From: a virus
Length of the DNA stretch: 26,893 bases
Strand: one strand, 5' to 3'
Virus record (IMG/VR): IMGVR_UViG_3300046722_000073
Location: 1 to 26,893 of that record
Of this stretch, positions 1-26,893 are shown piece by piece (within the stretch, counting starts at the first letter, position 1; every line of letters begins with the position of its first letter). A model generated the notes under the pieces. It had not been told where the DNA came from, searched no databases, and saw nothing but the letters and a program-made list of their open reading frames with translations. The position numbers and the translations under genes are program-made.

Positions 1-328
1 CCACCAGTGACTGGTCGCGTTTGCGTTTCATCTGGTTGGCACTCACTTTGTCGAGCGCCGCCACGGTGCCGCCTTTGTAACCCATCGCCTCCGGGTCGAC
101 GGGACTGTCGGGCTTCTGCGGCTCGATGCTCTTGACCACGAACTGCGGCCCTGCGTTTTGCGCCGGTTGCGGGCCGCCCGCCTGTGCTGGCGCTGCGCCA
201 GCGACCGGCGGCGGGGCGGGCGTGGCGGTCGGCGGCGGGCCGTACTGTCCCGTTCCTGCTCCGCTGATTGGTCCGCCGATGCCCATTGTGTTCTGGTTCT
301 GCTGTTGTCCGCCGCCAGCGAAGCACAT
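1..328 (-). CDS. Partial phage protein beginning MCFAGGG, runs off left edge
   Basis: An open frame reads leftward from an ATG at 326-328 to the edge of the window with no stop, so the C-terminus is missing. About 109 residues are visible. They begin MCFAGGGQQQ, continue with a Pro/Ala/Gly-rich stretch, and end with a charged part that includes KRKRDQ. A GGAG Shine-Dalgarno lies about 8 nt before the ATG. The upstream gene (332-580) has a similar CFGGGG opening and also a Pro-rich segment, so the two may be related. Short proteins opening with CF-GGG are common beside head/packaging genes in podoviruses (family knowledge); a virion role is inference. No enzymatic motif is seen. Confidence 0.75.
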   Translation of the reverse strand, partial: MCFAGGGQQQNQNTMGIGGPISGAGTGQYGPPPTATPAPPPVAGAAPAQAGGPQPAQNAGPQFVVKSIEPQKPDSPVDPEAMGYKGGTVAALDKVSANQMKRKRDQSLV

Positions 329-331
329 TGG

Positions 332-580
332 CTACGCTCCGAGCAAAGTCTTGGTGGTCCGCGTTGAACTGTCGAGGCCGCCCAGCCCGCTGGGTCCGAC
401 CGTCGACTGAAAACCCGAGGCCTGTGACGCCCTGATCTGGTCGACCGAAGCCTGTCGTCCGGCCGCGCCTTCGTCCATCTTGGACGGCGGCGGCGGCGGG
501 GCCGCAGGAGTAGGCGCAGGTGCCGATGAACCGCCGCCGCCAAAACACCACGCGATCTGAATTTCACCCGGTCGGCGCAT
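332..580 (-). CDS. Small CFGGGG phage protein, likely virion-associated
   Basis: An 82-residue frame with the segment AWCFGGGG, a Pro-rich linker, then a charged/polar helix-like part and the C-terminal KTLLGA. This arrangement is typical of small structural or adaptor-region proteins of podoviruses, but no function is established. I chose the ATG at 578-580 because GGAG lies 9 nt before it; an ATG five codons earlier (595) has no visible ribosome site. It overlaps the end of the HNH-like gene by 17 nt and is followed after 3 nt by the partial MCFAGGG gene, so the three are probably co-transcribed. Confidence 0.7.
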   Translation of the reverse strand: MRRPGEIQIAWCFGGGGSSAPAPTPAAPPPPPSKMDEGAAGRQASVDQIRASQASGFQSTVGPSGLGGLDSSTRTTKTLLGA

Positions 581-869
581 GATGGGCTTCTCCATGATGG
601 ACGCTGCACAGCCATACCACGTCGAGCGGTCGGCTGTAGTCGGGATGGTGGGCCTGTGCCTTGGCCCCGCAATGACACGGCTGCTCGATCAGTCTGCCGG
701 TGTCCTTTGCGTGCCGCACCCGCCACTTCGCCCGCTTCTTTTCATCCGGCGCGGCATACTTGCGCCACCAATCGGGATTTTCTGCACGGTAGGCACAATG
801 ACGTTCACGCTCGCGCTCGCGGTTCTTTTCCCGCCACTTGCGGCACGCCAATGTATTGGCGGTTGCCAC
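564..869 (-). CDS. Small HNH/zinc-finger-like phage protein
   Basis: A 101-residue basic protein. The N-terminal half is rich in Arg, Glu and Lys (several RERERE-type runs). The C-terminal half has CHCG, then HHPDYSRPL, then WLCSVHHGEAHH, a spacing typical of small phage HNH-like or treble-clef zinc proteins. Cys and His residues that could bind one zinc are present, but whether it cuts DNA cannot be told. It starts at GTG (867-869) with GGAG upstream. It directly follows the 872-1048 gene. Confidence 0.7.
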   Translation of the reverse strand: MATANTLACRKWREKNRERERERHCAYRAENPDWWRKYAAPDEKKRAKWRVRHAKDTGRLIEQPCHCGAKAQAHHPDYSRPLDVVWLCSVHHGEAHHAPTG

Positions 870-871
870 GG

Positions 872-1048
872 CTATTCTCCTTCGGCGCGTTCATCGGCGT
901 TGCGCGCTTCGCTCGCCTCGGTCTGGTACTGCGCCGCCTTGCCCACGGGCGTGACGCGCGGGGTGACGCGCGGGGTCACCGCCGGAAGTTCGCGCGGCGT
1001 CGGGTTGGACGAGGTGCCTTTTTCGGGATGTTCGTTGTTGTAGGACAT
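872..1048 (-). CDS. Small hypothetical protein with PRVTP repeats
   Basis: 58 residues starting MSYNNEHPEKG. The middle carries three near-identical units (VTPRVTPRVTP) coded by a short tandem DNA repeat around 945-985. The C-terminus is acidic. GGAGG stands 6 nt before the ATG, which fixes the start. Nothing in it is recognised; the composition suggests a disordered protein. The 120-nt gap before it (1049-1168) holds a short CCGGC/GCCGG inverted repeat flanking an AT-rich core, possibly a promoter, but I cannot assign hexamers. Confidence 0.65.
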   Translation of the reverse strand: MSYNNEHPEKGTSSNPTPRELPAVTPRVTPRVTPVGKAAQYQTEASEARNADERAEGE

Positions 1049-1163
1049 GGGTCGCCTCCGCACGGGAAGGGAAGCGTCAGCAATAACACGAACAAAAACT
1101 TCACACCACTGGCCTACAACCGTCACGTCCGGCGGTATATATTGCCGGTCACCCCAAGACTTG

Positions 1164-1188
1164 GGCCGTCACTCGACGGCCTTTTTTT
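1164..1188 (+). terminator. Rightward terminator-like hairpin at the end of the 1169 gene
   Basis: A 7-bp GGCCGTC/GACGGCC stem with a 4-nt loop is followed by seven T on the + strand. It overlaps the stop of the leftward gene. No rightward gene precedes it, so it may stop antisense transcription; the T run is not on the leftward strand. Confidence 0.45.
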
Positions 1189-1714
1189 CTTCGATAGGCC
1201 ACGTGCGCGCGAACAGGATGAAGTCCTCGCCGTGGCGGCCGTACTGCTTCATGGTCACCTCCGGCTTCAACTCCACCAGCCGGATGCACGCATGCGCCAG
1301 CCCGTGGCTGGCGATGCTTCTACACTCCAAGCGGTGCATGCCGCGCGCGCGCGCGAACGCCACCATGCGCTCGATGCGATCCTTGAACACCACCATGACG
1401 CGCGGATAGAGGTCGGTGCCGAACGAGAACACCTGCCAGTTGCCGGGGAAGTTGGCGAACACGCCCATGCACGCCGCCGGTCGGCCGTTGAAGCGGGCGA
1501 TCCAGCCGCAGCCGTCTTTCGCCAAGGCCTGATGCAGCATCGCCGCCCACTCGAGCGGGTTGTCGGTCGGCAGCATGGCGGTGATTTCTTCGCGGTCGGA
1601 GGCGCGCATGTTGAAGCACAGGAACTCCAACGGCAGCCATTCCAGCGGTTCGGTGGTGATGCGCCCAAAGCCGGTGACACCATCGAGCCAAGTCTTCCCG
1701 CCGGATGCGGTCAC
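1169..1714 (-). CDS. Phage T7 gp13-like (DUF2833/GNAT-fold) protein
   Basis: About 181 residues from a GTG at 1712-1714 just after the stop of the zinc-ribbon gene. An ATG at 1768 would add 18 Arg-rich residues and overlap that gene, so I consider it less likely. The core (NMRASDREEI, GWIARFNGRPAACMGV, SFGTDLYPRV, LECRSIASHGLAHACIR, YGRHGEDFILFAR) follows the pattern of the phage acyltransferase-fold proteins related to T7 internal virion protein A (gp13). In T7 that protein is needed for particle maturation. The assignment rests on overall pattern, not on catalytic residues. Confidence 0.6.
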   Translation of the reverse strand: MTASGGKTWLDGVTGFGRITTEPLEWLPLEFLCFNMRASDREEITAMLPTDNPLEWAAMLHQALAKDGCGWIARFNGRPAACMGVFANFPGNWQVFSFGTDLYPRVMVVFKDRIERMVAFARARGMHRLECRSIASHGLAHACIRLVELKPEVTMKQYGRHGEDFILFARTWPIEEKKAVE

Positions 1715-1715
1715 C

Positions 1716-1904
1716 TTATTTCGCGCCCGCCTTCTTCTTGATTTCGTTGCCGCTCGAGGGGAAGGCATCGCTGGTCTGCTTCACGTCAAGCCGGGTGCCG
1801 CAGTTCAGGCACTCGGAGGTGCCATCGGCGCGGCGTATCCAGTTGTGCTCCGGCCCCTTGTCGACGTTGTCGCACGGCATCGCCGCCGGGTTATCTATTC
1901 GCAT
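1716..1904 (-). CDS. Small zinc-ribbon-like protein
   Basis: 62 residues beginning MRIDNPAAMP, with a CLNCGTR knuckle near residue 33 and a Lys-rich C-terminus (EIKKKAGAK). Only one CxxC pair is clear, so zinc binding is possible but not shown. It overlaps the end of the upstream membrane-protein gene by 14 nt, and GGTGG precedes the ATG. Function unknown. Confidence 0.6.
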   Translation of the reverse strand: MRIDNPAAMPCDNVDKGPEHNWIRRADGTSECLNCGTRLDVKQTSDAFPSSGNEIKKKAGAK

Positions 1905-2121
1905 AGACCACCGTGTTGCCGTGCGGATCAGCAGCGCCCATCTTGAGCGGCAGCATGCGCACCAGCAGCAGGATCGCCACCAGCGCCACGATCACCCAGA
2001 GGATTTGCACCACCTTGGGCGGAATGGGGACGCCGATGATGCCGAGCACCCAGATGATCAGGTACACGACGATGGCGAGAACGCAAATGTAAATGAGCAG
2101 CGTGATGATGCTTTCGATCAT
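1891..2121 (-). CDS. Two-helix membrane protein, holin candidate
   Basis: 76 residues from an ATG at 2119-2121 with GGAGG 6-7 nt upstream. Two long hydrophobic segments (about residues 4-28 and 34-57) are separated by a short PIPPKV turn; a polar tail ends in VVYANR. Small proteins with two helices are typical class II holins or other phage membrane proteins. It sits far from the candidate lysis genes at 17929-18916, so a holin role is inference. Its ATG overlaps the stop of the Acb2-like gene (ATGA), indicating translational coupling. Confidence 0.7.
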   Translation of the reverse strand: MIESIITLLIYICVLAIVVYLIIWVLGIIGVPIPPKVVQILWVIVALVAILLLVRMLPLKMGAADPHGNTVVYANR

Positions 2122-2384
2122 TTGCTGACCTCCTCGTCGGTCACCAGACCCTCGCTCCATGCGTCGGTCCTTGCGGTGCCGTCGGCAAAGCGCGTGATTG
2201 CCGTGTTCACCCACATGGCGGTCTCGCGCAAATGGCGCAGCGCGTAGGTCTTGTCGGGACCGTCCGGCACGGCGATGTCAATGAGTTTGGCGTACTGCGC
2301 GGCACCGCCGCGCAGTTCATCCATCATGTCGACCTGCCGGTCGGTCGGCCTCAGATACGAGAACGCATCCTTGTGGAGAGCCAT
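2118..2384 (-). CDS. Acb2/Tad1-hairpin-like protein, candidate anti-CBASS
   Basis: 88 residues beginning MALHKDAFSYLRPTDRQV. The central part reads as two helices, the second containing VPDGPDKTYALRHLRE followed by AMWVNTAITR. This matches the pattern of small phage proteins grouped with Acb2 (cyclic-nucleotide sponge that blocks CBASS): P-x-R/D-x-x-x-AL-x-x-L-E/R-x-AMWAN-x-AI. Known Acb2 proteins form hexamers that sequester cyclic di- and trinucleotides. A TAGGAGA Shine-Dalgarno fixes the start. It is co-directional with terL and coupled to the two-helix membrane protein. Assignment is by motif recall only. Confidence 0.55.
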   Translation of the reverse strand: MALHKDAFSYLRPTDRQVDMMDELRGGAAQYAKLIDIAVPDGPDKTYALRHLRETAMWVNTAITRFADGTARTDAWSEGLVTDEEVSK

Positions 2385-2388
2385 TCTC

Positions 2389-2856
2389 CTACCGCTTTTT
2401 TGACATCGTCGCTGGCGCGTCGGCGTCCGTGAAGGTGAACGGCATTTCGTTACTGGCCGGGAAACCGGCGTTGCGGACCGCGACCGGCACCGCATCCGGC
2501 ACGAACAGCGACGGCTTCACCCCGGTCGACAGCTTGGTCGAACTGATGAAGGTCGTCGGCTCGTCGTTGCCGCCGAACATGATCACGGACTTCGGGTGAA
2601 AGCCGGTGCCCTCGACCACCATCGTGATCTGCTCGCCCTCGCCAGCCACCGCCGTGTCGGGTACGAGCGCCGTGACCGTGGGTGTCTCGATGCCTTCGGC
2701 GCGCACGCCTTCGGCCCCGACGTCCATCGGCACTACGGGCTGGTCGGCTGCGGCTTGAGTACCTGCGACGTGGCGCTGCGTTTGGCCCGTGCCTGTTTTC
2801 GACGCTTGATGGTTTTGAGAAGTCGCTTGGCCTTTTTCTTCATCGTGCTTGCTCAT
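2389..2856 (-). CDS. IPT/TIG-domain phage protein
   Basis: 155 residues from an ATG at 2854-2856 with GAGG 7 nt upstream. The first about 65 residues are Lys/Gln/Thr-rich and probably disordered. Residues about 65-145 look like an immunoglobulin-like IPT/TIG domain: a PTVTALVPDTA opening, EGTGFHPKSVIMFGG, then PSLFVPDAVPVAVRNAG. Such domains occur in phage decoration or tail proteins that contact surfaces. It follows terL by 40 nt and precedes the Acb2-like gene by 4 nt. Role on the virion is inference. Confidence 0.7.
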   Translation of the reverse strand: MSKHDEEKGQATSQNHQASKTGTGQTQRHVAGTQAAADQPVVPMDVGAEGVRAEGIETPTVTALVPDTAVAGEGEQITMVVEGTGFHPKSVIMFGGNDEPTTFISSTKLSTGVKPSLFVPDAVPVAVRNAGFPASNEMPFTFTDADAPATMSKKR

Positions 2857-2896
2857 CTGTTGCCTCGTTCTGGGTTGGCGTTTGGGTTTCGCGCGC

Positions 2897-4351
2897 TTAG
2901 TTGTCAATCGCTTCGACCTGTTCGCCGTAGGCATAGTGCCGACGCGCTTGGTCGGGCGCAAGCGGGTCGTAGCCTTCGTCGAGTGCTTTCGTGTGCGTGC
3001 GGTAGTCGACCGCATATTCGCCTCCCGCGAATGTGAGGCAGAACGCATCGCCAGCGTCGGGCGAGCGCACGCCTCGCTTTTTCATATCATCCTTGCTCTC
3101 GACTTGCAGCTTGCCGGTCGACAGCGGCTTGTAGGTCGGCCCGACCAAGTCGCTGATCAAAGCCGGATCGTTCGGTATCTTGCAGTCGCGGGCCAAAAAC
3201 CACTCGCGCGCCTTCCACCACAACTCGTCGCGCAGTCTCAGGTAACGGTCAGGCTCAGACGAGAGTTCCGCGACGTTCACTCCAAAGACCGGCACGCCCA
3301 GTTCGTGCAGCCGGTCGACCACGCCCGCGCCGATACCGATGACGTCGCAGTTGATGGCCGAGGGCTTGTCGCGGTCGGGGGTCTCGTACCAGTCGCGCAT
3401 GACTAGCCCACAGGTTTCCATCGTGTCGCGGTGCTTCCAGACCTTGGTGAGGTGGGTGATGACGTTGCCTTTACGTTTGACGAGGGCGCACCTGTCGTCC
3501 CCGAAGCGGGCGACATCGAGGCCCCAGACCACCGAGCGATTGTGGATGACCTCGACGTCGCGTTTTGTGGCGGCCTCGATGATGTCGAGCGGGATGACGG
3601 CGTTGTCCTCCGAGGTGGGAAACTCCCCGAGCACGCGGATGCGATAGACGTTACTGTGCTCGCCGTACTCCTGCGCCATCTGCGCCGGGTAGCTTTCCGA
3701 GGACCACGGGTTCTGCCGCCACGGCCAGTGCAGACAGTGCCAGAGCCAGCGTCCTTCTTTGAACGCGCGCGCGAAGTACCCCGTCGACTTGTTGGGGTTG
3801 CCGATCATCAGCGCCGACGCGCCCTTCGAGGACATCGCGCCGGAGGCGATTTCAAAGATGACGTCCTCCATGCCGGAGGCTTCTTCCAGCAGGAACAGCA
3901 GGTTCTCGCTGTGAAAACCCTGTAGCGCTTCCGGGTTGCTCTTTGAGGCGGTGCGCGCCACCATGAAGCAGTCTTCCGGCATCGAGCGAAGGGTGATCCT
4001 CTCCAAGCCGATGTCGTACTGCTCGCGCAACAGCGGCGGCAGCATCCTCCCCCACTTCATCAGTTCGGCCCACGTGACGTCGCGCAACTGGTCCTGCGTG
4101 TTGGCGGCCACGGGTATCTTGCAGGGGATGCGGGTGGTCATGAAGAACCACGCCACCCACGCCAGCAGCGCCGTCTTGCCCTGATCGTGCGCCGCCCGGA
4201 TGGCGACGTGGCGGTGCTCCTTCAGCGCGGTCAGGGCCTCGACCTGATGCGGTTCGGGGGAAGCGCACAGGACGCCGGTCACGAACAGCAGCGGGTCGGA
4301 GGCGATGGCGCACGCCTTCCAGTTCTCCATCCTCTGCGCGTCTGTAAGCAT
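2897..4351 (-). CDS. terL: Terminase large subunit (packaging ATPase/nuclease)
   Basis: 484 residues. The ATPase part has a Walker A-like RAAHDQGKT (residues 52-60), a Walker B LLFLLEEASG (151-160, with Glu156/157) and a coupling-type SALMIGNPNKSTG. The nuclease part starts with WGLDVARFGDD (acidic residues about 279 and 285), continues with CDVIGIGAGVVDRL, and ends with RSPDAGDAFCL as the last acidic motif. Length fits the family. The enzyme pumps DNA into the prohead and cuts it. The ATG at 4349-4351 lacks a good Shine-Dalgarno; an internal ATG seven codons later is an alternative. The frame is full-length and undamaged. Confidence 0.95.
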   Translation of the reverse strand: MLTDAQRMENWKACAIASDPLLFVTGVLCASPEPHQVEALTALKEHRHVAIRAAHDQGKTALLAWVAWFFMTTRIPCKIPVAANTQDQLRDVTWAELMKWGRMLPPLLREQYDIGLERITLRSMPEDCFMVARTASKSNPEALQGFHSENLLFLLEEASGMEDVIFEIASGAMSSKGASALMIGNPNKSTGYFARAFKEGRWLWHCLHWPWRQNPWSSESYPAQMAQEYGEHSNVYRIRVLGEFPTSEDNAVIPLDIIEAATKRDVEVIHNRSVVWGLDVARFGDDRCALVKRKGNVITHLTKVWKHRDTMETCGLVMRDWYETPDRDKPSAINCDVIGIGAGVVDRLHELGVPVFGVNVAELSSEPDRYLRLRDELWWKAREWFLARDCKIPNDPALISDLVGPTYKPLSTGKLQVESKDDMKKRGVRSPDAGDAFCLTFAGGEYAVDYRTHTKALDEGYDPLAPDQARRHYAYGEQVEAIDN

Positions 4352-4504
4352 GGGGCTAATGGTCCGCCAGATTATAAAATTTTTTCGGAGGGGGGGGGAG
4401 TGCCCGCCACGACTGGCCTACGTCGCTGAAGCGGGGTCGGCACACCCCGGCCCTCCTTGAGTGAGCGCGCGAGGTTGGCGCTGCTGCCCATGTCGGCCGG
4501 ATGG
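4352..4504. other. terL leader region with a nine-G tract and a -10-like box
   Basis: 153 nt between terL and its upstream gene. On the leftward strand TATAAT lies at 4371-4376, next to an A/T run, but I see no matching -35 box. A run of nine G lies at 4390-4398 on the + strand. The bases 4345-4362, which span the terL start, resemble the GGGGCTAAT half of the operator-like motif found at 9643-9668. No convincing gene fits here; short frames present are out of phase with everything around them. Confidence 0.4.
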
Positions 4505-4804
4505 TCATGCTCCCTTGGCGCGAGCGCGCTGCCTGAACCACGTCCGCCGACTGACACCTGCGTCCAGCCAAGGCGTGGCACTGGTGGCACTGGCACTTGG
4601 CACTGTTAGACCTAACGATGGCACTGGTGCCACGGTTGGCACTGGCTTCGGTGGCACGTAATGCCGCAGCACCTTAGCCAAGGGCTTAAAGAATACGCGC
4701 TGGCATTGTGCCTCCGACAGCCTGATATTCGGGCACGGACGCTCGTCGGTGACCAGCCAAGGATGCCGATAAATGCAGTTGGGACAGTCGAAGAAGTCCA
4801 TCAT
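4505..4804 (-). CDS. Hypothetical protein beside the terminase genes
   Basis: 99 residues beginning MMDFFDCPNCIYRHPW. One CPNC knuckle and later Cys and His residues near the N-terminus suggest a possible zinc site. The second half is a Pro/Val/Ser/Ala-rich low-complexity stretch coded by the TGGCAC repeat cluster, then an Arg-rich tail. The ATG overlaps the stop of the DUF5681 gene (ATGATG), so it is translationally coupled. Its place between TerS-like and TerL genes suggests a packaging-linked role, but no family is recognised. Confidence 0.6.
   Translation of the reverse strand: MMDFFDCPNCIYRHPWLVTDERPCPNIRLSEAQCQRVFFKPLAKVLRHYVPPKPVPTVAPVPSLGLTVPSASATSATPWLDAGVSRRTWFRQRARAKGA
4576..4657. 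repeat. Cluster of eight TGGCAC repeats, candidate packaging site
   Basis: TGGCAC occurs at 4576, 4585, 4591, 4598, 4619, 4637 and 4652 in direct orientation and once inverted (GTGCCA, 4627-4632), all within 82 nt. The cluster lies inside the low-complexity end of the 4505-4804 gene, between the candidate small terminase gene and terL. Repeats in this position can serve as terminase recognition (pac/cos) sites in other phages; here that is inference. Confidence 0.6.
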
Positions 4805-5157
4805 TCCGCTGGCTCGCGCACCGCTTCAATCAGCGGCAAAGGCTTCAATCCGTCCTGTCGCGCATCGTTGATTGCACGCAATAACTCCACGAACACAGCG
4901 CCAGCTTCGTGCGTGACTGTCGTATCAACAGCCTGAATTGCCTTGCCGTCGAGCCTGTCGAACACGATCTGCACAGCCCACGGCTCGCCTTTGATCGCAT
5001 TGGCTGAGACAACTTCGCAAACGCGCTTCAGCTTGCTCTTGCCAGCATGTCTGCCTTTGGCAATGACTTCGCCAAGCACTGATCGCAACATCTGTGTCGC
5101 AATGCGTTCTAGGTTGCGACCGAGTGGATTGCCTGACTGACCGGCTTGGAATGTCAC
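4801..5157 (-). CDS. DUF5681 protein, candidate terminase small subunit
   Basis: 118 residues from a GTG at 5155-5157. The N-terminus TFQAGQSGNPLGRN is the hallmark of DUF5681 proteins, which are often encoded just before terL. The rest is largely helical: LRSVLGEVIAKGRHAGKSKLK, ANAIKGEPWAVQIVFDRLDGK. Small terminase subunits bind the packaging site and feed DNA to TerL; that this protein does so is inferred from position and family. The ribosome site is weak. Confidence 0.7.
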   Translation of the reverse strand: MTFQAGQSGNPLGRNLERIATQMLRSVLGEVIAKGRHAGKSKLKRVCEVVSANAIKGEPWAVQIVFDRLDGKAIQAVDTTVTHEAGAVFVELLRAINDARQDGLKPLPLIEAVREPAE

Positions 5158-5222
5158 TTGATGTAAGGCCTAAGCGATTGTGGGTGCTGGTCGATTGTAC
5201 TCGCTGGTGCGTGGTCAGTCCA

Positions 5223-5396
5223 TTAGCCTCTGGCGAACTGGCGCATGGCTATCGCCTTCGGAATGATACCGCGCCAGAGCATCCGGTAAACCAGTGGTTC
5301 AGCCTTCGGGTCGAGCATCACCACCGTCGCTATCCCGCAGGTGTCCATGCGCTGGTTCCACAGCCGTGCCGCGTATTCGATCTGCTGTTCTGTCAT
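5223..5396 (-). CDS. Small hypothetical protein (57 aa)
   Basis: Reads from an ATG at 5394-5396 to TAA at 5223-5225. It begins MTEQQIEYAARLWNQRMD, continues with GIATVVMLDPKAEPLVYRML, and ends IPKAIAMRQFARG. The composition is protein-like and a helix is likely at the N-terminus. It overlaps the end of the upstream 5299-5640 frame by 98 nt in another phase. Function unknown. Confidence 0.6.
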   Translation of the reverse strand: MTEQQIEYAARLWNQRMDTCGIATVVMLDPKAEPLVYRMLWRGIIPKAIAMRQFARG

Positions 5397-5640
5397 GCTT
5401 TTGCTGCCTGAAGTCGTTGCTGACGGGTGCGCCGCTTGTGTCCATGCAGTTGGTCCACGGGGTCAGGCTCGAAGGACGCTGGCCGCCGTTGAGAAACGAC
5501 ACCACCTGCATGGCTTCGTGCAGCGAAGCGCAGGACACGAATGGGGTCCACGCGGCTGCCGCGTCGGTGAAACCCACGTAATACAGCGATGTCGCTGGCG
5601 TGGTCGGCGGATCGACCGGCAAGAACCTCACGGTGTGCAT
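5299..5640 (-). CDS. Hypothetical protein with a frame-overlapped tail
   Basis: 113 residues beginning MHTVRFLPVDPPTTPATS. The first about 80 residues look genuine (LYYVGFTDAAAAWTPFVSCASLHEAMQVVSFLNGG is a plausible folded core). The last about 30 residues are out-of-phase overlap with the 5223-5396 gene and look like a shadow. The ATG overlaps the stop of the 5640-5861 gene (TGATG). The overlap may be real or reflect a late frameshift; I cannot decide. Function unknown. Confidence 0.55.
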   Translation of the reverse strand: MHTVRFLPVDPPTTPATSLYYVGFTDAAAAWTPFVSCASLHEAMQVVSFLNGGQRPSSLTPWTNCMDTSGAPVSNDFRQQKHDRTADRIRGTAVEPAHGHLRDSDGGDARPEG

Positions 5641-5861
5641 CAGGGTTTCCGCAGGTAGGCTTCAGCGTGAATAGGATGCTGCATGTGGACAGCCTTCTCG
5701 CCGTACTGCATCGGTGCGGCATTGCCTTTTGGATGCTTGACGTGCTCGGGCAGTCCAGTCCGGCCCTTCGATGCAGCATCCCACTTAGCCACCTCGGCCG
5801 GACCTACGGGCGAGTTCGGTGAGTGAAACAGGCCTTGCTGCGCTTTCGATTTATACGGCAC
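5640..5861 (-). CDS. Small conserved-looking phage protein (MPYKSKAQQG)
   Basis: 73 residues opening MPYKSKAQQGLFHSPNSP, then VGPAEVAKWDAASKGRTGLP. Small proteins with the phrase KSKAQQ-x-x-FHS and a DAASKG motif occur widely in phages of Pseudomonadota, without known function. The middle is basic and probably partly disordered. It overlaps its neighbours by 11 nt upstream and by the TGATG junction downstream. Confidence 0.65.
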   Translation of the reverse strand: MPYKSKAQQGLFHSPNSPVGPAEVAKWDAASKGRTGLPEHVKHPKGNAAPMQYGEKAVHMQHPIHAEAYLRKP

Positions 5862-6141
5862 CTGTGCGCTCCGGGTTGGATGGTTGCTGCTTGTCAGGTG
5901 TATGGCGCGCCTCGAAGTATTTGCAGCTTGGCGTGCTGCGTGGGATATTATTCACAGGCTGATAGCCGTCCATCATACGCGAGAACTGCTTGCAGCCGTA
6001 GCCAATACTGCCGCGCGGCTGAAGATGTTCACAGTCTCCACAGGCCTTGCCCTTGGGACCTGAACCAGCCCAAAAGGCCATGCCGTCGATGGTACGGCGG
6101 CGCATGCGCTCGAACTTCCGGTCAAGCACTGTCAGCGGCAT
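5851..6141 (-). CDS. Cys-rich small protein, possible zinc binder
   Basis: 96 residues. An Arg-rich N-terminus (DRKFERMRRRTIDG) is followed by CGDCEHLQPRG, GYGCKQFSRMMDG and PSCKYFEARH, giving four Cys and nearby His residues that could bind a metal. It overlaps the end of the PD-(D/E)XK-like gene by 20 nt. Function unknown; a DNA- or protein-binding accessory role is possible. Confidence 0.65.
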   Translation of the reverse strand: MPLTVLDRKFERMRRRTIDGMAFWAGSGPKGKACGDCEHLQPRGSIGYGCKQFSRMMDGYQPVNNIPRSTPSCKYFEARHTPDKQQPSNPERTGAV

Positions 6142-6655
6142 AGATTATGTTCCTCAATTCGGCCGGGTCGCGCAGCGTGTCCTGATCTGCGGCGTGACAG
6201 GGCCTTCCGGGTTGCAGTTCTCGTAACGGGATGGCGGCCAGTTCGTGCCCCCACAGCCAGCCATTGATCCAGAACTCAGGACTGCGCGAGGCGTCCACCT
6301 GCAAGTATGCCCGCTTGTCCTTGATCTTGTAGCTGATCAGCCGGTGGTCGGGGTTCACGATGCTCTTGACGTCGATGGCATAGCCGCCCGCCAGCAGATC
6401 GGGCGCGTCGTCCGGCACCGCGATGTCGCGAAAGTCGTCCCACTTCGCCATGTGGTAATACTGCTGCGCCGCCAGTTCAGCCTGTACCCCGCGCCGCTCC
6501 TGCGCCTCCGTCACCTTGCCGTTGTTGCCGTCCTTCCAGCCGTGCCTTCTGGCGTTGGCGCGCCGCATCTGGTGCGCGTGTTCGGCCAGCGCGATCTGCG
6601 CCTCGTCGAGCACGATATAGGGCCGCACGTAACGCTCGGGGAAGAAGATGCTCAT
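6122..6655 (-). CDS. Probable PD-(D/E)XK nuclease-like protein
   Basis: 177 residues from an ATG at 6653-6655. A longer reading from 6763 is unlikely because its first part crosses the parS/DnaA-box region. After a basic helical N-terminal part, RGVQAELAAQQYYHM is followed by APDLLAGGYAIDVKSI, the Asp...Asp-x-Lys pattern of PD-(D/E)XK nucleases. Then come YKIKDKRAYLQVDAS and FWINGWLWGHELA. The active set would be the Asp in APD and the Asp and Lys of IDVKS. No Shine-Dalgarno is visible, and operator-like motif C ends only about 7 nt from the ATG, so the transcript may be nearly leaderless. Confidence 0.65.
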   Translation of the reverse strand: MSIFFPERYVRPYIVLDEAQIALAEHAHQMRRANARRHGWKDGNNGKVTEAQERRGVQAELAAQQYYHMAKWDDFRDIAVPDDAPDLLAGGYAIDVKSIVNPDHRLISYKIKDKRAYLQVDASRSPEFWINGWLWGHELAAIPLRELQPGRPCHAADQDTLRDPAELRNIIYAADSA

Positions 6656-6661
6656 TCTGGT

Positions 6662-6685
6662 TGCGTAGCATATTAGCGGGCGGCT
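6662..6685 (-). promoter_or_regulatory. Recurrent motif, site C (upstream of 6122-6655)
   Basis: On the + strand: TGCG at the left, then TATTAGC 8 nt later, then a G/C-rich GGGCGGCT. The same order occurs at 7966, 8593 and 9643. On the leftward strand it reads CGCTAATAT, which resembles an extended -10 box without a -35 partner. Confidence 0.5.
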
Positions 6686-6691
6686 TGTGAA

Positions 6692-6707
6692 TGTTTCACG
6701 TGAAACA
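6692..6707. promoter_or_regulatory. Perfect parS site (ParB-binding palindrome)
   Basis: TGTTTCACGTGAAACA, the canonical 16-bp chromosomal parS palindrome, with no mismatch. It lies in a non-coding control region. No ParA or ParB gene is in the window. Chance occurrence of an exact 16-mer in 27 kb is very unlikely. Confidence 0.9.
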
Positions 6708-6714
6708 ATAAATC

Positions 6715-6723
6715 TGTGGATAA
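6715..6723 (-). promoter_or_regulatory. Perfect DnaA box
   Basis: TGTGGATAA on the + strand, which is TTATCCACA on the other. It lies 7 nt from the parS palindrome. A weaker, near-matching AATCCACAG lies at about 6761-6769, and a GCATCG/CGATGC hairpin at 6732-6747 sits between them. This suggests a replication or regulatory region that uses host factors. Confidence 0.7.
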
Positions 6724-6910
6724 GCAGGTCAGCATCGCTGACGATGCCACTACCAATAGACAATCCACAGGCTGGCTTGACCTACGGCATTAAGGCAGTT
6801 TTATCTTGCGGAGTGGGTATAGGTGCTGCGCGCGGTTCAGGTGGAGTTCGGAGCGCGCACGCGCATCCCACAGCGCCAGTGCGCGCGGTCAGTCAGCAAG
6901 GAGACTTTCG

Positions 6911-7162
6911 ATGACCAAGACTTCCCGCGCTACACTCGCTGCGATCAAGCGAGAGGCAGCCAAGCTGCGGCCACTCAGCCGAAAGAAAGTGACCTCAAAC
7001 GAGTTCGACGCCAAGCTGATACGCGGCCTTTCTCACCAGATGATGACACGGCAGCGCGGCTTCAAAGGTTCAAAGATGGGGCCAGCTTCAGCCGGTAGAA
7101 CCCTGTCTGCTGACGAGCGCGCGGCCATCGAGGCCCGCATGCGCGAGGCTGGCACCCTCTGA
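6911..7162 (+). CDS. Small basic hypothetical protein, rightward singleton
   Basis: 83 residues from an ATG at 6911 with AAGGAG 7 nt upstream. It begins MTKTSRATLAAIKREAAKL, is rich in Lys and Arg throughout, and ends ADERAAIEARMREAGTL. A basic, mostly helical protein next to parS and the DnaA box could be a DNA-binding or partition-like protein, but no motif supports that. Its opposite orientation to both neighbours marks it as an independent unit. Function unknown. Confidence 0.7.
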   Translation: MTKTSRATLAAIKREAAKLRPLSRKKVTSNEFDAKLIRGLSHQMMTRQRGFKGSKMGPASAGRTLSADERAAIEARMREAGTL

Positions 7163-7172
7163 GGGCATGGAC

Positions 7173-7211
7173 AAAAAGAAAACGCCCGCTCCGTTGTTAG
7201 CGGGACGGGCG
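7173..7211 (-). terminator. Leftward terminator after the GcrA-like gene
   Basis: A CGCCCG/CGGGCG stem (7183-7188 with 7206-7211), which can alternatively fold as CCCGCT/AGCGGG (7185-7190 with 7199-7204), is followed on the leftward strand by a TTTTCTTTTT tract. It separates the convergent 6911-7162 and 7245-7751 genes. Confidence 0.7.
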
Positions 7212-7244
7212 GGCGCTTCCTACTCTCAACAGCCACGCATGAAG

Positions 7245-7751
7245 CTAGGTGCTGAGGCTAGTCCGGTGCGGGTTCAGCAATCTTAAAGGCGCGGCCGGGT
7301 GGCTGGCAAGCGCCCTGTGGGTCGAGCAGTAGCTGCTGTCGTCGTCCTTCTGGCAGCCGCAGAAGCCGCCCGTCACAGGCCAACGGCAATGCTCTGTTTC
7401 GAGGTCCATGAAGGTGACCGGGGCGATGCCCTCGAGCGCGTTCCAGATCGCCTCGGGCGGCGGTGCCTGTGGCGGCTTCGGGGCGGATTTCTCCTTGCGG
7501 CGTGGCGGCATGGGCGGGGCCTCCGGTTTGGACGCGAGCGGCTTTTGCGGGCGCGGTCGGCACTTGGCGGGCTGCCAAGACCGATGGCTCGACAGCTTCA
7601 GCCGCCAGATGCGGCCGATCACGGAGTTCTTGGTGCGGCCAAGGCGGTCAGCAATCAGCCCGGTGGACAGCTTGCGCAGCCACTTGGCGATCATCGCGTC
7701 CTCCTCTGGCGTCCAAGCCTTCTTAGGTAGGCGGGGCTTGGACCGTGGCAT
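7245..7751 (-). CDS. GcrA-family cell-cycle regulator homologue
   Basis: 168 residues from an ATG at 7749-7751, overlapping the XRE gene by 29 nt. Residues about 13-55 (WTPEEDAMIAKWL, GLIADRLGRTKNSVIGRI, RLKLSSH) form the GcrA-type helix-turn-helix. A long Pro/Lys linker leads to a C-terminal module with TEHCRWPVTGGFCGC and SSYCSTHRAL, the GcrA signature CRWP...FCG...YC-x-x-H. In Caulobacter, GcrA binds sigma70 RNA polymerase at CcrM-methylated GANTC promoters. Phage copies may redirect host or phage transcription. Family assignment is firm; target genes are unknown. Confidence 0.85.
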   Translation of the reverse strand: MPRSKPRLPKKAWTPEEDAMIAKWLRKLSTGLIADRLGRTKNSVIGRIWRLKLSSHRSWQPAKCRPRPQKPLASKPEAPPMPPRRKEKSAPKPPQAPPPEAIWNALEGIAPVTFMDLETEHCRWPVTGGFCGCQKDDDSSYCSTHRALASHPAAPLRLLNPHRTSLST

Positions 7752-7950
7752 GGGCGATTGTTTCCATCGACAGCTTGGTGGTGTCGGCCAGCCGGGTGAG
7801 CAGCCCCACGGACGGGTTCTTGCTGCGGTTCTCGATGTCACTCAGGTGCGGCGCTGAGGCCTTCACCTTCTTGCCCAAGGCGGCCAGCGACATGCGGCCG
7901 TTCTCGAAGCGCCAGCGCGTCAGCGGGTGAATAGGTTTCTTCTTCGCCAT
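7723..7950 (-). CDS. XRE-family helix-turn-helix regulator
   Basis: 75 residues from an ATG at 7948-7950 with AAGGAG upstream. The fold is a single Cro/CI-type HTH (about residues 10-65): LTRWRFENGRMSLAALGKKV, SAPHLSDIENRSKNPS, VGLLTRLADTTKLSM. Such proteins bind palindromic operators. Its own promoter carries copy D of the recurrent TTAGC motif, so autoregulation and control of sites A-C is a natural inference. It is translationally overlapped by the GcrA-like gene. Confidence 0.85.
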   Translation of the reverse strand: MAKKKPIHPLTRWRFENGRMSLAALGKKVKASAPHLSDIENRSKNPSVGLLTRLADTTKLSMETIAHATVQAPPT

Positions 7951-7965
7951 GTTTCAGTCTCCTTG

Positions 7966-7989
7966 TGCAAACGTATTTAGCAGAAGGGC
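7966..7989 (-). promoter_or_regulatory. Recurrent motif, site D (upstream of the XRE gene)
   Basis: + strand: TGCAAACG, then TATTTAGC, then AGAAGGGC. This is the most degenerate of the four copies but keeps the TGC...TTAGC order and spacing. It lies 16 nt before the XRE start codon. Confidence 0.45.
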
Positions 7990-8059
7990 CGCCCCCGTTC
8001 AAGGAAGCGGCCCCGTCGCCTGTGCCCCGCCCTCTGGGCGAGAGGTCAGGCGTCTATGT

Positions 8060-8575
8060 TCATGCGTTCTCCGTGATCTGTTCGAGTGCGATCTTCCACA
8101 GTGTCGGGTCGCCCGCCTTCAGGATGTCGAGCAGCGGGCGCTTCTCGGCCAAGTACACCTTGGCGAAGTCGGGGTCGTAGAACTCGATGGTCGAGGTGTT
8201 GTCGATGATGTCGGCCAGCTTGATGGTCATGGCGGCCGGTGAGGCCTTCGCCAAGTGCGCGCTGTTGAGCGCCCATCTTTTGGCGCGGTCGATGTCGGTC
8301 GAGGGGTTGGTGACCTGCCGCACCAGTTCAGCCACGCCCGTGCCGAACTGGTTGATCAGTTGGCCGTAGGTGACGTCGGTGTCCTCGAGGATGTCGTGCA
8401 GGTGGGCGGCCGCGATCACGATGGGGTCGCCGGTCGCCATCGACACCAGCCGCGCCACCTGTGCGGTGTGCAGCCAGTAGGGTGCGCCCGTGTAGTCGCG
8501 CTTCTGGTCGGCGTGCTTCAACCGGGCGAAGTCGCGTGCCCGGTTGATCAGGATGTTGCTGAGGTTCTTTTTCAT
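8060..8575 (-). CDS. Small alarmone hydrolase-like HD protein (SpoT/MESH1 type)
   Basis: 171 residues. Motifs of the RelA/SpoT hydrolase domain appear in order: KHADQKRDYTGAPYWLH (His36), AAHLHDILEDTD (His60-Asp61, Glu64-Asp65), FGTGVAELVRQVTN, and KLADIIDNTS (Asp122, Asn126). The 24-residue spacing His36-His60 equals that of bifunctional Rel enzymes. All Mn-binding residues are present. No synthetase domain follows, so it is a stand-alone hydrolase. The family removes the 3'-pyrophosphate of ppGpp or related alarmones. It has its own ribosome site (AGGA) and operator-like motif A, and is followed on its 3' side by GC-rich hairpins (7986-8040). Confidence 0.85.
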   Translation of the reverse strand: MKKNLSNILINRARDFARLKHADQKRDYTGAPYWLHTAQVARLVSMATGDPIVIAAAHLHDILEDTDVTYGQLINQFGTGVAELVRQVTNPSTDIDRAKRWALNSAHLAKASPAAMTIKLADIIDNTSTIEFYDPDFAKVYLAEKRPLLDILKAGDPTLWKIALEQITENA

Positions 8576-8592
8576 CGTCCTATTCTACCAAC

Positions 8593-8617
8593 TGCGTAGG
8601 GTATTAGCAAGGGGCTA
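8593..8617 (-). promoter_or_regulatory. Recurrent motif, site A (upstream of the HD gene)
   Basis: + strand: TGCGTAGGG, TATTAGC, AAGGGGCTA. The inner TAGC-AAGGG-GCTA is an imperfect inverted repeat. It overlaps the stop codon of the 8615-8800 gene and lies 17 nt before the HD start codon. On the leftward strand it reads TGCTAATAC. Confidence 0.55.
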
Positions 8618-8800
8618 CTTGCGGTAGCGACCCAGAAGCACACCGCCGCCGAACCTGTCCCACTCCTGTCCGCAGCCATACGGCGACCCACCCGCCTTCT
8701 GGCATTGCGAAATGAAGTCAGACCGGCCGCTTGGCTGCGCGGCGACGAGCGCCGCGCCAGCCATCAGGCCTATCAGGAAGACAACTGCCAACTTTGTCAT
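8615..8800 (-). CDS. Small secreted or membrane-anchored protein
   Basis: 61 residues from an ATG at 8798-8800 with GGAGG upstream. The N-terminus MTKLAVVFLIGLMAGAALVAAQ looks like a signal peptide or anchor. The mature part holds two Cys (ISQCQKAGG, YGCGQEW) that could form a disulphide, and ends in GRYRK. The ATG overlaps the stop of the upstream gene (ATGA). Function unknown; periplasmic location is inferred. Confidence 0.7.
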   Translation of the reverse strand: MTKLAVVFLIGLMAGAALVAAQPSGRSDFISQCQKAGGSPYGCGQEWDRFGGGVLLGRYRK

Positions 8801-8994
8801 GCGATCATGCCTCCGTCCTTCTTGGCCTCGTCCATCAGGGCGACCGCCAGTTCGCGCGGCGTCCAGCCGAAGGCCTTCTCGGCCTCCTGCATGCGCCCCG
8901 CAGGGAACAGGCCGAAGCGGACCCCGGCCTTCTCGTTGTCGTCCATCGTCGGCCACACCAAGGCGGCCCATGCTTGCAGCGGTGTCTCTGTCAT
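8797..8994 (-). CDS. Small hypothetical protein with a conserved-looking helix
   Basis: 65 residues beginning MTETPLQAWAALVWPTM, followed by DDNEKAGVRFGLFPAGRM and EAEKAFGWTPRELAVALMD. Coding overlaps by ATGA with both neighbours, so it is one of a translationally coupled set. The pattern of helices suggests a folded small protein. No family recognised. Confidence 0.7.
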   Translation of the reverse strand: MTETPLQAWAALVWPTMDDNEKAGVRFGLFPAGRMQEAEKAFGWTPRELAVALMDEAKKDGGMIA

Positions 8995-9227
8995 GCGGTC
9001 ACCTTTTCGGGTTGGAGGCTGGCGGCACTGACCAGCCCGATGAACACCCCGGTGTCGGGGGTTTCGAGGAAGTAGTGCCCCATCGTGCCTTGCTTGGGGC
9101 AGCCGTAGGGCGACTTCTTCATCACCCGCACCAGCGTGCCGCGCGGGATTTTGGGGGCGTTCTTCGGATCGAACCGCTCCCACCCGGCGGGCTGGTAGTC
9201 GTAAATCCGGCCCTTGATCACAGACAT
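8991..9227 (-). CDS. Small hypothetical protein, beta-rich
   Basis: 78 residues from an ATG at 9225-9227 with AGGAGG 7 nt upstream. It reads MSVIKGRIYDYQPAGWERF, then IPRGTLVRVMKKSPYGCPKQ, then MGHYFLETPDTGVFIGLVS, alternating in a way that suggests a small beta-barrel. Function unknown. Its neighbours on both sides overlap it by a few bases, indicating one operon. Confidence 0.7.
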   Translation of the reverse strand: MSVIKGRIYDYQPAGWERFDPKNAPKIPRGTLVRVMKKSPYGCPKQGTMGHYFLETPDTGVFIGLVSAASLQPEKVTA

Positions 9228-9379
9228 TCATCGTCCTCCTGTTCGCGTTGCGGGAAGTCGTAGTCGGGGTCGGAGCCGTAGTCGTCGGCACCGATGTCCC
9301 ACCCGTCGAAGTCGTTCTCGCCCAAGGCGCGCACCGTCTTGAGCGTCTGCTTCAATCGGGTTTCTCCGGGTCCTGTCAT
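9218..9379 (-). CDS. Small acidic hypothetical protein
   Basis: 53 residues from an ATG at 9377-9379 that overlaps the previous stop (TGATG). It begins MTGPGETRLKQTLKTVRAL and becomes strongly acidic: DGWDIGADDYGSDPDYDF, ending in EQEDDECL. Small acidic phage proteins can mimic DNA or bind host proteins, but nothing here proves this. Ribosome binding is probably by coupling. Confidence 0.6.
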   Translation of the reverse strand: MTGPGETRLKQTLKTVRALGENDFDGWDIGADDYGSDPDYDFPQREQEDDECL

Positions 9380-9603
9380 CAGATGTACCCGGCCGCTTTG
9401 AGTTCGTTGTAGATGTCGACCGCAGCCGCCTTCCAAGCCTCGCCGTTGATGAAGGCGTTCTCTCCGAAGTCCGGGGCCGGGGCGAAGGCCTGTGCCTTGG
9501 AGGCCTTGCACAGCACGTCCATGATCCAGACCTGCTTCATGGGGCTGCCGTACTCCATGATCTGCTTCACCACCTGTACGTTGGTCTTTTTCGCTTTCTT
9601 CAT
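9379..9603 (-). CDS. Small hypothetical protein, first of a leftward operon
   Basis: 74 residues from an ATG at 9601-9603 with AAGGA upstream. The N-terminus is Lys-rich (MKKAKKTNVQVVKQIMEYGS). The rest reads MKQVWIMDVLCKASKAQAF and INGEAWKAAAVDIYNELKAA, probably helical. Operator-like motif B stands 40-65 nt upstream. It leads a tightly packed set ending at 8615. Function unknown. Confidence 0.7.
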   Translation of the reverse strand: MKKAKKTNVQVVKQIMEYGSPMKQVWIMDVLCKASKAQAFAPAPDFGENAFINGEAWKAAAVDIYNELKAAGYI

Positions 9604-9642
9604 CTGTCGTCCTTTCTGTTGGCCACGTATTGAATATGCACG

Positions 9643-9668
9643 TGCGAACGATATTAGCAAGGGGCTAA
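9643..9668 (-). promoter_or_regulatory. Recurrent motif, site B (best copy)
   Basis: + strand: TGCGAACGA, TATTAGC, AAGGGGCTAA. The core TTAGCAAGGGGCTAA is an inverted repeat of TTAGC/GCTAA around a 5-nt centre. It lies in the divergent region between the 9379-9603 and 9755-10537 genes, so it could act on both. A second inverted repeat, TGCAT/ATGCA, lies at 9670-9686. Confidence 0.6.
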
Positions 9669-9754
9669 TTGCATGACTGCTATGCAGGGGGGCTTGACCC
9701 TGATACCATCGCCGTGCAATAACCTCCGGCTTACACTCTTTGCAAGGAGAAACC

Positions 9755-10537
9755 ATGAAAAGAACTGTACTGGCGGGGCTTGCCCTGCTTGCGGGCGTGG
9801 GGTTCGCGCAAGCTGACACCTTCGACCCGCTCGACCCGTTGATCAGCTACTCCTGCACCGGGACATCCGGTGGCTGCGCGCAGAATGACAACGGCACCTT
9901 CACGCCGCTGTCAAACCTTGGCTTCGGCTGGAAGATCGCGCCCGGTCCAGCGACCGGCAATCTGACCATTGGCGTGTTCGTGCCGACCAATGAAATTAAC
10001 CTGCCGACGTTCGTGCTGCCGGGACTGACCGACAACGGCGGCTCGCTGTTGCTGGCGCTCAAGATCGCAGCTTTGCTCAACGCCGCAGACGGCGCGAGCA
10101 TCGCGACTTATCTGGGTCTGCCGAACGCGGGCAGCTACTCACCGACCGACAACTTCGCGAACTTGTCTGTCGGCACGCCGCTGCAAGACCCCGGCTTCAC
10201 CGGGAACTACGAGGGCTTCAAGATCACCATTCCGAACATCACGCTCGATGGTCAGGGCGGTGGCTCGACGCTGCTCAACGAGTTCCTGTTCGGTGCCAAT
10301 CTTCCGGCCGGAAGCGTGATCGTCGGCTTCTTCGAGGAACTGTCGGGACCGAACCCCGGCGGTTTCGTCGGCACGGCGGCATCCAATGACCTCGTGGTCA
10401 CGCCGCAGCTTGTCGACACCACGCCGATACCGGGTGCCATCTGGCTGTTCGGCAGCGCGCTTGCTGCCTTCGGTATGGTGACACGCCGCACTCGCAAGGC
10501 AAAATCTGCGTGGGACATTTCGCCCCGCGCGGCGTAA
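9755..10537 (+). CDS. Secreted protein with PEP-CTERM-like sorting tail
   Basis: 260 residues from an ATG at 9755 with AAGGAGA upstream. A signal peptide (MKRTVLAGLALLAGVGFAQA) is followed by a Thr/Gly/Asn-rich, beta-type mature region. Near the C-terminus stands TPIPGAIWLFGSALAAF followed by GMVTRRTRK: a Pro-motif, one hydrophobic helix and a basic cluster, as in PEP-CTERM/VPLPA-CTERM proteins sorted by exosortase. Ten extra residues follow the basic cluster. The gene is rightward, while both neighbours are leftward, and it has its own terminator, so it resembles a moron. A TTGACC at 9694-9699 may be a -35 box, but the -10 is poor. Likely displayed on the host envelope; function unknown. Confidence 0.8.
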   Translation: MKRTVLAGLALLAGVGFAQADTFDPLDPLISYSCTGTSGGCAQNDNGTFTPLSNLGFGWKIAPGPATGNLTIGVFVPTNEINLPTFVLPGLTDNGGSLLLALKIAALLNAADGASIATYLGLPNAGSYSPTDNFANLSVGTPLQDPGFTGNYEGFKITIPNITLDGQGGGSTLLNEFLFGANLPAGSVIVGFFEELSGPNPGGFVGTAASNDLVVTPQLVDTTPIPGAIWLFGSALAAFGMVTRRTRKAKSAWDISPRAA

Positions 10538-10542
10538 CCTAA

Positions 10543-10679
10543 CCCGGTGCCGTGGTCGCCAAGTCATAGGAAGTCCCAAACACTCCCAACCGACAAAGCG
10601 CCACACCCACGGCACCGGGCACCTCGCATCGTCGGAGAGGGCGGTGTTCCCCACCCCAGAGACAACGGTGCGGGGTGCC
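10543..10679. ncRNA. Structured intergenic element 1 (candidate RNA)
   Basis: Two long stems lie side by side. CCCGGTGCCGTGG (10543-10555) pairs perfectly with 10607-10619 (13 bp, 51-nt loop). GGCACCTCGCA (10618-10628) pairs with TGCGGGGTGCC (10669-10679) with one G-U. The second loop contains GGGCGGTGTTCC and AGAGACAAC, phrases also found in element 2 at 17177-17276. A terminator follows directly. It may be a 3' UTR or a processed small RNA of the PEP-CTERM-like gene; function unknown. Confidence 0.5.
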
Positions 10680-10685
10680 ATGAAA

Positions 10686-10712
10686 AAAGCCGGGGGCAAA
10701 ACCCCCGGCTTT
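10686..10712. terminator. Bidirectional terminator
   Basis: Perfect 11-bp stem AAAGCCGGGGG/CCCCCGGCTTT with a 5-nt loop. Leftward it ends in a run of six T, giving a strong terminator for the DUF932 gene. Rightward the T tract is short. It separates two convergent genes. Confidence 0.85.
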
Positions 10713-10734
10713 CCTCGTTCAGGCCTACGCTCGA

Positions 10735-11826
10735 CTAGGCGGCCTGTGCGATCTGCCGCCACTGGCTGGGTGCCAGTTCGATCACCTGCGCGCCGATGCG
10801 TTCCAGATCGGTCGCCCGGTCGTAGTCCTCGACCGACTGCGAGGCGGCCGTGATCGCGTTGTAGAGGCCGAACCGCGACAGGTCTCCGCCGCTCGCCAGT
10901 TCCTTCAGGACCGACTTGCCCTCGACCTCGCTGAGGCCGAACTGCTTGCCAGCCATCGACACCACCTTGACCAGATCGTCACTCTCGATCTTGTCGGACT
11001 GCGTGCCCTCGATCTTGCACGCCAGCGCGTCGAACTGGACCCGGTCGAAGGCCGCCCGCGTCACGTCGACAAGCTGCGCCATCGACGCGATCTGCGTCTT
11101 GCGCTTGGTGTCGTCGGTGAGCATCGTGTAGTGCGCCTCGCTCACCAGTTCGTGCCTTGCACCGACATGGTACTTCCGCACGCTGCGCTCGCTGAAGCTG
11201 GCGAGGTTCGAGCAGAAGCTGTCGAACACGCCCGTGAGCACGTTCGCTCCGCCGTAGCCGACTTCGCTGTCGCTGATGGTGATGGCCGGTGAGAGGCAGC
11301 GCACGATGTTGTGCTTGCCGTCACCGAACTTGCCACCGATGGCAGCCAGTTCGCGCGTGACCTTCTTGTCCACGCACTTGATGTACATGCGCGTGTCGGT
11401 CACTTGGCAGGACATGACATCGACGTCGAGGTCGAGCAGGACCGGCAGCAGACTGGCGGCCATGTCCTCGTACTCCATGTCGGTCCTGAACTTGTCGGAG
11501 CGCACCGCGCGCAGCTTGCTATCCTGCGTGCGGAACAGTTGCTTGGTGGCGTTCTTGCGGAACCACGTGTTGACGTTGTCGGCCAGCAGCGAGGGGTCTT
11601 CCGCCAGCATCTTGTCGTAGTAGGCCTTCGGGATTTTGGTCACCTCCGCGATCTGCGCGTGACCGATCTTGTTCACCCCGAACTCCATGTCGCCAACCGT
11701 GACCGTTGGTTCGGCCAGCGGCTGCATTTCGACGTTCTTGGTGTTGGCGATGAAGTCCTTTTTTGTCTCCGCGCGCCGTGCGATTTCGGCGGCGAACTCT
11801 TGGATGGAATGTATTCCTGCCTTCAT
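10735..11826 (-). CDS. DUF932 phage/plasmid-like protein
   Basis: 363 residues from an ATG at 11824-11826 with AGGAG upstream. Characteristic parts are VGDMEFGVNKIGHAQIAE, RAVRSDKFRTDMEYEDMA, a GGANVLTGVFDSFCSNLASF stretch, and the HVGARHELVSEAHYTML region. DUF932 proteins are common in phages and plasmids with no fixed function; they are often encoded with recombination or anti-defence genes. The gene has its own sigma70-like promoter (11915-11944) and a strong terminator, so it is an independent, probably early unit. Length fits the family. Confidence 0.8.
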   Translation of the reverse strand: MKAGIHSIQEFAAEIARRAETKKDFIANTKNVEMQPLAEPTVTVGDMEFGVNKIGHAQIAEVTKIPKAYYDKMLAEDPSLLADNVNTWFRKNATKQLFRTQDSKLRAVRSDKFRTDMEYEDMAASLLPVLLDLDVDVMSCQVTDTRMYIKCVDKKVTRELAAIGGKFGDGKHNIVRCLSPAITISDSEVGYGGANVLTGVFDSFCSNLASFSERSVRKYHVGARHELVSEAHYTMLTDDTKRKTQIASMAQLVDVTRAAFDRVQFDALACKIEGTQSDKIESDDLVKVVSMAGKQFGLSEVEGKSVLKELASGGDLSRFGLYNAITAASQSVEDYDRATDLERIGAQVIELAPSQWRQIAQAA

Positions 11827-11914
11827 AGCGTACTCCTGTGGGCGTCAGCCCGGTTCGGCCTGTCTCTGGACCGCTCCCCTCAGCATGGAGGCGCAGCCCG
11901 ACCGGCCTGAGCGC

Positions 11915-11944
11915 ATTATAGCCCACGGCTGATTTCTTTTGCAA
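11915..11944 (-). promoter_or_regulatory. Leftward sigma70-type promoter for the DUF932 gene
   Basis: On the leftward strand TTGCAA (11939-11944), 18-nt spacer, TATAAT (11915-11920). The -10 is perfect. It is arranged back to back with the rightward promoter at 11963-11992. Confidence 0.7.
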
Positions 11945-11949
11945 GGGAT

Positions 11950-11958
11950 TTATCCACA
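11950..11958 (+). promoter_or_regulatory. Perfect DnaA box between divergent promoters
   Basis: TTATCCACA, identical to the box at 6715-6723 (opposite orientation). It lies exactly between the two -35 boxes, so DnaA binding could affect both promoters. Confidence 0.65.
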
Positions 11959-11962
11959 GGGC

Positions 11963-11992
11963 TTGTAATACCCTTGGCCGTAGGCGTATAAT
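11963..11992 (+). promoter_or_regulatory. Rightward sigma70-type promoter for the early region
   Basis: TTGTAA (11963-11968), 18-nt spacer, perfect TATAAT (11987-11992). The first gene starts at 12017 with GGAGGA. It heads the 12017-13076 genes and may extend to the recombination genes if the hairpin at 13084 is leaky. Confidence 0.75.
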
Positions 11993-12016
11993 TGTGGCAT
12001 CAAAACCGGAGGACCA

Positions 12017-12229
12017 ATGGACACGTCAACCAAGCTGGAACTGAAAGACATACCCGGCATGCCGGGGCTTGTGGCCTACCAGATCACCGCTCCCACCGCC
12101 GCCGAAGTGCAAGTCACCATCACCCGCATCATGAACCGCATCAGCAACAGCGGCGGCATCGCAGAGTTCAGGAACCCCTACCGCCAAGGCAACGAGTGGT
12201 TGTCGCGCGGCTACGTCAAGGAGGGATAA
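12017..12229 (+). CDS. Small hypothetical protein, first early gene
   Basis: 70 residues from an ATG at 12017 with GGAGGA 4 nt before it. It reads MDTSTKLELKDIPGMPGL, then VAYQITAPTAAEVQVTITRI and NPYRQGNEWLSRGYVKEG, a compact alpha/beta pattern. It is the first gene after a strong promoter and ends one base before the next ATG (TAAATG). Being first to be expressed, it may act on the host, but no motif shows how. Confidence 0.75.
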   Translation: MDTSTKLELKDIPGMPGLVAYQITAPTAAEVQVTITRIMNRISNSGGIAEFRNPYRQGNEWLSRGYVKEG

Positions 12230-12706
12230 ATGACTGAAGCAACAATCATTAAATTTCAGCCAAAGGCCGAGACCCAGTTTGTTTGTTCGTCCTGCGGTGC
12301 TGACCGTGGCTGCGATTGCAATGCGCCAGCGGTCGAGCGGCTGGCGCAGATTAGAGAAGATGGGCGTCAGCGCGTGCGAGTTCATCGAGCAAGAGAAAAG
12401 GAAAAAGCCGAGCAAAATCAACAACTGCGTAACGTTACAGACGACGACATGCCGACCGAGGCCGAGGCAGAGGCCAGTTCACAGGCCGACATTTACTACC
12501 ACGCATGCTTGCTCGTGGAACAGATGGCAAGCCCAACGAGGCGGCGGTTCACCAAGTGGTTCCACGCCTATACGACGGACATTAAAAATGATGAAAGCAA
12601 AAGCATTAAAGGACGCCCCGGCTTCCGGGGCAAAAGGCTTCCCTCTGTCAATCTTGCCCTCGAGAGAAGACCTGCAAAGCGCCATCGCACAAAACGGAAA
12701 GTGTGA
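12230..12706 (+). CDS. Hypothetical protein with a Cys-rich N-terminus
   Basis: 158 residues. Residues about 19-30 read CSSCGADRGCDC, a likely zinc ribbon or knuckle. Charged helices follow (RVHRAREKEKAEQNQQ, then TEAEAEASSQADIYYH), then RRRFTKWFHAYTTDI. The last about 38 residues are Arg/Lys-rich and overlap the next gene in another frame, so this tail looks like a by-product. GGAGGGATAA precedes the ATG. Function unknown. Confidence 0.7.
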   Translation: MTEATIIKFQPKAETQFVCSSCGADRGCDCNAPAVERLAQIREDGRQRVRVHRAREKEKAEQNQQLRNVTDDDMPTEAEAEASSQADIYYHACLLVEQMASPTRRRFTKWFHAYTTDIKNDESKSIKGRPGFRGKRLPSVNLALERRPAKRHRTKRKV

Positions 12707-13076
12707 CCCGCAACGCTGTTGGCACAAGGTCGCCATCACGGGCGTGTTGCATAAAATGGGCGAGGATAACCCGCGCGTTGCCGTCGATGCGGGGCACGTC
12801 CGATTTAAATTCAAGGGATGGCGCTATCGCTGCGACACGCCGCGACATGTCAAGCGTTCGCTAATGCTGTTCGACCGAGGATACTACGATCAAGTCTATG
12901 TGCGTCCGTACAAGTTGCGGGCACACCGCACCACAAAGGTAGTCCCGATTTCGGCTGAACGTCAGGAGCAGATCAACAAGGCGCGTGACCGTCGCATTAA
13001 GGGCGGTGGCAACGAACACAAGCGTAACTATCCTAGCCTACGAAAACGGGTGGAGGGCTTTTCAAGCGTCGTTTGA
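12588..13076 (+). CDS. Hypothetical basic protein overlapping the previous gene
   Basis: 162 residues from tandem ATGs at 12588 and 12591 (MMKAKALKDAPASGAK). The body reads GKCDPQRCWHKVAITGVLH, RVAVDAGHVRFKFKGWRYR, and VPISAERQEQINKARDRR; it is strongly basic overall. It overlaps the end of the 12230-12706 gene by 119 nt in a different frame. The ribosome site is weak, so the start could be slightly different. Two Cys and one His near CDPQRCWH might bind a metal. A nucleic-acid-binding role is plausible but unproven. Confidence 0.7.
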   Translation: MMKAKALKDAPASGAKGFPLSILPSREDLQSAIAQNGKCDPQRCWHKVAITGVLHKMGEDNPRVAVDAGHVRFKFKGWRYRCDTPRHVKRSLMLFDRGYYDQVYVRPYKLRAHRTTKVVPISAERQEQINKARDRRIKGGGNEHKRNYPSLRKRVEGFSSVV

Positions 13077-13083
13077 CCAACTT

Positions 13084-13112
13084 GCCGGGGCGCAAATGCC
13101 CCGGCGACTTTT
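13084..13112 (+). terminator. Intrinsic terminator or attenuator
   Basis: GCCGGGGC/GCCCCGGC, 8-bp perfect stem, 6-nt loop, then GAC and TTTT. It lies 8 nt after the stop of the 12588 gene and before the recombination genes. Confidence 0.7.
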
Positions 13113-13129
13113 AATAAAGGGGAACACCA

Positions 13130-13330
13130 ATGGCTTTTGATTTCAGTAAAAAGCAGATCGTCAAGCCTGATTGGCTTGTGTTGGGCAGGAAGAAAGACGG
13201 CCCGACAATCGTCCTCACCATTGCCAGCACCGAACTCAAAGCCGTGAACCGGCTGCGCCGATACCGCAACATTGGCTACACCAACCTCAGCATCTGGCAA
13301 GCGCACATTGCGCGAAAGGAAACACCGTGA
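13130..13330 (+). CDS. Small hypothetical protein before the ERF gene
   Basis: 66 residues from an ATG at 13130 with AAGGGG upstream. It reads MAFDFSKKQIVKPDWLVLGR, then GPTIVLTIASTELKAVNRLR, ending with a helix NLSIWQAHIARKETP. Its TGA overlaps the GTG start of the ERF gene (GTGA), so the two are translationally coupled. Function unknown. Confidence 0.75.
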   Translation: MAFDFSKKQIVKPDWLVLGRKKDGPTIVLTIASTELKAVNRLRRYRNIGYTNLSIWQAHIARKETP

Positions 13331-14079
13331 CCAAGCCGAAAGCTAAACGCGCGCTCGCCGTAGTGCCGCCGATGACCGACGCACAGGCCTTCCTCGCCAT
13401 GATCGACCGGGCCGCGCGCGACCCGCATGTCGACATCGGCAAGATGCGTGAACTGCTGGCGATGCGGAACGATGAGCAGCAGCGGCTTGCCAAGCAAGCC
13501 TTCAGCATCGCGATGGTCGAGTGTCAGGACGGCATGCGGCCGATCAAGAAGAACATGCAAGCCGACCGCTTCCGCTACGCCAGCCTCGAAGCCCTCGACG
13601 ATGCCCTGCGCGGCATCTACTCGAAGGCCGGGTTCGCGCTGTCGTACAACTCCGCACCCATCGAGGGCAGCCTGAACCGGCTGCTGATCAGTTGCACGGT
13701 GATGCACCGGGGCGGCCACGAGCAGGTGTACTCCGTGCCGATCACGGTCAGCACCAAGGGGCCGAAGGGCAGCGAGGTGATGACGCAGACGCAGGGTGAG
13801 GGCGCGGCTGTCTCGTTCGGCCGCCGCTACCTGCTGCTGATGATCTTCAACATCATCACGTCGGAGAACGACGCCGCCATCACCATGAACGGCGGCCCAA
13901 TCAGCGACGAGCAACTGTGGGCCTTGGGCGAGTTGATTAAAAAGACGAACACCAACGTGGCGGATTTCTGCGGCTACATGCAGGTCGATGCGCTGGTGAA
14001 CCTGCCGGTGTCGAAGTTTACGGACGCCAAGGCGGCGCTCGAAGCGAAAGAGAGAAAACAGAAGGAGGCCACCAAGTGA
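13327..14079 (+). CDS. erf: ERF-family single-strand annealing protein
   Basis: 250 residues from a GTG at 13327. ERF-family features: QQRLAKQAFSIAMVECQD, RFRYASLEALDDALRGIYSK, GFALSYNSAP, then TQTQGEGAAVSFGRRYLLLM and IFNIITSENDAA. ERF proteins anneal complementary single strands in phage recombination and genome circularisation or repair. The C-terminal part (SDEQLWALGELIKK and onward) is a small helical tail common in the family. It is coupled by GTGA to the next gene, a YqaJ-type exonuclease: a classic two-component recombinase. Confidence 0.9.
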   Translation: MTKPKAKRALAVVPPMTDAQAFLAMIDRAARDPHVDIGKMRELLAMRNDEQQRLAKQAFSIAMVECQDGMRPIKKNMQADRFRYASLEALDDALRGIYSKAGFALSYNSAPIEGSLNRLLISCTVMHRGGHEQVYSVPITVSTKGPKGSEVMTQTQGEGAAVSFGRRYLLLMIFNIITSENDAAITMNGGPISDEQLWALGELIKKTNTNVADFCGYMQVDALVNLPVSKFTDAKAALEAKERKQKEATK

Positions 14080-14741
14080 ACACGCTCGACGAGGCCAGAT
14101 GGCTGGCCGACGCTGAGGCGCAACCGATACTACAGGGCAGCCCCGAGTGGTTCGCCATGCGCCTTGGCAAGGTGACGGCATCCCGCATTGCCGACGTGAT
14201 GGCAAAGCCGCGCGTGCCGGGTGCGGGCATGCGGGTCAATTATCTATGGCAGCTTGCGACCGAACGGCTGACCGGGCTGCCGATGAAGACCTACCAGTCG
14301 AAGACCATGCTGGAAGCGCACGAATGGGAACCGATTGCCCGCGCGGCCTACGCCTTCAAGTCCGACAACCACGTACATCAGGTGCCGTTCGTCGATCACA
14401 ACGACATCCCGAACTGCGGCTGCTCGCCGGACGGGCTGGTGAACGGTGACGGGCTGGTCGAAATTAAATGCCCCGAACTCACGGCGCATTACGACACGCT
14501 GCTGCGCGAGGTCATCCCGGCTGAGTATCTAAAACAAATGCAATTTCAAATGGCTTGCTGCAAGCGCAAGTGGTGCGACTACGTCAGCTTCAACGCCGAC
14601 CTGCCGGAGAACATGCGGGTGGCGATCATCCGCTGCCCCCGCGACGTGGACATGATCAGCGAAATGGAGGCCGAGGTCAGGAAGTTTCAGGCCGAACTGG
14701 CGGAGAAGGTGGGGCTGCTGCGCGAGAAGTTTCCGTCGTGA
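14076..14741 (+). CDS. YqaJ-type (lambda Exo-like) exonuclease
   Basis: 221 residues from a GTG at 14076, with AAGGAGG upstream. Family motifs: GSPEWFAMRLGKVTASRIAD at the N-terminus, EAHEWEPIAR around residue 80, CSPDGLVNGDGLVEIKCP (Asp119, Glu129, Lys131 of the D...ExK site), and EYLKQMQFQMAC. The C-terminus is a helix. This enzyme resects double-strand ends to 3' tails for the ERF annealing protein encoded just upstream. All key acidic residues are visible. Confidence 0.9.
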   Translation: MNTLDEARWLADAEAQPILQGSPEWFAMRLGKVTASRIADVMAKPRVPGAGMRVNYLWQLATERLTGLPMKTYQSKTMLEAHEWEPIARAAYAFKSDNHVHQVPFVDHNDIPNCGCSPDGLVNGDGLVEIKCPELTAHYDTLLREVIPAEYLKQMQFQMACCKRKWCDYVSFNADLPENMRVAIIRCPRDVDMISEMEAEVRKFQAELAEKVGLLREKFPS

Positions 14742-15334
14742 AGCCGCCTCTAAAAAAACGCTGCGTAATTTGTGCCGCGCCATTTGCCGCCTCATGGCGG
14801 CAGCGCAAAGCAATCTTCTGCTCCGCCCAATGCAGAAAAAAAACGGCTGCATGGCATCGCGGAATGTGGCCGAGAAAAAAACGCCGCTGCCTTGTCTGCG
14901 GCACCGGCTTTGTGAGCAACAGCCGCAAGTATTGCAGCAGGGCTTGCAGCCGAGTGATTGAACACGGAAAGCGTCGCATCGCCAGAGGCATCCACAATCT
15001 TAAAGTAAAATGCACGGGCTGCGGTTCTGCTTTTATATGTTCGCACGGGCGCACAAGACAATTTTGCAGCTATGCCTGTTACAAAAAGCACTGGCATATC
15101 GTGAATGTTATTAGCAAACGCCCTCTGCTAACCAAAGCATGCAAATGCTGCGGCCGTACTTTTGTGCAGAACCGCGTTGACCGGCAACTGTGCAGCCGCC
15201 GGTGCCGGTCGGGCGGTCCAACCAAAGCCCGCGAACGCGCCCGGCGTTTCGCGGACCCCCACCACCAGATAGGTGTCCTGTTGCGAGGCATCGCGCGACT
15301 GGAGGCCGAACACAAACTCGATGCCAAGGAGTGA
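14738..15334 (+). CDS. Protein with four tandem zinc-binding modules
   Basis: 198 residues from a GTG at 14738 that overlaps the exonuclease stop. Four units repeat CxxC-x-x-F...(F/Y/L)CSxxC: CVICAAPF...FCSAQC, CLVCGTGF...YCSRAC, CTGCGSAF...FCSYAC, CKCCGRTF...LCSRRC. Between them are basic stretches. The last part reads RRFADPHHQIGVLLRGIARL. Each unit looks like a small treble-clef/zinc-ribbon finger of the type found in phage proteins. DNA or RNA binding is likely from charge and fold; its place after ERF/Exo suggests a link to recombination. Confidence 0.8.
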   Translation: MKPPLKKRCVICAAPFAASWRQRKAIFCSAQCRKKTAAWHRGMWPRKKRRCLVCGTGFVSNSRKYCSRACSRVIEHGKRRIARGIHNLKVKCTGCGSAFICSHGRTRQFCSYACYKKHWHIVNVISKRPLLTKACKCCGRTFVQNRVDRQLCSRRCRSGGPTKARERARRFADPHHQIGVLLRGIARLEAEHKLDAKE

Positions 15335-15336
15335 CT

Positions 15337-15570
15337 ATGGATACTAGAGACACTGAAAAGTTGCGCGACGAAATTGCCACCCTTCGTGAGCATCTGCGTG
15401 AGGGAAAGATCAGCAACTCCGTCGCGCGCTCGATCATCTTGGCGGCACGCTTTGAGTTGGAAAGCCTCAAAGCCGAAATGGAGGCCGTGCGCCTTGGTTC
15501 GTCGTTCGGGCCAGTAGCGTACCACGCATCAGACCGTGTGGAAAAAACAAAAATCCGCAGGGTTGCGTGA
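15337..15570 (+). CDS. Small coiled-coil protein
   Basis: 77 residues from an ATG at 15337 with AAGGAG upstream. The first about 50 residues (TEKLRDEIATLREHLREGK, ARSIILAARFELESLKAEME) show heptad-like spacing of Leu and Ile, i.e. a coiled coil. The C-terminus is short and basic (EKTKIRRVA). It ends a transcription unit at the terminator 15578-15607. Function unknown. Confidence 0.75.
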   Translation: MDTRDTEKLRDEIATLREHLREGKISNSVARSIILAARFELESLKAEMEAVRLGSSFGPVAYHASDRVEKTKIRRVA

Positions 15571-15577
15571 TCTAAAA

Positions 15578-15607
15578 CCCCGCCATCATCCGGTGGCGGG
15601 GCCTTTT
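15578..15607 (+). terminator. Intrinsic terminator
   Basis: CCCCGCCA/TGGCGGGG, 8-bp perfect stem, 8-nt loop, then CCTTTTT. It closes the 13130-15570 unit. The next gene follows after only 13 nt, so some readthrough is likely. Confidence 0.8.
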
Positions 15608-15620
15608 TCAGGAGGTTGCT

Positions 15621-16064
15621 ATCAACAACAAAGGCCTTTTTGTCGTATCCCCGGACGGCTTCGTGCCGCGCGACGAGCGCGCGCGCGACATGCACCGCAT
15701 CCTGCTCAAGCGCAACGACGGCAAGCCGGTGTTCTTCACGGTGCGAACCGCGCGCAATCCCGAGTTCTCCGCGATGGCGCATGTGGTGTTCTCCAAGCTG
15801 GCCGATGGCCTTGGCGTGCCGATGGACGCGGTCAAGGCCTACCTGAAGGAGCAGACCGGCCGCTTCGATCTGGTGAAGATGCCGAACGGCGAGTACACCC
15901 GGCTGCGCCACAGCATCGCCTTCAGCGCCATGTCGGAGGAAGACTTCAGGGCCTTTTGGACCGACGCCCTGCCGGTGATTTACGAGAAGCTGCTGGGGGG
16001 CGTACCGTCAGAGACATACCAGCAGATCGTCGACGTGCTGACCGGGAAACGTAAGGACTGCTGA
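15621..16064 (+). CDS. DUF1367-like protein, apparent ATC start
   Basis: 147 residues if read from ATC at 15621, which stands 5 nt after a GGAGG. The frame runs NNKGLFVVSPDGFVPRDER, TARNPEFSAMAHVVFSKLAD, then LRHSIAFSAMSEEDFRAFW, matching the pattern of DUF1367/recombination-associated phage proteins, including their usual N-terminus LF-V...G-VP. The first standard start in frame is GTG at 15663, but it lacks a ribosome site and would remove that N-terminus. So either initiation is at ATC, or a base was changed. Function of the family is not established; in lambdoid phages it sits near recombination genes. Confidence 0.7.
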   Translation: MNNKGLFVVSPDGFVPRDERARDMHRILLKRNDGKPVFFTVRTARNPEFSAMAHVVFSKLADGLGVPMDAVKAYLKEQTGRFDLVKMPNGEYTRLRHSIAFSAMSEEDFRAFWTDALPVIYEKLLGGVPSETYQQIVDVLTGKRKDC

Positions 16065-16065
16065 C

Positions 16066-16236
16066 ATGGCCGACATCGAAAGTGCGCGGCGCGCCATCCA
16101 AAGCATCCTGAACCTGCCGAACGCCAGCAAGGAAGTGAAATACTACGCCACCGTGGCACTCAGCCATTTGCCGCAGAAGGACGACTATGAGAGCCGAGTT
16201 CAGCAAGACGACAAAGCGGGCGGCCCACGCTCGTAG
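16066..16236 (+). CDS. Small hypothetical protein (56 aa)
   Basis: From an ATG at 16066 to TAG at 16236. It reads MADIESARRAIQSILNLPN, then ASKEVKYYATVALSHLPQ, ending with a charged tail. The N-terminal two thirds looks like a helical pair. The tail overlaps the start of the HNH gene by 50 nt. Function unknown. Confidence 0.65.
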   Translation: MADIESARRAIQSILNLPNASKEVKYYATVALSHLPQKDDYESRVQQDDKAGGPRS

Positions 16237-16528
16237 CGGAGGCCTGTGCGAGTGCCATCGCTGCCCCGGCCTTGTGCCGTGCGGGCAGCCGCTGGCGTTC
16301 CCGACCTACTACGAGCACGTCATCCAGTGCGAGGTCGGCGGCGACGGTTCGCTCGACAACTGCGCCGTGTTAAACCGGACCTGCTGGAAGGCCAAGACCG
16401 CAACGCAGGACCTTCCGGTGATTGCGAAGTGCAGACGTGTCAGCGACCGTCATCGTGGCATTGCTTCACGCCCTCGTCGCCGTATGGGCTGGCGCAAGTT
16501 CGACGGAACACCAGTACGGGGGATGTAG
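16187..16528 (+). CDS. HNH endonuclease-like protein
   Basis: 113 residues from an ATG at 16187 with AAGGA upstream. It contains SGGLCECHRCPG (zinc Cys), YYEHVIQCEVGGDGSLDNCA (HNH beta-hairpin with the catalytic-type His), and TCWKAKTATQDLPVIAKCRR, followed by an Arg-rich tail DRHRGIASRPRRRMGWRKFD typical of small phage HNH proteins. The His of EHVI and the Asn of LDNC are in place. It may nick phage or host DNA; in some phages such proteins aid packaging. Here it sits in the early region. Confidence 0.8.
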   Translation: MRAEFSKTTKRAAHARSGGLCECHRCPGLVPCGQPLAFPTYYEHVIQCEVGGDGSLDNCAVLNRTCWKAKTATQDLPVIAKCRRVSDRHRGIASRPRRRMGWRKFDGTPVRGM

Positions 16529-16529
16529 C

Positions 16530-16781
16530 ATGGAGCACTCAGTCGAGCCGATGAAGGAGGGCCGCATCGTCGCCGGGGAGGTGCCGGACTGGCTTGCGCC
16601 CTACGCGCCTTCGCACGATGCCGTCCGCGCCACGCTGACCACGCCGGAGGTGCCGCTGTTCGATGCCTTGTGGGAACGCGCCTGTAACAACGAGGTGCCA
16701 GCCCTGTCATTGGGCGAGCAGAACCGGCTGATCGCATTTTTTGGAAGGCCAGCAGTAACACCACAGGGGGGAACACCGTGA
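16530..16781 (+). CDS. Small hypothetical protein (83 aa)
   Basis: From an ATG at 16530 with GGGGGA upstream. It reads MEHSVEPMKEGRIVAGEVP, then DWLAPYAPSHDAVRATLTT and ACNNEVPALSLGEQNRLIAF. A longer in-frame reading from 16422 would overlap the HNH gene and start with a shadow-like hydrophobic run, so I prefer this start. Its stop overlaps the GTG start of the next gene (GTGA). Function unknown. Confidence 0.65.
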   Translation: MEHSVEPMKEGRIVAGEVPDWLAPYAPSHDAVRATLTTPEVPLFDALWERACNNEVPALSLGEQNRLIAFFGRPAVTPQGGTP

Positions 16782-17173
16782 GGACCACCAGCGAAAGCCT
16801 ACATGAAACAGCCGCGCGCGGCGTCGAGGCGATCCACGCCATCGTCACCGAACGCGATGATCTGCGCGTTGCCAATGATCGCATGTCGAGCGACATCGCG
16901 CTGATGCGCGAGAAGATCGACCAGTTGAGCAGCCGTCTGTCGACGGCAACGGCGGAGCGTGACCACTACATGCGCCACACCGTCGAACTGGTGGCGCGGC
17001 TCAACAACATCCAAACGCTGATCGTGTCGTGCATCGAGGAAGCGGGCCACGCGGCCTACAAGCCCTCGCTGGCACCGCCGCCGCCGACACAGGCCGACCT
17101 CCCGGCGGAGGACCTTGCTCAACTCGAACACCTGATCAGCAAGCTGCCGCAGAACGGCGGCGCAACGAACTAG
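16778..17173 (+). CDS. Coiled-coil protein
   Basis: 131 residues from a GTG at 16778 with GGGGGGAA upstream. Residues about 5-70 form a long coiled coil (AIVTERDDLRVANDRMSSD, MREKIDQLSSRLSTATAE). A hydrophobic segment (LNNIQTLIVSCIEE) and a Pro-rich hinge (LAPPPPTQADLP) precede a short C-terminal helix. Coupled by GTGA to the upstream gene. It may be an oligomerising protein; no family recognised. Confidence 0.7.
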   Translation: MRTTSESLHETAARGVEAIHAIVTERDDLRVANDRMSSDIALMREKIDQLSSRLSTATAERDHYMRHTVELVARLNNIQTLIVSCIEEAGHAAYKPSLAPPPPTQADLPAEDLAQLEHLISKLPQNGGATN

Positions 17174-17176
17174 GGT

Positions 17177-17276
17177 CTGCGTGGTTCAGTCATCCCACGC
17201 AGGTCGGACCAGCGGGCGGTGTCCGGCGGTAGAGAACAACACCCGCAGCGTTCGGGTGCCTTAACCTTTCGGCACC
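17177..17276 (+). ncRNA. Structured intergenic element 2 (candidate RNA)
   Basis: Starts 3 nt after a stop codon. Stems: CTGCGTGG/CCACGCAG (17177-17184 with 17195-17202), CGGAC/GTCCG (17205-17209 with 17221-17225), CACCCG/CGGGTG (17240-17245 with 17253-17258) and GGTGCC/GGCACC (17255-17260 with 17271-17276). The last two share bases and exclude each other. The phrases TCGGA, GGGCGGTGT, AGAGAACAAC and GGGTGCC also occur in the same order in element 1. The terminator 17295-17332 follows. The rest of the 328-nt gap to 17502 holds that terminator, an A-rich stretch, and the hairpin at 17454. Confidence 0.5.
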
Positions 17277-17294
17277 AGAGAACGTGAAGACCCA

Positions 17295-17332
17295 CCGCCC
17301 TCCGGTTGCAAAGCCGGAGGGCGGACCTTTTT
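17295..17332 (+). terminator. Strong intrinsic terminator
   Basis: CCGCCCTCCGG/CCGGAGGGCGG, 11-bp perfect stem, 8-nt loop, ACC, then TTTTT. It ends element 2 and probably the 15621-17173 unit. Confidence 0.85.
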
Positions 17333-17453
17333 GGAAATTCATGCTTTTGAAAAAAAGTTCTCCAATGATTTCGGTCGAACACTCCCGCTAACCCATTGAC
17401 CTCGCCAACTCAACCCGCACGTGTGTTCGCTTTATGCTAAAATGTCTGTGTTG

Positions 17454-17473
17454 GGTCGGGAATGGTCCCGGCC
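17454..17473 (+). promoter_or_regulatory. Leader hairpin before the 17502 gene
   Basis: GGTCGGGA/TCCCGGCC with a 4-nt loop and one G-U pair, 28 nt before the ATG. A TATGCT/TAAAAT-like -10 region lies at 17433-17443, but no convincing -35 is seen. The AAGGAGA ribosome site is outside the hairpin. Confidence 0.4.
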
Positions 17474-17501
17474 AGTTGTTTGACATTGTGAAGGAGAACT
17501 T

Positions 17502-17921
17502 ATGCAGCAGAACCTGCAACAGGTCGAGGCGTCACTACGCCGATGGCACACCCGCCTGACCCGCGCTACCAACGCGATCAGGAAACTGGAAGCAAAGCGG
17601 CGGCGGCTGAGTGGGCCGACCCGACCGAAGACGTTGGCCGACAGGTCACCGCGCAACGACAAGGGCATCAGCGGCACGATCAGTAAGACGCCGCCGATCC
17701 CCGACACCATCCCGCTGCCGGAACTGGACGCCTTCTTCCAGCGCGGGCGCGCGGCACAGGCAGCGGTCGATGAACTGACCGTCCCCGCCTTCCTCGACCG
17801 GCGCGACCCGGTGGTCGCGGAGGAAATGACCAAGGCCCGCAAGGCCAAGGAAGCCGACGCCCGTAAGGCCATGCCACTGACAGGCAAGGCCGCGCTGGCG
17901 AAGATCAAGTCCAAGAAGTAG
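17502..17921 (+). CDS. Basic hypothetical protein, last rightward gene
   Basis: 139 residues from an ATG at 17502 with AAGGAGA 5 nt upstream. A helical, Arg/Lys-rich N-terminus (VEASLRRWHTRLTRATNAI, KLEAKRRRL) is followed by a Pro-rich linker (SKTPPIPDTIPLPELDAFF) and a C-terminal helical part ending GKAALAKIKSKK. Similar two-part basic proteins occur in phages, without known function. Own leader and terminator suggest independent expression. Confidence 0.75.
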   Translation: MQQNLQQVEASLRRWHTRLTRATNAIRKLEAKRRRLSGPTRPKTLADRSPRNDKGISGTISKTPPIPDTIPLPELDAFFQRGRAAQAAVDELTVPAFLDRRDPVVAEEMTKARKAKEADARKAMPLTGKAALAKIKSKK

Positions 17922-17928
17922 AACGCGA

Positions 17929-18360
17929 CTATACACCCGCGCCCTCATAGGTGCGGGTGTTTTCGTATGGGAAGATCACCTCGACCTCGTCGTCGGTGGT
18001 GATGCCAAGGTCCTCCATCAGTCCAGAACTGATGTCGGCCACCCTGCCGGTGTCCTGATGCGGACCCCAATCCGCCGGGAACGCGCGCATCGACAGGCCG
18101 GTCCTGATGGCATGCACGATGGCGACCTGCGACAGCAGCAGGTCCTTGGTCTGCACGTCGTAGTCCCACCGGCACGCGATGTAGTGAATGAACGGGTTGA
18201 GGCGGCGCGCGAGGCCGGTGGTGCCGGGTGGCTGGAACGGCAGGAACAGGTGCGGCGCGGTGTCGACGCTGTAGATGAAGGCGAGCGGTTCGTCCGGCGC
18301 AACGCCAGTGTCGAGCGGCCCGCCGAACCACGATACCCGTCCTGTCAGGTGCAGCGTCAT
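17929..18360 (-). CDS. DPBB/RlpA-like phage protein, lysis candidate
   Basis: 143 residues from an ATG at 18358-18360, coupled by ATGA to the upstream gene. The N-terminus has VSWFGGPLDTGVAPDEPLAF, and the C-terminal part has RAFPADWGPHQDTGRVADIS followed by GLMEDLGITTDDEVEV. This order matches the double-psi beta-barrel of RlpA-like proteins (asp-rich DWGP/GR-x-x-DIS-x-x-x-LG). RlpA-type proteins act on peptidoglycan. No signal peptide is visible, so a holin would be needed for export. It is last in the leftward late operon, next to a holin candidate. Confidence 0.65.
   Translation of the reverse strand: MTLHLTGRVSWFGGPLDTGVAPDEPLAFIYSVDTAPHLFLPFQPPGTTGLARRLNPFIHYIACRWDYDVQTKDLLLSQVAIVHAIRTGLSMRAFPADWGPHQDTGRVADISSGLMEDLGITTDDEVEVIFPYENTRTYEGAGV
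17933..17963 (+). terminator. Rightward terminator at the convergent junction
   Basis: ACACCCGC/GCGGGTGT, 8-bp stem, 12-nt loop, then TTTT. It ends the early rightward region and lies inside the last codons of the DPBB gene. On the leftward strand no T run follows. Confidence 0.6.
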
Positions 18361-18653
18361 CGCTTCGGCTTGGCGCTGCACTCGCCGCGCATGTAGGCCG
18401 TGGTCATCACGTTGCCGGTGGCTGGCGTGATCGGGCTGTCGAAGCCGGGACCGCCAAGGCCAAGCACGTCACCCTCGCAGTTGGTCCGGCGCGACAGGTC
18501 GTAGAACATGCCGAGCACCGGGATGGCGGCAATCGGGACGGCGACCGGCTGCACCACCGGGCGCGGCGGCGGCAGCTTGTGGATGCGGACGTGCGTGCGC
18601 GCTTGCGCGGGCGAGGCCGCCAGCACCAGCATGATGATCAGCCAGTTCTTCAT
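18357..18653 (-). CDS. Small exported protein of the lysis region
   Basis: 98 residues. The signal peptide is MKNWLIIMLVLAASPAQA. The mature part begins RTHVRIHKLPPPRPVVQPVA, then IPVLGMFYDLSRRTNCEGD, and ends with a Cys near the C-terminus (GECSAKPKR). Two Cys could form a disulphide. Its ATG overlaps the holin-like stop and its stop overlaps the DPBB start (both ATGA). It could be a spanin-like or periplasmic helper, but the sequence does not show a lipobox. Function not proven. Confidence 0.7.
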   Translation of the reverse strand: MKNWLIIMLVLAASPAQARTHVRIHKLPPPRPVVQPVAVPIAAIPVLGMFYDLSRRTNCEGDVLGLGGPGFDSPITPATGNVMTTAYMRGECSAKPKR

Positions 18654-18916
18654 GATCTTCCCCCTGCCCTGTCGAAGTATTGAAACAGTTCCGACTTCGG
18701 CACCTGCCGACAGTCGCGGATGTCGGTCACCAGCTTACTGATCAGTTCAAGCTGCGCGTTGTTGCGTTCCTTGGCGTTGCTGGCAACCTCACCCAGAATG
18801 TACGCCGCAAAACCAAGGAAGCCCACATTCACGATCAGCAATGCGATGGCCAAGGGTGTCGATTTCATCGCCTCGATGGCGCTGCTGGCGACCTTGCCCG
18901 TGGCTTCGACTGCCAT
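18650..18916 (-). CDS. Holin-like membrane protein
   Basis: 88 residues. After a short polar N-terminus one hydrophobic helix lies at about residues 19-45 (LAIALLIVNVGFLGFAAYIL). A charged C-terminal half follows (ASNAKERNNAQLELISKLVT), which ends in YFDRAGGRS. Single-helix proteins with a charged tail in this position are typical phage holin or holin-like proteins that let lytic proteins pass the inner membrane. It lies between the second DPANRDR gene and the exported protein in the late operon. Confidence 0.7.
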   Translation of the reverse strand: MAVEATGKVASSAIEAMKSTPLAIALLIVNVGFLGFAAYILGEVASNAKERNNAQLELISKLVTDIRDCRQVPKSELFQYFDRAGGRS

Positions 18917-18917
18917 G

Positions 18918-19091
18918 TCACCCCGGCGCTGGCTTGGCGGCTGGCGGAGGAACGTAGGGGTCGGGCGTCTTGCCGACCTTCAGCCATGCCTCGTATTCCA
19001 TGCGGTCGCGGTTGGCAGGATCGTTGGGGATGAACACCTGATCTGCGGTCCTGAGAACGACATCGCTTCGTGTGAGTTCGTATTCTGCCAT
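18918..19091 (-). CDS. Small DPANRDR protein 2, tail-fibre partner
   Basis: 57 residues from an ATG at 19089-19091 that overlaps the stop of fibre 2 (TGATG). It reads MAEYELTRSDVVLRTADQVF, IPNDPANRDRMEYEAWLKVG, KTPDPYVPPP. The pattern (A/P)DPANRDR-x-EYE-x-W-L...PDPY-x-PP is common in small proteins encoded after phage tail fibres and at the end of tail-fibre assembly proteins. It is clearly related to the protein at 20392-20559. It may help the preceding fibre to fold. Confidence 0.8.
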   Translation of the reverse strand: MAEYELTRSDVVLRTADQVFIPNDPANRDRMEYEAWLKVGKTPDPYVPPPAAKPAPG

Positions 19092-20386
19092 CACAACCTC
19101 GCGTTAAGCGTCATGCTTGCATAAGAAATAGCCTGTACGCCGCCGACAGTTTGGATCGAAAGGTTCGTAGCATAGGGATAAATGTTATATGCGGTAAGCA
19201 GACTGCAATTAGAGTACGTTATGTTGAACAAGGTGACGCTTGGTGCCGCTCGCATTATCGGGTACGTAATTGTCTGGTAGGCGTTTGACACGCCGCCCGA
19301 GTAGCCCCCGACAAACACTATACTGAAAAGCTGCCAGTAACGCTGCGCCAGCGCCAGTTCCTGCTCGTAAGGCCGCATGACATAAAGCGGATGCGTAACT
19401 GCTGGCAGTTCGATGCCGGGAAGCATAATGAACCCGGTAAGAATAAAAATATCCGACGTGGTGGCAACGCCGTTGACTGTGCCCGTCACCCCGTAACGAC
19501 CGCCAGCCGTCCACGCGCCCGCCGTCCCGAGGAAGTTGCTGCCGCAAGCCATCGCAATAGTCACCCTGATCCCCGCCGTTGTGTCCTTCGTCCATGTGCC
19601 GGTGGTGTCGCCGGGGATGCTGATGACTTTGTATTCCCACGTGGACCCTGCGTTGATTGTGAAGGAGAACGGATAGGAACGGTTGAAGGTCGGCGGGTTG
19701 GTCACTGACCCGGAATAGAGGCCGGGGCGCACCGCGAAGGCCCAGAACGCAATCGTGATTGGCAGCGCGCCACCAGCGCCCCACCCAAGGCGACGGCAAC
19801 GCTGGCCTTCGATGTCCTGAAAAATAAACGTGTAGTCGCTTGGCCCGATGGTCGGCGCTGGCGTCGTGACCAGCACTTGCAGCGCACTGGAAAGCCCCGA
19901 GGGCGGGAAGGAATTTTGCCCTGAAGTGAGCGCCGCCGAGCCAGTGTTCGTAACCACCCAACCGTCAAGAATATATTTTGCGGAACCGGGCGGGAGAGTG
20001 ACAGAACTGCTGCTGTTCTCCTGACTGATTTCCATTGAGCCGTTGCTTTGCAAGCCGTAATAACCCATCGCATCGAGTGGCGCGGCGTAGATATTCTGGC
20101 GCGCCTGTTGCTGCTGCGTGGTGTTTAGACCCTGCGCGACTTCGGTGCGTACCGCCTTGGTGTCGACCGGGTGGACATGGTCCTCGCGCGTGAAACTGGT
20201 CGATGTCCCGACTACGGCTGGCGTGTTGTCCATCAGCGGCGCGAGCGTGCCGGGAGTTGCCGACACGATGGTGCCCCCGACCGTCGTCCACTTCTCTCCG
20301 TCCCACGTGTAAGTCGGGAGGCCAGCGATGGGAGAGGCCGGGTACTTCTGGCCGTTGGTCGGTGCGGTCGGGAAGTCGAGTGCCAT
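19091..20386 (-). CDS. Tail fibre / receptor-binding protein 2
   Basis: 431 residues from an ATG at 20384-20386 with AAGGAG upstream. The N-terminus (MALDFPTAPTNGQKYPAS, YTWDGEKWTTVGGT) and EDHVHPVDT are typical of phage tail proteins. A joint AQGLNTTQQQQARQNIYAAP leads to a beta-rich C-terminal part with NGSMEISQE, GTWTKDTTAGIRVTIAM and MRPYEQELALAQRYWQL. The same joint and C-terminal pattern occur in fibre 1, so the two C-terminal modules are paralogous. It probably gives an alternative host-binding tip. It lacks the collagen-like part. Confidence 0.85.
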   Translation of the reverse strand: MALDFPTAPTNGQKYPASPIAGLPTYTWDGEKWTTVGGTIVSATPGTLAPLMDNTPAVVGTSTSFTREDHVHPVDTKAVRTEVAQGLNTTQQQQARQNIYAAPLDAMGYYGLQSNGSMEISQENSSSSVTLPPGSAKYILDGWVVTNTGSAALTSGQNSFPPSGLSSALQVLVTTPAPTIGPSDYTFIFQDIEGQRCRRLGWGAGGALPITIAFWAFAVRPGLYSGSVTNPPTFNRSYPFSFTINAGSTWEYKVISIPGDTTGTWTKDTTAGIRVTIAMACGSNFLGTAGAWTAGGRYGVTGTVNGVATTSDIFILTGFIMLPGIELPAVTHPLYVMRPYEQELALAQRYWQLFSIVFVGGYSGGVSNAYQTITYPIMRAAPSVTLFNITYSNCSLLTAYNIYPYATNLSIQTVGGVQAISYASMTLNARL

Positions 20387-20391
20387 GACGG

Positions 20392-20559
20392 TTACTCCTT
20401 CGCCGTAGCGGGCGGCACGTAGGGGTCGGGGATATTGCCCTTGACCAGCAGCCAGCGTTCGTACTCCGCGCGGTCGCGGTTGGCGGGGTCAGGAGGAATG
20501 TTTGCTTGGTCAGCCAAGCGGACGATCATGTCGGTTTGCGTCAGTTGATATTCTGCCAT
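20392..20559 (-). CDS. Small DPANRDR protein 1, tail-fibre partner
   Basis: 55 residues from an ATG at 20557-20559 overlapping the fibre 1 stop (TAATG). It reads MAEYQLTQTDMIVRLADQAN, IPPDPANRDRAEYERWLLVK, GNIPDPYVPP. It is a paralogue of the 18918-19091 protein, with about half of the residues identical. Its 3' end provides the AAGGAG ribosome site of fibre 2. It probably assists fibre folding or attachment. Confidence 0.8.
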   Translation of the reverse strand: MAEYQLTQTDMIVRLADQANIPPDPANRDRAEYERWLLVKGNIPDPYVPPATAKE

Positions 20560-22838
20560 TACAGCCTCGCATCCGCTGTGCCGTGTCCATAGATGTTGTC
20601 ACTAGCGCCGAGTGTGGTGTTATTGACACCAAGCTGCACCGAGTTTGTGCCGATAGAACTTACAAAGGCTGGGATGTCACCAGAAAGTTGAGAACGGATG
20701 CCACCGGCATTTCCTGTCCACGGAGAATAAACTTTGCATGTAGGAGCGACGCGCTTTATCGCCCGGAAGGTCCATGTCGGCAAAAATGAGTAAGAGTTTA
20801 CCGCATAGACGTTCGCGCTAAACACACCGCCGCCTATGAAGTTACCATAGGCCGTCCCCGGCACATCGCTGACAGGGTAGGTTTTTTCGTAATAACGCTG
20901 GCACAGCGCCAACTCCTGATCGAACGGACGCATGATCAGCGGTGACTGCGCTGCGGTCGGAGCGGCGATGCCGGGGAGGACGATGACGCCTGTAAGCATC
21001 ACTTGATTGCCGTTTGTAGCAAAGAAATTTGTCGTAGCAGGACTTCCTTTTAAAGCCGACCCGCCCAGCCATGCGTTGGTTATGCCCCTCTGTGCTGAAC
21101 CGCAACCGAACGTAAAATAAATTGTTAGTCCTGCAATGTTGGTGTTGTTCCATGCACCCATTACATCGCCGGGAATGTTTATTGTCTTGTATTCCCATCC
21201 TGTTGTTGCAACGTGAACATCAACTAAGTAACTGCGGTCCGCACCGACGTTCGTTGCCATCACTGTCATCGTTCCCGCAATCGGACAAAGCACCCAGAAC
21301 GAAACCGTAAAAGGACTTGCGCTGGATGAACCTAGTGCGAGCCTACTGACACGGTAGCCCTCTATTACTGTGTATATGGTGGCAAAGTCGTTTGCTCCAG
21401 CCATTGCACTTGCTGTTGATGCGTTCATACGAATTGCTGTTCTGAACCCCGAGACTACTCCTGCGCCGTCATATTGTGACGCTGTAAAAACAGCGGTTGC
21501 CGCTGCCTGAGAATACGCGGCAGCAAACCCGTCGCATACATTTCTACCTGTGGCGTTTGGAAGGGTAAGTCCTGTATTACCAAGTTCCTGACTGACCTCC
21601 ATCCCGCCATTGATCTGCATGCCGCTGAAGGCCAGCGCGTCGAACGGCGCGGCGTAAATGTTTTGCTGCGCCTGTTGCTGTTGCGCGATGGTCAGTGACT
21701 GAGCATCGTAATGCACAACGGCACCGGGCGCGGTGTCAACGTAGGCCTTGCTGGCTGCGTGTGCTGGTGCGGTCGGAGGCGTGACCACGTTCAGCGGACC
21801 CGCCATCGTATCGCCGGACTTCTTCACAAACGTATTGATGTCCGGCTGCGGCGCGGCGATCACCCATTGCGTCGAGGTGCCGTCGTTGTAGCGCACGTAA
21901 AGCAGACCGCTGTCGCTTTCCCACCACAGCGACCCGTCCGCCGCACCGACCGGCGGCGTGTCCGACACCGCCAGCGTGGTGCCGCCGCCAACCCCGAAGC
22001 GCGCGTCATCGCCCGCCGCAACCGTCCCCGCCGTGGTGCCGACGTTGCGCGTTGCCGAGTTGCCGAGGCCCAAGTTGGTGCGCGAGGTCGGAACGCTGAG
22101 AACGTCCGACAGGTTGTTCGAGCGCAGCATGTCGCCCGAACCGGGACCTGCTGGCCCCTGATTGCCGGTATCGCCTTTGGGGCCTTGTGGTCCGATGGGG
22201 CCGAGGGGGCCTTGTGGTCCGGTGGGGCCGGTGGGGCCGGTAGGTCCTTGAAGCCCTGTGTCACCCTTGATGTTGGCGGCATCGCTGATGCTGGTGACGA
22301 ACCCCAATGGCCCGATATAGAAGCCGCTTGGCGGAACGTCGCCAACGCCGCCGGTCCATCCGGTGACTTTCATCACCTCGCGCGTGGACCCGTCTGGGAC
22401 AATCGCCACTAACGGTATCCACGTTGTCGGGATTGATATGATGGCCCCGTCACTGGTGTGCAGCGAGCGATTAAACCCGTCCTTCAACTGCGCCAGCGCG
22501 TGCCAGATTTTGTCGTAGGCGATTTCCTGATCGCCCGCGTCCATCGTTGACAGCACGGTGCCGTCGAGGTCCTGAATGAACTGCACGTCGCGTATAACGG
22601 TGAGGATGACGCCAGCGGCTGGCGTGAACAGCAGCGTTACCGTGCCCGCTGTCTCCGTCATCGCGCCGGTCAGTTCGTAATGGGAGTGTTCGACCAGCAC
22701 GCTTTCAAAGGTTGTCGTGGCGTCGGTGGTCAACACCTTCACGTCGTTGTTGTGCTGGAAGGCAAAGCCGGTCGAGAACACCCGCGTGATGCCGTTGCAG
22801 GTGTACTGGACGCGCGCGAGGTCTGACGAGACTGTCAT
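20559..22838 (-). CDS. Tail fibre 1 with collagen-like segment
   Basis: 759 residues. The N-terminal part (residues 1-130: QYTCNGITRVFSTGFAFQHN, AGDQEIAYDKIWHALAQLKD) matches the T7-like tail-fibre attachment domain. Residues about 192-232 are Gly-x-y repeats (GPTGPTGPTGPQGPLGP), a collagen-like rod. A short module with KSGDTMAGPLNVVTPP and HAASKAYVDT follows, then the QQQQAQQNIYAAPFDA joint and a beta-rich C-terminal tip with NGGMEVSQE and MRPFDQELALCQRYYEK. It binds the host surface. It is followed by its small DPANRDR partner and precedes a second fibre with a related tip. Confidence 0.9.
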   Translation of the reverse strand: MTVSSDLARVQYTCNGITRVFSTGFAFQHNNDVKVLTTDATTTFESVLVEHSHYELTGAMTETAGTVTLLFTPAAGVILTVIRDVQFIQDLDGTVLSTMDAGDQEIAYDKIWHALAQLKDGFNRSLHTSDGAIISIPTTWIPLVAIVPDGSTREVMKVTGWTGGVGDVPPSGFYIGPLGFVTSISDAANIKGDTGLQGPTGPTGPTGPQGPLGPIGPQGPKGDTGNQGPAGPGSGDMLRSNNLSDVLSVPTSRTNLGLGNSATRNVGTTAGTVAAGDDARFGVGGGTTLAVSDTPPVGAADGSLWWESDSGLLYVRYNDGTSTQWVIAAPQPDINTFVKKSGDTMAGPLNVVTPPTAPAHAASKAYVDTAPGAVVHYDAQSLTIAQQQQAQQNIYAAPFDALAFSGMQINGGMEVSQELGNTGLTLPNATGRNVCDGFAAAYSQAAATAVFTASQYDGAGVVSGFRTAIRMNASTASAMAGANDFATIYTVIEGYRVSRLALGSSSASPFTVSFWVLCPIAGTMTVMATNVGADRSYLVDVHVATTGWEYKTINIPGDVMGAWNNTNIAGLTIYFTFGCGSAQRGITNAWLGGSALKGSPATTNFFATNGNQVMLTGVIVLPGIAAPTAAQSPLIMRPFDQELALCQRYYEKTYPVSDVPGTAYGNFIGGGVFSANVYAVNSYSFLPTWTFRAIKRVAPTCKVYSPWTGNAGGIRSQLSGDIPAFVSSIGTNSVQLGVNNTTLGASDNIYGHGTADARL

Positions 22839-22845
22839 AGGTCAC

Positions 22846-25800
22846 CTATTGCGTCGGGACGGCAAAGCCGCCGCCGACTGTTGGATTGCGCTGCGGCACC
22901 ACGGCTGGCCGACCGAAGCGGTCGGGCAGCGCGTCCTGTATCGGGTGTTCGGTCGCCATCTTCATCTGCTGCTGGCCCTGCTCGATGCCCTTGCCTTGCA
23001 GGTAGGTCGGCAGCTTCTGCGTTTCCTTGTGCTGCTGGCCTTCCCTGATTGTCTGGTAAAAGTCGGGGTAGCGCCACTTCGCCTCCGACATGATCTGCCG
23101 CTGCGCCGCCTCGCGATAGGTCTGCGCCCACTCCTTGATGAACTGCGCCTTGCCGCTGTCGGTGCCGGTCGCTGCCGGGTCGCTGCGGGTCTTGTAGATT
23201 TGCGAGTACATCGGGTCCTTGCCGCTGATCACCCGGTTGATGAAGTCCTCGAACCCGATCTTCTCGCCGGTCTTTGGATTGTACTTCAGTTCGTTCCCGG
23301 CCAGCCGCCGGTACATGTCGAGCACTTCGGGATGGTCGCGGAAGTTGACGTCGACATTCTGGAACGGGGCCTTCCACTGGATGCGCTCGACGCCGGAGTG
23401 CAGCCGCACCAGTTCGTTGTAGAGGGGATGGTCGTTCTGCCAGCTTAGGCGGAACGGGCTGACGGCGTTGTAGAGCAGCCCCGCTGCCCCGGCGGGCTGT
23501 TGCTTGACTTCGTGGCCGGTCAGGTCGCGCACCGGGATCAGCTTGTCGGACAGGCCGGGGATGTCCTTGTAGATCATCGCGTCCATGAAGTTGCTGATCT
23601 GGCGCTGCTGCGGGTCCATCATGTGTCCGGCCGCGCGCAGCGCCGACACGCCGGGGATCAGGTTCATCTGGCTCGAGGCGAGGTCGCGGAACAGCGAGCC
23701 GAGCGCGGAGCCGCCGGGTTGGGTGCTGGCGTCGTTGAAGGCCCCGAACACCTTGTTGAGGCCCTGCAAGTAGGACTGATCCACGGTCGAATAGGCGATG
23801 ATCGAAATGACTGACGACATCCACTCGTCGACCGTGTCGAAGGCCTCCGGGTGCAGGTCCTTGGTGGTCATCAGTTCGTTGATCGCGCCAGCGGCGGCGA
23901 TCATAGGCGCAAGCTGGCCCATGCCGCTGATTTCCACGTTCATCCTGCCGAAGCGCATCGACATGGGGCGCAGACCCATGCCCTGCTGCGCCTCGCCGTA
24001 GGCCTTCTCGCCGCGCATGGGTCCGGTCAGGTGGCCGTTGTGCGCGTAGTCGAACAGCAGCGCGGTGGCGGCCGACCCGGTTGCCATCTTCGCCAGCGCA
24101 AGGGCTGCCGGTGCGCCGCCTTGGCCGATGTCGGCTTGCCATTGCGTCAGCGCCGGGGCGATTGGCGAGTGTTCGATTGCGACCTTGAACAGGTTGGTGG
24201 GCGTGCGGATGTAGGGCAGCACCATGTACATGGGCAGCATGTTGTTGCGCGCCCGCATGATGTCGGAGGCGAACTTGCCGGGGTTGTTGTTAAAGGTCGC
24301 ATACATCGCGTGATCGACGGCGTTCAGATGCATGGCGTCGGACGGGGTAGAAATTAGCTTCGAGACTTCGTCGACGTAGGCCTTGCCTTGCAGTCCCTGC
24401 GCCATCGCTTGCCGGTGCGCCTGTGCCTCGATTTCTCCGCCGTAGCCGACCACCTTGAAGAAGTCGTCTGCCGCCGTCAGGAAGCGCCCCGGCAGCCGCA
24501 CGGTGCCCCCGATGTAGTCGACCGCCTTGCCCAGTGGGCTTTCGATGAAGGCCTGTGTCGCCACCGCCGACAGCCGCCGCTGCTGCGCGACAGCCGCCGC
24601 TGAAATAGCTTGCTTCGACTGCTCGATTGGGCCGCCGGTCAGCAGCGGCTCGAACTGGCGTTCGCCAGTCGTGAACGCCTTGCCCGCCGTGTCGAACGCG
24701 GTGCCGATCATGCGAAGCTGGCCGCGCACGTAGGCCAAGGCCTCCCCCGGTGCCACGGCGTTCTGCATGTCTTGGCCCATGATGGCGCTGAAGCGTTCGG
24801 CGGTCTTGCGGTCGACCGACTGCCACATTGCCATCGCCACGTTGCCGACGATGTTGCGGACCTGCGTGACCGGCCGCCACAGGAAGCCCATCGCGGTGGC
24901 CTCCTGAATGGCGTCCTTCGACCAGCGCCCCCACGAACGGCCAAGCGCGGCGTTGATCGCGCCGGAAGGCTGCCCTGCGTTCTTCAGGTCCACGATCATC
25001 TGCGACATGCGGCGCATGCCTTCCTTGCCGCCACTTTCTTCCAGCAGCACCGCCAGCCCGCGCGCGCGCGACAGCGTGCCCATCTGGTGGACGGCGCGCA
25101 GCGCGCCCAAGGCGCGACCGGCCTCCCCGGTTGCTCCAAGGAACTGCTCGACCAGCGCCATGTGTGTGACCATCGCCTCGTTGACCTTCATGGCGTCGGC
25201 CAGCGATGCGTGCTCCAACTGCGCTTGCGTGGCGAGTTGCAGCAGCCGCTCGTCGGAGGATTGCAGCACTTGCCCTGCCGCGATGATCTGCTCCGCGTTA
25301 AGCGCCTGTCCCGTCTGCCGCGCGATCAAGTCCTCCGGGGTTGTGTTGAGCGCGTCCGCCATCTGCTTCTGCGCCGCCAGCGTGATTTCTCCGCGCTTGG
25401 CGGCACTGATCTTGTCCTTCATCTGGCTGGCGATTTCACCGATGACACCGTTGAGGTTGCCCTTCTCGATGTTCTCCCAGTTCACTTTGGTCTGGATGTC
25501 GGCCAACGTCTGCGCCTTGGTGGCTTCGGTGACCGCCTTGCCGGTGACCTGACCGGGCACGCCGACCTTGGCGGTCGCCACGTCCCACGGCTGTTTCGCC
25601 CATGCCGCGTCGAACTTGGTCTGTACGTCGGCCTTCATCGCGTCGACCGCCGCCACCTTGTCGGCGGGCACGTTGTTGAGGTCCACCCGCTTGAACTGGT
25701 CATAGGCGTGGTGCAGGTCCTCCTGCACCGCATTGATTTCCTTCGGCACGATCTGGATTTCAGCGGTGAGGCCGGGGGCGACTTCCGCCTGTACGTGGAT

Positions 25801-26893
25801 GGCGCGGTAGCCGCCCTTCGGGTTGGCGATCTTGTCCTCGACGTCCAGCACCTTGAAGCGGTTGCCGATGTCGTTGAGCACGTCGGACGCCGCCTGTGGG
25901 CTGTCCACCGACAGCCGCGCACCAAGGTAGTCGCTGATCGCTTGCGGCGGGGTGCCCGCCGCCACCTTGTCGTTGATGCCCTTGATGTCCTTGACCCGCA
26001 CCCCGTTCGGGGCCACGTCGGAAGTGGCAACCTTGGCACCCGGCACATTGCTGGCGATGTCGGCCAGCGACCGCTCGACCTCTGGCTTAACCTTTTCGCT
26101 TGCCGCCAATAACTCGTTGATGTCGCCAGAACTTTGCTTTATAATCTTGTTCGAGGTCTTATCTATGCCACCCAATTCAAACGAACCTGTCAGGGTCGTC
26201 GACGAGGCACTTGTCGGCGGTGTTCCCTGTCGGCTGATCGAACTGGCCGATGGTTCCGGCAGGGTCGAGAGTTTCGTCAACGGCGCTTGGGTTCCCGGCG
26301 GCTGCACCATCAAGGAACTCTTGATGGGCACTCCCGTGGATGCTGGCGCGCCCGCTGGCGGCGCTGCCGCCGCCGCACCACCCGAAGGCGGCGCACCGGG
26401 CGCTGCCGACACGCCGGTTGGCGGCTTGCCTCCGACCGACACTTCGACAGCCGGACCACCCGGCTGAGGCTTGCCCGCCACCGCATCAATCAGGTCCTGT
26501 GCTTGCACGGTCGCAGCGTCCGCTGGCGCGGCCGCCGCCGCTGGCGGCGCTTGCGCTGCGGGCGCGACTTTGCCGTAGGCCCCGACCAGCTTGATGCCGC
26601 GCACGATACCCTCCGCCGCGACCGTCCCGACCACGCCTTCGGCGGCGTGGCGCAGCCGGTTGAGCGCGGCGTTGTCGCCAGCATGGGTCGCCAGCACGTC
26701 GCTGATCGGTCCCTGCAATGACGGGTACTGCTTCACGATCATGCTGGTCATGTTCGGCTGGTTCGGGTCGGTGCCCAAAAACATCGAAATGCCAGCCGCC
26801 GCAGGTGAGGCCAGAAACTCCGGTATCTTCCCCGCCTTGAGCAGCCCAAGCGGGCCGCTGTAGCCCGACATGAACTCGCTGATGCCTCTGATC
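22846..26893 (-). CDS. Giant virion or polyvalent protein with RelA/SpoT-like domain, 5' end cut
   Basis: At least 1341 residues; the frame stays open through the right edge (IRGISEF before the first visible Met), so the true N-terminus lies outside. Layout from that Met: residues 1-100 helical; 100-240 a Pro/Ala/Ser-rich linker; about 255-395 a RelA/SpoT-like nucleotidyltransferase domain; 400-640 helical; about 660-700 a membrane-associated-looking segment with QVRNIVGNVAMAMW; the rest long helical parts, including VLPYIRTPTNLFKVAIEH, typical of polyvalent phage proteins that enter the cell with the DNA. The late-operon position just before the tail fibres supports a virion protein that may be ejected into the host. 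Confidence 0.85.
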   Translation of the reverse strand, partial: IRGISEFMSGYSGPLGLLKAGKIPEFLASPAAAGISMFLGTDPNQPNMTSMIVKQYPSLQGPISDVLATHAGDNAALNRLRHAAEGVVGTVAAEGIVRGIKLVGAYGKVAPAAQAPPAAAAAPADAATVQAQDLIDAVAGKPQPGGPAVEVSVGGKPPTGVSAAPGAPPSGGAAAAAPPAGAPASTGVPIKSSLMVQPPGTQAPLTKLSTLPEPSASSISRQGTPPTSASSTTLTGSFELGGIDKTSNKIIKQSSGDINELLAASEKVKPEVERSLADIASNVPGAKVATSDVAPNGVRVKDIKGINDKVAAGTPPQAISDYLGARLSVDSPQAASDVLNDIGNRFKVLDVEDKIANPKGGYRAIHVQAEVAPGLTAEIQIVPKEINAVQEDLHHAYDQFKRVDLNNVPADKVAAVDAMKADVQTKFDAAWAKQPWDVATAKVGVPGQVTGKAVTEATKAQTLADIQTKVNWENIEKGNLNGVIGEIASQMKDKISAAKRGEITLAAQKQMADALNTTPEDLIARQTGQALNAEQIIAAGQVLQSSDERLLQLATQAQLEHASLADAMKVNEAMVTHMALVEQFLGATGEAGRALGALRAVHQMGTLSRARGLAVLLEESGGKEGMRRMSQMIVDLKNAGQPSGAINAALGRSWGRWSKDAIQEATAMGFLWRPVTQVRNIVGNVAMAMWQSVDRKTAERFSAIMGQDMQNAVAPGEALAYVRGQLRMIGTAFDTAGKAFTTGERQFEPLLTGGPIEQSKQAISAAAVAQQRRLSAVATQAFIESPLGKAVDYIGGTVRLPGRFLTAADDFFKVVGYGGEIEAQAHRQAMAQGLQGKAYVDEVSKLISTPSDAMHLNAVDHAMYATFNNNPGKFASDIMRARNNMLPMYMVLPYIRTPTNLFKVAIEHSPIAPALTQWQADIGQGGAPAALALAKMATGSAATALLFDYAHNGHLTGPMRGEKAYGEAQQGMGLRPMSMRFGRMNVEISGMGQLAPMIAAAGAINELMTTKDLHPEAFDTVDEWMSSVISIIAYSTVDQSYLQGLNKVFGAFNDASTQPGGSALGSLFRDLASSQMNLIPGVSALRAAGHMMDPQQRQISNFMDAMIYKDIPGLSDKLIPVRDLTGHEVKQQPAGAAGLLYNAVSPFRLSWQNDHPLYNELVRLHSGVERIQWKAPFQNVDVNFRDHPEVLDMYRRLAGNELKYNPKTGEKIGFEDFINRVISGKDPMYSQIYKTRSDPAATGTDSGKAQFIKEWAQTYREAAQRQIMSEAKWRYPDFYQTIREGQQHKETQKLPTYLQGKGIEQGQQQMKMATEHPIQDALPDRFGRPAVVPQRNPTVGGGFAVPTQ
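25687..26109 (-). other. RelA/SpoT-like synthetase domain inside the giant protein
   Basis: Residues about 255-395 of the visible protein. Motifs in the order of (p)ppGpp synthetases: GVRVKDIKGINDK (Arg292, Lys294, the R-x-K segment), SDYLGARLSV (Asp314, Gly317, Arg319), VEDKIANPKGGYRAIHVQ (Lys352, Gly354-Tyr355-Arg356, His359), and AEIQIVP (Glu371, Gln373), then EDLHHAYDQFK. All expected catalytic and substrate residues are present. The usual IRT after IQ is IVP. The product could be ppGpp, ppApp or another pyrophosphorylated molecule, or RNA. Confidence 0.75.

Follow-up and report, generated by a model that had tools for sequence, protein, structure and literature searches.

The minus-strand frame at the end of the window (the whole 26,893-nucleotide stretch of viral DNA analyzed here) raises the question of what a RelA/SpoT-type nucleotidyltransferase would be doing inside a giant phage protein. 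An earlier note on this DNA proposed that the protein is ejected with the genome and that its enzyme would act in the host before the phage expresses its own genes. We asked whether the domain and its carrier are what they seem to be, what chemistry the domain would perform, and whether anything else in these genomes bears on its use.

The Carrier Belongs to an Internal Virion Protein Family

The protein that holds the domain is of the T7 gp16-like internal virion protein D (IVP-D) type and is encoded at 22846..26893 on the minus strand. Its 5′ end is truncated at the window edge, leaving 1348 aa visible; complete versions were read in sister contigs, at L003:7288-11862 and L002:6904-11484, with lengths of 1524 and 1526 aa, respectively. 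It matches phrog_6651 (internal virion protein) with an E value of 4e-16, through a conserved C-terminal ejection-protein region at residues 798-1159 (23416..24501, minus strand), and it matches annotated IVP-D proteins by tblastn with a best E value of 4e-19. In contig L003 the genes run gp11-gp12-gp14-gp15-gp16-fibre, as in T7, with the IVP-D following the gp15 homologue and preceding the tail fibre. By family membership and this gene order, the carrier is very probably an ejected protein, which agrees with the earlier note's placing of the domain in a giant, probably ejected phage protein. A Pfam search of the complete 1526-aa protein found RelA_SpoT as its sole Pfam domain, and its sequence showed no clear transmembrane helix. 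The IVP-D of one relative (G032, at L058) is interrupted by two frame changes, probably a sequence error.

A Predicted RelA/SpoT Synthetase Fold with an Altered Last Motif

A five-row family profile places the domain at IVP-D residues 422-621 (25564..26163, minus strand). The earlier placement at 25687-26109 was right as to location, but the domain is somewhat larger. Pfam PF04607 scores about 28–33.7 bits on it, above the curated cut-off of 27. AlphaFold models of the domain are confident (pLDDT 85.5–87.9) and have the pol-beta-type nucleotidyltransferase fold of alarmone synthetases. By Foldseek and by VIA on the predicted model, the nearest solved structures are small alarmone synthetases (RelP/RelQ), with RelP/SAS2 at a Foldseek E value of 8.5e-8 and a VIA Z of 14.7, where unrelated rows reach a Z of about 7. 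CapRel follows at Z 12.2–12.8, and FaRel2 is weaker at Z 7.0. On profile and predicted fold, then, the domain belongs to the RelA/SpoT synthetase (SYNTH) superfamily, and together with the catalytic residues these results bear out its reality. A regular expression covering the complete series of motifs matched 0 of 20,000 shuffled versions of the protein and occurred once in the six-frame window, which serves only as a sanity check because the expression was composed after viewing the sequence.

The catalytic core (25750..25998, minus strand) contains every main catalytic residue when aligned to canonical Bacteroides RSH. In IVP-D numbering these are R477-x-K479 (25990-25998), a third lysine, K487 (25966-25968), D499 and R504 of the D-x-x-G-x-R motif (25915-25932), G539-Y540-R541-x-x-H544 (25795-25812) and E556-x-Q558 of the E-I-Q-I motif (25750-25761). 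They are unchanged in eight phage sequences, five from IVP-D and three from other phage proteins, some of them also giant, at 28–66% identity to the window domain. All four motifs named in the earlier note are present in the minus-strand frame; the lysine it included in KGGYR is not part of the conserved pattern, relatives reading VDGYR, KDGYR or QYGYR. Of the features that define classic (p)ppGpp synthetases, the syn2 arginine and syn3 histidine are there, as the invariant R504 and H544, but the I-R of syn4 is not: the canonical EIQIR is EIQIV in the window, and I-V-P follows E-x-Q in all IVP-D members. The replacement of the syn4 arginine by valine suggests that the acceptor site differs from that of the classic enzymes. 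We therefore do not file the domain as a (p)ppGpp synthetase and only predict that it works like one.

The same departure from the RSH consensus at syn4, along with CapRel among the structural matches, would fit a toxSAS-like enzyme with another acceptor, either the tRNA 3′ CCA end as in FaRel2 and CapRel or ATP as in Apk. Such an enzyme would block host translation or drain ATP instead of signaling through (p)ppGpp, and a phage hydrolase would reverse its effect. We consider this unlikely, since the syn2 arginine and the A-x-H of syn3 are closer to RSH (AVR, SxH) than to Apk (RYT, GxN) (PMC12226406), and the match to FaRel2 is the weaker one.

The Domain Is an Insertion under Purifying Selection

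Ten other D proteins are without the domain: eight IVP-Ds in one alignment, plus those at L036 and L037. An Ala/Pro-rich low-complexity linker (26137..26571, minus strand) precedes the domain and falls within the inserted segment in alignments A1 and A2. Domain and linker together are thus an insertion in the ejection-protein scaffold. Within the domain, dN/dS is 0.12–0.37, comparable to or below most other parts of IVP-D, and the domain is maintained by purifying selection in several lineages of uncultured phages.

It might be supposed that the domain is packaged or ejected in a catalytically inactive form, serving the ejectosome structurally or by binding nucleotides. Its host chain is a structural protein, the syn4 arginine is missing, and related phages manage without it. 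We regard an idle domain as very unlikely, because all the other catalytic residues are held invariant across sequences 28–66% identical, other giant proteins included, because the domain is under purifying selection, and because the hydrolase described below co-occurs with it.

A pattern specific for KGGYR retrieved only the sister contigs, and a looser one, GYR-x-x-H..E-x-Q-I, retrieved the wider subfamily; the whole-family alignment A1 was too divergent for use in scanning. Among named INPHARED phages and PLSDB plasmids, tblastn with the domain found no closer relatives, only matches at E values of 0.2–0.7. A Mammaliicoccus tape-measure match was rejected as a relative for having no RelA_SpoT match, as was a 'Bacteriophage sp.' match, which proved to be a complete RSH gene of bacterial type, lying among bacterial genes on its contig.

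A Small Alarmone Hydrolase in the Same Phages

The window also encodes, unremarked in the earlier note, a 171-aa small alarmone hydrolase of the Mesh1/SAH type (8060..8575, minus strand), with HD, ED and KLAD motifs, which we propose as the counter-enzyme. It matches PF13328 (HD_4) at an E value of 3e-15 and 50 bits against a cut-off of 27.2, contains LHDILEDT and IKLADIIDN with the HD motifs intact, and matches phrog_990 (metal-dependent phosphohydrolase). Its best solved match is human Mesh1 (3nr1, E value 6.7e-16). A MazG-type identity was considered and set aside in favor of HD_4/Mesh1. The protein is 59–72% conserved among the remaining domain-bearing phages. Upstream of it lies a 78-aa protein of unknown function (8991..9227, minus strand), which is found in the four domain-bearing phages and was not found when sought in the relative G019; this hints that it could be an accessory.

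The hydrolase bears on the acceptor in two ways. A phage hydrolase, PaSpo, neutralizes toxSAS enzymes (PMC9712102), as another acceptor would call for; against this, the hydrolase of the window phage is much closer to Mesh1 and SpoT than to the solved (p)ppApp hydrolase 7smg.

All four domain-bearing phages whose contig covers the locus have the hydrolase, whereas none of the 29 near-complete phages lacking the domain (related or TerL-similar) has it, the entries in this comparison not being phylogenetically independent. One of these 29 is G019, the nearest relative of the window phage in most genes (TerL 89%, versus 77–80%). The IVP-D of G019, at only 33% identity, is without the domain, and G019 is also without the hydrolase. 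The presence of the hydrolase gene in the same phages supports an alarmone-type chemistry and turns the model into a synthetase/hydrolase pair.

The hydrolase could instead be an ordinary phage gene directed against host (p)ppGpp or a toxSAS defense, with the co-occurrence due to common descent. Stand-alone small alarmone hydrolases do exist in phages (phrog_990; PaSpo, PMC9712102), about 17 kb separate the two genes, with no shared operon, and the independent lineages are few. We think this somewhat unlikely, since G019 breaks the pattern of descent by missing both features together, and the hydrolase is missing from all 29 of the domain-free phages, related or TerL-similar.

A Proposed Role at Entry

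T7 gp16 is ejected, and its C-terminal part has been assigned to the host cytoplasm (PMC8954989). By analogy, we propose, as a reading we hold slightly probable, that the ejected IVP-D brings a pyrophosphokinase into the host and that an enzyme for removing its product is encoded in the phage genome. The gp16-like protein would bear the RelA/SpoT-family enzyme as cargo and leave the capsid before the DNA. If exposed on the cytoplasmic side of the inner membrane, the domain would transfer pyrophosphate from ATP to the 3′-OH of an acceptor, most likely GDP or GTP, yielding (p)ppGpp. The alarmone would lower host transcription, replication or translation within the first minutes. Later, the genome-encoded hydrolase would clear the product, so that phage replication could proceed, and it may also protect cells making new copies of the ejection protein. 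More tentatively, and with somewhat less confidence than an even chance, we read this as a pulse in podophages, on at entry and off later, produced by an ejection-mounted synthetase and a Mesh1-like hydrolase whose unlinked genes are gained and lost together.

The first ~228 residues of the T7 protein are periplasmic. In IVP-D the domain is placed after the N-terminal block and before the C-terminal region, so that it may come to sit on either side of the membrane. By our own arithmetic, given a toxSAS-like turnover of about 1e5 per minute (PMC12691689), 4–6 ejected copies would raise alarmone in a 1 fL volume by roughly 1 mM each minute; so few copies of a slow enzyme could not shift alarmone pools. 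No match to PF00940, for the single-subunit T7-type RNA polymerase, was found in the near-complete relatives G009, G032 and G019, with controls W01 and W02 positive, and the label Autographiviridae was rejected on that ground. With no T7-type polymerase, the window phage probably depends on the host enzyme.

Action preceding the expression of phage genes, as the earlier note had it, is inferred from T7 gp16. The enzyme might instead work late in infection in the producing cell, where it could affect when lysis occurs or counter superinfecting phages: its gene has structural genes as neighbors, presumably expressed late, and Apk2 domains are toxic when produced inside a cell (PMC12226406). A stand-alone enzyme would suffice for that purpose, and the fusion to an ejection protein suggests delivery, so we give late action a slim chance next to the proposed action at entry.

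Relation to Known Systems

Proteins delivered by phages are already on record as carrying RelA/SpoT domains, by a prediction from 2017 and by a demonstration for MuF toxins; biochemistry of alarmone enzymes delivered with phage DNA concerns, as far as we found, only those prophage MuF toxins. In open-access full texts, nothing relevant tied ppGpp or RelA to internal virion or ejection proteins. Here the carrier is an ejection protein of a T7-type module with a well-studied entry path, and a candidate off-switch is present in the same genomes, which makes the question testable. Phages may start the host alarm as they enter and silence it later; if so, the stringent response would count among the host functions open to takeover by a phage ahead of any transcription of its genes.

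With T7 gp16 the window protein shares gene order, large size and the theme of enzymatic cargo (PMC8954989). The cargo of T7 gp16 is a transglycosylase, and K1E-type phages have lysozyme activity on a gp15-like protein (PMC8954989), whereas in the window phage it is a nucleotidyltransferase, replacing or additional to a cell-wall enzyme. Like phrog_990 and PaSpo of Salmonella phage SSU5, the window hydrolase is a phage-encoded Mesh1-type HD enzyme, but the phages that have it also bear a synthetase domain in their ejection protein.

Prophages carrying the MuF-synthetase Apk2 with the hydrolase Aph1 (PMC12226406) likewise encode, in one phage, both an alarmone hydrolase and a virion protein joined to a synthetase of the RelA/SpoT family. 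Apk2 is a MuF head protein of temperate phages with a C-terminal toxin, adjacent immunity genes and ATP-specific Syn motifs; in the window phage the synthetase is inserted within an ejection protein, syn2 and syn3 are RSH-like, and the Mesh1-like hydrolase is unlinked. A MuF/Apk2 identity was rejected, Pfam finding no MuF domain and syn3 reading AxH, not GxN.

A precedent for delivery is found in the phage polyvalent proteins, in which RelA/SpoT domains were predicted to enter with the DNA (Iyer et al. 2017, PMC5512222). Both are large proteins with a RelA/SpoT domain, encoded among virion genes and predicted to be delivered. In the part of that account drawn on here, spirochaete and epsilonproteobacterial (pro)phages and MuF fusions are named, and a hydrolase partner is not among the features described; the carrier in the window is of the T7 gp16 type, and no further polyvalent domain was detected in it. 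The label polyvalent protein was rejected for IVP-D, in which Pfam finds no second domain. Further domains do occur in the chain at L070, a protein of at least 2847 aa with ddrB-ParB, RadC and LPD38, which in the viral pattern scan has the nearest RelA domain outside this phage group.

The RelA/SpoT domain and its relatives

In this IMG/VR virus record (26,893 bases), internal virion protein D (IVP-D) is encoded by the last minus-strand ORF (22846-26892, minus), which crosses the window's right edge. The gene is complete in two sister contigs, L003 (1524 aa) and L002 (1526 aa). Its sole Pfam domain is RelA_SpoT (PF04607, cut-off 27 bits). The score is 28.1 bits for the window ORF and 33.7 when the genome is searched, and 5/5 aligned domain members match PF04607. 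With a profile built from the phage family's own sequences, the domain maps to 25564-26163 (minus), and the RSH synthetase-site residues occupy 25750-25998 (minus) in the correct order and spacing. Invariant across eight aligned sequences are R56, K58, K66, D78, R83, G118-Y119-R120, H123, E135 and Q137 (domain numbering), which align with the R-x-K, K, D, R, GYQ, H and E-x-Q of canonical RSH. The position after E-x-Q-I is Val in the IVP-D family, whereas it is Arg in RSH enzymes.

AlphaFold models of the domain reached pLDDT 85.5 and pTM 0.82 with five natural sequences, and 87.9 and 0.84 with eight. For the five-sequence model, the best Foldseek match in the PDB was SAS2/RelP (E 8.5e-8), followed by RelQ, Rel and RelA; VIA-align gave Z 14.7 for RelP, 12-13 for CapRel and 11.8 for Tas1, against about 7 for unrelated folds.

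The closest RelA/SpoT domain outside the window's phage group lies in a large polyvalent protein of at least 2847 aa on the 41.6-kb viral contig L070 (5049-13589, +), together with ddrB-ParB, RadC/JAB and LPD38 domains. It came from a scan for GYR-x-x-H followed by E-x-Q-I, which added more viral proteins sharing the domain variant, including one of 1116 aa with a match to the portal-like phrog_21 (L072) and one of 410 aa (L063). In a viral structure library, large proteins again make up most top matches, many of 1000-1300 aa, and some are annotated RelA/SpoT, DdrB-like or ART-PolyVal-like.

A 2017 study predicted RelA/SpoT domains both in MuF fusions and in polyvalent proteins of phages (PMC5512222), and (p)ppApp production has been demonstrated for MuF Apk2 toxins, with the hydrolase Aph1 alongside (PMC12226406). 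Apk2 has an adenosine-type GxN at syn3, whereas the window phage domain has A-x-H. In the open-access literature searched, we found no description of a T7 gp16-type ejection protein carrying such a domain, or of the domain coupled to an unlinked Mesh1-like hydrolase; earlier ones elsewhere are possible.

The carrier protein

Outside the domain, IVP-D matches phrog_6651 (internal virion protein) and, by tblastn at 22-30% identity, the IVP-D of Desulfovibrio phage ProddE, Pelagibacter, Roseobacter and other phages. These matches place the remainder in the internal virion protein D (T7 gp16) family. Upstream in L003 are gp11-like (phrog_394), gp12-like (phrog_376, E 3e-188) and gp14-like internal virion (phrog_418) proteins and an 1154-aa protein in the gp15 position (3824-7288, +) with no Pfam match; tail fibres follow downstream, and the gene order is the T7 structural order. 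In T7, gp14, gp15 and gp16 enter the host by ejection, and gp16 is assigned a cytoplasmic location in the host for its C-terminal part (PMC8954989). A search for a T7-type RNA polymerase gave nothing in the window or in three near-complete relatives (G009, G032 and G019), while two Autographiviridae controls both gave E below 1e-95.

The gp15-position protein contains an SLT-like stretch, ESGGRANAVTGQYKGVFQLS; possibly gp15 has taken over the cell-wall enzyme from gp16, as in K1E-type phages. In the window, the two tail-fibre genes (20559-22838, minus, with a collagen-like Gly-X-Y stretch, and 19091-20386, minus) have a C-terminal region, phrog_4492, in common.

In an alignment of IVP-D with eight other members of its family, the blocks at the N- and C-termini match, and none of the eight has a counterpart of the domain and its preceding Ala/Pro-rich linker. 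The alignment argues that the domain is cargo of IVP-D. Among IMG/VR relatives gathered via gp12 and via the domain itself, it occurs in the lineages L026/L025/L054/L055, L035/L053, L028/L059/L060 and L058, and is absent from L036 and L037, the latter with a gp12 77% identical to the window phage's. Between lineages the domain is under purifying selection, with dN/dS of 0.12-0.37 (rough figures, since dS is high in some pairs), similar to or lower than most of the remaining IVP-D. In L058 (IMGVR_UViG_3300044699_000016), two frame changes, probably sequence error, break the IVP-D gene (2288-6877, +).

An unlinked alarmone hydrolase

The earlier note did not mention a second gene that is now part of the explanation. 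The ORF at 8060-8575 (minus; 171 aa) matches PF13328 (E 3e-15), its nearest solved structures are human Mesh1 (E 6.7e-16) and then SpoT and Rel hydrolase domains, and it carries the motifs LHDILEDT and IKLADIIDN; by sequence it is identifiable as a Mesh1-like small alarmone hydrolase. The gene occurs in each of the four domain-bearing records that cover its locus (G000, G009, G032 and G033, with 59-72% identity in the last three) and in 0/29 near-complete records tested that are without the domain (G018, G019, G025-G027, G029, G031, W01-W09, G040-G052). Fisher's one-sided p is 2.4e-5, which assumes independent records, and these are not independent. The hydrolase also occurs in G014 and G039, two fragments of the window's own species; a search of these gave no domain, which is expected because IVP-D by position lies beyond their ends. 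A conserved 78-aa protein upstream of the hydrolase (8991-9227, minus) has the same presence and absence across five records.

G019 is the most informative record: by most genes, no other is closer to the window phage. Its identity to the window phage is 89% in TerL (77-80% for G009, G032 and G033), 84% in gene 1172-1780 (50-62%) and 80% in gene 13279-14235 (37-41%), but only 33% in IVP-D (against 51-72%), which is without the domain. The hydrolase gene is also missing, yet its downstream neighbour (7726-7953) is kept at 84% identity. Thus two loci separated by about 17 kb underwent a joint change, although as a single event this could be coincidence. At the hydrolase position, G019 has two ORFs (L087:18226-19574 = G019:38226-39574, +), both with signal peptide-like starts and PLPAAVWLFGSAL...RRRK tails; the tails resemble PEP-CTERM (VPLPA) sorting signals, unusual in phage.

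Proposed function

We propose that at DNA entry the ejected pyrophosphokinase would raise an alarmone, which the phage hydrolase would later clear. The alarmone is most likely (p)ppGpp: the syn2 Arg and syn3 A-x-H resemble the guanosine signature (AVR, SxH) more closely than the adenosine signature (RYT, GxN) reported for Apk2 (PMC12226406), and the hydrolase is closer to Mesh1 and SpoT than to a solved (p)ppApp hydrolase. Since the syn4 Arg is missing, tRNA or ATP as acceptor is still a serious rival to (p)ppGpp synthesis. To have an effect at a few copies per cell, the ejected enzyme would need the speed of toxSAS or exported synthetases, about 1e5 per minute (PMC12691689); at that rate, we infer, 4-6 copies could produce about 1 mM per minute in a cell of 1 fL.
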